This document shows positions 1 to 64,000 of a DNA stretch of 64,000 nucleotides, in pieces. The notes beneath the pieces were generated by a model. It made no database searches. It saw only the letters and a list, made by a program, of their open reading frames with translations, and had not been told where the DNA came from. The translations under genes and the position numbers were made by a program. The stretch lies in the NCBI RefSeq assembly GCF_003574315.2, contig NZ_AP025739.1, forward strand, positions 4,836,001 to 4,900,000, given 5' to 3'. The DNA comes from Capsulimonas corticalis. Its GTDB lineage: Bacteria > Armatimonadota > Armatimonadia > Armatimonadales > Capsulimonadaceae. The first letter of the stretch is position 1; every line of letters starts with the position of its first letter.

Positions 1-11
1 AAGGAGCACAT

Positions 12-1898
12 ATGAGAAACACTGCTGTTTTACTCGCCGCAATGGCGGCGACGCTCATGACCGCCGTCGCCGCGCATGCGCAGTTCGTGGGCGTTACCTG
101 CGGCTGGAACTATTCGAACGATCTTTCTGGGCCGAATACCGGCATGGCGAACACGCCGCTGTTCAACCCGGACCCGGCGAATCCGAACCGGACCTGGGAT
201 GAATGGGCGGAGGAGTTGGGGGCGAGTGGGGTGGATTTCGTCTGCCCGAACCTGCGCGGGTCGTATCCGGAGACGGGGCTCAGTCCGGTGAATATTGCGC
301 CGCTGATCACGGCGTTGAACAACCGGGGGCTGAACGATCGGATCAAGCTGGCGATCTTTGACGATAACGCGAGCTCCTGGACCGCCGAATGGAATGAAGC
401 GAACGGGCGCGGCTTTGGCTACGCGCAGCCGTTCGACATCAGCAACTCCGCCAACTGGACCTATCTGTGGGACTATAACTACAAGCTGTTCTATCAGACC
501 GTGCCGGATGCAAATCGCTTCAAGATCAATGGGCGTCCGGTGATTATCTTGTGGACCGGCAACACATATTTCATCGGCAACATGCAGGGCAATATGTCCC
601 GCGCGCTGCTTTATGTGCGCCAGCAGTGCCAGAGTACGTTTGGGTTCAATCCGTATATTATTGTTTCGGGCGACACGCTCTCCCACGACACGACCTGTAA
701 CAATCCTTCGGTGGTCGACGCCGTGCATAACTGGTTCAATCCAAACTCAACCGGCGCGCCGGGCTATACGCTGACGAACTTCAATAACGTGCTGACCGGC
801 GCGCTCTGCCCGCAATTCCAGACGGCGGCGAACGGCTCGTGGGTGGACGCCAACCATGGCGTCCAGCTCGACACATCGCTGCAAAATACGCACGGCGCCG
901 GCGCGCAGCTAACTTTGATTGAGGGCTTCACGGACTGGGAGGAGGACGCCGCGCTGTTTCGCGGCCGGAACTTGGACCCGACCGGCGCATCGCTCGGTTA
1001 CAGCTCCACCTATTACGACTATCCAAACCAGCGTCTGAACATCACGCGCAAGAACAGCAACAATCCGTTTCCGGCGGATCTGAAGGAGGAGATTGAAGGA
1101 TGCGACACTTTTGGCGGCGGCGTGCGAAGCGGTCCGGCCAACTACTACCGCAATGGCCCGATTTCCATCGAGACGACTGCGGACGCCGGCGGCGGCTTCG
1201 ACGTTGGTAATATTCAGGCCAATCAGTGGTTCGAATGGCAGGCTGTCCCGGTCCAGGGCGCAAAGCACTTTCTGGTGCGTGTCGCCACCACGGCCGCGAA
1301 CTGCCGCGTGCACTTTGTGATCGACGGATCGACCAAGCCCTCGGTCACGCTTCCCAATACGGGCGGCTGGCAGACGTGGACGACCGTGGACGCCGGCTCA
1401 TACGGCGCCTTCGCGGCCGGATCCACGCATACCGTGCGCCTGGTCTGCGAAACCGGCGGGATGAACCTCAACTACTGGAAGCTCGGCGGAACGATCCCCA
1501 TCGGCAGCACGATCAGCTTGCAATCGCGCGCCAATAACAACTACGTGACGGCAAGCGCCACGGGCGCCTCGCCTTTGATTGCAAGCAGCGCGACCGTCGG
1601 GACGGCGCAGCTCTTCACGGTGGTCGATATGGGGAATGGGTGCGTCGCCCTGCGCGCCCAGATCAACAACGATTATGTCTGCGCCGACAATGGGGGAGCG
1701 GCCAATCTGATCAATAACCGGACATCGGCCGGCCTGTGGGAGACGTTCCAGTGGATCGAAAACACGGACGGAACGATCTCGCTCAAGTCCAACTCCGACC
1801 AGGAGTTTGTCTGCGCCGAAAACGCGGGCGCGAATCCGCTGATCGCGAACCGGCCCGGACACGGCCTCTGGGAAGGATTTAACTACGCGATCCACTAA
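12..1898 (+). CDS. Secreted DUF5010-type putative glycoside hydrolase with CBM and beta-trefoil
   Basis: A 628-residue exported protein. Residues 1-23 form a signal peptide ending AHA. Residues about 25-360 resemble the DUF5010 domain, a TIM-barrel-like region related to glycoside hydrolases (aromatic-rich, with motifs DFVCPNLRG and LIEGFTDWEED). Residues about 365-495 look like a CBM6/35-type beta-sandwich (GPANYYRNG, NQWFEWQAVPV). Residues about 497-628 form a beta-trefoil of fascin/ricin type with three repeats around YVTAS, YVCAD and FVCAE. A strong AAGGAG ribosome site at 1-6 sets the start. The substrate cannot be told from sequence. Whatever lies upstream is outside the window. Module assignment is by recognition of sequence pattern only; domain borders are approximate. 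Confidence 0.8.
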   Translation: MRNTAVLLAAMAATLMTAVAAHAQFVGVTCGWNYSNDLSGPNTGMANTPLFNPDPANPNRTWDEWAEELGASGVDFVCPNLRGSYPETGLSPVNIAPLITALNNRGLNDRIKLAIFDDNASSWTAEWNEANGRGFGYAQPFDISNSANWTYLWDYNYKLFYQTVPDANRFKINGRPVIILWTGNTYFIGNMQGNMSRALLYVRQQCQSTFGFNPYIIVSGDTLSHDTTCNNPSVVDAVHNWFNPNSTGAPGYTLTNFNNVLTGALCPQFQTAANGSWVDANHGVQLDTSLQNTHGAGAQLTLIEGFTDWEEDAALFRGRNLDPTGASLGYSSTYYDYPNQRLNITRKNSNNPFPADLKEEIEGCDTFGGGVRSGPANYYRNGPISIETTADAGGGFDVGNIQANQWFEWQAVPVQGAKHFLVRVATTAANCRVHFVIDGSTKPSVTLPNTGGWQTWTTVDAGSYGAFAAGSTHTVRLVCETGGMNLNYWKLGGTIPIGSTISLQSRANNNYVTASATGASPLIASSATVGTAQLFTVVDMGNGCVALRAQINNDYVCADNGGAANLINNRTSAGLWETFQWIENTDGTISLKSNSDQEFVCAENAGANPLIANRPGHGLWEGFNYAIH

Positions 1899-2041
1899 AG
1901 GATGCTCTCCTGCTAGGTCTAAACTACAGAGTTATTAATGGCGTGACGCCAATCGATGGCCGGTGATTTCAATCGCCGGCCACGATGCAAAACCGCAATC
2001 TCTCTGATCTTCTCGCCATGCTTGCCACGGAAAAATAATTC

Positions 2042-2070
2042 TTGACACACTAATAACCCTAGTGTATAAT
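2042..2070 (+). promoter_or_regulatory. Consensus sigma-70-type promoter with palindromic operator in the spacer
   Basis: TTGACA (2042-2047), 17-nt spacer, TATAAT (2065-2070): a perfect vegetative promoter. The spacer carries ACACTA-N7-TAGTGT (2047-2052 and 2060-2065), a perfect inverted repeat that also covers the edge of each box, so a bound repressor would block polymerase. It drives the SGNH hydrolase and probably GH3. The regulator is not identifiable in the window. Confidence 0.8.
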
Positions 2071-2172
2071 AATCTTGTCTTGAAGATTGCTTGGCGGCGC
2101 GCAAAAAGCGTCGTCGTGTCGAGTCATCATCGGTCGCGTTGCAATCCTGGGATATCAAAGGAGTCCAGCGTA

Positions 2173-2916
2173 TTGAATGGAAAAGTCCGCCGTCTGGCGC
2201 TGATGACGGCGATAGGAGCATTGGTTTTGTCAAACACGTCGTTTGCGGCGGACGCAATTCATAAGAATACGGATGGGGCGGTCGTGAGTACACAAGGGAT
2301 CATCGTAAAATCCGGGGAGAAGTTCGCGTTTCTCGGCGCGTCGATCAGCGAGTTTGGCTGGAGCCATCCCACGGGTTATATCCAGCTCACGATTAAGACG
2401 CTGACCGACAACGGCGTCAAGATCGTTCCGATCCCAGCGGGCGTCAGCGGCAATTCGTCGCGGGATATGCTGGCGCGCCTGGACCGCGATGTGATCGGCA
2501 AGAAGCCGGATTGGGTGACGATCGACGCCGGCGGCAACGATGTCTGGCATGGCGATGTCCCGTTCGATGAGTACATGACAAACATGACGGCGATTGTCGA
2601 TAAATCGCAGGCGGCGGGGATCCGTGTCGTCATTCAAACATGCACGCCCATCATGGAAGACCTGAACGGTCCGTTCAATACGAAGATGGCGTACTTCAAT
2701 CAATTTCTCCGATATCTGGCCGGTCAAAAACATTGCGTTCTCGCGGATTTGAATGGCGGCGCCGTGGCGATTTTGAAGGCCAAGACGGGGACGGACAATG
2801 TCCTGACAACGGACGGCGTCCATATGAACGAGCGCGGCGACCGGGTGATGGCGACGGGGCTGCTGGAAGCGCTGGGGCTGACCGATGCGCAGATTGCGAA
2901 AACGATCGCGCGGTGA
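2173..2916 (+). CDS. Secreted SGNH/GDSL hydrolase (lipase/esterase family)
   Basis: A 247-residue SGNH-hydrolase with a signal peptide (MNGKVRRLALM... to SFAAD). Block I is GASISEFGW, a variant of GDS with alanine for aspartate before the serine; block III is GGND; the C-terminal catalytic pair is seen as DGVHMNERG. Such enzymes deacetylate or de-esterify glycans and lipids, which fits the hydrolases around it. The start is TTG at 2173, set by AAAGGAG at 2157-2163 with 9-nt spacing; an upstream in-frame start at 2062 lies inside the promoter and is not credible. The GH3 gene follows after 39 nt, suggesting co-transcription. Confidence 0.85.
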   Translation: MNGKVRRLALMTAIGALVLSNTSFAADAIHKNTDGAVVSTQGIIVKSGEKFAFLGASISEFGWSHPTGYIQLTIKTLTDNGVKIVPIPAGVSGNSSRDMLARLDRDVIGKKPDWVTIDAGGNDVWHGDVPFDEYMTNMTAIVDKSQAAGIRVVIQTCTPIMEDLNGPFNTKMAYFNQFLRYLAGQKHCVLADLNGGAVAILKAKTGTDNVLTTDGVHMNERGDRVMATGLLEALGLTDAQIAKTIAR

Positions 2917-2955
2917 GGCTGATCGGGAGCAAACACGGAGATTGGGGTATCGATA

Positions 2956-5385
2956 TTGAGAAGGTATTTACCACTGAGCGCGCTGCTGACATTGGCGCTC
3001 GCGAGCGCCGCAGGAGCGCAGAACGCTCCGGTCTATAAAGACAAGTCGCAGCCGGTTCCGGTCCGTGTCGCGGATCTCTTGCAGCGGATGACGAATGAAG
3101 AAAAGGTCCGAGAGCTGAGCGAGGATTGGGGGATTCCCGGCAATGATCGCCTCGGAATCCCGGCGCTCAGCAAAGCCGAGGCGACCCATGGATTCGGCTA
3201 TGGAACGGGAGCGACGATCTTCCCGCAGGCGCTCGGCCTTGCCGCCACCTGGGATACGAAAGTGGCGAACGATGTCGGCGATGTGACCGGCCAGGAGTGC
3301 CTGGAGGCGAATACTTATCAGGCATGGTGCCCCGTGCTTGATGTCGCCCGCGATCCGCGCTGGGGCCGAATGGAGGAGACCTACGGGGAAGACCCATATC
3401 TGGTCTCCCGCATGGGCGTCTCCTGGATCAAGGCGTATCAATCGCACAACTTGATCGCTACCCCCAAGCACTTCGCCGCGCATGGCGGGCCGCTCGGCGG
3501 CCGCGACAGCAACGATGTGGGATATTCCGAGCGCGTGATGCGCGAAGTCTATCTGGTTCCGTTCCGCGCCGCATTCGAGGAGGGCAAGGCGGGAGCCGTC
3601 ATGAACGCCTACAGCACCTGGGTGGACGGCGTTCCCTGCGCCGAATCGCAGGATCTGCTCTTCGGCATCCTGCGTCAAGAGTGGGGGTTCGATGGATTTG
3701 TCGTCTCCGACTGCGGATCGATCGACAATATCTACACCAAATTCGGCGTCTCGCAGGATAAGGTCGATGCGGCGCGCAAGGCCATCGAAGCCGGCGTCTC
3801 CTGCAACTGCGGCGACACGTACAAGCAGTTTCTACTGACAGCGGTGCAGTCTGGTCAAGTCTCACAGAAGACTCTGGACTTCGCGGTCGGGCGCATTCTC
3901 ACGGTGATCTTCCGATTGGGGCTGTTTGAGCGCCCGATGACGAAGACCAAATGGGAGTGGAAAGACAACCCAAATTGGGATAGCCCGCCGCACCGCCAGG
4001 TTTCGCTGAATGAGGCGCGGGAAAGCATTGTTCTGCTGAAGAACACCGGTGTTCTGCCGTTGAGCAAGACAATCGGCTCCGTCGCGGTCATCGGCCCCAG
4101 CGCCGACGAGGCGCAGCTAGGCGACTATTCGACCCACGCCAAGCCGGGCCAGCTCATCACGGTGCTGGCGGGCGTCAAAGCCGCCGTGTCGTCGAACACA
4201 ACCGTCAACTACGCCAAAGGGTGCGATCATACCGGCGCTTCCACCGCCGGATTCGACGAAGCCATCAAGGCGGCGCAGGCGAGCGATGTTTCGATCCTGG
4301 TGCTGGGCGACAAATCGGAAGTCACGACTGGTGAAAACTACGACCGCGCCAATCTGGATCTGCCCGGCGTACAGCAACAGCTTCTCGAAGCGGTCGCCAA
4401 GGTCGGCAAGCCCGTCATTCTCGTTCTCGTCGCCGGCAAGCCCACGACAATCGGGTGGGCGGCCGAGCATGTCCCGGCGATTGTGGAAACCTGGTTCCCG
4501 GGTGAAGAAGGCGGCCACGCGACCGCCGATGTGCTTTTTGGCGATTACAATCCCGGCGGCCGCCTCCCGGTGACGTTCCCGCGTTCGGCGGACCAATTGC
4601 CGCTTTACTACAACTACAAGCCGTCGGGGCGCGCGTACAACTATTTAGATCAGTCGTTCACGCCTTTGTACCGCTTTGGGTACGGCCTGAGCTATACCAA
4701 ATTTGCCTACAGCAATCTGAAGGTGACGCCGCCGTCCAGCCCAACCGGCAGCGCGACCGTGACTGCGGATGTGACGAATACAGGATTGCGGGCCGGCGAT
4801 GAAGTCGCACAGCTTTACATCAACCATCCGGTGAGCAGTGTCGTGACGCCTGTCATGGAGCTGAAAGGCTTCCGCCGGGTCCATCTGGACCCGAACCAGA
4901 CGGCCACCGTCACGTTTACTCTGACGCCGTATGCCCTGTCCGTTCTGAACAAGAATCTGGACCGCGTTCTGGAGGCCGGAGCCGTCCGAATCCTGGTCGG
5001 CGGCGCGTCCCCCGCCGCCCTGACCGGCGACGAACAGAAGACCAAGATCGGCTACGCCGCGCCGGACCAGGGTGTGATGGGAACCCTGCAAATCAAAACG
5101 CCGCTCGCGGCCAAATTTGCCTACGCCCTTCAAACACCCGCTTCCGCCGCGCGCCAGAAGCAGTTCCAGGCGACCGTGCGTGTCCGAAACGCCGGCGGCA
5201 TGACGGACATCGGCGAAGTCCAGCTCTTCGCCAATGGCGAACGCTTGGGATCCCAGCGCTTCGAACTGGCCGCCGGAGAAGACAAACTGCTGGCGTTCCC
5301 GGTAACGCTCGCCAAAGCCGGCGGCGCGACGCTGACAGCCTCGGGCAAATATACGATGGCGACGCGGGCGATTGTGGTGAAATAG
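2956..5385 (+). CDS. Secreted glycoside hydrolase family 3 (beta-glucosidase/xylosidase type)
   Basis: An 809-residue GH3 enzyme with a TTG start and a signal peptide ending AAGAQ. Order: GH3 N-terminal barrel (about 30-340) with the nucleophile motif VVSDCGS (Asp252), GH3 C-terminal alpha/beta sandwich (about 370-590, with the WFPGEEGG motif), fibronectin-III-like domain (about 600-700, DEVAQLYINHP), and an extra C-terminal beta-sandwich (about 715-809) resembling CARDB/NPCBM-associated modules. GH3 enzymes remove terminal beta-glucose, xylose or related sugars; the exact specificity is not readable. The GGGGT before the TTG is a modest ribosome site. Likely in one transcript with the SGNH hydrolase. 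Confidence 0.92.
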   Translation: MRRYLPLSALLTLALASAAGAQNAPVYKDKSQPVPVRVADLLQRMTNEEKVRELSEDWGIPGNDRLGIPALSKAEATHGFGYGTGATIFPQALGLAATWDTKVANDVGDVTGQECLEANTYQAWCPVLDVARDPRWGRMEETYGEDPYLVSRMGVSWIKAYQSHNLIATPKHFAAHGGPLGGRDSNDVGYSERVMREVYLVPFRAAFEEGKAGAVMNAYSTWVDGVPCAESQDLLFGILRQEWGFDGFVVSDCGSIDNIYTKFGVSQDKVDAARKAIEAGVSCNCGDTYKQFLLTAVQSGQVSQKTLDFAVGRILTVIFRLGLFERPMTKTKWEWKDNPNWDSPPHRQVSLNEARESIVLLKNTGVLPLSKTIGSVAVIGPSADEAQLGDYSTHAKPGQLITVLAGVKAAVSSNTTVNYAKGCDHTGASTAGFDEAIKAAQASDVSILVLGDKSEVTTGENYDRANLDLPGVQQQLLEAVAKVGKPVILVLVAGKPTTIGWAAEHVPAIVETWFPGEEGGHATADVLFGDYNPGGRLPVTFPRSADQLPLYYNYKPSGRAYNYLDQSFTPLYRFGYGLSYTKFAYSNLKVTPPSSPTGSATVTADVTNTGLRAGDEVAQLYINHPVSSVVTPVMELKGFRRVHLDPNQTATVTFTLTPYALSVLNKNLDRVLEAGAVRILVGGASPAALTGDEQKTKIGYAAPDQGVMGTLQIKTPLAAKFAYALQTPASAARQKQFQATVRVRNAGGMTDIGEVQLFANGERLGSQRFELAAGEDKLLAFPVTLAKAGGATLTASGKYTMATRAIVVK

Positions 5386-5431
5386 ACGCAGGCGTTTCGC
5401 GCCTAAATATGAGGCGCCTACAAGGTTCGTT

Positions 5432-5455
5432 GTCCCCGGCTTCATAACCGGGGAC
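5432..5455. repeat. Small hairpin of the 5.4-kb repeat family
   Basis: GTCCCCGG (5432-5439) and CCGGGGAC (5448-5455) make a perfect 8-bp stem around CTTCATAA. The CTTCATAACCGGGG word recurs in the larger inverted repeat just downstream. It lies after the GH3 stop and may help end transcription, though no T-run follows. Confidence 0.5.
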
Positions 5456-5478
5456 GAAACCATGGGCATCAAATCCAA

Positions 5479-5640
5479 TTCAATGCCCCGGTTATGAAAC
5501 CCGGGTCTGGGAGCGGCAAGAGCCGCTAACCGTCCGTGCCGGACGGAGGACATTTGTGATCGATAACTGGCATTTGCGTCCGGCACGGACGCTTAGCGCC
5601 TTGCGCTCCCAGACCCGGGTTTCATAACCGGGGCATTGAA
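5479..5640. repeat. Long imperfect inverted repeat (interspersed repeat, two inverted units)
   Basis: The left unit (5479-5546) and right unit (5577-5640) are inverted copies. They share 37 identical nt from TTCAATGCCCCGG to CTGGGAGCG and the block GTCCGTGCCGGACG, separated by a variable 13-16 nt part. A single related unit lies at 43274-43333. This element fills most of the 328-bp GH3-GH2 gap. It has no coding capacity and resembles REP/BIME-type intergenic repeats. Confidence 0.8.
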
Positions 5641-5713
5641 CCGATCCGAGCTTCATAACCGTGCTCACGACCTAAAATAGCCATCATCTCAATCCCGCAA
5701 ACCAGGAAATTCT

Positions 5714-8700
5714 ATGGACCTTTACTCCCAATACCGCACACGTCAAACGACGGCGCTGCTGCTCGTCACCATTCTCTCTCCGCTCACGCTCGCCGCTGGC
5801 GCGCAGGCGTCCGCGCGCTTTCCGCGCGCGTTTGCGCCGCAGGAGGGAAAAACGACGCCGTCGGAGCGGCCTGAGCGCGATGAGTTGTGTCTGAATGGCC
5901 GCTGGCGGTTTCAGCCGGTCGCATTGCCGGCGGGATACCATCAGGGGAATGATCCCGCGCCGACACTGACGCCGCCGGCGAGCGATGGATGGGAGAAGAC
6001 GCCGATCCGGATTCCTTCGCCGTGGAACGCGAATAGCTACGCCGATCAAGATGGGCTGGGGGGCGATTTTCGCTGCTTCCCAAGTTATCCCGCCTCCTGG
6101 AACTCCGTGCAGATGGGCTGGCTTCAGCGCAAGTTCACCGTGCCTACCGCCTGGAAGGGGCGAAGGCTAATCCTGCATTTCGACGCCGTGGCGGGCGATG
6201 CGCAGGTGATTGTCAATGGCAAGCAAGTCGGGGAGCACTTCGATATTTTCCTGCCCTTTGATGTGGACGTGACTGACACTGTCAAGCCCGGCGCGCAGAA
6301 CGAACTGCTGGTCGGTGTGCGCAAGGCAAGCCTGTTCGACGTTCAAGGAAAATTTGGCCGTCGGCCTTATCAGGGCGGCTCGATGTGGGGACAGCATATC
6401 GCCGGCATCTGGCAGGATGTGACGCTGGAAGCCGTTCCTACAGTCCATGTCAGCAATGTGTTCGTCAAGCCGCTCGTGGACCAGGATCAGCTCGTGACGG
6501 ATGTCACGGTCCAGAACGATACGGATCACGCGGCGAATATTACGCTGGACCGCACCGTGTCTCCGTGGATTTCCGAGGCCGGCAAGGATGTGCTGTCCGC
6601 GCCGGAGCCGAAATCACGGCTGGGCGCCGCGCTGCCGTTGACGTCCGCGCCCGTTCGTGTCTCCATTCCCGCGCATGGCTCCCAGGTTGTGACGCTGACC
6701 GGCAAGGTGGGCAATCGGCTCAAATACTGGTCTCCAACGAGCCCCAATCTTTACGGCGTCGTCTGCCATGTGAAGGACGCCAGCGGCGTGGTTCGCGATT
6801 CCAAATACACGCGCTTCGGTTGGCGGCAAATCACCTTTGACAACGGACGCACGCTTTTGAATGGCAAACTGCTCGTGATGAAGGGCGACTCCTGGCACTT
6901 CATGGGTATCCCGCAGATGACGCGGCGCTACGCCTGGGCCTGGTTCAAGACGCTCCATGACGCCCATCTGAACGCGGTGCGCCTGCACGCACAGCCGTAT
7001 CCCGCCTTTTATCTCGATGTCGCCGACGAACAGGGCATTCTCGTGCTCGACGAAAGCGCGATGTGGGCGAGTGATGGCGGCCCGAAGCTCGATGATCCCG
7101 CATACTGGCGCAACACGGAAGACCATCTTCAGGGACTGATTTTGCGCGACCGCAACCATCCCGGAGTCTTCGGCTGGAGCGTCTCGAATGAGATTCTTCC
7201 CGTGATCAAATATGTCTTCCATGGCCCGCAGGAGATGCAGGACAACCTCACGCACTACGACGGCATTTGGGCCGGTATCTGCCGCAAGTACGACCCAACG
7301 CGCCTATGGATCTCGGCGGACGGCGAAGACGACGGCGGCGGCACACTGCCAACTTACGTGATCCATTATGGCGACGCTTCCACCATGCAGCGGGCGAAGG
7401 GATCGGGCAAGCCGTGGGGCAATGGCGAGTCCAGCCCGGCATATTATGGGACCCCGGAGCAGATCGCGCAGTACTCCGGCGACCAGCGCGCGTATCTCTC
7501 CGCCGAAGACCGTATGGAGGGAGTCGCCAAGGTTTCCTATGACAATCTGATCGATCAGCGCAAGTACGACGCCAGCTATCGCAGCGTGTTTAATCTCGTC
7601 TGGTACGCGCTCAAGCCGCTGAACCTGGGACTGCCCGACACAACGCGTCCGCCGGCGCTGACGGATGGCGTCTTCTTTGGCCCCTACGTCGAAGGCAAGC
7701 CGGGCGTGCAGCCGGAGCGCTTGGGGCCGTACAGTTCGACGCTCAATCCCGGTTACGATCCCAGCCTGCCGCTCTATGAAAAGTGGCCGATGTTCGACGC
7801 CATTCAGGCGGCGCAGGCGGAGCCCGTCGCCGCCGAATATAAGCCCGACCGGCCGTTCACGGTGGACGCCGGCGTCGCCAAAGATCCCGCTTCCGGGACG
7901 ATCACGAGCGTCCCGGTGCTGGCTGGGTCGAACGGTGCGCTCGCAAAAGCGCTTGCCGACGCCGGCGTGCCCGTGGCGTCGTCCGGCGCCGCGAGCGGCG
8001 ATTTGCTCGTCATCGACGGAGCCCAGCCGCCGTCGTCCGACGCCAAGAGCGCCATCGATAAGGCGCTCGCCGACGGTGGATCGGTCGTTGTCTGGGGCGC
8101 CAATCCCTCTACGCTCGATCAGCTCAACGCCCTCTTGCCGGAGAAGCTAGAGCTGACGGATCGCACAGCCTCGTCGCTCGTGACAAATTCGCCCTCGCCG
8201 ATCACCGCTGGATTGACGCCGGCGTTGCTCTACTTCTCAGAACTCAACCCCTCCACGGTCCTGCATACGGGCCTCGGCGGGCCGCTGGTGACGAAGGGAG
8301 CAGTGCTGCTGTCGGCGTCCAACACCAATTGGAATCACTGGAATCAGCAAGCCGAAACGTCCAAAACGATCATGCTGCTGCGCTCCGAGCGCGAGACGAA
8401 GCCGTCCGGCGCCGCACTGGTCGATATCCCGAGCGGCTCGGGTCATCTCATCCTGTGCAGCCTGCCCGCCGCCGCCGAAACCTCCAAAGCGGCGGCGCTC
8501 AACCGAACAATTTGGGCAAACCTTGGCGTGAAGCTGGGCGACGGCGCCGCGCAGCGCAATGTCCTGAATGCAAATGGCGAACTCACCCGCGCCTTGGCCT
8601 GGGGATGGAAAGAAGCCGGATCCACGGACGACGCGCTCAAGGATTCGCCCGTTGACTCCAACGCAGGGAAATCGATTGTCTTTGGATCCCGGATGAACGA

Positions 8701-9100
8701 CCGCAATTGGAAGTCCGTCGGCGCCAGCGGCGGCGCGTTGGACCTCGGCGCGCTGGAGGGCGCCAATTCCCATAAGAGCGCCATCGGTTATCTGAGCTTC
8801 TGGCTCTACAGCCCCAAAGATCTGGCGAATTTGCTGCTCGATCCGCACCTGCCAAACGTCACTCTGACGGTGGGCTCGGTCGCGGGCGCGCAGATCTGGC
8901 TGAACGGCAAATCCCTACCAACGAAGCCGCAGGGCGATGGGGCAATCGTAAACCCATTGCTGCTGCCCCAGGGCTGGAGCCACCTCCTCGTCAAGATCGT
9001 GCGCTCCGAAACCGGCCTGGGCGCGCAGCCCTCGCTGTCGCTGCAAAGCAGCCAGGCTGACTATCTGCCGCAGATCCACGGCGCACAGGAAAAGCCGTAG
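5714..9100 (+). CDS. Secreted GH2-family glycoside hydrolase
   Basis: An 1128-residue protein with signal peptide (MDLYSQYRTRQTTALLLVT... to AQASA). The N-terminal jelly-roll sugar-binding domain (about 60-240; LNGRWRFQP, GWLQRKFTVP, VIVNGKQVGEH) and Ig-like domain (about 240-380) are typical of GH2. The barrel follows with DRNHPGVFGWSVSNE; Glu493 in SNE is the expected acid/base. Glu572 in GNGESSP is only a candidate nucleophile. The C-terminal 400 residues hold a ThuA/GATase-like stretch and a second sandwich-like region that ordinary beta-galactosidases lack. Specificity is unknown. AGGAAA precedes the ATG. It stands alone behind the repeat element and ends before a strong terminator. Confidence 0.85.
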   Translation: MDLYSQYRTRQTTALLLVTILSPLTLAAGAQASARFPRAFAPQEGKTTPSERPERDELCLNGRWRFQPVALPAGYHQGNDPAPTLTPPASDGWEKTPIRIPSPWNANSYADQDGLGGDFRCFPSYPASWNSVQMGWLQRKFTVPTAWKGRRLILHFDAVAGDAQVIVNGKQVGEHFDIFLPFDVDVTDTVKPGAQNELLVGVRKASLFDVQGKFGRRPYQGGSMWGQHIAGIWQDVTLEAVPTVHVSNVFVKPLVDQDQLVTDVTVQNDTDHAANITLDRTVSPWISEAGKDVLSAPEPKSRLGAALPLTSAPVRVSIPAHGSQVVTLTGKVGNRLKYWSPTSPNLYGVVCHVKDASGVVRDSKYTRFGWRQITFDNGRTLLNGKLLVMKGDSWHFMGIPQMTRRYAWAWFKTLHDAHLNAVRLHAQPYPAFYLDVADEQGILVLDESAMWASDGGPKLDDPAYWRNTEDHLQGLILRDRNHPGVFGWSVSNEILPVIKYVFHGPQEMQDNLTHYDGIWAGICRKYDPTRLWISADGEDDGGGTLPTYVIHYGDASTMQRAKGSGKPWGNGESSPAYYGTPEQIAQYSGDQRAYLSAEDRMEGVAKVSYDNLIDQRKYDASYRSVFNLVWYALKPLNLGLPDTTRPPALTDGVFFGPYVEGKPGVQPERLGPYSSTLNPGYDPSLPLYEKWPMFDAIQAAQAEPVAAEYKPDRPFTVDAGVAKDPASGTITSVPVLAGSNGALAKALADAGVPVASSGAASGDLLVIDGAQPPSSDAKSAIDKALADGGSVVVWGANPSTLDQLNALLPEKLELTDRTASSLVTNSPSPITAGLTPALLYFSELNPSTVLHTGLGGPLVTKGAVLLSASNTNWNHWNQQAETSKTIMLLRSERETKPSGAALVDIPSGSGHLILCSLPAAAETSKAAALNRTIWANLGVKLGDGAAQRNVLNANGELTRALAWGWKEAGSTDDALKDSPVDSNAGKSIVFGSRMNDRNWKSVGASGGALDLGALEGANSHKSAIGYLSFWLYSPKDLANLLLDPHLPNVTLTVGSVAGAQIWLNGKSLPTKPQGDGAIVNPLLLPQGWSHLLVKIVRSETGLGAQPSLSLQSSQADYLPQIHGAQEKP

Positions 9101-9140
9101 CCATTGCGCTCTCACGCGCATCGATTGCCAATCTTATTCA

Positions 9141-9180
9141 AAACGCCTCCGGCCTCACTGGCTCGGAGGCGTTTATTTTA
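9141..9180 (+). terminator. Rho-independent terminator after the GH2 gene
   Basis: AAACGCCTCCG (9141-9151) pairs perfectly with CGGAGGCGTTT (9164-9174) around a 12-nt loop, followed by ATTTTA. Confidence 0.85.
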
Positions 9181-9252
9181 TCGGAAACATACGCTTGCGG
9201 CGTGTGTCAAATGGGTAAACCCCAAGTCCCGAATCCAGGAGAGTCTCTCGAT

Positions 9253-10719
9253 ATGACGCTCATTTGTACGAAGCGACGGCGCATCTTCTTCGCGGCCGCC
9301 GCCTCCCTCACGCTCTCCCTGTCTGCGGCGCACGCCAAGAACGATGGCAAGCAGGATTCGCCGGCGTTTACCCAGGCAATGGTGTACACGACGGCCCGCG
9401 ATACGGGCGAGCGCCTGCACGCCGGCGGCCCGCTGAAATTTGAAGATCTGCCGCAGTCCGATGAATGGACGCCGTGTATTCTGCTGGACCCCACGCGCCG
9501 CTTCCAAACCATCGTCGGCTTCGGCGGCGCGCTCACGGACTCTTCGGCGGAGACATTCTACAAGCTGCCCGCCGACAAGCAGGCGGAGATCCTGTCGGCT
9601 TATTTCTCGGTGGACAAGGGAATTGGCTACTCGCTGGGCCGCACCAACATCAATAGTTGTGACTTCTCCAGCGACACGTATTCTTGCGACGATGTCGCGG
9701 GCGACGTCAAGCTCGCGCACTTCTCGATCGATCACGATCTGAAGTATAAAATCCCGTTCATCAAGGTGGCGATGGCTGCGACAAACGGCCAGCTCAAGAT
9801 GTTCGCCTCCCCATGGAGCCCGCCCGCCTGGATGAAAACCAACAACGACATGTCGCATGGCGGCGCGTTGCGCCCGGAAGACCGCCAGCCCTGGGCGGAT
9901 TTCTACGTGCGCTTTGTGGACGCCTACCGCAAAGCCGACGTCCCGATGTGGGGACTGACGGTTCAGAACGAGGAGATGGCCGTGCAGTCCTGGGAATCCT
10001 GCATCTATACGGCCAAGGAGGAGCATGAGTTCGTCCGGGATTATTTAGGGCCGACGCTCAAAAAGAATAAGATGAGCGATGTGAAGCTGATGGTCTGGGA
10101 TCACAACCGGGGACTGATGTACCAGCGCGTGCAGGACATGCTCTCCGATCCGAAGACGGCGCCGTATATCTGGGGCACGGCCTATCATTGGTACACCGGC
10201 GATCACTTTGAAAACCCCGGAGTCGTACACGACGCCTTTCCCGACAAAGCCGTCCTCTTTACCGAAGGAACGCTGAACTATTACAACACCGGGCAATACA
10301 CGGATTGGTCCATCGGCGAGCACTACGCGCAGAACGAGCTTTCCGATCTGAACCAGTGGAGCGCGGGGTGGACGGATTGGAATATCCTGCTCGACGAGCG
10401 CGGCGGCCCGAACCACGTGAATAACTTCTGCTGCGCCCCCATCATGGCCGACACCAAAACGGGCGAACTGCACTACCTCAGTTCGTACTACTATCTCGGC
10501 CACTTCTCAAAATTTATCCGGCCCGGCGCCCAGCGCATCGCATGCAGCTCCACCGAAGACGGTCTCGTCGCAACGGCGTTTGTCAATCCCGATAACAGTG
10601 TCGCCACCGTGGTTCTGAACCTCACCGACAAACCGCGCGACTACAAAGTCTGGATCGCCGGGAAAGCCGTCTCGACCCACAGCCCCGCGCACTCGATTGA
10701 GACGGTTGTGTTGAAGTAA
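9253..10719 (+). CDS. Secreted glycoside hydrolase family 30 (glucosylceramidase/beta-1,6-glucanase type)
   Basis: A 488-residue GH30 enzyme. The ATG at 9253 is preceded by AGGAGAG (9237-9243); an upstream in-frame ATG at 9202 lacks this. A signal peptide (RRRIFFAAAASLTLSLSAAHA) directs export. Family motifs: FGGALTDSSAETFYKL, SYFSVDKGIGYSLGRTNINS, SPWSPPAWMKTN, acid/base in VQNEE (Glu240) and nucleophile in LFTEGT (Glu338). A C-terminal beta-sandwich (about 410-488) completes the GH30 fold. Family members act on beta-glucosyl, beta-1,6-glucan or xylan linkages; the subfamily is not resolved. The AraC/GlcNAc cluster begins convergently 24 nt after the stop. Confidence 0.93.
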   Translation: MTLICTKRRRIFFAAAASLTLSLSAAHAKNDGKQDSPAFTQAMVYTTARDTGERLHAGGPLKFEDLPQSDEWTPCILLDPTRRFQTIVGFGGALTDSSAETFYKLPADKQAEILSAYFSVDKGIGYSLGRTNINSCDFSSDTYSCDDVAGDVKLAHFSIDHDLKYKIPFIKVAMAATNGQLKMFASPWSPPAWMKTNNDMSHGGALRPEDRQPWADFYVRFVDAYRKADVPMWGLTVQNEEMAVQSWESCIYTAKEEHEFVRDYLGPTLKKNKMSDVKLMVWDHNRGLMYQRVQDMLSDPKTAPYIWGTAYHWYTGDHFENPGVVHDAFPDKAVLFTEGTLNYYNTGQYTDWSIGEHYAQNELSDLNQWSAGWTDWNILLDERGGPNHVNNFCCAPIMADTKTGELHYLSSYYYLGHFSKFIRPGAQRIACSSTEDGLVATAFVNPDNSVATVVLNLTDKPRDYKVWIAGKAVSTHSPAHSIETVVLK

Positions 10720-10743
10720 CCCGATTGCCGTCTGACGTCCTTG

Positions 10744-11727
10744 TCACTCCGAATGAAAAAGCGCGTCGCCCGGCGCCGTATGCGCCAGTTCTCGCCGGAA
10801 CGAGGCGTCGATCGTGATCCCCGCCGCTTCGGCGGCGATGACCACGGCGCCTTCGACGGGCTGTCGGGTGGAAGTCCCAGGCTGCGCTCGCGGCGCCTGC
10901 TCTAAGACGCGGCCGAGGATGCTGTGAGCGAGCAGTGGGGCGGGGTGGCGCAGGACGCCGCCGGCCAGGATGAGCGGGAATGGCTGATCCGCGATTCCCA
11001 CTCGGCGGGCCGCCGCGAGTGCGTAATCGCCGAGGGCTTCGCCGTAGGACCGCAGAAGATTGACGGCGACGGGGTCGCCGGTGTCCGCCACTTCCTGAAT
11101 GGTGCGGGAAAGCGCGCCGCTTGGCTGGGGGCGGTCGCCATGTCGGCGTGTCAGGGTGTGCAGCAGCGCTTCGACGCTGGCTGCGCCGTAGAGGGCGAGG
11201 ATGCGCGGCGTCAAATCCGTAGGCGACAGGATGCCGAGCTCCGATTTGTTGATCGTGATGAGCGCCGTTTCTTGGAGCGCCATCCCGCCCTGAGTCTGGC
11301 CGTCCTGCCAGAAGCTGGTGTGCCAGAAACGACCGTCCTGAGACTGCGCGCCCGTCGCGCCGCCGGTGCCGCAGACGACCGAGACGCCCCAATCCGCGCC
11401 GGCGCGCAGCGCGCCGATGGCGTCGTTCACGACGACAATCTGCCTGCCGAAACCCAGATCACGCATCGCCGAGTGCAGATACTCATAGTCCTCGGGCCAA
11501 TCGGCGCCGGCGAGGCTGAATCCGCCGGCGTCCAGCGCATTGCGCTCCAAGCCCGCCGTCGCCAGAGCTTCCCGCACGGCGTCGGCGATTTTGGCGAGGG
11601 CCTGCGTCTCTCCGGTGTAGATATCCCCGCATCCCGACCGGCCGGCGCCCAGAATGCGCCCCGAGCCGTCCGCCACCAGAGCGATGGTTTTGGTGTTGCC
11701 GCCGTCCACGCCAAGAAGATAGGTCAT
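10744..11727 (-). CDS. BadF/BadG/BcrA-type ATPase, N-acetylglucosamine kinase-like
   Basis: A 327-residue ASKHA-fold kinase. The N-terminal phosphate-1 loop LLGVDGGNTKT, the adenosine/phosphate-2 segment SVVCGTGGATGA and the C-terminal LILAGGVL motif match the GlcNAc kinase branch of the BadF family. It would phosphorylate an amino sugar in the cytoplasm. Its start overlaps the stop of the deaminase gene by 4 nt (ATGA), so the two are translationally coupled. It is last in a three-gene minus-strand operon with GH4 and NagB-like genes, which supports an amino-sugar role. The exact substrate is an inference. Confidence 0.85.
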   Translation of the reverse strand: MTYLLGVDGGNTKTIALVADGSGRILGAGRSGCGDIYTGETQALAKIADAVREALATAGLERNALDAGGFSLAGADWPEDYEYLHSAMRDLGFGRQIVVVNDAIGALRAGADWGVSVVCGTGGATGAQSQDGRFWHTSFWQDGQTQGGMALQETALITINKSELGILSPTDLTPRILALYGAASVEALLHTLTRRHGDRPQPSGALSRTIQEVADTGDPVAVNLLRSYGEALGDYALAAARRVGIADQPFPLILAGGVLRHPAPLLAHSILGRVLEQAPRAQPGTSTRQPVEGAVVIAAEAAGITIDASFRRELAHTAPGDALFHSE

Positions 11728-12464
11728 CGGGCGTCCCCGGAAGCCGACGGCAGCGCGTCGCGATCCGCCAGTACGGTCACATTTGCGGCATTTTGCAGAT
11801 ACGATGCGGGGACATGACCGGTGATTGGTCCGTGGATCGTTTCCGAAAGGATCTCCCGTTTGTGCGCTCCCGATACCAGAAGCAAGGTCGCTCGTGCGGC
11901 GAGCAGATCGGACATGCCGGCCGTGATGGCGCGTGTCGGCACGCGGTCCGCGCGCCCCCAGTAACGGGCGTTGCTGACGATGCTTTCGGGTGTCAGAGCG
12001 ACAATGCGCGTCGGCGCGTCCGCGGCGCAGGGCGGCTCATTGAATCCGAGATGTCCGTTGGGGCCCAGGCCAAGAACGCTCAAGTCGACGCCGCCCGCCT
12101 GCGCAAGCGCGCGGTCAAACTCGCGGCAGGTGTCTTCCGGATCGGCGGTGTCTCCCGGAAGCCGGATCACATTTGATGGGGGGATCCCTTGCGGCGCCAG
12201 GAACTCGCGGTCGAGCCAGCCGTAGAGCGAGCGCTCGTCGTCGGGCGCCAATTCGAGATAAGCGTCTAGCTGTACGATGGTCGTTTGCGATGCGTCGAAT
12301 TCACCGCGCGCATGGTGCTTGGCGAGTTCACGGTACAGTCCGACGGGGGTGTTTCCCGTGGCGAGCAGCAGTGTCGCCTTCGGGTTCACCGCGACCACCG
12401 CCTGCACGAGATCGGCCGCCGTGCGGCTCAGCGATTCATAATCGGGTCGAATGATAATCTTCAT
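11724..12464 (-). CDS. nagB: Glucosamine-6-phosphate deaminase-like (NagB/6-phosphogluconolactonase fold)
   Basis: A 246-residue protein of the NagB fold. LLLATGNTPVGLYREL is the phosphate loop, VQLDAYL corresponds to the NagB LDEY region, and LGLGPNGHLGFNEP is the diagnostic NagB motif with the catalytic His. It should convert glucosamine-6-phosphate to fructose-6-phosphate and ammonia. It lies 14 nt after the GH4 gene and overlaps the kinase by 4 nt. The glutamate of the usual LDEY triad is alanine here (LDAY), so kinetics or substrate may differ. No nagA deacetylase is seen in the window. Confidence 0.88.
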   Translation of the reverse strand: MKIIIRPDYESLSRTAADLVQAVVAVNPKATLLLATGNTPVGLYRELAKHHARGEFDASQTTIVQLDAYLELAPDDERSLYGWLDREFLAPQGIPPSNVIRLPGDTADPEDTCREFDRALAQAGGVDLSVLGLGPNGHLGFNEPPCAADAPTRIVALTPESIVSNARYWGRADRVPTRAITAGMSDLLAARATLLLVSGAHKREILSETIHGPITGHVPASYLQNAANVTVLADRDALPSASGDAR

Positions 12465-12478
12465 GGGGCAGCGCCTTC

Positions 12479-13777
12479 TTACTTCAGCAATCGTGCGGGC
12501 AGATACTCTTGGAGCGCTCCGGCCATTTCGTCGTAGATCGTCTCGGCCTTGCTGAGCGATAGCACCAATGGGTTGCTCGCCAGGGCGCGAATGGCGTCCG
12601 TGCGCGTTCCGGCCCAGGCGGCGTCGGCGGCCAGCGATTGGTATTCCCCGAGCGCTTTGAGCAGGCCCAGCGTTTGCGGCGGCATGTGGTTCTGCACGAG
12701 CGGGGTGATTCCATGGCGATCCACATATCCGGGGACTTCGACCACGAAGTCGTCCGGGAAGTCGGGCATCGCGCCCCGATTGGGCGTGTTGACCGGCCAG
12801 ACTTCCCCCCGGTCGTTGTAATAGGCGTCCATGACATCGAGCGCCAATTCCAGCTCGTGTACGCCGCCGCGCGACCGGCGGGGATCGAGTTGCGGCGCAT
12901 CGCTTTCGGCCTGTTCGCGATAGTGCGTCCAGTAGTCGGGCAGGCCGCTCATGATGTCCTGAGCGCGCGTTGTGCTGCGCTCGCGCAGTTCGTTCAGTAC
13001 TTCGTCGTTGTAGTAATAGTACTGGAAGTAGGACGCCGGGATGCTGTTCATCGTCACGGCAAGCTTCAGCATGCGCAGCGTGTACGGATCCGGGTTAGGC
13101 TCGGCTTGCCGGCGCGCCAGCGCCTCCGCGAGGATCGGAATGATGTCCTGCCCTTCATACTCGTGATGGATGGACCAGCAGGCGTGGTTCAGCCCGATCA
13201 TCGTGACATCCATCTTCGCGATGTCCAGTCCCGCCGCTTGGCCAAACCAGTGATAGAATGTGATTGGCCCTTCGCAGAGCGAAACGACCGGGATCGGGGA
13301 GTTGCGCGAAACGGCCTGCGCGACGATGTTGACGGGGTTGGTGTAGTTGAACAGCCGCGCGTTCGGGCAGATCTCCTCCATGTCCGCGAGCGTTTGTTTG
13401 AGGACGTGGATCGAGCGCAGCGCCATGAAAAAGCCGCCCGGACCTTGCGTTTCCTGCCCCAGAACGCCATGCTTTAAGGGGATCGATTCGTCGAGGTAAC
13501 GCGCCTCGAAGCCGCCGGGACGGAAGCTGGACAGAACGGCGTCGCAGTCCCGCAGAGCGGCGCGCCGGTCTGTGCTGGTAGTGATCGTGATGTCCAGCCC
13601 TTTGTTTCGCGCGATCTTCGCCGCGATCTTCTGGACAACCGCCAGACGGTCCGGCTCCAGGTCTACGAGCACGACTTCCGAGCCGTTGAAGTTGGCGCCC
13701 TGCTCCAGCAGGGAGGCCATCGTGCCGGCCCCTCGGCTGCTTCCTCCGCCCAGATAAACGATCTTAATGCGCGCCAT
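12479..13777 (-). CDS. Glycoside hydrolase family 4 (NAD- and metal-dependent 6-phospho-glycosidase type)
   Basis: A 432-residue GH4 enzyme. The start is the ATG at 13777, preceded by AAAGGCGG and giving MARIKIVYLGGGSS, the NAD-binding Rossmann motif; the longer reading frame upstream overlaps the divergent regulator. Other family features are FNYTNPVNI, VSLCEGP (the metal-site Cys region) and GLNHACW. GH4 uses NAD and Mn for a redox-elimination cleavage, usually of phosphorylated or acidic disaccharides. Next to deaminase and kinase genes, an amino-sugar disaccharide such as chitobiose (as with E. coli ChbF) is plausible but unproven. It is first in the operon and divergent from the AraC gene by 80 nt. 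Confidence 0.9.
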   Translation of the reverse strand: MARIKIVYLGGGSSRGAGTMASLLEQGANFNGSEVVLVDLEPDRLAVVQKIAAKIARNKGLDITITTSTDRRAALRDCDAVLSSFRPGGFEARYLDESIPLKHGVLGQETQGPGGFFMALRSIHVLKQTLADMEEICPNARLFNYTNPVNIVAQAVSRNSPIPVVSLCEGPITFYHWFGQAAGLDIAKMDVTMIGLNHACWSIHHEYEGQDIIPILAEALARRQAEPNPDPYTLRMLKLAVTMNSIPASYFQYYYYNDEVLNELRERSTTRAQDIMSGLPDYWTHYREQAESDAPQLDPRRSRGGVHELELALDVMDAYYNDRGEVWPVNTPNRGAMPDFPDDFVVEVPGYVDRHGITPLVQNHMPPQTLGLLKALGEYQSLAADAAWAGTRTDAIRALASNPLVLSLSKAETIYDEMAGALQEYLPARLLK

Positions 13778-13790
13778 TTGTCGTTCCGCC

Positions 13791-13820
13791 TTTACACTGC
13801 AATGGATTTTATCCCATAAT
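13791..13820 (+). promoter_or_regulatory. Probable promoter of the AraC regulator
   Basis: TTTACA (13791-13796), 18-nt spacer, CATAAT (13815-13820), in the 80-bp divergent gap between the GH4 operon and the AraC gene. The GH4-side promoter is not clear, which fits activator dependence. Confidence 0.5.
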
Positions 13821-13857
13821 AGCGTGTCTTTGTCGCCTTGTCTTGCCGGAAAATCGC

Positions 13858-14727
13858 ATGATGTTATCATTTTCTCCTGAAACGCTGATTTCGCTGGATC
13901 TTCCCGACGGCGTTCTCGGATTCGCCAAACACTATCGTAATCAGGGCGCGCGCAGTTTTGTCCATCACCATCAAGAGCTGGAGCTGAACTTTGTGCTGCG
14001 CGGCTCCGGCGCCTATCTCGCTGGCGCGCATCGTTACGACTTGACGCCTGGCGCGCTTGTCTGGCTATTCCCGGAGCAAGACCATGTGCTGACGGCGAAG
14101 TCGCCGGACCTGGAGATGTGGATCGCGGTCTTTCGGCCGGAGCTGCTCGATTTTTGCTGCCGCACGGAACATTCGCGCGTGCTTTGCGCCGCGCATCCAG
14201 ACGGCCACTTCCGCCGTTTCCTTTCGCCGCTGCTGGCGGCGCCAATCACGCGGATTTGCGAGGATATTCTGGCCGCCGGGAGCAGCGTGGATCGCCGCAA
14301 TGCCGGGCTGGGATATCTGCTGACGACGGCGTGGGACGCCTATCAAGCGGCGGGCGCGGGCGCGGACCAAGGGCGCGTGCATCCGGCGGTGCAGCGCGCC
14401 GTTCAGCGGCTGCGCGGCGACGACGAAGGCGTCTCCATTCCCGAAATCGCGCGCGAGGCGGGTCTCAGCGTTTCTCGCCTGAGCGACGTGTTCAAGCGCG
14501 AGACCGGCGCCACTCTCACGGAGTTTCGCAATCAGCAGCGCCTGGAGCGGTTCGCCAGACTCTACGGGGCGGGGGAGCGGCGCACAATGCTGGACGCCGC
14601 CTTGGAAGCCGGGTTCGGCAGCTATCTCCAGTTCTATCGAGTCTTCCAAAAAGAGATGGGCTGCGCGCCTTCCGAGCATCGCCGCCGCAGGGAATGCCCG
14701 TCGAAAAAGTCGATGAGAACCGAGTAA
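13858..14727 (+). CDS. AraC-family transcriptional regulator with cupin sensor
   Basis: A 289-residue regulator. The N-terminal cupin (about 10-150) has VHHHQELELNFVLRGSG and GALVWLFPEQDHVL, the usual sugar-sensing fold. The C-terminal double helix-turn-helix (about 185-285) has IPEIAREAGLSVSRLSDVFKR and MLDAALEAGFGSYLQFYRVF. The start is ATG at 13858 or the adjacent 13861; a TTG at 13843 is less likely. Its divergent position makes it the likely activator of the GH4-nagB-kinase operon. The LacI gene follows after 49 nt. Confidence 0.9.
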   Translation: MMLSFSPETLISLDLPDGVLGFAKHYRNQGARSFVHHHQELELNFVLRGSGAYLAGAHRYDLTPGALVWLFPEQDHVLTAKSPDLEMWIAVFRPELLDFCCRTEHSRVLCAAHPDGHFRRFLSPLLAAPITRICEDILAAGSSVDRRNAGLGYLLTTAWDAYQAAGAGADQGRVHPAVQRAVQRLRGDDEGVSIPEIAREAGLSVSRLSDVFKRETGATLTEFRNQQRLERFARLYGAGERRTMLDAALEAGFGSYLQFYRVFQKEMGCAPSEHRRRRECPSKKSMRTE

Positions 14728-14776
14728 TCGGGTATCCTGTGAGCGAGAACACGTTCAGGGTAATTTAGGAAAACGT

Positions 14777-15787
14777 ATGGCTGTCACGATCCATGATATC
14801 GCGCGGGAGCTCGATCTGTCGGCGATGACCGTTTCGCGCGTGCTCAACCGTCCCGAGTCGAGCTCGATCGCGCCCGCCACCAAAGAGCGGGTGCTGAAGG
14901 CCGCCGCGTCGATGGGATATCGGCCAAACCGGCATGCGAAGGCGCTGGTGACGAAACGGCTCAATACCGTCGCGCTCTGGATCGATCATCTGCATTCCTC
15001 CGTGTACTCGCAGATCGCGCACGCCTGCCGCGAGGAGATCCAGCGCGCCGGGCTGCAACTGGAGATCTGCGAGATGGACTGGCACTTCGGAAAGCCCGAA
15101 AGCCAGCGCCGCTTCGAATGGATGGTGGATGGAGTCATCGCCGTCGATCCGCCGGAAGCAAGCGCGCTCGCCGCGCTGATGGCGAACGCCCCGCTAGACC
15201 ATATCCCGCGCGTGAATCTGGGCTCGGCCGTTTCCGTGGCCTGGGAAGGCGACTATGTGCGGGTTGATCTCCAGCTTGGCGCGCGCGTCGCCATCGAGCA
15301 TTTGCTGGGGCAGGGCTGCCGCCGCATCGCCTACGTGGTGCCGGCGGGGTTGGATCGATCGGGTGTCGGAAACTACGACGCCTACACGGACACGATGCGC
15401 GCGGCGGGCAAGGTCCCGGAATATATCGTCCTCGAAGATCTCAGCCTTCCCGCCGTTCGCGATGCGGCGCGGCGGTACGTGCAGGGTCACGGGCAGCCCG
15501 ACGGCGTCTTCTGTCACTATGACGAGCTGACGATCGCGGTCTTCCGGGCGCTGCGCGATCTCAATCTGCGCGTTCCACAGGATGTCCTGATTGTCGGCTG
15601 CGAAGGAAACGAGTTCATGGAGTACTTCGATCCGCCCCTCAGCACGGTCGCGATGCCGGCGCGCGAACTGGTGCGGATTGCCTGGGAGCTCCTCCAGAAC
15701 CGCATGGAGCATCCCGAGGCGGAGCCAAAAGGCGTCCTCGTGCCGCATCAATTCCATCTGCGCCAATCAGCAATCGCCCCTCGATAA
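14777..15787 (+). CDS. LacI-family transcriptional regulator (mannoside locus)
   Basis: A 336-residue LacI repressor. Residues 3-50 hold the helix-turn-helix ([20 protein letters not shown]) and hinge helix ([11 protein letters not shown]). The rest is a periplasmic-binding-protein-like sensor (about 60-330). AGGAAA precedes the ATG. Two copies of a perfect GTTATCGATAAC-core palindrome sit downstream at the pseudopilin and GH38 promoters, so this protein is the obvious candidate to bind them. The HTH resembles typical LacI members that bind such CG-centred palindromes. Confidence 0.93.
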
Positions 15788-15795
15788 ATTTCCTG

Positions 15796-15824
15796 TTGAC
15801 AAATTGGAGCTTTCGCGATAAAAT
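15796..15824 (+). promoter_or_regulatory. Promoter of pseudopilin 1
   Basis: TTGACA (15796-15801), 17-nt spacer, TAAAAT (15819-15824). It starts just after the LacI stop and has the operator 5 nt downstream of the -10 box. Confidence 0.8.
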
Positions 15825-15829
15825 GCATT

Positions 15830-15843
15830 TGTTATCGATAACA
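15830..15843. promoter_or_regulatory. LacI-type operator TGTTATCGATAACA
   Basis: A perfect 14-bp palindrome at the expected transcription start of the pseudopilin. The same sequence lies at the GH38 promoter (18423-18438). It probably binds the adjacent LacI protein. Confidence 0.8.
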
Positions 15844-15876
15844 TTTGTTGTCTTACCCGGACAAAAGGAGAAAATC

Positions 15877-16653
15877 TTGAACAGGAAACACGGCTTTACG
15901 CTCATTGAGCTGCTCGTTGTGATCGCAATCATTGCAATATTGGCAGCCATTCTCTTCCCCGTCTTCGCCAAAGCGCGCGAGAAGGCCCGGCAGATCTCCT
16001 GCGCCTCGAACGAGAAGCAGCTAGGCTTGGGATTAATGCAATATGCGCAAGACAACGACGAGGACCTGCCTTACCGCAAGTTCAACGGCGTCCCCGCCAT
16101 GAGCACGACCAACTGGAAGACGTATATCGAGCCGTATGTGAAGTCCAAAGGCGTGTATGTTTGCCCCTCGAACCCGTCCAAAGGCGCCGACAGCGACAAC
16201 TCGCCGATCCCGCGCGGCTACGCCGTGAACGCATGGGACACGCAATTCTATGTCACGCCCGACCGGCCGTTCGTGGACTGCGATCCGACATTTTACTGCG
16301 TCTCGCCGATCTCGCTGGCGGCGCTGACACAGCCGTCGCAAACCGTCGGGGTGGTGGAGTTCGCCAGTTCCTTCCCGGACTACCACGTCACCTCGACGTT
16401 CTTCAACTTTTTCGACAGCCCAGGGTCGAACCTCTTCGCCGGACACACGGGACGCGGCAACTTCCTGTTTCTGGACGGTCATGTGAAGGCGATGAAGCCG
16501 CTGAGCACCCTGGATAAGGAAGACGGCGGCTCGGCGGATACGAACATGTGGAGCAACGACGGCGCCAGCTTCACCAGCCACGGCGCAACGTCGCCGGACA
16601 CCAAGGGCTTCACGGATCTCAACTACTCGCAGACACTGGCTAGCTACCAGTAA
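15877..16653 (+). CDS. DUF1559 / H-X9-DG pseudopilin (type II secretion or type IV pilus-like)
   Basis: A 258-residue prepilin-like protein. The leader MNRKHG is followed by [20 protein letters not shown], the class III cleavage/methylation site and hydrophobic helix, then [16 protein letters not shown] typical of DUF1559. The C-terminal H-X9-DG signature is [13 protein letters not shown]. The start is TTG at 15877 with AAAAGGAG in front. DUF1559 (Pfam PF07596, historically labelled a solute-binding family) is expanded in Planctomycetes and Armatimonadota; function is unknown. Its operator-controlled promoter and position ahead of mannoside-processing genes suggest a role tied to this substrate. 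A GC hairpin with a T-rich tail follows. Confidence 0.9.
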
Positions 16654-16672
16654 AAGATCGGATCGAATGCGC

Positions 16673-16711
16673 GGGGGCGGCGCCGGCAGGCGTCCGCCCC
16701 TTGTTTTGTTT
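16673..16711 (+). terminator. Terminator after pseudopilin 1
   Basis: GGGGCGG (16674-16680) pairs with CCGCCCC (16694-16700), followed by TTGTTTTGTTT. It may attenuate rather than end transcription, since the next gene starts within 50 nt. Confidence 0.7.
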
Positions 16712-16755
16712 GCTAACGGGCGCCGGGCTTATCATTTCAAAGGAGAACCGTTCAC

Positions 16756-18291
16756 ATGCCACTGGGAATACAGGGACGATCGAACATCGCCGGCGCGGCC
16801 GCCGGCATTTTGCTGGGACTGTGCGGCGCTTCCGCCGCCACGGCGGCTGCGCCGACAACGGCTTCCGGCTGGACGCAGTTGTTTCAAAATCAGAGCAGCG
16901 CGGTCTGGGACGGCTCGGATCAAGACTTCAGCTATCTGGCGAGCAACGGCGTGACCTATTGGTCCTTCGGCGACACCGTTCTCGGGACGAATAACGCCGG
17001 CGGAGGACTGAACGGCGGCTGGACCATGGTCGCCAACACCCTCTTGATGGAGAAGAATGGCGCGCTCAGCGCCGCGACGTCCACCTATCCTTCGGTCCCC
17101 AATAACGCGGACGGCAAAAGCTACTGGGCGGACGGAGTCTTCGAGGCGAACGGTTATTTGTATTGTTTGTCACAGAAGCGAGACAATGCCGGCGCATGCT
17201 ACGGCATGGAGCTGGCCAAGTTCCAATTTCAACCCAATGGGACGCTGACATTTCTCGGTATGATTAACACGCCCTCTACGGGCGTCGCCGCGACGAACGG
17301 CGATTATGGCCCCGCAACGTGCCAGTTCAGCTCCGACACAGTAGTCGCCGACGGATATGTTTACGTCTTCGGAGTGGGCAATGTCAACAATATTTACTCC
17401 CCCAGAGAATGTTACGTCGCGCGTATTCCCGCCAGCAGCATTGAGAACTCGGCGGCGTGGACCTTCTGGAATGGTTCCTCCTGGGTTACGGGAAGCATGT
17501 CGCAGTGCGCGCCGATTTTGCCCGACGGTATCACGAGCGCCAAACGGATCGGCGGGAAATGGGTGCTGATCCATAAACCGTTCGGCCCCTACGGATCGGA
17601 TGTCTACGCGGAGGTGGGTCCGTCGCCGATCGGTCCGTGGACACAGTACGATCTTTTCCAGTCCCCGGCGGTCAGCGGCCAGCCGACGGGCGGAAATTAC
17701 GACACCTACTACCCACAACTCCATCCGGAAAAGCCGCTCGCCTCCGGCAAGCTTCTGGTCTCGATCGCCCGCGCCGGCGCGACCTGGAATGACGAGATCG
17801 CCAACGCGGGCCTCTACAAGCCGCAGTTCTATGAGATCTCCCTTCCCGGTGTGCTTACGACGGGGACGGTGCATCAGGTCGCGCCCAAGAACGCGCCCGG
17901 ATCGCGCCTGGAAGAGTATGGGACGAGCCAGACCAGCGGGACCAGCACGGATATTTGGTCGTCGAACAACAACGCCAATCAAAAGTGGGCCTTCAACTGG
18001 GTCGGCCCGGACCTCTGGGAGCTGACCCCGCAATCCGCGCCGGCGCTGCGCCTGAACGTCACCGGATCGGGAAACGCCAACGGAGTCAAAACGCAGGTCT
18101 CCACCGCGAACGGCGCCAGCAGCCAGCGGTGGAACATTGTCGACCAGGGCTCCGGCTACACCGCCTTGTTCCCGCTCTGCGCGCCCGGCAAGGCGCTGGA
18201 CCTCGACAGCGGCACCAGCGCAAACGGTACCAGCGTCCAGATCTGGGGATATCTGCCGGGCTGGAGCGAGCAGCTCTGGCAAATATTCTAA
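16756..18291 (+). CDS. Secreted DUF4185/DUF5005-like beta-propeller protein with ricin-type lectin domain
   Basis: A 511-residue exported protein (signal peptide ending ATAAAP). Residues about 35-370 contain VTYWSFGDT and FGPYGSDVYAEVGPSPIGPW, a five-bladed-propeller-like pattern seen in DUF4185/DUF5005 proteins related to GH43/GH32-like folds. Residues about 375-511 form a ricin-type beta-trefoil with repeated QKW, QRW and QLW motifs, a carbohydrate-binding module. AAAGGAG precedes the ATG. The protein at 21624 shares the YWxFGDT motif and is probably a distant paralogue. It lies in the LacI-controlled mannoside locus. Catalytic residues are not evident, so it may be an enzyme or a binding protein. 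Confidence 0.75.
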   Translation: MPLGIQGRSNIAGAAAGILLGLCGASAATAAAPTTASGWTQLFQNQSSAVWDGSDQDFSYLASNGVTYWSFGDTVLGTNNAGGGLNGGWTMVANTLLMEKNGALSAATSTYPSVPNNADGKSYWADGVFEANGYLYCLSQKRDNAGACYGMELAKFQFQPNGTLTFLGMINTPSTGVAATNGDYGPATCQFSSDTVVADGYVYVFGVGNVNNIYSPRECYVARIPASSIENSAAWTFWNGSSWVTGSMSQCAPILPDGITSAKRIGGKWVLIHKPFGPYGSDVYAEVGPSPIGPWTQYDLFQSPAVSGQPTGGNYDTYYPQLHPEKPLASGKLLVSIARAGATWNDEIANAGLYKPQFYEISLPGVLTTGTVHQVAPKNAPGSRLEEYGTSQTSGTSTDIWSSNNNANQKWAFNWVGPDLWELTPQSAPALRLNVTGSGNANGVKTQVSTANGASSQRWNIVDQGSGYTALFPLCAPGKALDLDSGTSANGTSVQIWGYLPGWSEQLWQIF

Positions 18292-18314
18292 ACGCGCTCG
18301 ATTGACAGATGCCT

Positions 18315-18364
18315 GGCGAATGACCGTCCTGAGAGCGCCCGGGTTAAAAGTACGGTCATCCGCC
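18315..18364. repeat. Inverted repeat after the ricin-type gene
   Basis: GGCGAATGACCGT (18315-18327) pairs with ACGGTCATCCGCC (18352-18364) with one mismatch, around a 24-nt loop. It may be a weak terminator; no T-run follows. Confidence 0.45.
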
Positions 18365-18393
18365 GGTGCGTGGTCAGATTTTATACAATCGGC

Positions 18394-18438
18394 TTGACAC
18401 CAAGTTCAGAGTATGTTAAGATATGTTATCGATAACAT
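18394..18438 (+). promoter_or_regulatory. GH38 promoter with abutting LacI operator
   Basis: TTGACA (18394-18399), 17-nt spacer, TAAGAT (18417-18422), then directly the 16-bp perfect palindrome ATGTTATCGATAACAT (18423-18438). This is the second copy of the operator at 15830. A repressor here would cover the transcription start. Confidence 0.85.
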
Positions 18439-18465
18439 TTTTCGTTTTCCGAGGAGTTTCCCGCA

Positions 18466-21400
18466 TTGAGCTGGCGTTATACCGTTGAGAAAATTGCATG
18501 TCGGATTGAGGAAATATCGGCCACGCGTGTCCGAAGGCGCGTTCCTCTGACGTCGCTTCGGCGGCTTGGGGATGACGCCATGGTGGGCGCGGGCGATCGA
18601 TATCAGGCGTGCGAAGAGCTCATCGTGCTCGAAGGCGCCGTCTCGATTCCGGGGGAATGGTCCGGAGAGCGCGTCTGCCTGGGGCTGGAGTTTGGCGGCG
18701 CGGAAACGCTGGTCGTCATTGACGGCAAACCGGCGCAGGCGATCGATTCGCAGCACCACGATCTGCTGCTGGCGGATCCGGCGGAGGGCGGCCGTGTGTA
18801 CAATCTTCGGCTGGAGGCGTACACGGGAAGCATAGACGCGCAGACGCGGGGGAGCTGGACGGGGGCGGGGGACGCCTCGATCACCGGCGGCGCGGTCCAG
18901 GTCACTTTGAAGACCGCCGAACTTCAGTGCGTGGACCGGTCGGCGGAGGCGCTTTTTTATGATTTGAGTGTCGCGTTTCAAGCCGCGAAGACGATGGACG
19001 CCAATAGCCGCCAGTATGTCACGATTGTCGGCGCGCTGGAGAGGGCGATCGATCTGGTCGATTTTTCCCAGGGGGTGAAGAGTGATCGCTATTACGCCTC
19101 GCTGCCGGTGGCTCGCGAATGCATTCAGGAGAACCTCTATACGAAGTTTCACGCCGACAAGGACTTCGCGCCCACGCTGTGGGCGACCGGCCACGCGCAC
19201 ATCGATACGGCGTGGCTCTGGCGCATCGCGCATTCGCGCAAAAAGATCGAGCGGACGTTCACCACGGCGCTGGCGCTGATGGACGAGTACCCGCAGTATC
19301 GGTTTTCCGCCTCGCAGCCGCAGCAGTATGCGTATCTCAAAGAAGATAACCCGGATGTCTATGGCCGCGTGAAGCAAGCCATCGAGCGCGGACAGTGGGA
19401 GCCGGTCGGGGCGATGTGGGTCGAAAGCGACTGCAATGTCGTTTCCGGCGAATCGCTGGTCCGGCAGTTTCTCTACGGCTCGAGGTTCTTCGAAAAAGAG
19501 TTCGGCCGCAAAACCGATGTCGTCTGGCTGCCCGACGTGTTCGGTTACTGCGCCGCGTTCCCGCAGATCGTCAAGAAGTCCGGCATGAAGTACTTCATGA
19601 CCATCAAGATCTACTGGAATCAGGTCAACAAACCGCCGTATCAGACCTTTGAGTGGGAAGGGATCGATGGGACGACGCTGCTGACGCACTTCTCGCCGCT
19701 GGGCGGCTACAACTCCACCATGGTTCCGGAAGAGTGGAATAAAACATGGAATGAGTATCAGCAGAAGCATCTCAGCGATTCGGCGCTTTATATCTACGGC
19801 TGGGGCGACGGCGGCGGCGGCCCGACGCGCGCGATGCTGGAGACGGCGGAGCGCGCCGCCGATTTCCCCGGCGCTCCTAAGATCAAGCTCTCCACGAACC
19901 AGGAGTTCTTTGAGGATCTGGACCGGCAAACGCAGGGCAATCGGATGCTGCCGCGCTGGGTCGGCGAGCTGTATCTGGAGTACCATCGTGGGACTTATAC
20001 GTCGCAGGGGCGCATCAAGCGATCCAACCGGCAGGCTGAGTTCCTGCTGCAAGCGGCGGAGCAAACGGCGTCTCTCGCGCTCTGGGAAGCCGGGGCGGCG
20101 TATCCGCAGGAGGAACTGGAGCGAGTGTGGAAGCTGACGCTGCTCAACCAGTTCCACGACATCATTCCCGGATCGTCGATCCGTGCGGTTTACGAAGACA
20201 GCGCGCGGGATTATGAGGAGATCCTTGGCGTCGGCGAAGGCGTTGTGCGTCGATCGCTGTCCGCGATCGGCGATCTGCTGTCCGCGCGTCCCGGAGACGT
20301 CGTTCTTTACAATCCTCTGTCCTGGGAACGCAGCGATGTGGCCGAGTTTCCGGCGTCTCTCCCCCTGCTGGGGCAGAGCGTGACCGATTTGGACGGCAAG
20401 CCGAAAACGCTCGTCCCATTGCGCGGCCTGCCGTCCCTCGGGTATACAGCCTCGCCGGCGCCGGCTGACATCGCCGAAGGGCGTGAAGACGAGGCGCTGT
20501 CCGCATCCGCGCATCATCTGGAAAACCAATTCTTCCGGCTGGAGCTCGACGACAACGGCGAGATCGTCTCGCTCTACGACAAGCGCGCAGCGCGTGAGGT
20601 GATCGATGGGACATCGTACTGCAAGGGAAATTCGCTGCTGACCTTTGAGGACAAGCCGCTTGCGTTCGACGCCTGGGACATCGATATCTTCTACATGGAC
20701 AAGATGACGCCGATCCGGGAAGCGCGGTCCGTGGAGGCGACGGAGCAAGGGCCGCTGCGCGCCTCGGTGGAAGTAACCCGAACCTTCGGCGCGGGGAGCA
20801 CGGTGCGCCAGCGCATCTCCCTGTGGCGGGACTTGGCGCGCATCGATTTCGATACCGAGATCGACTGGCGCGAGCGGCAGACACTGCTCAAGGCCGCCTT
20901 TCCCGTCAACGTCCATAGCCCGCGCGCCACCTACGATATCCAGTTCGGGAATGTCGAGCGGCCGACGCATTGGAACACCAGCTGGGACTGGGCGCGGTTT
21001 GAAGTCTGCGGCCACAAATGGGCGGACCTCAGCGAGGGCGACTACGGGGTTTCACTGCTGTCGGACTGCAAGTATGGCTGGGATATCAAGGGAAACGTCA
21101 TGCGCCTGACCTTACTCAAGGGCGGCGTCAGCCCGGACCCCGACGCCGATCTGGGGCGGCATCGATTCGCGTATGCGCTTTACCCGCATCGGGGCGACTG
21201 GCGACAGGCGCAAACTGTGCGCCGGGCCTATGAGTTCAACGTTCCCGTCCAGTCACTCCAAATTCCCGAGGGGGCAAGCCAGCCCTCGAATGCGGCGGCG
21301 TCATCGCATCTGTCTTTTGTCTCGGTCGATTGCCCGAATGTGATCGTGGAGACCGTCAAGAAGGCCGAGGACGAGGACGCATTGATCGTCCGGCTCTACG

Positions 21401-21582
21401 AAGCGCACGGTCAGCGCGGGCGTGTCCATCTGACATTCGGCGCGCCCGTGCGCTCCGTCACCGAGGTGAATCTGATGGAGCGCGAGACCGACGAGACCGG
21501 CGGCGACGCTCCACTGGATGGAGCGCGCATCGCCCTGGAATACACGCCCTACGAAATCAAAACGCTCAAAGTGCGCCGCTAG
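18466..21582 (+). CDS. Alpha-mannosidase, glycoside hydrolase family 38
   Basis: A 1038-residue GH38 enzyme, TTG start with GAGGAG in front. The catalytic domain (about 225-490) has GHAHIDTAWLW (likely zinc ligands His245, Asp247) and WLPDVFGY, whose Asp357 is the expected nucleophile. The central helical domain (about 500-590) includes LNQFHDIIPGSSI, followed by the large beta-sandwich domain. There is no signal peptide, so it should act in the cytoplasm on imported alpha-mannosides. Length and motifs fit bacterial cytosolic GH38. It is under the same operator as pseudopilin 1 and is followed by a propeller protein and GH130, so the locus appears devoted to mannose-containing glycans. Confidence 0.95.
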   Translation: MSWRYTVEKIACRIEEISATRVRRRVPLTSLRRLGDDAMVGAGDRYQACEELIVLEGAVSIPGEWSGERVCLGLEFGGAETLVVIDGKPAQAIDSQHHDLLLADPAEGGRVYNLRLEAYTGSIDAQTRGSWTGAGDASITGGAVQVTLKTAELQCVDRSAEALFYDLSVAFQAAKTMDANSRQYVTIVGALERAIDLVDFSQGVKSDRYYASLPVARECIQENLYTKFHADKDFAPTLWATGHAHIDTAWLWRIAHSRKKIERTFTTALALMDEYPQYRFSASQPQQYAYLKEDNPDVYGRVKQAIERGQWEPVGAMWVESDCNVVSGESLVRQFLYGSRFFEKEFGRKTDVVWLPDVFGYCAAFPQIVKKSGMKYFMTIKIYWNQVNKPPYQTFEWEGIDGTTLLTHFSPLGGYNSTMVPEEWNKTWNEYQQKHLSDSALYIYGWGDGGGGPTRAMLETAERAADFPGAPKIKLSTNQEFFEDLDRQTQGNRMLPRWVGELYLEYHRGTYTSQGRIKRSNRQAEFLLQAAEQTASLALWEAGAAYPQEELERVWKLTLLNQFHDIIPGSSIRAVYEDSARDYEEILGVGEGVVRRSLSAIGDLLSARPGDVVLYNPLSWERSDVAEFPASLPLLGQSVTDLDGKPKTLVPLRGLPSLGYTASPAPADIAEGREDEALSASAHHLENQFFRLELDDNGEIVSLYDKRAAREVIDGTSYCKGNSLLTFEDKPLAFDAWDIDIFYMDKMTPIREARSVEATEQGPLRASVEVTRTFGAGSTVRQRISLWRDLARIDFDTEIDWRERQTLLKAAFPVNVHSPRATYDIQFGNVERPTHWNTSWDWARFEVCGHKWADLSEGDYGVSLLSDCKYGWDIKGNVMRLTLLKGGVSPDPDADLGRHRFAYALYPHRGDWRQAQTVRRAYEFNVPVQSLQIPEGASQPSNAAASSHLSFVSVDCPNVIVETVKKAEDEDALIVRLYEAHGQRGRVHLTFGAPVRSVTEVNLMERETDETGGDAPLDGARIALEYTPYEIKTLKVRR

Positions 21583-21623
21583 CGCCGTCGCCCCATCCCG
21601 AAATTGTAAATGAGAACCAATCG

Positions 21624-23603
21624 ATGATGAAGAGATTTTTTCCGGCCTGCGCCGTTCTGTTCACCGCCGCCGTGGCGCCCGCGCTCGCCGCGCCGGCGTC
21701 CCCGTCGGCAAGCCGCTACTTCGCGATCCAGGTGGTGGACGCCGCGACCGGCCGCGGCGTGCCTTTGGTGGAGCTTCGCGCCACAAGCGAAGTGCGCTAC
21801 TATACCGACAGCAATGGGATCGCCGCCATCGATGATCCGGAGATGATGGAACAGTCCGTTTATTTTTCGGTGAAGAGCGCTGGATATTCCTATCCGAAGG
21901 ACGGCATGGGCTACGCGGGCGTCGCGCTCAAAGTGACGGCGGGCGGCAAGGCGGTGATCAAGATCGCGCGGGATAACATCGCCGAGCGCCTTTATCGCCT
22001 CACGGGGGCGGGGATCTACCGGGACAGTCTTCTGGTCGGCGCTCCGGTCCCGACAAAGCGGCCGCTCCTGAACGGCCAGGTGACGGGGCAGGACACCGTG
22101 GAAGTCACGCCCTACAAAGGCAAAATCTACTGGTTCTTTGGCGACACCAACAAACCGTCTTATCCGCTGGGCCAGTTCGATACGTCCGGCGCGACATCGC
22201 TGGCGCCGGGCGCCGGCGGGCTCGATCCGAGCCGGGGCGTCGATCTGACCTACTGGGTGGACCCCTCGGGCTTCAGCCGGCCGATGGCGCCGCCGCCGCA
22301 CAACGGCGGGCCGGTCTGGGTGGCGGGGCTCTTCACGCTGACCGAGCATGGGGCACAGCATCTCTACACACACTTCGCCGAAGTCGATCACAGTATGAAG
22401 ATGGTCCACTCGGGACTGGCGAAGTTCAATGACGAGAAAGCGGTCTTTGAGCCGATCCACACGTTCGATATCAGTAACGCGCTCCGTCCCGAAGGCCATC
22501 CGTTCCTGGCGTCCGACGCAGCGAACAACTATATCTACTTCCAGCCGCCCCGGCGCGGCGCGTTTCCGCTGACCCGGACGATTGCCGACGAGGCGCACGT
22601 CACCGACCCTGCGACCTATGAAGCCTTCACGTGTCTCGCGCCCGGCGCGCGCGTTTCGGGGCGGGACACGCCGATGGACCGGGACGCCTTCGGGCGCCTG
22701 ATCTGGGGGTGGAAGCGCAATACGCAGCCAGTGGGGCTCGACGATGTTGATGAGCTGGTGAAGCAGGGACTGATGAAGCGCGAAGAGGCGCTGGTTCAGC
22801 TCCGCGATATCAGCACGGACGCCACGGTCATTTCGCACGGCGGGTCGGTGTTCTGGAACGCGTATCGCAAGCGCTGGATCCTCATCACGACGCAGATGGA
22901 CGGCAGCCCATCGAGCCTGGGCGAGCTGTGGTTCGCCGAAGCCGACACGCCGGTCGGCCCCTGGACGTACGCCCGCAAGATCGCGACGCACGATCATTAC
23001 ACGTTTTACAACCCAACCCAGCATCCGTTTTTCGATCAAGACGGCGGGCGGCTCGTCTACTTTGAAGGCACCTATACCGACACGTTTTCGGATGTCAAGG
23101 ACTTCACGCCGCGCTACAACTACAACCAATTGATGTACCGCCTGAGCCTGGACGACACGCGGCTGTCGCTGCCGGTCCCGGTCTATCAGTTCCGCCAAGA
23201 CGGCGTCGACGGCTACGGCGCTCGCGAGCAGATCGACGCGGGCAAGCTCTGGTCGTCCGTCGAGCGCATCCCATTCTACGCCGCGCCGCCCAGCCGAAAG
23301 CCCAGCGGCTTGATCCCGCTTTATGTGACCGCTCAGGGGCTTCAGACGCAAAGCCCGGGCGACGGCGCGAAACCGCTCGTCTATGTACTGCCCGCCGCGC
23401 CGGCGGAGTCGGAAAAGAGCTCGCCGGGCGTGGCGCCGCTTTATGAATTTCGAGACGATGCGACGGCGCGGCGCTGGTACTCCACCGACGCGCAGGCGCC
23501 CGGCGCTCGCCGGTCGTCCGAACCGATCTGCCGGGTCTGGCGCAATCCGTCCTCCATACTGGCGCTGGATTACGCCGTCAAACCCGTGCTCGAAAAACCG
23601 TAA
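21624..23603 (+). CDS. Secreted DUF4185-like beta-propeller protein
   Basis: A 659-residue exported protein starting at tandem ATGs (21624/21627), signal peptide ending ALAAPA. Residues about 30-125 resemble a carboxypeptidase-regulatory-like beta-sandwich (VVDAATGRGVPLVELRAT). Residues about 130-500 hold a propeller with KIYWFFGDTNK, the YWxFGDT motif also present in the protein at 16756. The C-terminal 150 residues contain YVLPAAPAES and YEFRDDATARRWYSTD. No catalytic triad can be named; it may be a glycosidase-like or glycan-binding protein. It lies 41 nt after GH38 and 34 nt before GH130, very probably in one transcript. Confidence 0.7.
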   Translation: MMKRFFPACAVLFTAAVAPALAAPASPSASRYFAIQVVDAATGRGVPLVELRATSEVRYYTDSNGIAAIDDPEMMEQSVYFSVKSAGYSYPKDGMGYAGVALKVTAGGKAVIKIARDNIAERLYRLTGAGIYRDSLLVGAPVPTKRPLLNGQVTGQDTVEVTPYKGKIYWFFGDTNKPSYPLGQFDTSGATSLAPGAGGLDPSRGVDLTYWVDPSGFSRPMAPPPHNGGPVWVAGLFTLTEHGAQHLYTHFAEVDHSMKMVHSGLAKFNDEKAVFEPIHTFDISNALRPEGHPFLASDAANNYIYFQPPRRGAFPLTRTIADEAHVTDPATYEAFTCLAPGARVSGRDTPMDRDAFGRLIWGWKRNTQPVGLDDVDELVKQGLMKREEALVQLRDISTDATVISHGGSVFWNAYRKRWILITTQMDGSPSSLGELWFAEADTPVGPWTYARKIATHDHYTFYNPTQHPFFDQDGGRLVYFEGTYTDTFSDVKDFTPRYNYNQLMYRLSLDDTRLSLPVPVYQFRQDGVDGYGAREQIDAGKLWSSVERIPFYAAPPSRKPSGLIPLYVTAQGLQTQSPGDGAKPLVYVLPAAPAESEKSSPGVAPLYEFRDDATARRWYSTDAQAPGARRSSEPICRVWRNPSSILALDYAVKPVLEKP

Positions 23604-23637
23604 ACGATCCATTTTTCACGAAGGACAATACTCCATC

Positions 23638-24678
23638 ATGGCCGACCTCGCGTCCCGCTTCGAATCCAATCCATTGATCTGCCCGCAAGATGTCCCGCCC
23701 AGCCGGGACGGCGTCGGCGTGCTGTGCGTCCTGAACCCCGGAGCCTTTCGTTATCAAGGCAAGACAGGACTGCTGCTGCGCGTCGCCGAACGCCCGCACC
23801 AAACGGAGGAGTACATCACCACGCCGGTCATCGATAGCGACGACCCCAGCGGCATGTCTATTCTGTCGTTTCGCAAGGACGATCCCAAGCTCAGCTACGG
23901 CGATCCGCGCGGCTTCACATACGAGGGTCAGAACTATCTGACGACGCTCTCGCATCTGCGCCTCGCCTGGAGCGATGATGGCGAAAACTTCACCGTCGAT
24001 CCCAAGCCGACCTTGATCGGCCAGGGCGAACTGGAAACCTTCGGCGTCGAAGACGCCCGCGTGACGGAGATCGACGGCGTCTTCCACATCACATACACGC
24101 AGGTCTCCGAGCGTGGGTTCGGCGTCGGGTTGATCACGACAGCGGATTGGCGCACCTACGAGCGCCAGGGCATGATCCTTCCGCCATACAACAAAGACTG
24201 CGCCTTCTTCCCGGAGAAGATCGGCGGCGAATATGTCGCGCTCCATCGGCCCTCGGGCGGCGTCCACAATATCTGGATCGGCGGCTCTCCCGACGGCCGC
24301 CACTGGGGCGGCCACGCCTGCCTGGCCGCCGCGCGGCCCGGCGCCTGGGACGAGCAGCGCATCGGCTGCGGCGCCGCTCCGATCCGAACCGACGCCGGAT
24401 GGCTGGAGATCTATCACGGCGCCAACCACGACCAGCGATACTGCCTCGGCGCGCTTCTGCTCGATCTCGACGACCCCAGAAAGGTCCTCGCCCGCTCGGC
24501 GGAGCCCATCATGGAGCCCATTGCTCCCTACGAACAGCGCGGCTTCCTCGGCAACGTCGTGTTCACCAACGGCCACGTCGTGGACGGCGACACGATCACC
24601 GCATACTACGGCGCCAGCGACGAGATCGTCTGCGGCGCGCGCCTGTCGATCCGGGAGATCCTGGCGACGCTGGGGTAG
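23638..24678 (+). CDS. Glycoside hydrolase family 130 (beta-mannoside phosphorylase type)
   Basis: A 346-residue five-bladed propeller enzyme. Family marks: LSYGDPRGF, FGVEDARV (Asp139 is the expected proton donor), and NKDCAFFPEKI followed by ALHRPSGG, the basic-residue pattern of phosphate-using members. GH130 enzymes cleave beta-mannosyl linkages with phosphate to give mannose-1-phosphate, or by hydrolysis in some subgroups. No signal peptide, so cytoplasmic, like GH38. AAGGA precedes the ATG at 23638; the longer frame upstream overlaps the previous gene. It is the last gene of the mannoside operon, ahead of an inverted repeat. Confidence 0.93.
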   Translation: MADLASRFESNPLICPQDVPPSRDGVGVLCVLNPGAFRYQGKTGLLLRVAERPHQTEEYITTPVIDSDDPSGMSILSFRKDDPKLSYGDPRGFTYEGQNYLTTLSHLRLAWSDDGENFTVDPKPTLIGQGELETFGVEDARVTEIDGVFHITYTQVSERGFGVGLITTADWRTYERQGMILPPYNKDCAFFPEKIGGEYVALHRPSGGVHNIWIGGSPDGRHWGGHACLAAARPGAWDEQRIGCGAAPIRTDAGWLEIYHGANHDQRYCLGALLLDLDDPRKVLARSAEPIMEPIAPYEQRGFLGNVVFTNGHVVDGDTITAYYGASDEIVCGARLSIREILATLG

Positions 24679-24708
24679 GCCCTAGAGTTTCACATAACCA
24701 GAGGCAAA

Positions 24709-24911
24709 GCCGGCCGGCGGTTAAACGCCCAAAGGGCGCCCGGCCTCCAAGAGCGCAGAAGTCCGCCTGCGCGGACGACATAATCGAATGCGGATTCACA
24801 ATTTATGAACGTTATTTTAGGCGGAATCGCCCCCGAAAATGTAACCCACGCAGATGGGTTTCTGCGCTCTTGGAGGCCGGGCGCCCTTTGGGCGTTTAAC
24901 CGCCGGCCGGC
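24709..24911. repeat. Perfect 52-bp inverted repeat with hairpin tips
   Basis: The left arm 24709-24760 and right arm 24860-24911 are exact reverse complements over 52 nt (GCCGGCCGGCGGTTAAACG... to ...AGCGCAGAA). Each arm is followed inward by its own small hairpin: GTCCGC/GCGGAC (24761-24776) and AACCCA/TGGGTT (24843-24860). The 99-nt core has no gene. It fills the gap between GH130 and GH2 and reaches to 10 nt before the GH2 GTG. This looks like a REP/BIME- or MITE-like element; no transposase is nearby. Confidence 0.88.
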
Positions 24912-24921
24912 ATTGTTTGCA

Positions 24922-27900
24922 GTGAGGCGGATCTATTTCGTTTGTGCAATTTTTGCTTTGTTCGCGAGTAGCACTATTCACGCCCAAACCGTTCCTCCGA
25001 GAATTTCCCTCACCCAGAACTGGCGTCTTCAAGACGCCGCGAAAGCGCTGTCCAGCGGCGCCGCTCTCTCCTCCGTCGCCTACAAGCCGAGCGCCTGGTA
25101 CGCCGCCACCGTGCCCGGGACGGTGCTGACCACCCTTGTCAACAACGGCGTTTATCCGGAGCCGCTGTATGGAGAGAACAATCAGCGCATCCCGGACAGC
25201 CTGTCGACGGCGTCTTACTGGTATCGCACGACGTTTACCGCGCCGGCGTCCTATGCCGGGCGGCGGGTCTGGCTCAGCTTTGAGGGGATCAACCATAAAG
25301 CCGAGGTCTGGGTCAACGGACAGAACGTCGGGCGGATTGAGGGAGCGTTCACGCGCGGCGTGTTCGATGTGACGCCGTTTGTGACGATTGGGAAGCGCAG
25401 CGCGGTCGCAGTCAAGATCGCGCCGCCGCCGCATGCGAGCGGCGGGATCAGCCATCCTTCCAATCCTGTGCCGCAGACGCTGGCGAACGGCTACGGGCCG
25501 AACGGCGGCAATATGGAGGGCGATTCGCCGACGTTTTTCTGCGCGGAAGGCTGGGACTGGATCCCGACGATCCATGACCGCGATATCGGCCTTTGGCGAA
25601 ACGTATCTCTGTCCGCCACCGGCCCCGTCGTCGTTAAGGACCCATACGTCACGAACTCCCGCGTCACGGCGGGCGGCGCTTCGGCGGATCTGACGTTGCG
25701 TGTGGATCTGCAAAACGTGACCGACCGCGCGCAGACGGGCGTACTGAAGGGGAATGTCGCCGGACGGGCGTTTTCCCAGAATGTTACGATTGCCGCCAAC
25801 TCTTCCCGCACCGTGACGCTCGCGGCGGCGACCACGCCCGCGCTGCATCTCGCGCATCCCAAACTCTGGTGGCCGAATGGTTATGGCTCACAAAACCTTT
25901 ATACGATTCCGCTGACATTTACGATTGGCAAAACGGAGAGCGACGCGCGGCCAGTGACATTCGGCGTTCGGACGATCGATTATGGCGGCGTCGGCGATGG
26001 GAAAGGGACGCTCAAGCTCAGCGTGAACGGCGTTCCGATCATGATGCGCGGCGGCGACTGGGGCATGGACGAAGCGCTCAAGCGCAGCCCGGCCGCGCGT
26101 CTCGAGGCGCAGATCCGGCTGAACAAAGAGGCCGGCTTCACCATGATCCGGAACTGGTGCGGACAGACGACTCAAGAAGACTTCTATGCGCTGTGCGACA
26201 AATACGGCATACTGGTGTGGAACGACTTCTGGCTCGACGACACGGTGAACTATCCCATCGACGCCGCGATGTTTCTCGCCAACGAGCGCGATACGCTCCT
26301 GCGCTTCCGTAACCATCCCAGCATTGCGCTCTGGTGTCAGCGCAACGAGTTTCCGGTCGGGACGCCCTTTGAAAAGCAGATGATCGAACTGGCGGCGGAG
26401 CTGGATCCGGGACGGTGGTTTCAGCCGTGCTCCTCCAGCCAGTACGGTGTCGGCGACGGCGATTACGGCATCGAAACGGTCGCGCATTACTTCGGGCCGT
26501 TCAAGGACAGTTTTCACACCGAGATTGGAGCGCCGTCCATTCCGACCCTGGAGGCGCTGCATGCGATGATGCCGAGGCAGGATTGGGCCACGTTCAATGA
26601 TGACTGGACGCAGCACGATCTCTGCCAGTACAACTATGCGCCGGCGCTCACCGCGCGCTATGGACCGATCGCCGATACCGCCGATTTCGTCCGCAAGGCC
26701 CATCTGGCCGATTATGAGACCTACCGGGCGATGATCGAAGGGCGCAATTCTCGGATGTTCGATCCCTGCACGGGCGTCATGCTCTGGATGAGCAATCCCG
26801 CGCAGCCAAGCCTTGTCTGGCAGATCTACGGTTACGATCTGGAGCCGACTGCCGCTTATTTCGGTGTCCGACGCGCCTGCGAAATGACTCATGTCCAGAT
26901 GACGCCGGACGGCGCGCTGCAGGTAATCAATAACCGGCCGGAGTCCCTGGCGGGACTAAAGGTCCAGGCCGATGTCTATGCGATGGACGGCGCGCGTATC
27001 TTTGAACGATCGACGTCGGCGTCTGTCCCTGGGGCTTCCGTCGCCAGCGTCTTCCCGATCGTGTGGCTGGCGTCAAGCGGCGCCGTGAGCTTTGTCAAGC
27101 TGACGCTGAAGGATGCACGGGGCAAGCTGATGTCGAGCAGCTTCTACTGGCGCGCGAACCGCGACGATGGCGATTGCAGCGCCTTGCAGTCTCTGCCAAG
27201 CGCGTCTCTCGCCACCCATGCGGTCCGCACTGACAGGGCAGGGATGACGACGCTGGCCGTCACTCTGACGAATCGCGCGAAGTCGGTCGCGCTGATGGCG
27301 CATCTCCAACTGCGCCGCCGGACGACGGGCGCGCGGGTGCTGCCAGCGTATTACAGCGACAACTACGTCTCATTGCTGCCGGGCGAAAGCCAGGCGCTGA
27401 CGGTTCAGACGGCGACGGCCGATCTGGCCGGAGATACGCCGCTGGTGACGGTGGACGGATGGAATGTGACGGCTGCGCCCTGGAGCGGCGCCGGAGTTTC
27501 GGTCGGGCCAAATCCCGACGCGGGGTTGGCAAGGCCAGCCGAGGTTCGGAATATCGACTGCGGCGTCGGCTGGCTTCCCGGCTATGCGTCCGACTGCTGT
27601 GTCGCCGGGGGCGCTTACGCCTGCACGGACGACGCGATTGATGTCGCGGGCGTTCCCGGCGCCGCGCCGGCGATCCTTTATCGCACGGAACGCAATGGAG
27701 AGTGTATCTACACGGTCCCGGCGAAGATGGGGGAGACGTATGATCTCGCGCTGCACTTCGCCGAAACGTACTTTCAGGCGAAGGGACAGCGGGTGTTCCA
27801 TGTGGATGTGAACGGGGAGCGAAAGCTGAAGGACTTCGATATCTTCGCCGCCGCCGGCGGCCGAAACCGGGCGAACGTCCAGCGGATTGCGGACGTTCAC

Positions 27901-28002
27901 CCGGACGCCAATGGAAATATCGTGATCCGGTTTGTGAAAGGCGACGCGGATCAGCCTAAGATCTGCGGGATTCAGATCATTCCGAAGACAGAACGGCGCT
28001 GA
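24922..28002 (+). CDS. Secreted GH2 exo-beta-glucosaminidase/mannosidase-like enzyme with malectin domain
   Basis: A 1026-residue protein. The GTG at 24922 gives a clean signal peptide (MRRIYFVCAIFALFASSTIHA); the longer frame would begin inside the inverted repeat. Order: sugar-binding jelly roll (about 30-200; VPGTVLTTLVNNGVYPEP, VWVNGQNVGR), Ig-like domain, GH2 barrel (about 330-640) with WCQRNE (Glu476, acid/base) and FHTEIGAPS (Glu534, nucleophile), further Ig-like domains, and a C-terminal malectin-like lectin (about 875-1025; YDLALHFAETYF). GH2 members of this pattern remove beta-mannose or beta-glucosamine. Its stop overlaps the convergent reductase gene by 26 nt. No clear ribosome site is seen. 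Confidence 0.88.
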   Translation: MRRIYFVCAIFALFASSTIHAQTVPPRISLTQNWRLQDAAKALSSGAALSSVAYKPSAWYAATVPGTVLTTLVNNGVYPEPLYGENNQRIPDSLSTASYWYRTTFTAPASYAGRRVWLSFEGINHKAEVWVNGQNVGRIEGAFTRGVFDVTPFVTIGKRSAVAVKIAPPPHASGGISHPSNPVPQTLANGYGPNGGNMEGDSPTFFCAEGWDWIPTIHDRDIGLWRNVSLSATGPVVVKDPYVTNSRVTAGGASADLTLRVDLQNVTDRAQTGVLKGNVAGRAFSQNVTIAANSSRTVTLAAATTPALHLAHPKLWWPNGYGSQNLYTIPLTFTIGKTESDARPVTFGVRTIDYGGVGDGKGTLKLSVNGVPIMMRGGDWGMDEALKRSPAARLEAQIRLNKEAGFTMIRNWCGQTTQEDFYALCDKYGILVWNDFWLDDTVNYPIDAAMFLANERDTLLRFRNHPSIALWCQRNEFPVGTPFEKQMIELAAELDPGRWFQPCSSSQYGVGDGDYGIETVAHYFGPFKDSFHTEIGAPSIPTLEALHAMMPRQDWATFNDDWTQHDLCQYNYAPALTARYGPIADTADFVRKAHLADYETYRAMIEGRNSRMFDPCTGVMLWMSNPAQPSLVWQIYGYDLEPTAAYFGVRRACEMTHVQMTPDGALQVINNRPESLAGLKVQADVYAMDGARIFERSTSASVPGASVASVFPIVWLASSGAVSFVKLTLKDARGKLMSSSFYWRANRDDGDCSALQSLPSASLATHAVRTDRAGMTTLAVTLTNRAKSVALMAHLQLRRRTTGARVLPAYYSDNYVSLLPGESQALTVQTATADLAGDTPLVTVDGWNVTAAPWSGAGVSVGPNPDAGLARPAEVRNIDCGVGWLPGYASDCCVAGGAYACTDDAIDVAGVPGAAPAILYRTERNGECIYTVPAKMGETYDLALHFAETYFQAKGQRVFHVDVNGERKLKDFDIFAAAGGRNRANVQRIADVHPDANGNIVIRFVKGDADQPKICGIQIIPKTERR

Positions 28003-28963
28003 TCTTGGCGAGCACATCGTCGGAAAGCGTGACCCCGGCCGCGCCGATATTGTCGTCGATCTGCGAAGGGCGGGAAGCGCCGTTGATCACGCTGGCGACA
28101 TTCTTCTGACGCAGGCACCAGGCGAGCGCGAGCTGCGACGGCTTCAGGCCGGCCTCCTCCGCGATTGGCAGCAGGCGCTGGATCTTCGCCAGCAGGGCGT
28201 CGTCCACACGAATGCGGTCGTGAACATAACTGTCCAGCTCGCCGTTCTTCAAGAACTGGTTCTGGTGCGGATCGGCGGCGCGGCTGCCTACGGGCGGCGG
28301 CTGGCCGGGTTTGTACTTTCCCGTCAGCAGCCCCTGCGCCAGCGGGGAAAAGACCACCTGACCGATTCCTTCGCGTTCACTGACGGGGATCACCTCACGT
28401 TCGATACCGCGCGCCAGCATGCTGTACTGCGGCTGGTTGGAGGCGATCGGATGCAGGCGGAGTTCGCGCGTAATCTCGGCGGCGTTCGCGATCTGATCCC
28501 CGGTCCACTCCGAGACGCCGTAATACAAAATCTTGCCCTGCCGCGTCAGATCGTCCAGCGCCATCAGAGTTTCTTCGACCGGCGTCTCGGAATCGAAGCG
28601 GTGGCACTGGTATAGATCGATGTAATCCACCCCAAGCCGCTCCAGCGACGCCGCGCACTGCTCGAAAATGTGCTTGCGCGAGAGGCCGCGATCGTTGGGG
28701 CCATCGCCCATCCCGAAATAGACTTTGGTCGCGAGCACATACGATGAGCGCGGATACTTGGCGAGCGCCTTGCCGACAACCCGCTCCGCCGCGCCGCCGG
28801 CGTAAGCATTCGCCGTGTCGAAGAAGTTGATCCCTAACTGATAGGCGTGGTCGATACACGCTTCCGCCGTCTCCGCTTCCGTGGCGTTGCCATAGGTGAG
28901 CCAGGAGCCGAGCGCGACCTCAGAGACCTTCAAACCCGATTTTCCCAAATTTCGATATTGCAT
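27977..28963 (-). CDS. Aldo/keto reductase (potassium-channel beta-subunit-like subfamily)
   Basis: A 328-residue AKR barrel. The start is ATG at 28963 with AAGGA in front; a longer form begins nine codons earlier without support. Family marks: MQYRNLGKSGLKVS, NFFDTANAYAGG (catalytic Asp and Tyr), LATKVYFG (Lys), DLYQCHRFD (His), and the NADPH-binding C-terminus SVINGASRPSQIDDN. It reduces aldehydes or sugars with NADPH in the cytoplasm. It is monocistronic and its 3' end overlaps the GH2 gene by 26 nt in the opposite direction. Substrate unknown. Confidence 0.92.
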   Translation of the reverse strand: MQYRNLGKSGLKVSEVALGSWLTYGNATEAETAEACIDHAYQLGINFFDTANAYAGGAAERVVGKALAKYPRSSYVLATKVYFGMGDGPNDRGLSRKHIFEQCAASLERLGVDYIDLYQCHRFDSETPVEETLMALDDLTRQGKILYYGVSEWTGDQIANAAEITRELRLHPIASNQPQYSMLARGIEREVIPVSEREGIGQVVFSPLAQGLLTGKYKPGQPPPVGSRAADPHQNQFLKNGELDSYVHDRIRVDDALLAKIQRLLPIAEEAGLKPSQLALAWCLRQKNVASVINGASRPSQIDDNIGAAGVTLSDDVLAKISAVLSSE

Positions 28964-29085
28964 AGTTTTCCTTCGTACGACGCCGTACAAGCGTTCCTAA
29001 ATACAGATTGGTGATAAACGCTTAGAAATCCTGCCGCTCGCGAAAATTGGGTCGCAGAAGAAGCAATCCGCGATGCAATGGCTTT

Positions 29086-29430
29086 TTAGTGATTCTCGCG
29101 CTGCGCCAGAATCCGGTCGCAGAAGGCGGCGTGCAGGCATTGGTACAGCCAATCTAACACGCCCGGCGTCCGCTTCGCATGGGACGCGCTTCGGAAGCGG
29201 AACTGGTCGTGCTCCCGAAATGCGCGCGCATACGCGGCGACCACAAGGTCCGCTGCGTCGTCACGATTGCCCGTCAAACACAGAGCGTCTCGGCACAATG
29301 CGCGGACATGGAGAAATGTCTGCGCTTCGAACGCCGCGAAATCTTCCGCGCTCGCGCGCCGCGTTCGCCCCGCCGTCGCGAATTTTGCGCGGCGTTTTAC
29401 GGCGCGCTTGGTCAAGAGTTTTGTTTTCAT
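29086..29430 (-). CDS. Small protein resembling sigma-70 region 2 only
   Basis: A 114-residue protein with a strong GGAGG site 6 nt before its ATG. After a basic N-terminus (MKTKLLTKRAVKRRAKF), residues about 29-110 resemble ECF sigma region 2: FLHVRALCRDALCLTGN, then RDDAADLVVAAYARAFREHD, then an LDWLYQCLHAAFCDR stretch like region 2.3/2.4. No region 4 is present, the usual ECF being 160-200 residues. It could be a truncated sigma factor, a decoy binding core polymerase, or an unrelated helical protein. The neighbours give no anti-sigma partner. Confidence 0.6.
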   Translation of the reverse strand: MKTKLLTKRAVKRRAKFATAGRTRRASAEDFAAFEAQTFLHVRALCRDALCLTGNRDDAADLVVAAYARAFREHDQFRFRSASHAKRTPGVLDWLYQCLHAAFCDRILAQRENH

Positions 29431-29549
29431 GGAGAGCCTCCGTATGACGATCGATGTCTATATTATCGACAGGCGGCATACGCCAAACGTTACGCACGGG
29501 ATGAAAAAGCGTTCCGAGGTCCGCCAATTGCCGCAATCGGTCTGAAATT

Positions 29550-29604
29550 CCATGTTTCGTCCGGAATCTCCATTCCCATCGGAGCAAGGCGCGCTTTATA
29601 ATGG
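29550..29604 (+). promoter_or_regulatory. Promoter with shared upstream pattern (AraC-type site), copy 1
   Basis: CCATGTTT (29550-29557), GAATCTC (29564-29570) and TATAATGG (29597-29604) have exactly the same spacing as the set upstream of the pseudopilin at 32464. No good -35 box is present, which fits an activated promoter. The likely binder is the AraC protein encoded at 31283-32116. Confidence 0.55.
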
Positions 29605-29621
29605 AGTTCGTCAGGTCTCGT

Positions 29622-29635
29622 ACACAACGTTGTGT
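29622..29635. promoter_or_regulatory. Palindrome ACACAACGTTGTGT
   Basis: A perfect 14-bp palindrome 20 nt after the TATAAT box, in the 5' leader of the ricin-type gene. Its AACGTT centre resembles LacI-family operators. A repressor here could add a second control. Confidence 0.55.
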
Positions 29636-29687
29636 TATATTTGGTTTAATTGCAATTCTGTGCGTTCACAAGAAAGGATCGCGGTCA

Positions 29688-31214
29688 ATGGCAAAATTGT
29701 TGAGGGATTGTCTTCGGCTTTTCGTAGCAGTGGGGGCGGCGGCGCTGCTCGGGCTGCTTCCACATGTCGGCCACGCGCAGATGTTCAGCTGGTCGCTGTC
29801 CGCGGACCAATCGGCGTCGCAGTTCAACAACACCGATGCGCCGCCCGCCACGGGGTTGGATTCACAGGGGAACTTCTGGTATGTCTACAGCGACTGCAGC
29901 GGCCATCCGCACTGGCATACGTGCAAGGGAACGTCGATGGATAACCTGGTCGAGCAGTATTCGTTCGATACCAGCGCGTTCGCGCGGCCCAATGGCGACG
30001 ATGAGTACTGGATCAGCAGCATGTGGATCGATCCGGACACGCAGACCTGGTGGGCGGTCGCGCATGTCGAGTTCGACTACGACAAATGGGGTTACAACAC
30101 GGGTTGGAAGGACCATTTCCGCCGTATCGTGCTCACCAGCTCTACGAACCATGGGCAGACGTGGACGCTCGGCGGAGATATCATTACGCCCAATCCCGCC
30201 GCCGTGATCAGCGCGACGACCTATCCGAACGACACGTTTTACTTTGGCGACGGCGATCTGCATCTCTATATCGACAGCGCGCACGGCTACTTCTATCTGT
30301 ATTACATGACGAAATGGCTGGTGAAATCGACCGCCGCGCAGTCCGGCAATGAGAATATCATGGTCGCCCGCGCGCCGATCTCCGGAAAGATGGCGGCGGG
30401 AACGTGGACGAAATGGAGCGGGGGATCCTGGAGCCAGCCGGGCCTGGGCGGCGCCGAAAGCGCCGTCACGGTGGGGGACACCTTCGCGGTCACCTGGAAT
30501 CCCTATCTGGGCCAATATCTCGCGATCGATAACCTCGCGCCCGGCTGTTTTTATACCTGCCCCGACTTAAGCGCGCAGGTGTGGACGCAGGATTGGTGGG
30601 GAGGCGCGCAGATCTTCGCGCAAACCAGCGGAGCAAACGCCATCTCCTGGTACAACTGGACGGCCGACTGCGCCAGCACTCTGAGCAGCATGACGACCTC
30701 CAATTGCTTCCGTTTATATTCCGCGCAGAACGATTACAACAGCGTCGCCACGAAGTATATGTGGGTGACGCTCGCCAATACGACCTACGCGCCGCCGCTC
30801 AATAACTCTCACTACTATCGCATCGTCGATAACTCCTCCGGCCTGGCGCTCTCCGTCAGCGGCGGATCCTCGGCAAGCGGCGCGCAGGTGGTTCAGGCCG
30901 CGCCGGGAACGGGGTACGAGCAGCAGTGGTCGTTTTCCTATCAAGGGAACGGGTATTACTTGATCTTCAATCGAAAAAGCGGGCTCGCGCTCGATGTCGC
31001 CGCGCCGGTGCTGGCGCGCGGGTCGAATATCATTCAATCCACGCTGAACAGCTCCGCCTCGAACCAGCAGTGGGCTCTGGAGCCGACGGAAAACGGATTC
31101 ACCAAGCTGTACAACCGAAAAACCCGCGTTATCGGCCTTGGCGCGGCCGCGCCCATGATCTATGATGAGTACTTCGGCGCGCACGACCAGGAATTCACCT
31201 TCGTCCAGATGTAA
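29688..31214 (+). CDS. Secreted protein with propeller-like N-terminal region and ricin-type lectin domain
   Basis: A 508-residue exported protein starting at ATG 29688 after AAAGGA, signal peptide ending HVGHAQ. The N-terminal region (about 25-390) has DSQGNFWYVYSD, WWAVAHVEFDY, SSTNHGQTWTLGG and NIMVARAPISG, reminiscent of sialidase/BNR-type propellers (S-x-D/N-x-G-x-T-W boxes). Residues about 390-508 form a ricin-type beta-trefoil with YYRIVDNSSGLALSVSG and two QQW motifs. Enzymatic function is not evident. It is transcribed toward the AraC gene, whose proposed target pattern lies in its promoter. Confidence 0.72.
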   Translation: MAKLLRDCLRLFVAVGAAALLGLLPHVGHAQMFSWSLSADQSASQFNNTDAPPATGLDSQGNFWYVYSDCSGHPHWHTCKGTSMDNLVEQYSFDTSAFARPNGDDEYWISSMWIDPDTQTWWAVAHVEFDYDKWGYNTGWKDHFRRIVLTSSTNHGQTWTLGGDIITPNPAAVISATTYPNDTFYFGDGDLHLYIDSAHGYFYLYYMTKWLVKSTAAQSGNENIMVARAPISGKMAAGTWTKWSGGSWSQPGLGGAESAVTVGDTFAVTWNPYLGQYLAIDNLAPGCFYTCPDLSAQVWTQDWWGGAQIFAQTSGANAISWYNWTADCASTLSSMTTSNCFRLYSAQNDYNSVATKYMWVTLANTTYAPPLNNSHYYRIVDNSSGLALSVSGGSSASGAQVVQAAPGTGYEQQWSFSYQGNGYYLIFNRKSGLALDVAAPVLARGSNIIQSTLNSSASNQQWALEPTENGFTKLYNRKTRVIGLGAAAPMIYDEYFGAHDQEFTFVQM

Positions 31215-31239
31215 TCACAAGAGATAACCACAAATCGCC

Positions 31240-31261
31240 GCATCCCTGCAAGCAGGGATGC
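31240..31261. terminator. Hairpin between convergent genes
   Basis: GCATCCCTG and CAGGGATGC form a perfect 9-bp stem with a 4-nt loop, in the 68-bp gap between the ricin-type gene and the convergent AraC gene. It may serve both directions; the T-run is poor. Confidence 0.5.
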
Positions 31262-31282
31262 TGCGAGATTCTGTCATTTCCG

Positions 31283-32116
31283 TTATGCCGACGGCGAACG
31301 CGTTTCCTGGCGAAACGCGCGCGGGGACATTCCCACGGCTTGCTTGAAGCGGTTGGAAAAGGCGAATTCATCGAAGAAACCGACCGACGCCGCGATCTCC
31401 TTCAAACTCATTTCCGTCTCCAGCAGCATCTTCCGGGCCGCCTCCAGACGCTGGTTGGATCGGTACTGAAACGGCGTCACGCCGACCTCCTTCGCGAACT
31501 TCTTCCGGAAGCGATCGTACGACAGCCCTACCTTTTCCGCGATCCAATGACAGTCCATGTCTTCGGCCAGCTCACTCTCCAGCAGGTGGCAGGCTTCCGT
31601 CAGCCAGAGCTGCGCGTTGGATTCCACACTCACCCGCTGCGATGTCACGATGTCCGAGAGGACGGCCTGAAGACGTCCGACCATCATGATCTGCCGCACA
31701 ATGGGATCGGCTTCGGGAACGTCCACCACATCCGTGAAGCGCGCGATCCACGGCGTGGTCGCCCCCAGGCGGAACACGGGGCGCTCCGGCGTGAGCAGTC
31801 CCGCCTGACGCCAGAGGTCGAAGATCGCGCCGCGAAACGAAATGTAGATCTCGTCCCATCGGCTGCTGCGCGACGGTCCGTATCGGTGCGCGACGTCGGG
31901 AAAGAGGACGAATAGGTCTCCAGTCGAGACGGAAATCGGTTTGTGGTTGACGTCGGCGTACGTACCTTGTCCCCGCGTAATCAGGACAATGGCGTAGAAT
32001 CCCAGCACACGGTGCGTCGTGACTCCGGTGCTGTGATGGACGAGCGCGGCGTCCAAGATCTGCCCCAGCGGACACTGCTCGCTGCCCCGGTAAAGTAAGG
32101 TGATATCACCCGGCAT
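31283..32116 (-). CDS. AraC-family transcriptional regulator
   Basis: A 277-residue regulator. The ATG at 32116 has GAGGGAG 5 nt upstream; longer in-frame starts lack support. The N-terminal AraC-ligand/cupin domain (about 10-150) has THRVLGFYAIVLITRGQG and VSTGDLFVLFPDVAHRY. The C-terminal double helix-turn-helix (about 175-270) has WIAEKVGLSYDRFRKKFAKEVG and SLKEIAASVGFFDEFAFSNRFK. It is divergent from the pseudopilin/GH42/GH35 operon by 347 bp and convergent with the ricin-type gene. Both those promoters share an ungapped 55-bp pattern, a good candidate for its binding site. Confidence 0.92.
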   Translation of the reverse strand: MPGDITLLYRGSEQCPLGQILDAALVHHSTGVTTHRVLGFYAIVLITRGQGTYADVNHKPISVSTGDLFVLFPDVAHRYGPSRSSRWDEIYISFRGAIFDLWRQAGLLTPERPVFRLGATTPWIARFTDVVDVPEADPIVRQIMMVGRLQAVLSDIVTSQRVSVESNAQLWLTEACHLLESELAEDMDCHWIAEKVGLSYDRFRKKFAKEVGVTPFQYRSNQRLEAARKMLLETEMSLKEIAASVGFFDEFAFSNRFKQAVGMSPRAFRQETRSPSA

Positions 32117-32299
32117 CCGCACTCCCTCGCGCTCGATCGCAGACTGACTTTTCAGGCATTGTACCCTTGCTTGATCGCTTCCTTCCATGATAAAGCTTAT
32201 GCGCGCCGTCGGGAATGGACGAAGCTGGCAAAAACATGTAGATAGTGGACAGCAGACTTTTGCCCCGAGGATTATTCCGCTTCGTAGTGTCCAGATTCT

Positions 32300-32354
32300 C
32301 CATGTTTTTGGCCGAATCTCGCATTCTCTTCTCCGGAAGGCCACAGTATAATGG
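32300..32354 (+). promoter_or_regulatory. Promoter with shared upstream pattern (AraC-type site), copy 2
   Basis: CCATGTTT (32300-32307), GAATCTC (32314-32320) and TATAATGG (32347-32354), spaced exactly as at 29550-29604. The -35 position reads TTCTCT, a poor box. It lies in the 347-bp AraC-pseudopilin gap, in which I see no gene; the leader to the GTG is about 110 nt. Confidence 0.55.
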
Positions 32355-32463
32355 GTTCAACTTGCCGACAAGCAAGGTTCGAGAGATGCTCATTTCTAAC
32401 GACGGCGTTATATGATCGATCATTCCGTGTTGGTTGTGGAATACCCAAGGATAGGAGCCCAGA

Positions 32464-33306
32464 GTGAACGTAAGAAAGACGTCAGGATTTACTTTAATCG
32501 AGCTGCTCGTCGTGATAGCCATTATAGCGATTCTCGCGGCAATACTATTTCCCGTGTTCGCCAAAGCCCGGGAGAAGGCTCGGCAGACGAGCTGCGCGAG
32601 CAATCAGAAGCAGCTGGGACTTGCGTTCCTGCAATATGTGCAGGATAATGACGAGACCTACCCGTGCGGTCAATATCAGGCGGGCGGCCCGGGAGGCAAC
32701 AGCGGCGAAGGCTGGGCCGGCCAGATCTATCCCTACCTCAAGGCCAAGGGCGTTCTGACCTGTCCGGACGACCCGACCACGCCGCCGTTGGGCTCCATCG
32801 CGATTTCTTACGCAATGAATGTCCATCTGGACGAAAAGTCGGATCAAGATCCCGGCGCTTACAGCTTCTACAATCCGGGCGTCGTGACGCTCGCCAGCCT
32901 GAACGCTCCCGCCAGCACGGTCTGTCTTTTCGAGGTCACGGGATCGTATGAAACGGGTACGAACGGCGTCCCAACGCTGCCGGATTACCATAGCCCGGTC
33001 GGCTTCGGCTGGCCTTACAACGGCCCGTACGGCGCCGCCGCCTATGCGACGGGGAATATGAGCGCTCCGTTCTCCCCGGCAAGCAACAGCATCACGCCGT
33101 ATCATACGGAAGGCGCCAACTGGCTGGCCTGCGACGGTCATGTCAAATGGCTGCGCGGTACGGCGGTGAGCAACGGGGAAAACGCGGCCAATTCCTCGCC
33201 CTCGGAGCCTGGGCATCCCGCCTGGGGCAGCGTCCCCGCCTGCGGCACGGACAGCATGTCCGACGACAGCGGCCGCAAGCTGGCGATGACATTCAGCACG
33301 ATCTAA
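32464..33306 (+). CDS. DUF1559 / H-X9-DG pseudopilin 2
   Basis: A 280-residue prepilin-like protein with a GTG start after TAGGAG. MNVRKTSG precedes [20 protein letters not shown]. The DUF1559 body includes [15 protein letters not shown] and a single-run C-terminal signature [13 protein letters not shown] (H-X9-DG). It is the first gene of a probable operon with the GH42-like and GH35 genes and divergent from an AraC regulator. The variable middle (about 80-210) differs strongly from the other five pseudopilins of the window while the N-terminus is nearly invariant, as expected of a surface-exposed variable part. Confidence 0.9.
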
Positions 33307-33319
33307 CGCCTCTCGCGAA

Positions 33320-33379
33320 GATGACCGGCGGCGGCCCCGCCGGCCATCTTCCTCGATACTCGCCGCCGCGCGTTTTTTT
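33320..33379 (+). terminator. Possible terminator/attenuator after pseudopilin 2
   Basis: GAAGATG-A-CCGGCGG pairs with CCGCCGG-CATCTTC (about 33317-33353), and a T7 run follows at 33373-33379 after a 20-nt gap. It could reduce read-through from the pseudopilin into the GH42-like gene. Confidence 0.5.
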
Positions 33380-33410
33380 GATGACGCTTTTCAAAGGTAT
33401 CCCCAACGAG

Positions 33411-36400
33411 ATGTTATTCCCGCGTCGTAATTTCCGAGGCGCCGCCGTCTTCCTGCTCAGCGTATCCACACTGGCGCCGCGCGGCGCGAATGCGCAAAGC
33501 ATCGATCCGCTCTACGATACATCCTCGTACAGCCTCAATATTCATCAGGGCGTTCTGAACCGAGCAAATTACTTCCCGCTCGGCGTTCTGTTCCCGCGCG
33601 ATCGCGATGAGCTGGCGTCCTATGGCTTCGACTTCACCGAACAAGCCGTGAGCCCGATGGTCGATCCCAAGGGTGGGATGCTGGCGCAGGATTGGTTTGT
33701 GATCCGCCACGACAGGCCGACCCCGCCTCCGCCCGATCCCAATCATCTGGGGATCTTCGCGGCCTCGTGGGCGTGGCATCTCATGCCGATCGATCGGGAT
33801 ATTCCCGGCTTCGACAAAATCACGAAATCCCGATCGTACTTCGATCCGAACGTTCGGCGTTTCATGCTCGCGGGGGACGCCGCGCTCGCCAAAGTTTATA
33901 GCGCATCCCCCACGCCCACGATGATGTGGTCGTTCGACAACGAGTGGGAGGGCCAGCTTGACGAAACGGCCTTCGCCATGGCCGGCTTTACCGACTGGCT
34001 GAAGATGACCTATCACACGGTTCCCGCGCTCAATCAAGTGTGGGGGACGAGTTATTCGAACTGGGCGGACGTGACGGCGCCCCGGCATGATTCGCCGATC
34101 AGCCGCCCGGCGGCCTGGCTCGACTGGCATGCCTACCAGGATGGTTACTTCACGCGGTTCATGGCGGACCGTTACAAAGTGGTCTGCGCGAACGATCCCC
34201 AGCAACGCGGCGTCGCTCAGAAGACAACACAGCAGTCGTTCGACCTGCCGAAGCCCGGCAAGGACCGCACGCTCGATCCGGCGATGCTCTGCGCTCTCAC
34301 GCGCCCCTACGGCGGCTGGTTCGGCGTTGATATCTACGATGCGAACGATTCGTACCTCTATCAGGTCAACTTTGCGTCGCAGTGCATTCGCCCCCTGGAT
34401 CCCAGCGGGGCGGGCAAGCTGTTTCTCACCGAGACGAACAACCACGGCGGCCCGGGCTATGAGTTCGCGAACAGCCTCTGGCGCACCCTGGGCAACGGCG
34501 TCAAAGCCTATGACCTTTTCTGTTTTGGCTCAGCCGGAGCGACCGACGATTCCGATGTCTATGGCCTGACCTCGCCCAATACGCTGCTGCGCGGCAAAGC
34601 GCCCTACGCCGCGCGCTTCGCCTACGATGTGCGCCGTACGGAAGAGTTTTGGACGCGAAGCAAGCCGGCCGCCGGAGCGCATCGCGTGGCGCTTCTCCTC
34701 AACCGCCAGGATATGCTGCTCGATCCGGAAACGCCGGGAAACGAGTGGGCGGGGCCGCGCAATAGCCGCGAAGGCGTTTACGCGGCGCTGCGCCAGGCCG
34801 GATACTGGGTGGACGTTCTGCCCTACACGAAGCTCCGCGCCGCCTTTCTCAAGCAATACGATGCGCTCGTGCTTGTCGGAAGCAACCATCTGACCGGCGG
34901 GGAGTGCGCGCAGATCGGCGCCTATGTGAAGCGGGGCGGCGTTCTGGCGGCGGATATGCTCGCGGGATACTACGACGAACATCATCGAATCGTTCAGGGG
35001 CTTGCCTCCGTGACCGGCGCGCGCGTCACGGCGCTCCAAACCGGAGCAGACGCAAACGTTTCTTTTTCCGCCGGGACGACCACTCTTCAGGGGCAGGATC
35101 TCGCAGGCGTGACCTTGGACGGCGCCCGCGTGCTTGCCAGAACCGACGGCGGCGCTCCCATCGTGACGGAATCGGCGTACGGCGCGGGCAAAACCCTCTA
35201 TATCGCCACGCGGCTCGGCGCGCTTCACGGCGCCACGGACGCGGCCTTCGCGGATTGGCTGGCCGGCGCGCTTGGGCGATTGCGGGTAAAGCCTGCCTAC
35301 GCCGTGATCGGCGGGGCGGGGGACACGGCGTCCCTGCGTGTGGAGCAGCCGTTTGTGGAGCGCGGCAACGCCGCCGTCGTCATTGCGAATTTGACCGAGA
35401 AAGGGCATGGCGCCGCGACGATCCGTATGCAGCTTCCCCGTGGGAATTGGACGCAGGCGCTCTGGTCGCCCGCCGAAAGCGAAGCATTGCAGCCCGTGAG
35501 CGTGCGGCTCCAGCCGGGCGGCGCGTATCAGTTCACTCTGCCGGCGTTCGCGACATCGGGAATGCTGCTCCTGCTGAACGATCACGCGCCGCTCATTTCC
35601 ATTCCGGAGATCGCGACGGCCAAGCGCGGCGTGGACGGCCATCTTCCGGTGCTGACGCCAGGCGTGGCGAAGAAGATCACGGTGGAAGTGGACAACCCGT
35701 CATCGCAGCCGGCCCCGGCGGGGCAGTTGACGGCGCGCGCGCTGCGCGGCTGGACAGTCAAGCCCAGCGTGGTTCGCACGCCCAGACTCGCCGCGTATGG
35801 CGTTTACCGAACGACGGTGAGCGTAACTCCTCCGGCAGCCGGCGTCCTGCCATATGCCGAGCGTATGTATCCGCTGAATTTCCACTGGTCCGATGGCGTG
35901 GCCGACCGCGCCGTCACGACGACGCCCGTGGGCGTGGATATCGATAACAATAAATGCCCGTGGCTGCTCTCGGAAAACGCCATCTATCCCGCCGATTTCC
36001 CGCGAAAAATGACGACGCACGCCACTTACCGTTATCTCTTCGACACGCAAAAGATGGCGGGTCGATTCGCCGATCCCGGCGCCGGAAGCGCGGCGCCGAA
36101 CACGGCGCTGCAGGGCGGATACGCGCGATGGCTGACCAATGAAGAGTCCGCAACCTTTGCGGCGCCGGACTTCCAAACCGTCCCGCTTGAGTTCGATCTG
36201 AAGGATATTTACCCGCTGCATGAAGTGCGGCTGCTCAGCAGCAGCTTCGGCGGCTATCCGACAAGGATGGAGGTTTCCGTCAGCCGCGACGGAGCCCACT
36301 TTCAATCCGTCGGCGCCGCCGCGCCGCTGGGGGCTCCAGGGTCGGGGAAGTGGCTGGACCTCACCGGCTTGGACGGTATTTCCGCCCGCTATGTTCGCCT

Positions 36401-36473
36401 GAATGTCTCGTTGCAGGGCGGGGGCGGTCAATTCAACGAGGTCGAAATTTGGGGATACCCCCGAGCCCATTAA
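33411..36473 (+). CDS. Secreted GH42-like beta-galactosidase with C-terminal discoidin-type domain
   Basis: A 1020-residue exported protein; ATG 33411 gives MLFPRRNFRGAAVFLLSVS and a signal peptide ending ANAQ (an ATG at 33381 is the alternative). The N-terminal barrel (about 30-430) has MMWSFDNEWEG (acid/base candidate Glu in the NE pair) and KLFLTETNNHGGPGY (nucleophile candidate). A glutamine-amidotransferase-like trimerisation domain (about 450-640; YDALVLVGSNHLTGG) follows, as in GH42. Ig-like domains and an F5/8-type discoidin module (about 880-1020; EVRLLSSSFGGYP, ARYVRLNVS) end it. It would cleave beta-galactosides outside the cell, with the cytoplasmic GH35 next in line. GH42 membership is by pattern, moderately sure. 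Confidence 0.75.
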   Translation: MLFPRRNFRGAAVFLLSVSTLAPRGANAQSIDPLYDTSSYSLNIHQGVLNRANYFPLGVLFPRDRDELASYGFDFTEQAVSPMVDPKGGMLAQDWFVIRHDRPTPPPPDPNHLGIFAASWAWHLMPIDRDIPGFDKITKSRSYFDPNVRRFMLAGDAALAKVYSASPTPTMMWSFDNEWEGQLDETAFAMAGFTDWLKMTYHTVPALNQVWGTSYSNWADVTAPRHDSPISRPAAWLDWHAYQDGYFTRFMADRYKVVCANDPQQRGVAQKTTQQSFDLPKPGKDRTLDPAMLCALTRPYGGWFGVDIYDANDSYLYQVNFASQCIRPLDPSGAGKLFLTETNNHGGPGYEFANSLWRTLGNGVKAYDLFCFGSAGATDDSDVYGLTSPNTLLRGKAPYAARFAYDVRRTEEFWTRSKPAAGAHRVALLLNRQDMLLDPETPGNEWAGPRNSREGVYAALRQAGYWVDVLPYTKLRAAFLKQYDALVLVGSNHLTGGECAQIGAYVKRGGVLAADMLAGYYDEHHRIVQGLASVTGARVTALQTGADANVSFSAGTTTLQGQDLAGVTLDGARVLARTDGGAPIVTESAYGAGKTLYIATRLGALHGATDAAFADWLAGALGRLRVKPAYAVIGGAGDTASLRVEQPFVERGNAAVVIANLTEKGHGAATIRMQLPRGNWTQALWSPAESEALQPVSVRLQPGGAYQFTLPAFATSGMLLLLNDHAPLISIPEIATAKRGVDGHLPVLTPGVAKKITVEVDNPSSQPAPAGQLTARALRGWTVKPSVVRTPRLAAYGVYRTTVSVTPPAAGVLPYAERMYPLNFHWSDGVADRAVTTTPVGVDIDNNKCPWLLSENAIYPADFPRKMTTHATYRYLFDTQKMAGRFADPGAGSAAPNTALQGGYARWLTNEESATFAAPDFQTVPLEFDLKDIYPLHEVRLLSSSFGGYPTRMEVSVSRDGAHFQSVGAAAPLGAPGSGKWLDLTGLDGISARYVRLNVSLQGGGGQFNEVEIWGYPRAH

Positions 36474-36506
36474 CGTCGCCGCGCCGCGTTCAATCGTCAC
36501 AGCACT

Positions 36507-38315
36507 ATGAAAAAATTCGAAATCACTCCCGCTGGCTTTCGCTACGATGGACAGCCGATCCAGATCATCTCCGGCGCGATGCATTACTTTCGCATTGTCC
36601 CGGAATACTGGGAAGACCGGCTTCTCAAGCTGAAAGCCTGCGGCATGAATGCGGTCGAAACGTACGTCGCCTGGAACGCTCACGAGCCCCGCCCAGGGGA
36701 ATTTCGGTTCGACGGGATTTTGGACCTCGTTCGTTTCATCCAGATCGCCGCCCGTCTGGATCTGCTTGTTATCGTGCGCCCAAGCCCCTATATCTGCGCC
36801 GAATGGGACTTTGGCGGCCTTCCCGCATGGCTGCTGGCCGATCCCGGCATGAAGGTCCGTTGCATGCATGCGCCATATCTCGCCGCCGTCGATCGCTACT
36901 ACGATCGCCTGCTGCCGATGCTCGCGCCGCTGCAATGCACGCAGGGCGGCCCGATCATCGCCATGCAGGTTGAGAACGAGTACGGCAGCTATGGCGCCGA
37001 CCACGAGTATCTTCGCTTTCTGGAGCGCGCGATGCAGTCGCGCGGGATCGATGTCCCCTTGTTTACATCGGATGGTCCCTCGGACGGCATGCTGCAAGGC
37101 GGAGCGCTTCCGGGCGTCTTCAAGACGGTCAACTTTGGCTCGGGGAGCGTCGAGGCGTTTCGCAAGCTGCGCGAGTATCAGCCGGCGGGACCGCGGATGT
37201 GCATGGAGTTCTGGAATGGCTGGTTCGACCACTGGGGCGAGCCGCATCACACGCGGGACGCCGCCGACGCCGCCCAGAATCTGGAGGAAATTCTCGCCGC
37301 CGGCGCTTCTGTGAACGCCTATATGTTCCATGGCGGCTCCAACTTCGGGTTCAGCAGCGGAGCGAACTTCGACGGCGCCTATCAGCCGACCGTCACCAGC
37401 TACGACTACGATGCGCCGCTCGACGAAGCGGGGGATCCGACGCCGAAATATTACGCCTTCCGAGACACGATCGCCAGATACCGCGACTTACCCGAGACGG
37501 CGATTCCCGCTAAGTCCGTCAAAAAGCGCTTTGGCGTCTTGAAGGTCAAAGAGCAAGCGTTGTTGTTCGAACAGCTACCCAATCTCGCGAAGCCGATCCA
37601 GCGGACGACGCCTGAAACCATGGAGGCGCTGGGCCAGAACGCGGGATTTATTCTCTACCGAACGCGCGTCACCGGCCCGCGCACGGCGGAGCCGCTGACG
37701 ATCCAGAACGTTCACGACCGCGCGATTGTCTTTCTGGACGGCGCGATTCAAGGGACCATCGATCGCAACGACAAAACGCAGGACGCAATCAAGCTGGATA
37801 TCCCGATCGGCGGCGCGACGCTCGAAATCCTGGTCGAAAATATGGGTCGCATCAATTACGGACCTCACTTGATGGATCGAAAGGGGATCACCGAAGGCGT
37901 CCGCCTCTACGGACAGTTCCTACACCATTGGGAGATCTTCTGTCTGCCGATGGATAATCTGGAGAGCCTGCAATTTGGACCCGTTTCCGCCACGGACCAG
38001 CCGGCGTTCCACCGCGCGACATTCGAGATCGATACGCCGGCGGATACCTTTGTGGCGCTGGACGGCTGGACCAAGGGCGTCTGTTTTGTGAACGGATTCA
38101 ACCTGGGCCGGTATTGGGACATGGATCCGCGCCGCAATCTTTATCTGCCCGGGCCGCTTCTGCGGTCCGGCGTCAACGAGATCGTGCTCTTTGAACTGCA
38201 CGGCTGCGCCGGCGCTGCCGAAATCGCGCTGGTCGATACAGCCGAATTCCCGCGAATCGTGTTCGTGGCGCCACATGCTCCCGAGAGATCGGCTGCTCTC
38301 GAATTCATTGCGTAA
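36507..38315 (+). CDS. Beta-galactosidase, glycoside hydrolase family 35
   Basis: A 602-residue classical GH35 enzyme. FRYDGQPIQIISGAMHYFRI, WNAHEPRPGEF and RPSPYICAEWDFGGLPAWLL are family signatures. Catalytic residues: acid/base Glu158 in VENEYG and nucleophile Glu234 in CMEFWNGW. The C-terminal jelly rolls (about 330-600) include GFNLGRYWDMDPRRNLYLPG. There is no signal peptide, so it works in the cytoplasm on imported galactosides. It follows the GH42-like gene by 33 nt. An operator-like site overlaps its stop codon. Confidence 0.95.
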   Translation: MKKFEITPAGFRYDGQPIQIISGAMHYFRIVPEYWEDRLLKLKACGMNAVETYVAWNAHEPRPGEFRFDGILDLVRFIQIAARLDLLVIVRPSPYICAEWDFGGLPAWLLADPGMKVRCMHAPYLAAVDRYYDRLLPMLAPLQCTQGGPIIAMQVENEYGSYGADHEYLRFLERAMQSRGIDVPLFTSDGPSDGMLQGGALPGVFKTVNFGSGSVEAFRKLREYQPAGPRMCMEFWNGWFDHWGEPHHTRDAADAAQNLEEILAAGASVNAYMFHGGSNFGFSSGANFDGAYQPTVTSYDYDAPLDEAGDPTPKYYAFRDTIARYRDLPETAIPAKSVKKRFGVLKVKEQALLFEQLPNLAKPIQRTTPETMEALGQNAGFILYRTRVTGPRTAEPLTIQNVHDRAIVFLDGAIQGTIDRNDKTQDAIKLDIPIGGATLEILVENMGRINYGPHLMDRKGITEGVRLYGQFLHHWEIFCLPMDNLESLQFGPVSATDQPAFHRATFEIDTPADTFVALDGWTKGVCFVNGFNLGRYWDMDPRRNLYLPGPLLRSGVNEIVLFELHGCAGAAEIALVDTAEFPRIVFVAPHAPERSAALEFIA

Positions 38316-38325
38316 ACGTTTGTTA
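38309..38325. promoter_or_regulatory. CGTAAACG-type operator half-conserved, at GH35 stop
   Basis: TGCGTAAACGTTTGTTA overlaps the GH35 stop codon. It matches the CGTAAACGTTTACG core well on one side only. It lies 76 nt before the promoter of the first spherulin-like gene and may act as an auxiliary operator. Confidence 0.5.
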
Positions 38326-38400
38326 TCGCCTTCTTCTCATTTCCTCCGAAGAAGGCGCATCTTCTTGAATTTTGCCGCCAAACTTCGAAAAAATTCCTTA

Positions 38401-38455
38401 TTGACAAAGATAAAGGCCAGTGTTATACTGGTCTCGGTTACGTAAACGTTTGCGT
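38401..38455 (+). promoter_or_regulatory. Promoter and operator of spherulin-like gene 1
   Basis: TTGACA (38401-38406), 17-nt spacer, TATACT (38424-38429), then CGTAAACGTTTGCG (38441-38454), a near-palindromic LacI-type operator 11 nt after the -10 box. The same design recurs at the pseudopilin promoters at 48.5 and 54.1 kb. Confidence 0.82.
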
Positions 38456-38531
38456 TTTTAGTTCACGAATCTCGTTCCTGCATTGGCCAGTGCAGGGACA
38501 CAACGAATTCCGTGGGAGATAATTTTCGAAA

Positions 38532-39491
38532 ATGAGGACGCAAAATATGAAAACGAAGAAGATTGCATTGGTCTGTTCGGCGCTTGCGTGTTTGAGCGTG
38601 GGAGCGCCCAAAGCGCACGCGGACGGCATGATCATTCCCGCCTACCTGCCGCTCACGGACACGACGGATTGGAACATTATCGCCAACGACGCCACGGTTC
38701 TAAAGAACGGCACGAATGCGCTCTACAAGGACTACTGGGTCACGGTCAACGGCGCGAACGGTCCTTACACCACCTCGGCCGACTGGACCACGGCGGCGAC
38801 TCGGTTCAATCCGATCCGCGCGAACGGCGGCAAAATCTTCGGCTACGTCCACACTTTGACCACGCCCACGAGCACGACGTTCCGATCGCTCTCGTCCGTG
38901 GAAGCGGATATCACCTCCTGGGTCGCGGGATACGCCAACATCGACGGAATCTGGATCGATGAGTATTATCCGCGCTATGAGATCGATTATGCGACCGGCG
39001 GAACCAGTCCGGCTTTCCCGAACGGCACGGCGCTCGCGCCCTACGATACGACCTACTTGAACGCGAACGGCACGTATAAGACGAACTATCCGCAGATCGA
39101 CCCTCCCGGCGGCTACTACACCCAGCTCACCGGCTGGATCCGGTCCACCTACCCGAAGCTGCGCATTATCGGCAACGCGGGCGGCAAGTTCTATTCGAAC
39201 CAAAAGAACTACACCGATCTCGTCGATGTGACTTGCAGCTACGAGGACAGCTACGCCAATGCGTCCGCAAGCTCCTGGGCCGCCCTGGCTCGCCAGAACA
39301 CCACGACGCCGAAGAAACAGCTCGTGCTGATCCACTCCAACACGACCGACCTGGCCGGCGCCATTAACGCGGCGATCAGCAACGGCTACAACTACTTCTA
39401 CACGACCAGCGGCGTGCTGTCGAACAATGCGTGGGGCTCCATCCCGTCGTACTTCGACACGGAAGTTTCGAGTATCGCGAACCACAGCTAG
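38532..39491 (+). CDS. Secreted spherulin-4 family protein 1 (GH135-like)
   Basis: A 319-residue exported protein, signal peptide ending KAHADG. The body matches the spherulation-specific family 4 pattern: IIPAYLPLTDTTDW, IFGYVHT, IDGIWIDEYYPR, LRIIGNAGG and FYTTSG along a TIM barrel. The fungal relative Sph3 founds GH135 and hydrolyses alpha-1,4-galactosaminan; bacterial members are largely uncharacterised. WIDEYY carries the likely acidic residues. ATG 38532 and the ATG at 38547 (with GAGG 9 nt before it) are both possible starts. It sits directly behind a LacI-type operator. Confidence 0.82.
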   Translation: MRTQNMKTKKIALVCSALACLSVGAPKAHADGMIIPAYLPLTDTTDWNIIANDATVLKNGTNALYKDYWVTVNGANGPYTTSADWTTAATRFNPIRANGGKIFGYVHTLTTPTSTTFRSLSSVEADITSWVAGYANIDGIWIDEYYPRYEIDYATGGTSPAFPNGTALAPYDTTYLNANGTYKTNYPQIDPPGGYYTQLTGWIRSTYPKLRIIGNAGGKFYSNQKNYTDLVDVTCSYEDSYANASASSWAALARQNTTTPKKQLVLIHSNTTDLAGAINAAISNGYNYFYTTSGVLSNNAWGSIPSYFDTEVSSIANHS

Positions 39492-39536
39492 TCTGTGCGC
39501 GCCGCGAGCTAGATCCATATTGAGACGGTTGTTCAC

Positions 39537-39575
39537 GGCCCCGTGGCGTTACTCACGGCGCGGGGCCGGCTTTAT
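39537..39575 (+). terminator. GC-rich hairpin after spherulin-like gene 1
   Basis: GGCCCCGTG (39537-39545) pairs with CACGG-CG-CGGGGCC (39554-39567), followed by GGCTTTATC. It overlaps the leader of the next gene, so it may attenuate. Confidence 0.5.
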
Positions 39576-39589
39576 CTGGGGAGAAGTCA

Positions 39590-40543
39590 ATGCAATATCC
39601 GTCCGTCTCGTTCAAAAATCCATCGGTATCCATCAAAATGAGCGTGAAAGTCACCTTGGGCCTCGCCGCCGCCCTCGCCTCCATTCTGAGCGCCGGCTCC
39701 GCGCAAGCCGCGAAGACCATGGGGTTCACTTACGAAGCGCCGGGCGATCCGATCTTTACATGGATCGGGAACGCCGGCTCGACCAAAGTCCCATACGTCA
39801 TTATCAATGCGCCCAATAACGGCAATCTGGTTTCGGGCGATCCGAACTACATCCCCACGAGCAGCTGGAGCCCCAGTCTCGCCTCCTGGGTCAGCCTCTC
39901 CCAGACCCTGCATAACCAGGGGATCAAGGTCATCTGCTATGTCGATTCGGCGTACACGAACCGCCCGGTCTGGCAAGTGGAGAATGACATGGCGCAGTAC
40001 TTGATCGACGGCTTCAAAGTCGATGGGTTCTTTGTCGACGATGTCGCCTGGGGATGGAGCGCCGCGTCGGGCGACGGCAGCGGAACCACGCATGGAGCGT
40101 GGTATACGAGCCTTTATAATTACGTCCATACGACGATGCCGACCTGGAATAACGCTAACTTCAGCACATCGCCCACGGTCATCAATAATCCCGGCAGCAT
40201 CGGCGATGTCTCCAATTGGATGGGCGCCTGCGACCTGAACGTGATCTTTGAAGGTCCTTACAATACATTCACCAATTCGAGCGGGACGACGTTCTCAGGC
40301 TACACCAGCTGGTCGCCTTCCGGGACGTGGGTGACGAGCTATCCGGCGTCACGCTTCATCAACCTGGTCACGAATGTCTCCAGCACATCGACCGTGAACT
40401 CGATCTTCAACGGCGCGGCCGCCAAAAACGTCGGCTACCTCTACACCACCAATGTCAGCTGCGATTGGCAGGCGGGCTATAATACCTACGGTACGGATCC
40501 CAGCCAATCGATTTGGAGCCAGGAGATCGCCAAATCGCAGTAA
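39590..40543 (+). CDS. Secreted spherulin-4 family protein 2 (GH135-like)
   Basis: A 317-residue exported protein, ATG after GGGGAGAAG, signal region ending AGSAQAA. Family marks are MGFTYEAPGDPIFTWIG, VPYVIINAPNNG, KVICYVDSAY, VDGFFVDDVAW (acidic pair), and YLYTTNVSCDW. It is 98 nt downstream of the first spherulin-like gene and differs considerably from it, so it is an older paralogue. Same likely activity on an alpha-galactosaminan-type or related polymer, by analogy only. Confidence 0.8.
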   Translation: MQYPSVSFKNPSVSIKMSVKVTLGLAAALASILSAGSAQAAKTMGFTYEAPGDPIFTWIGNAGSTKVPYVIINAPNNGNLVSGDPNYIPTSSWSPSLASWVSLSQTLHNQGIKVICYVDSAYTNRPVWQVENDMAQYLIDGFKVDGFFVDDVAWGWSAASGDGSGTTHGAWYTSLYNYVHTTMPTWNNANFSTSPTVINNPGSIGDVSNWMGACDLNVIFEGPYNTFTNSSGTTFSGYTSWSPSGTWVTSYPASRFINLVTNVSSTSTVNSIFNGAAAKNVGYLYTTNVSCDWQAGYNTYGTDPSQSIWSQEIAKSQ

Positions 40544-40671
40544 ACGCGTCCGATCGTTCGCACGACCATCCTCATGATCCCCGAGCTCGCAGAGTGGCGC
40601 GCCCGGGAATTTTTGATTCGTATCCTCCGCACAGTTCCCATCGACCGATCGTTCAAAGTAAGGCCGTGAAT

Positions 40672-43155
40672 ATGACGAACCATGCCATCTTTTCAAAACG
40701 CCTCGCGCGCGCGATGTTCTTCGCCGTTCTGAGCGTATTCTGTTTATTTTCTCTCGCCGGCCCGTCGCCGGCCGCCACAGCGGCGCTCCTTCCGAACGGC
40801 GGCTTCGAGCAGACGCAGTCGGCCCCGGGCGGCGCGTTCATCGCCTCCGCCTGGACCTCGTACGGCCAGGGCTATGCCATGGACGCGAAGGGAGGACGCC
40901 TTGGCGGCGCGGGCATCCGATGTGAAAATCACGATCTCAGCGCCGTCTCGGGAGCGTTCCAGACCGTGACGCTGAATCAGACGACGCCCGCGCCCGTCGT
41001 AATCTCGGGCTGGAGCAAAGCGGAAGGCGTGAGCGGCGCGCCCGGCGGCGACTACGCGCTGTATGTCGATCTGACATACGCCGATGGGACGAACCTCTGG
41101 GGGCAGATCTCCGAGTTCGAGACCGGAACGCATGGATGGAGCCGCCGCAGCATCACCTTCATGCCGCACAAGGCTTTGAAATCGCTGAACGTCTACGCCC
41201 TGTTTCGTTATCATACGGGCGTTGCCTGGTTCGACGATTTCGACGTCCATACTACGCCGATGGACAAGATGTTCGACAGCCAGGACCTGGCGCTTCCGAA
41301 AACGACCTCGACATCAGGCGGCTGGCTGATGCGGGACGCCGCGCATCGCGGCTCGGTTCTCGCCGTGACGCCGCATCAAACCCTCGCCGGGGTCGAACTG
41401 ACGGCGTCGTCCGCAACGGACAAGATCGTCACCGCGTCCTTTCAGAATACGGCGACGACGTCCGCCGCCGTCACGATCTATTACGCGCAGCGCTTAAAGG
41501 CGTCGGAGCCGGTGACGTGGTGGAACGACATGCGCGATCGCCAGACCGCCGCCGGCGGCGAGTACGCCAATCTGCAAAACGTCAATGTCGGGGTGGGGTA
41601 CGTGTCGCTTTATCCGTTTGGCTGCGTCACGACGGCGAAGGCGGGGTATGCGCTAGCGATCCCGCCCGCGCAGCAGCCGTGCGTCGCCCGGATTGAGTAC
41701 AATTCTCGCGCCAATCTCTTTTACGCCGCCTACGATATCGCGCTTGCTCCCAAGGGCGACAGCGCCGGGCATGACCGAGTCACGCTTCGCGTCGCTCGTT
41801 ACGCCGTCAGCCCCGAATGGGCATTCCGCGACGCGTCGGCGCGTTACTACGCGCTCTATCCCGAGGCGTTTCAGCGGCGCAACAAATCCGAGGGCGTCTG
41901 GATTCCGTTCACGGCGCCCCAATTTGTCGCCAACCCCAAAGACTTCCAGATCGCGTACCATGAGGGCGACAACAGCGTCGGCTCCGATCGGGCGCTGGGG
42001 ATCCTGAGTTTCCGTTATGTCGAGCCGATGACGTATTGGATGCCGATGAAGAAGGATGCGCCGCGCACGTACGCCGAAGCAATGGCGCAGGTGAAGCGCC
42101 AGGCCGCCGGTCCGGTGGACAACGCCGAACGCCGCCAATCGCAGGCGGTGCTGTCTTCGGGGACCAAAGATTCGCACGGCCTCTATAACGTCGCGTTCCG
42201 GGATACCCCCTGGTGCGATGGCGCTGTGTTCGTCCTCAACCCCAGCCCCGCGCTCCCACATGTTCCCGGCCTGTGGTCGAAGGCGATGCTGAACGCCGCC
42301 GGAAAGCCCGCGCTCGGCAAGGCGAACGAGCCGGACGGCGAGTATCTCGATTCGCTCGAAGCCTGGGCGGATACCCTCAATTATCAGCCCGCCACCCTGC
42401 GCGCCGCCTCGGGATCTCTGACATGGGATTCCAACGATTTCAAACCCGTTGTCCCGACCTGGTTCTCCGTTTACGACTCGACGCAGGCGCTCTCACAGGA
42501 TCTGCACCGCCATGGGAAACTGCTGATGGCGAACTCCACGCCCTTGCGCTTCCATCTCTTCGCGCCTCTTCTGGATGTGATCGGCACCGAAACCGATATG
42601 TTCCCAAGCGGCGCCTGGGAACCCGAACCCGACTCGCAGTTCAATCTGCGCCGGACGATGTGCTACCACAAACCTTATCTGATGCTCCTCAATACGGACT
42701 TCACTAAGATCGGCTCGGAGCAGATCGAACTCTACTTCCAGCGCTGCATGTTCTACGCCGTATTCCCCAGCATGTTCAGCGTCAACGCCGCCGATCATCC
42801 GTACTGGGAAAACGCCGCCCTCTACAACCGCGACCGGCCGCTGTTCCAGAAGTACATCCCGGTCATCTCCCATCTCTCACACGCCGGCTGGGAGCCGATT
42901 ACCTGGGCCCGCAGCAGCGACCAGGACGTCTGGGTGGAACGCTACGGCGCCAACTACCTCACCGTCCTGAACAGCCTAAAAACACCGCGCACCGTGACTG
43001 TCACCATCGACACAGACAAATTCGCCGGCGCCAAAGCCCTGCGTCTCCACGACGATATGACGGGTCAGAGCGTGACGGCGACGCGCGCTCCCGGGGGCAT
43101 AAGCGTCACGATGACGCTTGCGCCTTCTGAGACACGGGTGCTGGCGCTGCGCTAA
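40672..43155 (+). CDS. Large secreted protein, N-terminal CBM-like and putative glycosidase barrel
   Basis: An 827-residue exported protein, ATG 40672 with AAGG 8 nt upstream, signal peptide ending PSPAATA. Residues about 35-195 (LLPNGGFEQTQS, VAWFDDFDVHT) form a CBM4/9/22-like galactose-binding fold. The middle (about 300-700) has WIPFTAPQFVANPKDFQIAYHEGDN, EPDGEYLDSLEAWADT and IGTETDMFPS, acidic clusters resembling an unclassified TIM-barrel glycosidase. The C-terminal 90 residues look like a beta-sandwich (TVTIDTDKFAGAKALRL). I cannot assign a family. Placement between the spherulin-like genes and a sugar importer suggests a partner enzyme on the same polymer. Confidence 0.65.
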   Translation: MTNHAIFSKRLARAMFFAVLSVFCLFSLAGPSPAATAALLPNGGFEQTQSAPGGAFIASAWTSYGQGYAMDAKGGRLGGAGIRCENHDLSAVSGAFQTVTLNQTTPAPVVISGWSKAEGVSGAPGGDYALYVDLTYADGTNLWGQISEFETGTHGWSRRSITFMPHKALKSLNVYALFRYHTGVAWFDDFDVHTTPMDKMFDSQDLALPKTTSTSGGWLMRDAAHRGSVLAVTPHQTLAGVELTASSATDKIVTASFQNTATTSAAVTIYYAQRLKASEPVTWWNDMRDRQTAAGGEYANLQNVNVGVGYVSLYPFGCVTTAKAGYALAIPPAQQPCVARIEYNSRANLFYAAYDIALAPKGDSAGHDRVTLRVARYAVSPEWAFRDASARYYALYPEAFQRRNKSEGVWIPFTAPQFVANPKDFQIAYHEGDNSVGSDRALGILSFRYVEPMTYWMPMKKDAPRTYAEAMAQVKRQAAGPVDNAERRQSQAVLSSGTKDSHGLYNVAFRDTPWCDGAVFVLNPSPALPHVPGLWSKAMLNAAGKPALGKANEPDGEYLDSLEAWADTLNYQPATLRAASGSLTWDSNDFKPVVPTWFSVYDSTQALSQDLHRHGKLLMANSTPLRFHLFAPLLDVIGTETDMFPSGAWEPEPDSQFNLRRTMCYHKPYLMLLNTDFTKIGSEQIELYFQRCMFYAVFPSMFSVNAADHPYWENAALYNRDRPLFQKYIPVISHLSHAGWEPITWARSSDQDVWVERYGANYLTVLNSLKTPRTVTVTIDTDKFAGAKALRLHDDMTGQSVTATRAPGGISVTMTLAPSETRVLALR

Positions 43156-43186
43156 GTTGGGTTAGGATCGGAAAAGAGAAAACGGG

Positions 43187-43216
43187 CCGGGCATTCGATG
43201 AATGCCCGGCATTTTG
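43187..43216 (+). terminator. Terminator after the large secreted protein
   Basis: CCGGGCATTC (43187-43196) and GAATGCCCGG (43200-43209) form a perfect 10-bp stem with a 3-nt loop, followed by CATTTTGTG. Confidence 0.8.
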
Positions 43217-43273
43217 TGTGGGTGAGAGAGGATGCCCTTCAGGGCATGTGTTTGCATCGTGGGCGCCGAAGTT

Positions 43274-43333
43274 CCCGGTTATGAAACCCGGGCCTGGGAG
43301 ATGCTCCGCATCTAACCGTCCGTGCCGGACGGA
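43274..43333. repeat. Single unit of the 5.4-kb interspersed repeat
   Basis: CCCGGTTATGAAACCCGGG, then CTGGGAG, then CTAACCGTCCGTGCCGGACGGA, as in the left unit at 5486-5547; only the inner variable part differs. It lies in the convergent gap before the ABC transporter operon, which also has a CCCTCTCCC/GGGAGAGGG hairpin (about 43353-43380). Confidence 0.75.
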
Positions 43334-43395
43334 CAAATCACCGGACATCCCTCTCCCAGACGAAGCCGCCCGGGAGAGGGACCGAGGGAGAGGGT

Positions 43396-44325
43396 TTAGT
43401 TCTTCCCGCCAGTCGTCGCAATCCCCTGCACGAAGAGTTTTTGCGTGAAGAAGAATAGGACGATGATCGGCAGGACGAAGATTGTGGAGTCGGCCATCAG
43501 GGACGCCCACTCGCCGCCGTGTGTGGAAAGGAGCTGCTGCAATCCGTAGGCGAGGGTGTACCGGTTGGGATCGTTGATATAGATCAGCGGGCCGAGAAAG
43601 TCGTTCCAGGTTCCGAGGAACTGGAACAGCGCGCAGGTGGCGAGGGCCGGGCGTGACAATGGGAGCATGACTTTCCAGTAGATCTGCCACTCGCTGGCGC
43701 CGTCCAGGCGCGCGGCTTCCGCGAGCTCGTCGGGCAGTTTGCGGTAGAACTGGGTCAGCAGAAAGATATAGAACGGCGCGCCGCAGAAGGCGGGGACGAT
43801 CAGCGGCAAGTAGGTGCCGTACCAGTGCAGCGCGCGGAACAGGCCGAAGACCGGCACCATCGTCACCTGGGCGGGCAGAGCGATCGTGGAGATCATCAGG
43901 ATAAAGAGAAACGCTTTTCCTTTGAACTCCATCTTCGCGAAGCCGTATGCAACCAGGGAGCTGGACAGAACCGCGCCAATCACCGTGCAGGCGCAAAGGA
44001 ACAGCGTATTCTGAAAATAGATCCCAAACGGGACGGCTGAGAGCGCCTTGGGATAGTTGCTCCACACGGCCGGATGCGGGAGCAGACTGGACAGCGTGTT
44101 CGATGCGCTGTGGGCGAAGATCTGTGTGTCGCCCTTGAGCGATGTGGACACCATCCAGAAGAGCGGCAGCAGCGCTGGCAGGCACAGGAGCAGAAGCACC
44201 GCATGCGCGGCGATCTTCTGGCCGGTGGAAAGCCCTGTCAGCCGCCGCCGCCCACGGGCCACGATCGTTTGTTTGACGGACATCGTATTGGATGCGGGCG
44301 CCGTATTCACGGGAGCGTTATTCAT
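43396..44325 (-). CDS. CUT1 ABC sugar transporter permease (MalG type)
   Basis: A 309-residue inner-membrane permease with six predicted helices. The EAA loop reads LAEAARLDGASEWQIYWKVMLP, typical of MalG-like proteins, and LPLFWMVSTSLKGD marks the first helix and loop. The ATG at 44325 has AAAGGAG 10 nt upstream and overlaps the stop of the binding-protein gene by 8 nt; a longer frame upstream is less likely. It forms an importer with the MalF-type permease and lipoprotein. No ATPase gene is in the operon, so it probably uses a shared MsmK/UgpC-type ATPase. Confidence 0.92.
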   Translation of the reverse strand: MNNAPVNTAPASNTMSVKQTIVARGRRRLTGLSTGQKIAAHAVLLLLCLPALLPLFWMVSTSLKGDTQIFAHSASNTLSSLLPHPAVWSNYPKALSAVPFGIYFQNTLFLCACTVIGAVLSSSLVAYGFAKMEFKGKAFLFILMISTIALPAQVTMVPVFGLFRALHWYGTYLPLIVPAFCGAPFYIFLLTQFYRKLPDELAEAARLDGASEWQIYWKVMLPLSRPALATCALFQFLGTWNDFLGPLIYINDPNRYTLAYGLQQLLSTHGGEWASLMADSTIFVLPIIVLFFFTQKLFVQGIATTGGKN

Positions 44326-45682
44326 CGTAGCCAAGCTCCTTTCGGCGCGCTCGTTCGCGTGCGACATCGTGCTCCAGGCCGGTGAGCGCCGCGGCGGGCG
44401 ACAGTGAACCGCGTTCGGCCAGATCGTCCGCGCTGGAGATATGGTCCGCCAGATACATCTGGTAGGCGGTCGGAGGGATCGTGACCAGATTGGGACTGGC
44501 CGCGAGTGTCACAAACGCCTTGTACTGCGGATACTTTTTCAAATAGGCCTGATACGCCGGCGCCGCCAGCATTTGGTTTGAGCTTGGCAGCCAGCCGAAG
44601 CGCGTGTTGAACTCCGCCGCGCGGTTGTGATCGTTCAGACCCGCCCAGAACTTGATAAACTCCCAGGCGCCCTGGGCGTGCTTGGCGCCGGCGGGAATGG
44701 TCAGGAAGTTTGTGTTGGAGTAACTCGCGACGGCTTTGCCGCCGGCGGGCGGCGGCAGCAGGGCGACCTTGTATTTCAAATTCGGCGCGAACTTCGCGAG
44801 CTGCTGAACCCGCCACTCGCCATCCAGCGAGATACTCACGGAGCCGTCGATGAATGGCCACGACGCGCCGTTTTGCGATTTGAGGCTGGAGCTGTAACGC
44901 ATCACGCGGTCCATTCCGAGTTGATTCTTGGTGTCCACGAGATAAGTCAGCGCCTTCAAGTTCTGCGGCGTGTTCAGAAGGACTTGATGCGTGGCGGCGT
45001 CGTAGAAGCCGCCGCCAAACGAGGGCGCGTACTGGGTGAGGCCCGAGGGCAGGAAGCCGACGCGGGTTAAGTTGCCGCCTTCGAACTGGTCGAGCTTGTG
45101 TCCGACCGTGGTGAGCTCTTCCAGGGTGGTCGGGAACTTGTCCGGATCGAGGCCCGCCTTTTGAAAATCGTCCACGCGGTAGTAGCAGGCGTAGACGTCC
45201 ACCCCCATGACCATTCCGTAAAGATGCCCTTTGTACCAGCCGTTGTTATGGATGACGGGGTAGGTGTCGTGGTCGAAGTACTGGCGCTCCGCCGGCGTCA
45301 TCCGGGTCTCCAGCGGCTGCAAGATGCCGCCCTGCGACCAGGTGCTGATCGCCTGGGTCCACTGCGCCATCACGTCCGGCGGATTACCGCCCGCCACCGA
45401 AAGCAAAAACTTTGAATCGGCGCTGCCGTAGGGGATTTGCAGCGGGATGACTCTATACTTGGTCTGGCTGGCGTTGAACTCATCGACGACATGCTCCATG
45501 ACGGGCTGCCACTCGGCGCTCCACATATGCCAGTAGTAAACGGGCTCGCGCTGATCGGCTTGCGGGGCCGCCGTCGCCGAAAGAAGCGTCTCCGTCTTCG
45601 GCCCGCAGCCGGTTATCACGGAGCCGAGCGCTAAGATCATGGCGGCGCCAAGCGCTCCGGCTTTCGATACGGGAAATTTCAT
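44318..45682 (-). CDS. Extracellular sugar-binding lipoprotein (family 1 solute-binding protein)
   Basis: A 454-residue substrate-binding protein of the CUT1 type. The start at 45682 gives a signal peptide with a lipobox ITGC, so it is a lipoprotein. Family marks: HMWSAEWQPVMEHVVDEFNAS, GGNPPDVMAQW, GVDVYACYYRVDDFQKAGLDP, and the C-terminal AWEFIKFWAG region. It captures an oligosaccharide and passes it to the two permeases flanking it. The gene overlaps the downstream permease by 8 nt. Its neighbour, a spherulin-like secreted hydrolase, suggests that it takes up the products of that enzyme. Confidence 0.92.
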   Translation of the reverse strand: MKFPVSKAGALGAAMILALGSVITGCGPKTETLLSATAAPQADQREPVYYWHMWSAEWQPVMEHVVDEFNASQTKYRVIPLQIPYGSADSKFLLSVAGGNPPDVMAQWTQAISTWSQGGILQPLETRMTPAERQYFDHDTYPVIHNNGWYKGHLYGMVMGVDVYACYYRVDDFQKAGLDPDKFPTTLEELTTVGHKLDQFEGGNLTRVGFLPSGLTQYAPSFGGGFYDAATHQVLLNTPQNLKALTYLVDTKNQLGMDRVMRYSSSLKSQNGASWPFIDGSVSISLDGEWRVQQLAKFAPNLKYKVALLPPPAGGKAVASYSNTNFLTIPAGAKHAQGAWEFIKFWAGLNDHNRAAEFNTRFGWLPSSNQMLAAPAYQAYLKKYPQYKAFVTLAASPNLVTIPPTAYQMYLADHISSADDLAERGSLSPAAALTGLEHDVARERARRKELGYDE

Positions 45683-45707
45683 ATTCGCTCTCGGACTTTT
45701 GAGTCGC

Positions 45708-46574
45708 TTAACCCTCATAGTGCACCCATCGTTTCTGCGTCCAGAACGCCAGTCCCGTCAGCGACATCACGATGACAAACAGCACCCAGGCCATGGCGCT
45801 GGCGTAGCCCATATCCAGGTATCGCCACGCCCGTTCGAAGAGGTACAGCGCATAAAAGTGCGTGCTGTCCTCGGGGCCGCCCTGCGTCATGATGTACGCT
45901 TCGGTGAAGTACTGGAAGACTCCGATCAAGCCCATCACGAGATTGAAGAAGATCACCGGCGAGAGCATCGGCAGCGTGATATGGCGCAGGCGCTGCCATG
46001 GACTGGCGCCGTCGATTACGGCGGCTTCGTAAAGATAGGCCGGAATGTCCTTGAGGCCCGCGAGATAGATGACCATGCTGCCGCCGACGGCCCAGAGCGA
46101 CATCAGAACAAGGCTCGGGAGCGCCCAGGCGGAGCTTTGCAGCCAGGGTGGTCCGGTAACCCCCACCATCTTCAGCAGCTTGTTGATCAGGCCGATCTCC
46201 GGGTTGAACAGCCACATGAACACGGTGGATGTCGCGACGATGGGGACAATCGACGGGATATAGAAGATTGTCCGGTAAAACCCCATTCCCTTGATATTGA
46301 GGTTCAGCAGAAGCGCCAGCGCCACCCCGACCACGATGCCGACAGGAAGGGCGATGATCGCGAACTTGAACGTAACGCCCAGGGACGTCCAGAACAAGGG
46401 ATCGCCCGAGAAGAGCGCGCGGTAGTTCGCCATGCCGACCCACTTCGCGGGCGTCACGATGTTGTAGCGCGTGAAGGAGAGGTAGATGCTGCTCAGGAAC
46501 GGATACGCCGTAAATACGAGAAATCCCAGGATCCAGGGGGAGATGAAGGCGTAGCCCACCAAATTTTTTTTCAT
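45708..46574 (-). CDS. CUT1 ABC sugar transporter permease (MalF type)
   Basis: A 288-residue permease with six helices (MKKNLVGYAFISPWILGFLVFTAYP opens it). The EAA loop is YLYEAAVIDGASPWQRLRHITLPML. Length fits the MalF-like partner without the large MalF insertion. It lies 18 nt after the spherulin-like gene 3 and 25 nt before the binding protein, one operon with both. Confidence 0.93.
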   Translation of the reverse strand: MKKNLVGYAFISPWILGFLVFTAYPFLSSIYLSFTRYNIVTPAKWVGMANYRALFSGDPLFWTSLGVTFKFAIIALPVGIVVGVALALLLNLNIKGMGFYRTIFYIPSIVPIVATSTVFMWLFNPEIGLINKLLKMVGVTGPPWLQSSAWALPSLVLMSLWAVGGSMVIYLAGLKDIPAYLYEAAVIDGASPWQRLRHITLPMLSPVIFFNLVMGLIGVFQYFTEAYIMTQGGPEDSTHFYALYLFERAWRYLDMGYASAMAWVLFVIVMSLTGLAFWTQKRWVHYEG

Positions 46575-46592
46575 ATCTCTGTCGTCTTTACG

Positions 46593-47354
46593 TTAGCGTT
46601 TCGGCAGAGCCGCGATCTCCTGGCTCCAGACCGCGTCAGACGGGAGTTTGCCGTAAGGGTTAGGCAGAATTTCCGAAGTCAAAAACACCCATCCCGCGCC
46701 GCGCTTGCGGCTGAGCGCGATGACCTGCGCCAGCTGCGCGCCGGGCTTGACATCGTAAACGATGTGCCAGAAGCGTCGGGCGGGATACTTCGCGGTCCAG
46801 TCAGCCCCCACATATTTATTAACGTAAGCGTTTACGTCACTTTCGAAAGTCGCGATGACATCGCCGGCGGCCAGATAGCCCTCCAATGTCGGCGCGCCCG
46901 GATTGAGGACGACAATCGCTTTGGCGTTTGCGGCTTTGACGTCTTTATACAGGCTTCGATAGTAGGGGATATCGGGGGCGAGATTGCTGGTTTCGTCAAA
47001 AAAGATTCCATCGACATGATACCACTGGAAGAACTTGCCGACTTCGTCGAGCACTTCGCTCTTCGCGCGTTTGCCGTAGCTGGTATGGACGTACCCGATC
47101 ACCTGAACGCCCTTCGCCTTCGCTTCGCGCACTTGTTCGACGTATTGCGCATTGAGCGATGCGCCGGGACCGCTGTTCGGATTGATGATCGTCAGGCCCA
47201 CGGTCGGCGCGGCCTTTTCCGCCTGCGTCCAGAGAGGGCCAGGATAGAAATACGAAGGGATCGCCATGCGCTGGCTCTGTGCATGACACGCCGGAGCCAG
47301 CATCGCCCCGGCGAGCGCCGCCGTCATCATAAGGTGGTTTCGCAATTGCTTCAA
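46593..47354 (-). CDS. Secreted spherulin-4 family protein 3 (GH135-like)
   Basis: A 253-residue exported protein with a TTG start (an ATG 24 nt further in is an alternative) and signal peptide ending CHAQS. MAIPSYFYPGPLW, LTIINPNSGPG, GVQVIGYVHTSYG, VDGIFFDETSN and AIVVLNPGAP are clear spherulin-4 marks; the acidic DE in FFDE is the likely catalytic region. It heads the operon with the ABC importer genes. A LacI-type operator core lies within its coding sequence. Confidence 0.87.
   Translation of the reverse strand: MKQLRNHLMMTAALAGAMLAPACHAQSQRMAIPSYFYPGPLWTQAEKAAPTVGLTIINPNSGPGASLNAQYVEQVREAKAKGVQVIGYVHTSYGKRAKSEVLDEVGKFFQWYHVDGIFFDETSNLAPDIPYYRSLYKDVKAANAKAIVVLNPGAPTLEGYLAAGDVIATFESDVNAYVNKYVGADWTAKYPARRFWHIVYDVKPGAQLAQVIALSRKRGAGWVFLTSEILPNPYGKLPSDAVWSQEIAALPKR
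46823..46836. promoter_or_regulatory. Intragenic operator-like site in spherulin-like gene 3
   Basis: CGTAAGCGTTTACG matches the CGTAAACGTTTACG palindrome with one change, inside the coding sequence (codons for DVNAYV). It could be coincidence or a roadblock/auxiliary operator for the importer operon. Confidence 0.4.
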
Positions 47355-47416
47355 AAGTGTACTCTTCCGCGAGGAGTGGAGATCGTCCTCGAATTTGATA
47401 GATTATTTGATAGACT

Positions 47417-47443
47417 TTGGGCGGCGCTGTTCGCGCCGCCCAA
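47417..47443 (-). terminator. Hairpin after pseudopilin 3
   Basis: TTGGGCGGCGC (47417-47427) pairs perfectly with GCGCCGCCCAA (47433-47443), 5-nt loop. On the minus strand it follows the pseudopilin stop and precedes the spherulin-like gene; the T-tail is weak, so some read-through into the importer operon is possible. Confidence 0.65.
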
Positions 47444-47461
47444 GAGAATTTCGAGTGAGGT

Positions 47462-48322
47462 TTACAGGCTGAAGGTAGCCGCGATGGAGTTATCCGCGCA
47501 TCCTGTTCCCGCCGCGAGCGGGACGCCCGGTCCGCCGCCGGTCACGGCGGTGGTATTGCAGTCGGTCTCGGTGGGGTTGGTGTAGCCGGCGGAAACCGCG
47601 CTGCCGCGCATCCACTTGGCGTGGAAGTCGGCGAGCAGGTAGTTGGCGCCATCGGTGTGCCGCCCGGTGGCCGCCGCGAAGCGGCTGTAGTCGCTGGAGG
47701 TCACGCCGTGCAGGTAGCCGGTCGCCATGGCGAGATGGGGAGGAACGTCGTAAGCGCCTCCGCCCGACACGACATACGAGTTGCCGCTTCCGCTCACGCC
47801 AAAGCCAGCCGGCGACGATCCGCCGGAGCCGGTGGTGTCGGCGGTCTCCGTGGAGATGTCGTATGTGTTGCCGGCGTTGTAGAAGTTGCTCTGCACTTCA
47901 AAGAGAAGCACCGTCTTGGCGGGAGACACATACTGGGCGATGCTGTAGCTGTCGACCGTGCTGCCGTCGGGATTGGTATTGTTGCTGTTGTAGGCGTACG
48001 AGCTATAGATTTTATTGCCGCTGGTGGTGTCGCTGGGGCACAGGAAGACCTGCTTGCTCTTAACATAGGCGTAGATCTGGCCGCCCCAGCCGTTGCCTCC
48101 GGGGTAATACCAGTTGACGCCATCGGGATTCTTCTCGTCGTTGTCCTGGCTGTACTGCATGAAGCCCAGTCCGAGCTGCTTCATGTTGGAAAGACACGAC
48201 GTCTGCCGGGCCTTCTCACGGGCCTTGGCGAAGACAGGGAAGAGGATGGCGGCGAGAATCGCAATGATGGCGATGACGACGAGAAGCTCAATGAGGGTAA
48301 AGCCGATTTTCTTGTTATTCAT
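47462..48322 (-). CDS. DUF1559 pseudopilin 3 (H-X9-DF variant)
   Basis: A 286-residue prepilin-like protein with AAGGAAA before the ATG. The leader MNNKKIG precedes [20 protein letters not shown]. Body: [21 protein letters not shown], then a serine/glycine-rich variable middle. The C-terminal signature reads [13 protein letters not shown], so the usual DG is DF. It closely resembles pseudopilin 4 (53082), including a shared C-terminal tail with two cysteines (TETDC, GTGCADN), and both are under the same operator type. It lies upstream of the spherulin/importer operon on the same strand. Confidence 0.9.
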
Positions 48323-48471
48323 CGTATTTCCTTGGCGTCAATAGGACGGTGTCAACGAGCGTCTATGCTAAAGTCCATGCAAATCCATGCAAGGAACCAA
48401 TTCTATTCGACGATGAATAAAGAGGGGCCGGTTCTCAGGAAACGACGGCTTTCACCGCGAAACGCTGTGAT

Positions 48472-48525
48472 TGCGTAAACGTTTCCGTTAAGACTCATTA
48501 TGCCATTGAAGCTCGCATTTGTCAA
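48472..48525 (-). promoter_or_regulatory. Promoter and operator of pseudopilin 3
   Basis: On the minus strand: TTGACA (48520-48525), 17-nt spacer, CATAAT (48497-48502), then the operator core CGTAAACGTTTCCG (48474-48487 as read on plus). The leader to the ATG is about 170 nt. Confidence 0.82.
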
Positions 48526-48618
48526 GAGAAATTTTCGAATTTCTTTAGAGAAATCACAAAACTCGTAGGCTTGCCGGCTTCCTCTCCTGTCGTCGATTTT
48601 ATTTTATTTCGCACCAAT

Positions 48619-48634
48619 GCGTAAACGTTTACGT
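48619..48634. promoter_or_regulatory. Perfect CGTAAACGTTTACG operator before the isomerase gene
   Basis: GCGTAAACGTTTACGT with a perfect 14-bp palindromic core (48620-48633), the best copy in the window. It lies 55 nt upstream of the isomerase-like ATG and overlaps a probable -35 region (TTTACG, then 18 nt, TATATT at 48652-48657). Confidence 0.8.
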
Positions 48635-48687
48635 TTGCGCGTTTTCCGTGGTATATTTGGAATGATTTTCAAAACGGAGAACGTATC

Positions 48688-49542
48688 ATGCTGCTCAAAT
48701 CACTGAACTACTGGTCCATGCCCGGCGGTCTTGAAGGGACGCTTCCCGTCGAGACGTTTTTGACCCAGGCCAAGCACTATCGCTATGACGCCGTCGAGCT
48801 GTGCATCGCAAACGACGGAGCGCTCGGACTGGATACCGACGAAGCGCGATGCCGTGAAATCTTATCCGCGGCTCAGGCGGCGGGCGTGCAGGTCGCCAGC
48901 GTCGCGTCGGGCATCTACTGGGAGTACGCCCTCGCCAGCGACACCGAGACCGACCGGGCGCGCGCTGTGGAGGCGCTGCGCAAGATGATCCAGATCACAA
49001 GCTGGCTCGGATGCAAAACGCTGCTGACGATCCCCGGCGCGGTCGATGTCTTCTTCCTCCCCGATCAGCCCTCCCGCTCCTATGATGTCGTTTGGGACCG
49101 CTCGGTGGCGGGCCTCAAGCAAGTGCTCCCGCTGGCCGAGGAGCTGAGCGTCCGCCTGGGCATCGAGAACGTCTGGAACAAGTTCCTGACCAGCCCTCTG
49201 GAGATGGCCCGCTTCATCGACCAGTTCGAGAGCCCGGCGATCGGCGCGTATGTCGATGTCGCCAACATTCTTCCTTACGGTTACCCGGAGCAGTGGCTTC
49301 GGATCCTGGGCAAGCGTGTGGCCGGGGTGCACTTTAAAGATTTCCGGCGGGCCGTGGGCAACGGCGACGGCTTTGTCGACCTTCTGGAAGGGGACGTGAA
49401 CTGGCCGGAAGTGATGTCGGCGATCGCCGAGATCGGCTACGACGGCCCGGTGGCGGCGGAGATGATCCCGCAGTACCGTTTCTATCCCGAAGTGCGCATC
49501 GCCAACACCTCCAACGCCATGGACGCGATCCTGGGACGGTAG
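48688..49542 (+). CDS. Sugar phosphate isomerase/epimerase-like TIM barrel
   Basis: A 284-residue xylose-isomerase-like barrel with CGGAGAAC before its ATG. Metal-ligand motifs in order: GIENVWNKF (Glu), YVDVANI (Asp), GVHFKDF (His) and AAEMIPQY (Glu). Such proteins isomerise, epimerise or dehydrate sugars in inositol, ketose and related catabolic routes. It is cytoplasmic, under the strongest operator of the regulon, and divergent from pseudopilin 3. With the Gfo/Idh/MocA oxidoreductase it could form an oxidation-based route for the imported sugar (inference). Confidence 0.9.
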   Translation: MLLKSLNYWSMPGGLEGTLPVETFLTQAKHYRYDAVELCIANDGALGLDTDEARCREILSAAQAAGVQVASVASGIYWEYALASDTETDRARAVEALRKMIQITSWLGCKTLLTIPGAVDVFFLPDQPSRSYDVVWDRSVAGLKQVLPLAEELSVRLGIENVWNKFLTSPLEMARFIDQFESPAIGAYVDVANILPYGYPEQWLRILGKRVAGVHFKDFRRAVGNGDGFVDLLEGDVNWPEVMSAIAEIGYDGPVAAEMIPQYRFYPEVRIANTSNAMDAILGR

Positions 49543-49551
49543 TCGTTTCCT

Positions 49552-50547
49552 TTAGATCGGGGACGGGGCGCAGGATCGGCGGACGACGAGATGCGCCCCG
49601 CACACCTCCATGGCCGGCTCCGCATTGTCTTCGATCATTCCGATCAGCGCCCGGATCGCGGCGCGCGCGACTTGAGGAATATCGATGGCGATGGTCGTCA
49701 GCGGGGGACTGGCCAGCGCGGCGATCTCGACGTTGTCGTGTCCGATCACCGAGATCTCCTTGGGAACGGAGAGCCCGAGGCTGTTCGCCGCCTCGATCGC
49801 TCCGAACGCGAGCACATCGGTCCGCGCGAGCAGCGCCGTCGGCGGATTGTCCAGCTGAAGCAGTTTGTGCGTCGCCTCAAACCCGTCCCGGCTCGTCACC
49901 CCCGCTTCGATCGCCAGGGAGGGATCCCACGCCAGGCCCGCCTCCGCCATCAGCGCCGGCAGCTTGACCCGGATCCCGCTTTCCGGGAATCCGCTGCCGA
50001 TGTAGCCGACGCGCTTGTGACCGAGATTGGCGAAGTATTGCAGCGCTTTGCGAACTCCGGGAACGGTGTCGACACAGATGTGGGACGCCTTGGGGAAATC
50101 GGACTGATCCGGCCCGTCGATGATGACCGTCGGAGTACGCCAGTTCCGGGTCAGCGCCTTCATATCGTCCGCGTTCACTTCCGGACCGCTCATCAGGACG
50201 AGGCCGTCGACCATGCACATATCCGTCTCGGCGCCTTCAGGGCGCCGGCCCAGCCGAAGCAGCAGATTGTAGTTATGGGCGCGCGTCTCCGATTCGAGCG
50301 CGCGGGCCATCTCGATCAAGTAACGATCGGAAAGAACATCGGCGTTGTACGGACACTCCAGGCGGATCAAAAACGTCCGCCCGGTCACCAGTTGGTGGGC
50401 GCTGGCGTTGCGCGTGAAGCCCAGCTCCTGCGCCTTCTCCAGCACCATCTGCCGCGTCTTGGGGTTGATGTCCGGGCGATCGTTCAGCGCCCGCGACACC
50501 GTCCCGCTGCTGACGTTGATGCACTTTGCAAATTCGACGATATTCAT
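49552..50547 (-). CDS. LacI-family transcriptional regulator A
   Basis: A 331-residue LacI protein. The helix-turn-helix MNIVEFAKCINVSSGTVSRAL and hinge (NASAHQLVTGR) are followed by a sensor domain (about 60-330) with VGYIGSGFPESG and ISVIGHDNVEIAAL. It is convergent with the isomerase gene (9-nt gap) and divergent from LacI B by 139 bp. The two share the first 60 residues closely. Either or both may bind the CGTAAACGTTTACG operators of this region. Confidence 0.93.
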   Translation of the reverse strand: MNIVEFAKCINVSSGTVSRALNDRPDINPKTRQMVLEKAQELGFTRNASAHQLVTGRTFLIRLECPYNADVLSDRYLIEMARALESETRAHNYNLLLRLGRRPEGAETDMCMVDGLVLMSGPEVNADDMKALTRNWRTPTVIIDGPDQSDFPKASHICVDTVPGVRKALQYFANLGHKRVGYIGSGFPESGIRVKLPALMAEAGLAWDPSLAIEAGVTSRDGFEATHKLLQLDNPPTALLARTDVLAFGAIEAANSLGLSVPKEISVIGHDNVEIAALASPPLTTIAIDIPQVARAAIRALIGMIEDNAEPAMEVCGAHLVVRRSCAPSPI

Positions 50548-50619
50548 AGTCTTATGGTTACCAATTTCATTGCTGGCAGATATTTCTTATCTTCTTTTAG
50601 AGGCGATTGAGCGTCTTGT

Positions 50620-50648
50620 TTGACAGGGCGCATGCGATTAGGTACAAT
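50620..50648 (+). promoter_or_regulatory. Promoter of LacI regulator B
   Basis: TTGACA (50620-50625), 17-nt spacer, TACAAT (50643-50648). The spacer contains GCGCATGCG. No CGTAAACG-type operator is seen in the 139-bp divergent gap, so these regulators do not appear to control themselves through it. Confidence 0.8.
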
Positions 50649-50686
50649 CCTGAGAGCATCGCGTCGCCTCCATTTTCTAGTCTCTC

Positions 50687-51670
50687 ATGAACATTATCGA
50701 ATTTGCTAAAGCCCTAAATCTGAGTATTGGGACCGTTTCGCGGGCGCTCAACGACCGCGCGCAAGTCAGTCCCAAAACGCGCCAGTTTGTGCTGGAAAAG
50801 GCCGAGGAGCTCGGTTACGTCCCCAACTCCAACGCGCGAAGCCTGGTCACGGGCCGAAACCTGATGATCCGGCTGGTCTGCTCGCACCTGCTGTCCGACT
50901 TGTATCTGGTGGAGCTGGCGCGCGGGGTGGAGGAGGTCGCCGGCGCCCACGGCTACGACCTGCTTCTGCACCTGGGAACGCGCCGCCCCAACGCGGCGAT
51001 GGGCCACGGCGTCGACGGTTTGATCGTGGTCGCCGGACAGGAAACCACCGTCGAGGACCTGCGCCGACTCACGCTGCACGGTCGCACGCCGACGGTGGTG
51101 ATTGCCGGTTCCGAGCCGCTGGACTTTCCGGAGGCGTCCTACGTTTGCCTGGACACCTTCCCGGGAGTGCGCGAGGCGCTCGCGAAGCTGGCCGCCCTCG
51201 GACATCGTCGCGTCGGCTACATCGGCAGCGGCCAGCCCGGCCATGTTTTGAGCGACGCCTTTCCGGCGCTGATGGCGGAGGCCGGTCTGACCTGGTATCC
51301 CGAGCTCGCGCGCGAAGCGGGCGTGACGCCGGATGACGGGCGGCTGGCCGCATTGGATCTGCTCACGCTCATGGCGCCGCCGACCGCGATCTTCGCGCGC
51401 ACCGATATCCTCGCCAGCGGCGCCGTTCAGGCGGTGACGCAGCTTGGGAAAACCGTACCGACCGACGTGTCCGTCATCGGCCACGACAACATCGAGGCCG
51501 CCGCGCTGGTCAATCCGCCGCTGACGACGGTCGCTATCAACATCCCGAACATCGCGGACCTTGCCGTGCGCTCGCTGCTCGCGATGATCGCCGACAAGGC
51601 CGCTCCAACCGTCCAGACCGTGGGCACGCACTTGATCGAACGCCGCTCCTGCGGTCCCGCTCCCGCCTAA
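50687..51670 (+). CDS. LacI-family transcriptional regulator B
   Basis: A 327-residue LacI protein, paralogous to the divergent regulator A. MNIIEFAKALNLSIGTVSRAL is the DNA-binding helix-turn-helix, NSNARSLVTGR the hinge, and the sensor has VGYIGSGQPG and VSVIGHDNIEAAAL. Near-identical recognition helices in A and B (SxGTVSRAL) imply overlapping operators, while different sensors imply different inducers. It ends 4 nt into the convergent oxidoreductase gene. Confidence 0.93.
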   Translation: MNIIEFAKALNLSIGTVSRALNDRAQVSPKTRQFVLEKAEELGYVPNSNARSLVTGRNLMIRLVCSHLLSDLYLVELARGVEEVAGAHGYDLLLHLGTRRPNAAMGHGVDGLIVVAGQETTVEDLRRLTLHGRTPTVVIAGSEPLDFPEASYVCLDTFPGVREALAKLAALGHRRVGYIGSGQPGHVLSDAFPALMAEAGLTWYPELAREAGVTPDDGRLAALDLLTLMAPPTAIFARTDILASGAVQAVTQLGKTVPTDVSVIGHDNIEAAALVNPPLTTVAINIPNIADLAVRSLLAMIADKAAPTVQTVGTHLIERRSCGPAPA

Positions 51671-52881
51671 CCTCTTCGGATCAGATCCCGCTCACGCAGC
51701 GTCTCCTGGACGATATTCTCGCTGGGCCACTGGATCTGCTGGAACTGATGAGTCGCCGCCGATTCCTTGGCCTTCAGACACATCAGCGTGTTCAGCAGAC
51801 CTTCCTCCATCGGCGAGACCGATTCCGATTCCCCGCGAATGACCGCCAGGAAATTGGTCGCGAGCACTTCGTCGCCGCCGCCGTGGATGGCGTTGTTGTC
51901 GAACGTATGCGTTTCGACATGGGGCGAATGGTGCTGAAAGACCTTCAGCTCATTGGTGAACCAATCGAATTCGATCGTTCCCTTGTATCCCAGCAGCGTC
52001 GCGCCGCGCTTCGCCGCCTTGTTGCGCGCGAAGAAGTTCTGGCTGTACACCACGTGCATGCCGGACGCGTACTGGATCAGCGCGCTGCCGGAGTCTTCAT
52101 TGCCGGTGTCCACGGCGAACGCGCACATCTCCTTGGCGGGCATATCGAGGGCCAGCGGCGCGGAGCGAGACGGGTGGTAGGGGCTCTCGAAACAGGTCTT
52201 CTTTTCCGCGCAGTCCATGCACTTCAGACCCGCCGGGTGAGTTCCCTTGAAGATCTGCTTGGACGTCATCGCGGAGATCGCGACCGGCCGATTGCCGGCG
52301 AGCAGAAAATTGATATAGTCGAAGTCGTGCGTGGCTTTTTGCAGGAACAGGCCCTGCGTCTCGGTTTCGTCCCGGTACCATGTCTGGAAGTAGACATTGC
52401 CGTATGGAACGTTGTTCCAGGCCTGAACATGCTCGACCGTCCCGATCTTGCCGGAATCGATGATCTCGCGGGCGAGCTGCGCCAGCGGCGAAAGCCGCAG
52501 CGGGAACGAAACGACCACGCGCGGAGACGAAGCGGCGCGCAGCGCCAGCAGATCCGGCATCGTGGTGGCGACCGGCTTCTCCAGGAAAAGCGCGATATCG
52601 CGGGCGAGCACCTTCACGGCCATCGCCGCGTGCAGGCTGCAGCGCGTGCCGATCACGACGCCGTCGAGCGCCTCGGCGTCGAGCATTTCGTCGGCGGTCT
52701 TGTAAAGATGGACGTCGTCGCCGACGCGGCCGTCGTCATGCAGCTTGGCGGCGATGCTGTCGCATTGCGGATCCGCGATCGCGGCAAGCGAAACATTGGG
52801 ATCCTGTGACCGCATAATGCGCACCATGTGACGGGCGCGCTCTCCATAACCGATGACGCCAAGGCGTATTGGGGAAGACAT
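51667..52881 (-). CDS. Gfo/Idh/MocA-family oxidoreductase with cysteine-rich insertion
   Basis: A 404-residue NAD(P)-dependent sugar dehydrogenase-like protein. The ATG at 52881 follows AGGAAGG; an upstream extension is unsupported. LGVIGYGERARHMV is the Rossmann motif and LFLEKPVATT holds the conserved EKP. Between barrel-like domain strands there is KCMDCAEKKTCFESPYHP, three closely spaced cysteines unusual for simple family members, possibly a metal site. It likely oxidises a sugar or inositol in the cytoplasm. It follows pseudopilin 4 by 200 nt on the same strand and is convergent with LacI B. Confidence 0.9.
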   Translation of the reverse strand: MSSPIRLGVIGYGERARHMVRIMRSQDPNVSLAAIADPQCDSIAAKLHDDGRVGDDVHLYKTADEMLDAEALDGVVIGTRCSLHAAMAVKVLARDIALFLEKPVATTMPDLLALRAASSPRVVVSFPLRLSPLAQLAREIIDSGKIGTVEHVQAWNNVPYGNVYFQTWYRDETETQGLFLQKATHDFDYINFLLAGNRPVAISAMTSKQIFKGTHPAGLKCMDCAEKKTCFESPYHPSRSAPLALDMPAKEMCAFAVDTGNEDSGSALIQYASGMHVVYSQNFFARNKAAKRGATLLGYKGTIEFDWFTNELKVFQHHSPHVETHTFDNNAIHGGGDEVLATNFLAVIRGESESVSPMEEGLLNTLMCLKAKESAATHQFQQIQWPSENIVQETLRERDLIRRG

Positions 52882-53058
52882 ATCTTTCCTTCCTGTCTCC
52901 TGAGTTGAATTGTGCGACGCGTCCATGCGCTTCCAGAGCGTTTCCGTCGAATTCAAGAGTGAGGGAGCCGCCGGATGGCCACGGCGCCGTAAGCGGCGTC
53001 GAAAGCCCGTCCGGCGGCTCCGTTTCGATACGAAATTCATCGCGTTGGATGAAGATTT

Positions 53059-53072
53059 CGCAAGCGTTTGCG
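53059..53072. promoter_or_regulatory. Weak operator-like site after pseudopilin 4
   Basis: CGCAAGCGTTTGCG is a near-palindrome related to the CGTAAACGTTTACG operators. It lies just past the pseudopilin stop, upstream of the oxidoreductase gene, where it could act on that gene. Confidence 0.35.
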
Positions 53073-53081
53073 CGTTACGCC

Positions 53082-53945
53082 TTACAGGCTGAACGTGGCG
53101 GCGATGGTGTTATCTCCGCATCCGGTGCCGGCGGCGAGCGGCACGCCCGGTCCGCCGCCGGTCACGGCTGCCGTGTTGCAGTCGGTCTCGGTGGGGTTGG
53201 TGTAGCCGGCGGAAACGGCGCTGCCGCGCATCCACTTGGCGTGGAAGTCGGCGAGCAGGTAGTTCGCGCCATCCGTGTGCCGCCCTGTGGCCGTTGCGAA
53301 GCGGCTGTAGTCACTGGACGTCGCACCGCGCAGATAGCCGGTCGCGAGCAGCAGGTTGGCGGGGGAGTTAAAAGCGCCCGCTCCCGCCACAACGTACGCA
53401 TTGCCGGCTCCGCTGACGCCGAAGCCGGCGGGAGAGTAGCCTTCGCCGCCGGTCGTCACGTTTGCGTCGGTGGAGACATCCCATCCGTCCGTTGCCCCGA
53501 AGTAGTTCCCCTGGACTTCAAAGAGCAAAACGGTTTTGGCGGGCGAGACATACTTGGCGATGCTGAAGCTGTCCACGCCTAACCCCGTTGGATCGGTGTT
53601 GTTGCTGTTGTAGCCATAGGAGCTGTGCTCTTTATTGCCCGTGCTGTCGCTGGGGCACAGGAAGACCTGCTTGCTCTTGACATAGGGGTAGAGCTGTCCG
53701 GCCCAGCCGTTGCCGCCGGGATAGAACCAGTTGACGCCGTCGGGGTTCTTTTCGTCGTTGTCCTGGCTGTACTGCATGAAGCCCAGTCCGAGCTGCTTCA
53801 TGTTGGAAAGACACGACGTCTGCCGGGCCTTCTCACGGGCCTTGGCGAAGACAGGGAAGAGGATGGCGGCGAGAATCGCAATGATGGCGATGACGACGAG
53901 CAGTTCAATCAAAGTAAAGCCTGTGGCTTTGCGGCGGCGGTCCAT
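53082..53945 (-). CDS. DUF1559 pseudopilin 4 (H-X9-DF variant)
   Basis: A 287-residue prepilin-like protein, AAGGAG before the [12 protein letters not shown] precedes [20 protein letters not shown]. It is a close paralogue of pseudopilin 3: the first 80 and last 70 residues are nearly the same, including [13 protein letters not shown] and the two-cysteine tail, while the middle (about 115-200) has diverged. Its promoter is a perfect consensus with a downstream operator. Transcript likely continues to the Gfo/Idh/MocA gene. Confidence 0.9.
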
Positions 53946-54095
53946 GTTCGTTCTCCTTAAATATCAGAAAGTAAACGGATATCGAAAGGCGCTGGGTCGA
54001 TCGCTGGAAACGAAGGACGGCGCCAATTGCGTGCGTGTGAAATCCGAAATACACATCACGTCAGAGCAAGGAAATAGGCGACGCTGCCACAGTTG

Positions 54096-54151
54096 CGTAA
54101 ACCTTTACGGCAACTGTTCTGCATTATATTCTCGATCTTGTGTTTTGTCAA
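54096..54151 (-). promoter_or_regulatory. Proximal promoter and operator of pseudopilin 4
   Basis: On the minus strand: TTGACA (54146-54151), 17-nt spacer, TATAAT (54123-54128), then operator core CGTAAACCTTTACG (54096-54109), palindromic except for its CC centre. This is a perfect consensus promoter. The leader to the ATG is about 165 nt. Confidence 0.85.
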
Positions 54152-54284
54152 GGAAGATTGTCAAATATTGCAATTAATTTTGTTTCGATAGGCGATTTTG
54201 TAGAAAATCACCCTCGTTTCTCCCATGAGCGCTCTGCCGGCGCCGTCTCATCCCCTTGTTGACGCGCAAGTGATTTCGAAAAAT

Positions 54285-54334
54285 CGCAATCGTTTACGCA
54301 ATTTCAGTATATCACGGGTCTGATGGATCGTCAA
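54285..54334 (-). promoter_or_regulatory. Distal minus-strand promoter and operator
   Basis: On the minus strand: TTGACG (54329-54334), 17-nt spacer, TATACT (54306-54311), then operator core CGCAATCGTTTACG (54285-54298 on plus). It points to pseudopilin 4, giving a leader near 350 nt, or a separate short RNA. The remaining gap up to 54485 shows no further gene, and I found no plus-strand promoter for the PhyH gene. Confidence 0.6.
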
Positions 54335-54485
54335 GGAAAATTATTGGCGATTTTTGCGGAATGCCGTGACGATTATTCTTCAATGCGCAAGAGGAATATT
54401 GGAAAGTTCGTCGAACTCTTGCGGTCATCCGCTCCGTGGGCTTTCTTCGAAAGCCTGCTTGCGGATTTGATCTAGGAGAAGAACA

Positions 54486-55361
54486 ATGGCGAATCGTGTG
54501 CTGACGGATGAGCAGATCGCTCATTTCATCGACCAGGGCTATGTCAAATTGGAGGGAGCGTTTCCGCGCGAAAAGGCGCTTGCGGCGCAGGATTTTCTCT
54601 GGGAGCGCCTTGCCGAGCGGGGTGTAGGGCGAGAGGACCGCGCAACTTGGACGGAGCCGATGGTCCATCTTCGGGAGGTATATGACGACGACGTGTTTAC
54701 GTCGTGCATGACGGAGCGTCTGGAGGACGCCATCGAGGAGATTGTCGGCCGAGACCGCTGGGCGGATCGCGGCAAGAAAATCGGGTGGGGATGGTGGCCC
54801 GTCAACTTTGCGCTCGGGGCCGACAAGCCTTGGGACGTTCCCACGGGCGGCTGGCACTGGGACGGCATTCAGTTCCGGCACCGCGTCACGGCGCCGGATC
54901 AGGGCTTGCTGCTGCTGCCGCACCTGTCCAGCGTCGCGCCTCAGGGCGGCGGAACGCTGGTGGCGGCCGGATCGCACAAGATCGTCGCGCGGTTTCTGGC
55001 GGCGCATCCGGACGGGATCGAGCTGAACGACGCTCTGCCGGCGTGCAGCCGGGCGCATCCCTGGCTGGCCGAGCTAACCCAGGGCTCGGCGGACGGCGTG
55101 GACCGAGTCGCGAAGTTCATGGACGCCGCGACGACCGATGAGCTGGGAACCGAGCTTCGCGTCGTGGAGACGACCTCGGAGCCGGGAGACGTCTGGATCT
55201 GCCATCCGTTTCTCTACCACGCCGCCTCGCAAAACCATTCGGGAACGCCGCGCTTTATGTGCAACCGCACCACGCCGCTGAAAAGCCCGATGGCGCTGGA
55301 TCGGCCGGACGGCGACTATTCCCCCGTGGAGATCAGCATCCGCGAAGCGCTCGCCGTTTAG
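54486..55361 (+). CDS. Phytanoyl-CoA dioxygenase (PhyH) family Fe(II)/2-oxoglutarate oxygenase
   Basis: A 291-residue double-stranded beta-helix oxygenase with TAGGAGAAG before the ATG. The iron-binding facial triad is seen as HWDG (His124, Asp126) and HPFLYHAASQN (distal His245 most likely). LTDEQIAHFIDQGYVKLEG is the family's N-terminal motif. It hydroxylates an unknown substrate in the cytoplasm. It sits 82 nt before the GH172-like gene and is probably co-transcribed with it, within the CGTAAACG operator region. Confidence 0.9.
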   Translation: MANRVLTDEQIAHFIDQGYVKLEGAFPREKALAAQDFLWERLAERGVGREDRATWTEPMVHLREVYDDDVFTSCMTERLEDAIEEIVGRDRWADRGKKIGWGWWPVNFALGADKPWDVPTGGWHWDGIQFRHRVTAPDQGLLLLPHLSSVAPQGGGTLVAAGSHKIVARFLAAHPDGIELNDALPACSRAHPWLAELTQGSADGVDRVAKFMDAATTDELGTELRVVETTSEPGDVWICHPFLYHAASQNHSGTPRFMCNRTTPLKSPMALDRPDGDYSPVEISIREALAV

Positions 55362-55443
55362 CATTCACGCACGACCGGCGCAACCGGACGAAAATTCGAT
55401 CTCGACGAACGCAACAAAAACAACATCAGGAGCAATATCGCGC

Positions 55444-56526
55444 ATGACGCAGTTCAATGGTTTGGGCCTGCATTTAGGCAATCTCTCACGTCTCTCCTCA
55501 GCGCAGACGCGCTCCATCTCTCCGGAAAACTTCACCGGGGAAAAGGGCAAGGGCGGCATGGCGACCGAAGGATCGTCGTCCTATCACGCCCGGGATCTGG
55601 GCGTCGGCTGGAAGGTCAACCCGTACATCAAGATCGCTTCGGGGGAAACGCGCACGATCGCGGAGATCGATGGGTCGGGGGCGATCCAGCAGATTTGGAT
55701 GACGCCGACGGGCAACTGGAGATACTCCATCATCCGGATCTACTGGGACGATCAGGAGCATCCTTCGGTCGAATGTCCCGTCGGCGACTTTTTCGCGTGC
55801 GGGTGGGGGACGTTTGCTCCGGTCTCGTCGCTCGCTGTTTGCGTCAACCCCGGCTCGGCGTTCAACTGCTACTGGGAGATGCCGTTCCGCAAAAAATGCC
55901 GCATCACATTTGAGAATATCGCCGACGAAGAGATGACGCTGTATTACCAGGTCAATTACACGCTGACGGACGTGCCCGAAGACGCCGCCTACTTCCACGC
56001 GCAGTTCCGGCGCGTCAATCCATTGCCGTACAAAGACGTCTACACGATTTTGGACGGCGTGCAGGGGCAGGGGCAGTTCGCCGGAACGTACATGGCGTGG
56101 GGCGTGAACAACACCGGCTGGTGGGGCGAGGGCGAGATTAAGTTCTATCTTGACGGCGACGGCGAATTCCCAACGATCTGCGGCACCGGCACGGAAGATT
56201 ACTTCTGCGGCTCGTATAACTTCGAGAACCACGCCACCAAGCAGTACCAGGAGTACACGACGCCCTACGCGGGATTGCCCCAGGTGATCCGCCCGAACGG
56301 CATGTATTCGTCGCAGACCCGTTTCGGTCTCTATCGCTGGCATGTGATGGACCCGGTGCGCTTTACCCAGGACCTCAAGGTGACGATCCAGGCGCTCGGA
56401 TGGCGCTCGGGACATCGCTTCCTGCCCCGCCAGGACGATATCGCCAGCGTCGCGTACTGGTATCAAACGCTCCCCACCGCGCCGTTCCCGGCGCTCCCGG
56501 ATCGGGATTATCTCGAAGTCATCTGA
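55444..56526 (+). CDS. DUF2961 / GH172-family protein
   Basis: A 360-residue protein of the DUF2961 family, now GH172, whose members include difructose-anhydride synthase/hydrolase and D-arabinan exo-furanosidases. Family marks: GGMATEGSSSYHARDLGVGWKVNP, IQQIWMTP, FFACGWG, GEGEIKFYLDGD, and TICGTGTEDYFCGSYNF, whose Glu251 is a candidate catalytic residue. Two jelly-roll domains are expected. No signal peptide, so cytoplasmic. AGGAGC precedes the ATG. Likely action on a furanoside; substrate not determined. Confidence 0.88.
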   Translation: MTQFNGLGLHLGNLSRLSSAQTRSISPENFTGEKGKGGMATEGSSSYHARDLGVGWKVNPYIKIASGETRTIAEIDGSGAIQQIWMTPTGNWRYSIIRIYWDDQEHPSVECPVGDFFACGWGTFAPVSSLAVCVNPGSAFNCYWEMPFRKKCRITFENIADEEMTLYYQVNYTLTDVPEDAAYFHAQFRRVNPLPYKDVYTILDGVQGQGQFAGTYMAWGVNNTGWWGEGEIKFYLDGDGEFPTICGTGTEDYFCGSYNFENHATKQYQEYTTPYAGLPQVIRPNGMYSSQTRFGLYRWHVMDPVRFTQDLKVTIQALGWRSGHRFLPRQDDIASVAYWYQTLPTAPFPALPDRDYLEVI

Positions 56527-56535
56527 AATCTTCTG

Positions 56536-56609
56536 GCCAGCAGAGCGAAAGTTCTGAAAAACCATTGACAGAACGAGAAAATGGTCATATAATAACTCAA
56601 CTCTGCTGG
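56536..56609 (+). promoter_or_regulatory. Promoter of GntR-LacI hybrid 1 flanked by inverted operator halves
   Basis: TTGACA (56565-56570), 17-nt spacer, TATAAT (56588-56593): a perfect promoter. GCCAGCAGAG (56536-56545) and its inverse CTCTGCTGGC (56600-56609) lie on either side. The CTCTGCTGGC word recurs twice at the second regulator's promoter, suggesting autoregulation. Confidence 0.75.
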
Positions 56610-56630
56610 CACACCTGTCGAGAATGACCG

Positions 56631-57758
56631 ATGAGTCAGCACACTTTCGCCGAACGATCGAACGAAACTATGCCCGTCAAAACGCAAAATCCGAAATACC
56701 TGGACCTCGCAACGCGGCTTCGCGCGGACGTGCAAAATGGGCGTCTCAAACCCGGCGACCGGCTTCCCTCGTTTGTCGAGCTGCGCAACGAGCACCGAGT
56801 CAGCCGGGGGACCGTCGAGAAGGTTCACGCCCTGCTGGAAAAGGATGGGCTGATCGTCCGCGAACAGGGACGAGGCGTGTTTGTCGCGCCGACCCTGCGC
56901 ACGGCGGCCAACGGGATCATCGGGTTCGCCGGCGGCGGCTTCACCGAACGGAGCAGCTCGCTGTTCTGGGCGCACCTGCTGGATGGTATTCAGCAGGAGG
57001 CGGCGGAGAAGGAGCTGCCACTGCTTCTCCTGACCCGCAATAGCGATCCCAGCATCTGGAGCAAAATCGACGGTCTTTTGATGAGCGTCAACGACGATGA
57101 AACGCAGATCCTGCTCGAACATATGCCGGCGGGTCTTCCCTGTGTTTCCATTCTTCACCCAGTGGACGAAGTGAGCAGCGTGGTGGTGGACGATTACCAG
57201 GGAACCAAGGACGCGACGGACCACTTGCTGGCGCTTGGCCACAAACGGATCGGCTTCCTGATCTCGGGCTTCGACCGCTTGATCGACCAGCGCCTTTCGG
57301 GTTACCGGGACGCGCTTCAGTCGGCGGGGATCGAGCCGAGCCTGAACGGGATCCGTCAGATGCATCTGCGGATCGGTCGCGATTCCAAGACGGAGTTCGT
57401 GGAGCAGGGGCGGCGGACGATGCGCGAGTGGCTGGGTTCGAACTGGGGGACGCTGGGCTACACGGCGCTGATCGCTCAGAACGACAACGCGGCGGTGGGG
57501 GCGATCGAGGCGCTTCGGGAAGCGGGCCTTCGCGTTCCGGAAGATGTGAGCGTGGTGGGTTACGACGGCAACGAGACTTACGACTACTTCACGCCGCGCC
57601 TGACGACCGTCCACGTTCCTATTCAAGAAATCGGCGCCAGGGCGGCGCGAATGCTGATCGACGGCCTGCATGAACGCGGGCGTGAACCTGAGCGGGCGAC
57701 CGTGCCCGCGCGCTTAAGACTGGGAGGATCCACCGCTCCTCCTCCAATGAAGGGATAG
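56631..57758 (+). CDS. GntR-type helix-turn-helix fused to LacI-type sensor, regulator 1
   Basis: A 375-residue hybrid. Residues about 22-88 form a GntR winged helix ([40 protein letters not shown]). Residues about 95-360 form a LacI/periplasmic-binding sensor ([40 protein letters not shown]), as in AraR-type regulators. It should bind sugar in the cytoplasm and repress. The DNA from about 56720 to 57640 is nearly identical to 58998-59917, so this is half of a recent duplication or conversion. ATG 56631 is used, a start at 56670 is possible. A pseudopilin follows after 86 nt. Confidence 0.92.
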
Positions 57759-57844
57759 TCCTTCGCATTTCCGGCCAACAGCGACGTTTATTATCTTGCG
57801 GTTTCATATCGGTCACGATTTCAGTCGAAATTAGGAGATGTCAG

Positions 57845-58675
57845 ATGAAAGTACAACCGAAGTTTTCTCGTACCCAATCTTATGGGTTTACACTCATCGA
57901 ACTGTTAGTCGTCATCGCAATAATAGCGATTCTCGCAGCGATACTATTCCCTGTTTTCGCCAAGGCTCGCGAAAAGGCGCGGCAGGTTAGCTGCTTATCC
58001 AATATGAAGCAGCTTGGCCTGGGATTGATGCAGTATGTTCAGGATAACGACGAAACTTACGTGAGCGGCTCCCATACGGGTTACGGCAGTCCGGACGCGC
58101 AAGTACCGGGCTTCTGGGACGGATATGGCGTGGGCTGGGCCGGCAAGATCTACCCCTACGTCAAGAGCGTGGCGGTGTTCAAATGCCCGGATGATAGCGG
58201 ATCGGTAACTCCGGTCATCTCGTACGCCATGAACGGGAACTTCATTCCTGATCACAGCACGGCGGCGGCAATCAGTATCGCCAAACTCAACAGCCCGGCG
58301 AGTACTGTGTTCCTCTTGGAGGTTTCCCAATACCAAAGTCCACCTGTCAGTGATTTTACGCATGAGGCCGTTTCCGGTGACACGGTTGGACTGGAAGACA
58401 ATTTGATTGGCTATTCCCGGTTCGCAACGGGACAGATGCGCAACATCGGAGACACCAAAACGCTGCCGACACAGCAAATGGTCGACGCCAAGGGACGTCA
58501 TACTGACGGCTCGAATTTCCTCTACGCTGACGGGCACGCAAAATGGTCGCTGCCTACGAAAATATCGCCAGGATATAACGCCAGCACGCACTTCTGTAGC
58601 GGCGATCCAAACTATTCGTGGCTTGCCGCGTGGACGGATTGCCCGGATGGCAGATCGACCTTCAGCATCAATTAA
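57845..58675 (+). CDS. DUF1559 / H-X9-DG pseudopilin 5
   Basis: A 276-residue prepilin-like protein, ATG after [22 protein letters not shown] precedes [20 protein letters not shown]. The C-terminal signature is [13 protein letters not shown], and the tail carries paired cysteines (THFCSG, WTDCPDG). It is the same length as pseudopilin 6 and clearly its duplicate, but far more diverged at DNA level than the two regulators. It lies behind GntR-LacI hybrid 1, probably co-transcribed, and ends at a terminator. Confidence 0.9.
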
Positions 58676-58732
58676 AATCCTCCGCCGCTGCATCTCACAA
58701 ATGCGCGGCAGTTACCTCACCGTGTGAATACT

Positions 58733-58776
58733 CGTCCCTGGATCGCCATGAATTGGCGTTCGAGGGGCGTTTTTTT
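58733..58776 (+). terminator. Terminator after pseudopilin 5
   Basis: CGTCCCT (58733-58739) pairs with AGGGGCG (58763-58769, one G-U) around an inner small hairpin, followed by T7 (58770-58776). Confidence 0.8.
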
Positions 58777-58795
58777 ATCTCCGATACGCTGGTTT

Positions 58796-58886
58796 TTAAC
58801 TCTGCTGGCATAGTCTCGAAAATTCGAAAAAAAATCCTTGACAGAATGCAAAATCGACCATATAATGTCTTAACTCTGCTGGCATA
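58796..58886 (+). promoter_or_regulatory. Promoter of GntR-LacI hybrid 2 between 17-bp direct repeats
   Basis: TTGACA (58838-58843), 17-nt spacer, TATAAT (58861-58866). The 17-bp word TTAACTCTGCTGGCATA occurs identically at 58796-58812 and 58870-58886, in direct orientation 74 nt apart, either side of the promoter. It probably allows DNA looping by the regulator on its own gene. Confidence 0.8.
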
Positions 58887-58898
58887 CTTACCGGATGG

Positions 58899-60035
58899 AT
58901 GAAGATTTACCAGCACACTTTCTCGGACGATCGGGCGAAACGTATCATGCGCGCCAAATCGCAAAAGCCGAAATATCTCGATCTCGTGACCCGGCTTCGT
59001 GCGGACGTGCAAAATGGGCGTCTCAAACCCGGCGACCGGCTTCCCTCGTTTGTCGAACTGCGCAACGAGCACCGAGTCAGCCGGGGGACCGTCGAGAAGG
59101 TTCACGCCCTGCTGGAAAAGGATGGGCTGATCGTCCGCGAACAGGGACGAGGCGTGTTTGTCGCGCCGACCCTGCGCACGGCGGCCAACGGCATCATCGG
59201 GTTCGCTGGCGGCGGCTTCACCGAACGGAGCAGCTCGCTGTTCTGGGCGCATCTGCTGGATGGAATTCAGCAGGAAGCCGCCGAGCAACGGCTGCCGCTC
59301 CTTTTACTGACGCGCAGCAGCGATCCCAGCATCTGGGGCAAGATCGACGGTCTTTTGATGAGCGTCAACGAAGAAGAAACACAGGAGATTCTCGGGAACA
59401 TGCCGGCGGGTCTTCCCTGTGTTTCCATTCTTCACCCAGTGGACGAAGTGAGCAGCGTGGTGGTGGACGATTACCAGGGAACCAAGGACGCGACGGACCA
59501 TCTGCTGGCGCTTGGCCACAAACGGATCGGCTTCCTGATCTCGGGCTTCGACCGCTTGATCGACCAGCGCCTTTCGGGTTACCGGGACGCGCTTCAGTCG
59601 GCGGGGATCGAGCCGAGCCTGAACGGGATCCGTCAGATGCATCTGCGGATCGGTCGCGATTCCAAGACGGAGTTCGTGGAGCAGGGGCGGCGGACGATGC
59701 GCGAGTGGCTGGGTTCGAACTGGGGGACGCTGGGCTACACGGCGCTGATCGCTCAGAACGACAACGCGGCGGTGGGGGCGATCGAGGCGCTTCGGGAAGC
59801 GGGCCTTCGCGTTCCGGAAGATGTGAGCGTGGTGGGTTACGACGGCAACGAGACTTACGACTACTTCACGCCGCGCCTGACGACCGTCCACGTTCCTATT
59901 CAAGAAATCGGCGCCAGGGCGACATGCGCGCTGATCGAGGCAATTGGCGATCAGGGAGGTAAGGCCAGAACAGCAACAGTTCTGGCGCGATTGAGACTGG
60001 GAGATTCGACCGGGCCCGCGCCGGCGAGAGATTGA
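58899..60035 (+). CDS. GntR-type helix-turn-helix fused to LacI-type sensor, regulator 2
   Basis: A 378-residue near-duplicate of regulator 1 (56631). The GntR wing region and sensor are almost identical, the first 20 residues and the last 30 (from about GARATCALIEAIGDQ) have diverged. DNA offset between the copies is a constant 2277 nt across the core, and the 400 bp over the sensor's middle appear unchanged. ATG 58899 is used, 58947 is possible. Two proteins with the same recognition helix should bind the same CTCTGCTGGC sites. A pseudopilin follows after 105 nt. Confidence 0.92.
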   Translation: MKIYQHTFSDDRAKRIMRAKSQKPKYLDLVTRLRADVQNGRLKPGDRLPSFVELRNEHRVSRGTVEKVHALLEKDGLIVREQGRGVFVAPTLRTAANGIIGFAGGGFTERSSSLFWAHLLDGIQQEAAEQRLPLLLLTRSSDPSIWGKIDGLLMSVNEEETQEILGNMPAGLPCVSILHPVDEVSSVVVDDYQGTKDATDHLLALGHKRIGFLISGFDRLIDQRLSGYRDALQSAGIEPSLNGIRQMHLRIGRDSKTEFVEQGRRTMREWLGSNWGTLGYTALIAQNDNAAVGAIEALREAGLRVPEDVSVVGYDGNETYDYFTPRLTTVHVPIQEIGARATCALIEAIGDQGGKARTATVLARLRLGDSTGPAPARD

Positions 60036-60140
60036 TTTTACCATTTTCGGGCAACATTGCCGTTTTTCAGGCAACATCGACGTTTATTATCTTGTGGTTT
60101 CATATCGGTTACGATTCTATTCCAAACGAGGAGATGTCCG

Positions 60141-60971
60141 TTGAATTTACAGAAAGCAAATTTCCGTTCACGAGCTCAGTTTTATGGCTTTACCTTGATT
60201 GAACTGCTCGTCGTCATCGCCATTATAGCGATTCTCGCAGCAATACTATTCCCCGTCTTCGCCAAGGCCCGTGAGAAGGCCCGCCAGGCGTCGTGTTTGA
60301 GCAACGAGAAGCAGATCGGTTTGGGAGTGCTTCAGTACGTACAGGATAACGACGAAACCTATCCCTGCGGCTCTCGCGCGGGATACGGACAGCCGGGAGT
60401 TCCGGGCTCCTGGGATGGTTATGGCGTGGGCTGGGCGGGCAAGCTCTATCCCTATCTCAAGAGCACGGGTATATTCAAATGTCCGGATGATCCGGGCGCG
60501 GCTAATATCACGATCTCTTACGCCATGAACGCAAACTTTATTCCGGACCACGCCTCGGCGGCGGCGATCACCCTTGCGAAGCTGAACAGTCCCTCGAAGA
60601 CCGTCTATCTGCTGGAAGTCTCGGCGTTCAATAGCCCCAATATCACGGACTTCACACAGGAGGCTGTTTCCGGCGACACCATCGGCGCGGAAGATAACCT
60701 GACCGGCTACTCGCATTTCGCCACGGGACAGATGATCAATAACGGTGATCCGCACGGCCTTCCGACAGCGCAAATGATCGACGCCAAAGGGCGGCACACC
60801 GACGGATCCAACTTCCTGTATGCGGACGGTCACACAAAATGGTCGCTGCCTACGGGAGTGTCGCCGGGTTATACGTCCGGAACGGAAAATTGCAGCACCA
60901 ACCCGGGCAACTGGTGGCTCTCGGAGTGGACGACCTGTCCGGATGGACGCACGACGTTCAGCATCAGCTAA
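60141..60971 (+). CDS. DUF1559 / H-X9-DG pseudopilin 6
   Basis: A 276-residue prepilin-like protein with TTG start at 60141 after [25 protein letters not shown] precedes [20 protein letters not shown]. The C-terminal signature is [13 protein letters not shown]. Compared with pseudopilin 5, the N-terminus and signature are the same but the middle differs at many positions. It is followed after 54 nt by a secreted putative hydrolase, suggesting a common transcript and a shared substrate. Confidence 0.9.
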
Positions 60972-61025
60972 ATGCGGAGACCGGCTCTTGTCTCTGGGAC
61001 AATGGAGCATTACTGGAGATATTTT

Positions 61026-62651
61026 GTGTGCTGTAAATTTCCATTAAGATCGTTCCTTGTCTTCTGCGCGCTGGCGCCGCTTTACGCGGCTCCGGCGGAT
61101 GCGCAGGGAGCCGGAGTGAAAATTACGTTGAGCGATTCCGGAATGGGGTCGCTCCAATATCACGGGGATGAGCTTCTGTCCGACGGCGCGCTCAGCGTTC
61201 AGCATGTCACGCTGAGCGGCGCCGGAGGGCAAAGCCGGGACGGCGATCTCAAGCCTCTCGCCTCCAAAATCGATCCGTCCACGCGCAAAATCAAAAACAC
61301 CTATTCCTGGGGCGCGGTGAGCTGCGCGTATGAAGTCAAGGCCGACCGTTTGAGCCTGACCATCGGCGTGCTGAACACGTCGCCCGCTACGATTTCGGGA
61401 ATCTGGATCCAGCCGCTCGCGCTGAAGTTTCCACAGGCGCCGAAGGACTGGACCCCCAACGCAGTTTACATGGGCGCGAACCTGGGCGCTCCGACTATCA
61501 GCTACGCGAACTATGGCTCGGGAGCGGTGGCCGTCTGTAATGAAGATTTCGCCCGCCCATTGCTGATGGGCTTTCCTGGACGCGCCGACCTGCAAACGCG
61601 GCCGATCTGGGTTTGCTCGTCGAATATCGGCTGGATGTCCCAGCAGCTCGATTCCCGGATCGTCCGTCCGATCGCGCCGGGCGGCTACGATTTGTATCAC
61701 ATTTCCCTGAGATTTGGCGCGCCGGCGGCGACGCAGAAGTCGCTGACGGCCGATCTCTTAAAGAAGTTCGAGGCGACCTATCCGCCGACGCTGCAATGGA
61801 AGGACCGTCGCCCGATTGGGACGCTGCACCTCGCCGTCAGCGAGCCCCAGTACCATTCGGCGAGCAATCCGCGCGGCTGGCTGATGGAGCCGACAATGGA
61901 TGTCGTTTCGGAGCGCGGCCGCGCGGCGTTCCGCAAGCGAATCATGGATTACGCCGACGAGAGCGTCAAGTTTTTGCAGGAAATGAACGCGCAGGGGATG
62001 GTCACCTGGGATATCGAGGGGGAAGAGTATCCGCAGGCGACGACGTATATCGGCGATCCCAGGCTGACAAAAACACTGGCGCCGGAGATGGACGCCATCG
62101 CCGATGAGTACTTCAAGAAGTTCACCGACGCTGGATTGAAGACGGGGCTTTGCGTGCGTCCGCAGATCCTGCGTCACACGGCGGCGGCGACAGAGCAGAC
62201 GGAAATTTCCGATCCGGCGAAGGTTGTCGGCGTGCTCTACGACAAGATGGTCTACGCCCACAAGCGCTGGGGCTGCACGTTGTTTTATGTCGATTCCAAC
62301 GGCGACCCGAATGTCCCATACGATCCGGCGATCTTCCACAATGTCGCGGTGAAGCTGAAGAAGAGCGGGATTTCGGCGCTGATCATGCCCGAGCACCAGA
62401 ACACGCGTTACTACGCCGACACGGCGCCGTACGATGAGCTTCGCCTGGGCGTGACAACGACCCCGGCGGATATCCGGGATGTGTATCCCGGCGCGTTCAG
62501 CGCCATCTACGCGCCGGACGGACCGCTGGACAAGGACCACGACGCGCTTGTTGCGGCGGTCAAACGCGGGGACATTTTGATGTTCCGGGGCTGGTGGGCA
62601 GATCCGCAAAATCCACAGATTTCCAAGATCTATCAAGATGCGGGGCGGTAA
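61026..62651 (+). CDS. Secreted protein of unknown family with TIM-barrel-like acidic motifs
   Basis: A 541-residue exported protein. The GTG at 61026 has GGAG 7 nt upstream and gives signal peptide MCCKFPLRSFLVFCALAPLYAAPADAQ; the upstream ATGs at 60972 and 61002 are worse. The N-terminal 240 residues look like a beta-sandwich (SYANYGSGAVAVCNEDFARP). The C-terminal half has acidic barrel-like motifs: VTWDIEGEEYPQATTY, KTGLCVRPQ, LFYVDSNGDPNVPYDP and ALIMPEHQN. I do not recognise a family. Position behind pseudopilin 6 and before a CBM9-like protein suggests an extracellular glycosidase. Confidence 0.7.
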   Translation: MCCKFPLRSFLVFCALAPLYAAPADAQGAGVKITLSDSGMGSLQYHGDELLSDGALSVQHVTLSGAGGQSRDGDLKPLASKIDPSTRKIKNTYSWGAVSCAYEVKADRLSLTIGVLNTSPATISGIWIQPLALKFPQAPKDWTPNAVYMGANLGAPTISYANYGSGAVAVCNEDFARPLLMGFPGRADLQTRPIWVCSSNIGWMSQQLDSRIVRPIAPGGYDLYHISLRFGAPAATQKSLTADLLKKFEATYPPTLQWKDRRPIGTLHLAVSEPQYHSASNPRGWLMEPTMDVVSERGRAAFRKRIMDYADESVKFLQEMNAQGMVTWDIEGEEYPQATTYIGDPRLTKTLAPEMDAIADEYFKKFTDAGLKTGLCVRPQILRHTAAATEQTEISDPAKVVGVLYDKMVYAHKRWGCTLFYVDSNGDPNVPYDPAIFHNVAVKLKKSGISALIMPEHQNTRYYADTAPYDELRLGVTTTPADIRDVYPGAFSAIYAPDGPLDKDHDALVAAVKRGDILMFRGWWADPQNPQISKIYQDAGR

Positions 62652-62680
62652 ACGCCGGCCGTTGTGAGAAAAAGAGACCG

Positions 62681-64000
62681 ATGCAGCGACCCAATACGAT
62701 CGTTTATTTTACCCTGACGTCCTTGCTGGCCCTGGCGGCAATGCCGCGCCCGGCGGGCGCCGCCGTGGCCGACGGGTACAAAGCGCCGCAAATCGCGGTT
62801 CCCTACGCGTGGAGCAAGCCGACCCTGGATGGCGAAATCCATGAGGATGAGTGGCGCGGCGCCGAAAGCATCAACACGCTTCAGACTCCCGATCACACGC
62901 TGGGCTCCCGCCCAACACGCTTCTGGATGATGTGGGACGCGGATAACCTCTATGTGGCGATGCGTTCGCCGCTGCGTCCCGGCGAGCGGCTGATCCAGGC
63001 GCTGCGCGATCCGAGCAAAGACGTCAACGCCGTCATGGACGATTCGTACGAGTTCTGGCTCGACGCCGGATCGCACAGCCCGGACGGCCAGCCGGTCTTT
63101 TTTCAGTATCTGGGCAACTTCGCCGGAGCGCGCTGGGATGTCATGCAGGAGCCGGCCGCCGGCAACTCCCGTCCGAGCTGGACCGCGCACTGGAGCCCCA
63201 AAAACCATCTTACCGTCGGTCCGGATGGCGCTCGCTACTGGGACATGGAGCTGGCGATCCCGCGCGCCAGCGTCTATATCGATCAGCCGTTTCAAGACGG
63301 CTTCTCCTTCACGGCGCTGCTGTCGCGCAACTTCAAGCGTCCCTGGGAGCAGAACTCCATCCCCGGAACCGGCAGCTTCTCCGTTCCCGACACCTACGCG
63401 CAGTACAAGCTGATCAAGCAGGCCCCGGCGGTGCATCTGCTCGCGGCGGGCGATGAAAAAACGAAAACACTTGGGCTTGCGCTGGCGGCGTGGTCCCCGA
63501 AGGATCAAACCCTGCACTGGCGCTACGACAGCGACGGCGGCGTTCACAAAGAGGGTGACCTCGCCGTGAAAGCCGGGCAGGACCTGGCCCCGGCCTCCAT
63601 GCTGGATCTGGACAAGCCCGGCGACGGCGCATTCCGAATCCGGGTTACGAGCGCCGATGGCGCGCAGACCTATCTTGACTGGAGCGCTCATCGCCAGTGG
63701 GGCGACGACAGCGCTCTGACGCAAAAACTGAACGACACCGGAGACAAAGTCGACCTCACGCTTGGTTACAATCCCGCCCGCGACTATGTCCGCGTGACGG
63801 GCGACTTTATCCAGTATGACGACCGCGCCAAAATCGCGCGCGCCCATGTCGCCGTACGGGACAGTCAAAATATGACGCTGGCGGAGAAGGACGTCCATCT
63901 GGACTCGCTGGCCTACGTCCGCGATCTGCTGCAGCTGCCCAATGTCCCCGGCGGCGATTACACCGCGCAATTGACGGCGTATGACGGCGCGAACCACATC
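62681..64000 (+). CDS. Secreted CBM9-like domain protein, partial (runs off the window)
   Basis: An open frame of 440 codons with no stop before the end of the window. The ATG follows AAAGAGA, and a signal peptide (MQRPNTIVYFTLTSLLALAAMPRPAGA) is present. Residues about 45-240 match the CBM9/DOMON-like sugar-binding pattern: PTLDGEIHEDEWRGAES, FWMMWDADNLYVAMRSP, DDSYEFWLDAG and WDMELAIPRASVYI. The remainder is beta-rich (DYVRVTGDF). CBM9-like modules bind sugar ends; here they are probably followed by more domains beyond the edge. It lies 29 nt after the unknown secreted protein, in the same direction. Confidence 0.8.
   Translation, partial: MQRPNTIVYFTLTSLLALAAMPRPAGAAVADGYKAPQIAVPYAWSKPTLDGEIHEDEWRGAESINTLQTPDHTLGSRPTRFWMMWDADNLYVAMRSPLRPGERLIQALRDPSKDVNAVMDDSYEFWLDAGSHSPDGQPVFFQYLGNFAGARWDVMQEPAAGNSRPSWTAHWSPKNHLTVGPDGARYWDMELAIPRASVYIDQPFQDGFSFTALLSRNFKRPWEQNSIPGTGSFSVPDTYAQYKLIKQAPAVHLLAAGDEKTKTLGLALAAWSPKDQTLHWRYDSDGGVHKEGDLAVKAGQDLAPASMLDLDKPGDGAFRIRVTSADGAQTYLDWSAHRQWGDDSALTQKLNDTGDKVDLTLGYNPARDYVRVTGDFIQYDDRAKIARAHVAVRDSQNMTLAEKDVHLDSLAYVRDLLQLPNVPGGDYTAQLTAYDGANHI

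Follow-up and report, generated by a model that had tools for sequence, protein, structure and literature searches.

The window, by which we mean the whole 64-kb stretch of DNA that was analysed, contains three spherulin-4-like (Sph) homologues within 9 kb at 38532–47354, and Table 1 lists these together with the genes and regulatory sites around them. PF12138 genes of any kind are found in only 8/251 genomes of the phylum. With three homologues inside 9 kb here, chance clustering is not a concern. sphA and sphB are located outside the sphC operon, on the other strand.

Table 1. Coordinates of genes and sites at the sph locus, numbered within the window
Feature	Position	Strand	Description
Promoter and operator	38401–38454	+	TTGACA-17-TATACT, then operator CGTAAACGTTTGCG (38441–38454); upstream of sphA
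SphA	38532–39491	+	predicted divergent secreted GH135-like enzyme; D143, E144, E238
SphB	39590–40543	+	predicted secreted GH135 enzyme (PF12138); D150-D151, E221
p826	40675–43155	+	CBM16-like module, beta-domain, TIM barrel, C-terminal beta-domain
MalG/UgpE-like permease	43396–44367	-	PF00528
Solute-binding lipoprotein (SBP)	44318–45718	-	PF13416/PF01547
UgpA/MalF-like permease	45708–46574	-	PF00528
SphC	46593–47354	-	predicted secreted GH135 enzyme, gene 1 of importer operon; D120, E121, E171
Operator-like site	46823–46836	.	CGTAAGCGTTTACG, within sphC
DUF1559 pseudopilin-like protein	47462–48322	-	possibly co-transcribed with sphC
Promoter with operator	48474–48525	-	TTGACA-17-CATAAT with operator CGTAAACGTTTCCG (48474–48487); upstream of DUF1559 gene and sphC operon
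Operator	48620–48633	.	perfect palindrome CGTAAACGTTTACG, before 48688 gene
Xylose-isomerase-like TIM barrel protein	48688–49542	+	PF01261
LacI-family regulator 1	49552–50547	-	
LacI-family regulator 2	50687–51670	+	78% identity with regulator beside p826 in genome G118
Gfo/Idh/MocA oxidoreductase	51667–52887	-	conserved beside sph cluster

Family, fold and active site of the Sph proteins

Fungal Sph3 (GH135) cleaves alpha-1,4-galactosaminan, a sticky biofilm polymer. The preliminary description took all three products for secreted proteins of the spherulin-4 type, and this assignment held. SphC and SphB match PF12138 directly (E 6.6e-44, 150.7 bits and E 2.1e-23, 83.5 bits, respectively; curated cut-off 30.2). 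SphA itself gives no Pfam match at E ≤ 10 and is placed through its paralogue, a profile and a model: a fourth genomic sph copy at 3,699,550, with 64% identity to SphA, matches PF12138 (3e-14, 53.5 bits), and a profile built from SphA, SphB, SphC and their relatives matches PDB Sph3 at 4e-27. The structure comparison, which was made with a model of SphA as one of the three proteins, returns Sph3 as the top PDB match (Z 23.0, rmsd 2.5, 232 residues). The runner-up is a GH191 endo-galactosaminidase at Z 15.0, 8 Z units under Sph3, and PelA (GH166) stands ~10 Z units under it; both were set aside as the family of SphA on this ranking. GH191, GH114 and GH166 are likewise TIM barrels with endo-alpha-galactosaminidase activities (PMC12054363), but their structural scores to SphA are well under that of Sph3, and none of the three Sph proteins matches the GH114 Pfam family at E ≤ 10.

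The catalytic residues of Sph3 are Asp166, Glu167 and Glu222 (PMC10485009), and these align, in that order, with the residues given for each protein in Table 1. All are retained apart from one conservative change in SphB, where Asp replaces Glu167. A Sec-type signal sequence can be read at the N-terminus of each of the three proteins. They resemble Aspergillus Sph3 (PDB 5c5g/5d6t) in predicted fold, catalytic Asp/Glu/Glu and secretion, and differ from it in the substitution in SphB and in the low identity of SphA, ~19% in the structural alignment. Together, sequence and model support GH135 membership and predicted secretion. The mutual divergence noticed earlier is borne out by pairwise identities of 21–35%: SphB and SphC share 25% (E 1e-16), SphA and SphC 33–35% across only 49 aa (E 0.002), and SphA and SphB 21% (E 0.32), with SphB on a long branch. 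A contig scan with SphC gave one relative only, and the family distribution was hence taken from the genome search.

The sphC operon and its conserved neighbours

Gene order and Pfam matches confirm that the third Sph gene heads an operon with two permeases and a binding lipoprotein. On the minus strand, sphC is followed after an 18-bp gap by the UgpA/MalF-like permease, the SBP, whose lipobox reads ITGC, and the MalG/UgpE-like permease. The SBP and two BPD_transp_1 permeases make up a CUT1 ABC importer like those of the Ugp, Mal and Gan type, and as in these a shared UgpC-type ATPase probably serves it. The sphC operon contains no ATPase gene; the single UgpC-like ATPase of the genome lies at 1.419 Mb and is 76% identical to the ATPase of the G118 operon. 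What sets this importer apart from the known CUT1 systems is its conserved coupling with a GH135 gene. Five related genomes, from two families, have the same arrangement sphC–permease–SBP–permease, and the SBP (E ≤ 1e-60) is present in 6/6 sampled genomes of the taxonomic order that carry an intact sphC and in 0/12 that do not. The linkage of GH135 genes to the importer is thus supported. The importer had been called dedicated, and this is correct insofar as its lineage follows SphC in 6/6 genomes; the genome nevertheless holds an Sph-less paralogue at 7.286 Mb, beside a GH31-like gene, and one presumably shared ATPase. More remote importers of the phylum also occur without Sph, and the sampled neighbours of these controls have no common theme. 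Outside the phylum, a micrococcal MAG carries a GH135 gene oriented divergently to an SBP-SIS-permease-permease-PfkB cluster. Our search of the open literature found no description of a GH135–importer operon.

In relatives, p826 belongs to the sph cluster and Gfo1-Gfo2 are mostly there too; the cluster includes an ATPase in two genomes (G118 and G079) and a NagB-like amino-sugar-phosphate deaminase in one (G118). The latter is nearer the glucosamine type by sequence score, with glucosamine-6-phosphate deaminase reaching up to 265 bits versus 121 bits for galactosamine-6-phosphate isomerase. p826 is a putative exo-glycosidase of an unnamed family, and its relatives occur in 111/251 genomes, far more than have Sph. 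Its residues D559 and E639 do not vary across 25 relatives. Its profile finds nothing significant among PDB sequences, and in the fold comparison many TIM-barrel glycosidases match its barrel equally well. The match to the Flavonifractor plautii alpha-galactosaminidase (Z 15.6–15.8, residues 209–826, rmsd ~5, 8–9% identity) covers most of the p826 model and is weak evidence. The listed matches give no support to GH109 for the cluster Gfo/Idh proteins: the closest of them with a name are inositol and other sugar dehydrogenases, and none is labelled as a GH109 enzyme. The 48688 gene has a 98.6% identical copy at 1.299 Mb. The locus yielded neither a GalNAc-6-phosphate deacetylase nor an Agd3-like enzyme.

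A LacI-type operator shared by sphA and the sphC operon

Seven copies of the LacI-type operator CGTAAACGTTTACG lie at 38.4–54.3 kb and none in the rest of the window; the two-strand matches in the window number 16 versus 0.83 expected. Genome-wide, 27 sites are found versus 5 for the control, and a promoter with at least 10/12 matches lies just upstream of 18/27 sites, as compared with 9/2000 random positions. At sphA and at DUF1559–sphC the operators are immediately 3' of near-consensus promoters, and the same pair occurs elsewhere in the genome at nagB (1.278 Mb), GH18-Gfo1-Gfo2, sphA2 and a GHL15 gene. The operator also precedes GH18 genes and one GH20 gene, and a second operator-bearing locus is rich in GH29 (three genes), GH18 and GH20, with a SASA esterase and GH2 as well. 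The palindromes have a central CG and lie at promoters, with LacI genes close by, as in a LacI regulon, and several LacI paralogues could bind them. In relatives, operators (≤2 mismatches) are absent from the sphC-type loci L018–L023 and found only near the sphA genes.

Substrate and significance

Having proposed a galactosaminogalactan-like substrate, the preliminary description stands as regards GH135 and the importer linkage; for the polymer itself the evidence is genomic context, namely Pel/Agd3 neighbours, amino-sugar deaminase/isomerase genes in the clusters of relatives, and the operator common to nagB, GH18 and sphA2. The Pel/Agd3 neighbours are those of a GH135 gene in two Actinomycetota, namely pelF, pelG and the gene for an Agd3-like deacetylase. 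The GH135 protein, ~45% identical to SphC in the catalytic domain, is the closest GH135 relative found outside the phylum, but it differs in its biosynthetic context, extra C-terminal domains and lack of an importer. This neighbourhood ties bacterial GH135 to Pel/GAG.

On the basis of these data we favour, with a probability of about 0.6, a catabolic locus for exogenous alpha-1,4-galactosaminan comprising GH135 enzymes, an importer and a LacI regulon. The data show the family, the fold, the active-site residues, the conservation of the operon and where operators and promoters lie, and from them we infer the enzymatic activity, the polymer, the transported species and the repressor. The target would be an exogenous polymer that contains GalNAc/GalN, for instance bacterial Pel or fungal galactosaminogalactan (GAG). 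SphA, SphB and SphC would cut it outside the cytoplasm as secreted, retaining GH135-type endo-hydrolases, and p826 may trim chain ends. Oligosaccharides would enter through the lipoprotein-dependent importer, powered by the shared UgpC/MsmK-like ATPase encoded elsewhere. The CGTAAACGTTTACG operators, placed shortly after strong promoters, would let LacI-type repressors keep both sphA and the DUF1559-sphC-importer operon silent, and the two would share a regulon with a hexosamine-6-phosphate deaminase, GH18 and oxidoreductases. Since three secreted Sph3 relatives, a sugar importer and a shared switch coincide, the organism probably eats galactosamine-based fungal or bacterial slime of the Sph3-substrate kind, and an amino-sugar polymer as the target is supported by the operator regulon and the Pel/Agd3 neighbours. 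The fuller proposal, a complete Pel/GAG-type alpha-galactosaminan utilisation system with GH135 paralogues, a co-evolved importer, a LacI-type regulon and p826 founding a new exo-alpha-galactosaminidase family, is tentative.

Several observations count against galactosaminan: the glucosamine-type deaminase, the second operator locus rich in GH29, GH18 and GH20, the Sph-less importer paralogue, the widespread p826 relatives, the position of sphA and sphB outside the sphC operon, the negative result at the locus for a GalNAc-6-phosphate deacetylase or Agd3-like enzyme, and the number of LacI paralogues that could bind the operator. The operator regulon may serve other amino-sugar glycans. The first three of these observations, together with the operators before nagB, GH18 and GH20 genes, would suit a broader diet of chitin- or N-glycan-like, fucosylated or mucin-like material, in which GH135 would be one of several tools, with GH18, GH20 and GH29, that a common repressor controls, and GlcNAc-containing or mixed oligosaccharides, not galactosaminan fragments, would pass through the importer. 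We regard this as unlikely, as sphC comes first in the importer gene set in six genomes of two families and the nearest GH135 relatives found beyond the phylum adjoin Pel/Agd3 genes.

Remodelling of the organism's own exopolysaccharide, with the importer recycling fragments, has precedents in Sph3 of Aspergillus and PelA of Pseudomonas, which work within biosynthetic clusters (PMC10485009, PMC12054363), and in the actinobacterial GH135 genes beside pelF and pelG. However, PelG is missing from all 251 phylum genomes, this one included, nothing noticed around the sph genes would encode a polymerase or exporter, and the sph genes carry a sugar-type LacI operator; we consider the idea quite improbable. 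Self-made Pel was rejected as the target on the missing PelG, and the target polymer is therefore probably foreign. There is similarly little to recommend a partly incidental proximity, with SphA and SphB as duplicated secreted enzymes aimed at fungal walls or the biofilm of competitors, while the importer would serve an unrelated sugar. The strand of sphA and sphB, the long branch and Asp substitution of SphB, and similar Sph-less importers elsewhere in the phylum would fit it, but the operator is common to sphA and the sphC operon, and G052, on one contig, and probably also G118 have sphA-type genes close to the sphC cluster.

The GH135 genes of this locus lie beside an importer, whereas fungal Sph3 belongs to a GAG synthesis cluster. 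Secreted prokaryotic GH135 enzymes of soil Gagatemarchaeaceae were earlier proposed to degrade fungal wall material, and the passages on these enzymes describe no importer operon or regulon (PMC10640624). Bacterial galactosaminidase families are widespread with few members characterised, and the reason for there being four of them in bacteria is stated to be open (PMC12054363). For testing, the locus supplies candidate enzymes, a solute-binding lipoprotein and a promoter–operator pair that should be inducible, and it is a possible source of biofilm-dispersing enzymes. Finally, galactosamine is reported to be integral to bacterial and fungal EPS (PMC11014887), and an organism that eats such polymers would therefore be a route for the turnover of biofilm matter.

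GH135 membership and active sites

The window belongs to a genome of 7.65 Mb on one contig, whose gene content suggests an Armatimonadota/Capsulimonas-like organism, and the open reading frames previously described as spherulin-4 genes (starting at 38532, 39590 and 46593) are present, each encoding a signal sequence. That assignment is borne out. SphC and SphB match Spherulin4 (PF12138) with 150.7 and 83.5 bits against a Pfam cut-off of 30.2. A direct Pfam search with SphA gave no PF12138 match; SphA is assigned through its 64% identical paralogue sphA2, which matches PF12138, and through its likeness to the fungal GH135 enzyme Sph3. A profile from an alignment of the Sph proteins and relatives matches Sph3 in the PDB (4e-27), and the AlphaFold model of SphA (pLDDT 76) scores Z 23.0 against Sph3 versus 15.0 against the GH191 endo-galactosaminidases, the next family. 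In the tree, SphA-type proteins are separate from a group with SphB, SphC, Pel-linked enzymes and fungal Sph3, where the SphB and Sph3 branches are long.

Sph3 residues were mapped by counting along the alignment (5d6t positions 134, 135 and 190; constant offset 32). The D-E and E motifs of the Sph proteins align with D166, E167 and E222, the Sph3 catalytic set (PMC10485009). The Glu167 position is Asp in SphB and in a micrococcal homologue (L017/L104). SphA D143 and E238 are among the columns invariant in all 15 aligned sequences. We conclude that the three proteins are genuine GH135 relatives that keep their active sites, SphB with its Asp, alongside a conserved importer partner. In large actinobacterial genomes (L105-L111), GH135-like proteins retain the first Asp and carry Arg or Gln at the Glu167 position; judged by sequence, their catalytic competence is doubtful.

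The sphC-importer operon and p826

As the preliminary description held, sphC heads an operon with two permeases and a binding lipoprotein (SBP), in the order sphC, permF, SBP, permG, with an 18-bp gap first and overlaps after. The same order recurs in five genomes (G118, G134, G112, G144 and G079; two families, one order), that of G144 being pieced from two short contigs. The gene for p826 precedes the set in all five, and two Gfo/Idh genes precede it in all except G079. The G118 operon extends into a UgpC-like ATPase, also present in the G079 cluster, and a NagB-type deaminase. The G052 version is decayed, and its deaminase is 87% identical; here (L027:9672-11736) sphC, SBP and permG are fragments adjoining an intact nagB, and the region is either a decaying cluster or an assembly join. 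A GC-rich hairpin lacking a T-run, between DUF1559 and sphC, is perhaps an RNA stabiliser or attenuator inside the operon.

The importer had been called dedicated, which holds in part. Among sampled genomes of the order, the SBP (E<=1e-60) is found in 6/6 with intact sphC versus 0/12 without PF12138 (Fisher 5e-5, unadjusted, for genomes that are related), but in the importer tree the cluster of Sph-linked SBPs also takes in one paralogue without Sph, encoded at 7.286 Mb in this genome. More distant importers within the phylum have varied neighbours.

p826 (826 residues) has no match in Pfam or NCBIfam, and 111 of the 251 phylum genomes encode relatives. In its model (pLDDT 88) the N-terminal part is a CBM16-like module (Z 17), and the TIM barrel with its flanking beta domains is similar to many glycosidases; residues 209-826 align with the Flavonifractor plautii alpha-galactosaminidase (Z 15.8), which we take to be GH36. 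Invariant D559, E562, D634 and E639 are candidate catalytic residues. p826 and its relatives (L038-L067) probably form an unnamed glycoside hydrolase family, and p826 is the best candidate for the pathway's exo-enzyme, but relatives this widespread show that the family is not confined to this substrate.

A predicted operator and its likely regulon

A search for LacI operators turned up the palindrome CGTAAACGTTTACG. At up to two mismatches the window has 16 two-strand matches versus 0.83 expected, all within 38.3-54.3 kb; seven window sites are left at no more than one mismatch from CGYAAACGTTTRCG. Across the whole genome the count is 27, compared with 5 when the reversed control is used; a second locus (1.278-1.299 Mb) accounts for nine of the 27. 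A sigma-70-type promoter (at least 10/12) lies directly upstream of the operator at 18/27 sites, versus 9/2000 random window positions. Operator-like palindromes also lie upstream of sphA genes in G118, G052 and G134. Together with the promoter-operator pairs tabulated below, these palindromes place sphA and the importer side in one probable regulon with amino-sugar catabolism. Since the HTH region is common to several LacI paralogues, several are candidates for binding the operator.

DUF1559 pseudopilin-like genes repeatedly lie beside sugar-utilisation clusters (window 32464, 47462 and 53082; L025, L087, L129), several with the same operator-promoter pair. The XylI-like gene of the second locus is 98.6% identical to window 48688-49542, which at the sequence level suggests recent duplication or gene conversion.

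Locations of the sph, importer, operator-linked and related features
Feature	Location	Remarks
sphA	38532..39491 (+)	promoter-operator pair upstream
sphB	39590..40543 (+)	
p826	40675..43155 (+)	
permG	43396..44367 (-)	
SBP	44318..45718 (-)	
permF	45708..46574 (-)	
sphC	46593..47354 (-)	
Hairpin	47418-47440	
DUF1559	47462..48322 (-)	promoter-operator pair upstream of DUF1559-sphC
Adjacent genes	window 10744-14245	BadF-type kinase-like, second NagB-type (PF01182) and GH4-like genes side by side; 25-35 kb from sph genes
sphA2	3.70 Mb	promoter-operator pair upstream
nagB	1.278 Mb	promoter-operator pair upstream; 60% identical to G118 operon deaminase
GH18-Gfo1-Gfo2 operon		promoter-operator pair upstream; Gfo genes 70-73% identical to those of relatives' sph operons
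Second locus	G000:C1:1277500-1304000 (L128, L129)	nagB, GH18, GH20-like, three GH29, SASA esterase, GHL6, Gfo1/Gfo2, XylI-like gene
GHL15 protein, 722 residues	G000:C1:6551100-6553300 (L028:9131-11299)	promoter-operator pair near start/upstream; weak Spherulin4 similarity
Importer paralogue	G000:C1:7285300-7288600 (L087)	SBP 64% identical; adjoins GH31-like gene, DUF4832 protein, beta-helix protein
pelF, pelG, Agd3-like, GH135 set	L102:3321-10078; L103:3447-10139	

The likely substrate

Three lines of context point to an amino-sugar polymer as substrate: deaminase/isomerase genes, the operator regulon and a Pel/Agd3 neighbourhood. The sph clusters of two phyla hold such genes, NagB-type in G118 and G052, and SIS-type plus PfkB in a micrococcal MAG. 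Two Actinomycetota (L102, L103) carry pelF (DUF3492), pelG (PF16933) and an Agd3 deacetylase + CBM87 gene, then a convergent GH135 gene whose product is about 45% identical to SphC. PelG is part of the Pel machinery. Agd3 and Sph3 are partners within the fungal galactosaminogalactan (GAG) cluster (PMC10485009). The neighbourhood therefore unites the GAG and Pel sets, and offers a bacterial parallel to the GAG genes of fungi. No PelG was found among the 251 phylum genomes, and this speaks for a foreign polymer as the target of the Sph proteins here.

Counting against strict galactosamine specificity, the cluster deaminase is closer to the glucosamine type, and GH29, GH18 and GH20 genes abound at the second locus. 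The earlier proposal that a galactosaminogalactan-like polymer is degraded and imported is partly supported, as regards the substrate by context. Degradation and import of an exogenous alpha-galactosaminan is the most likely function, with a probability of about 0.6. Secreted GH135 proteins of prokaryotes have already been connected with the breakdown of fungal walls (PMC10640624), so what is new here is the GH135-importer operon, together with the regulon and the link to Pel and Agd3.
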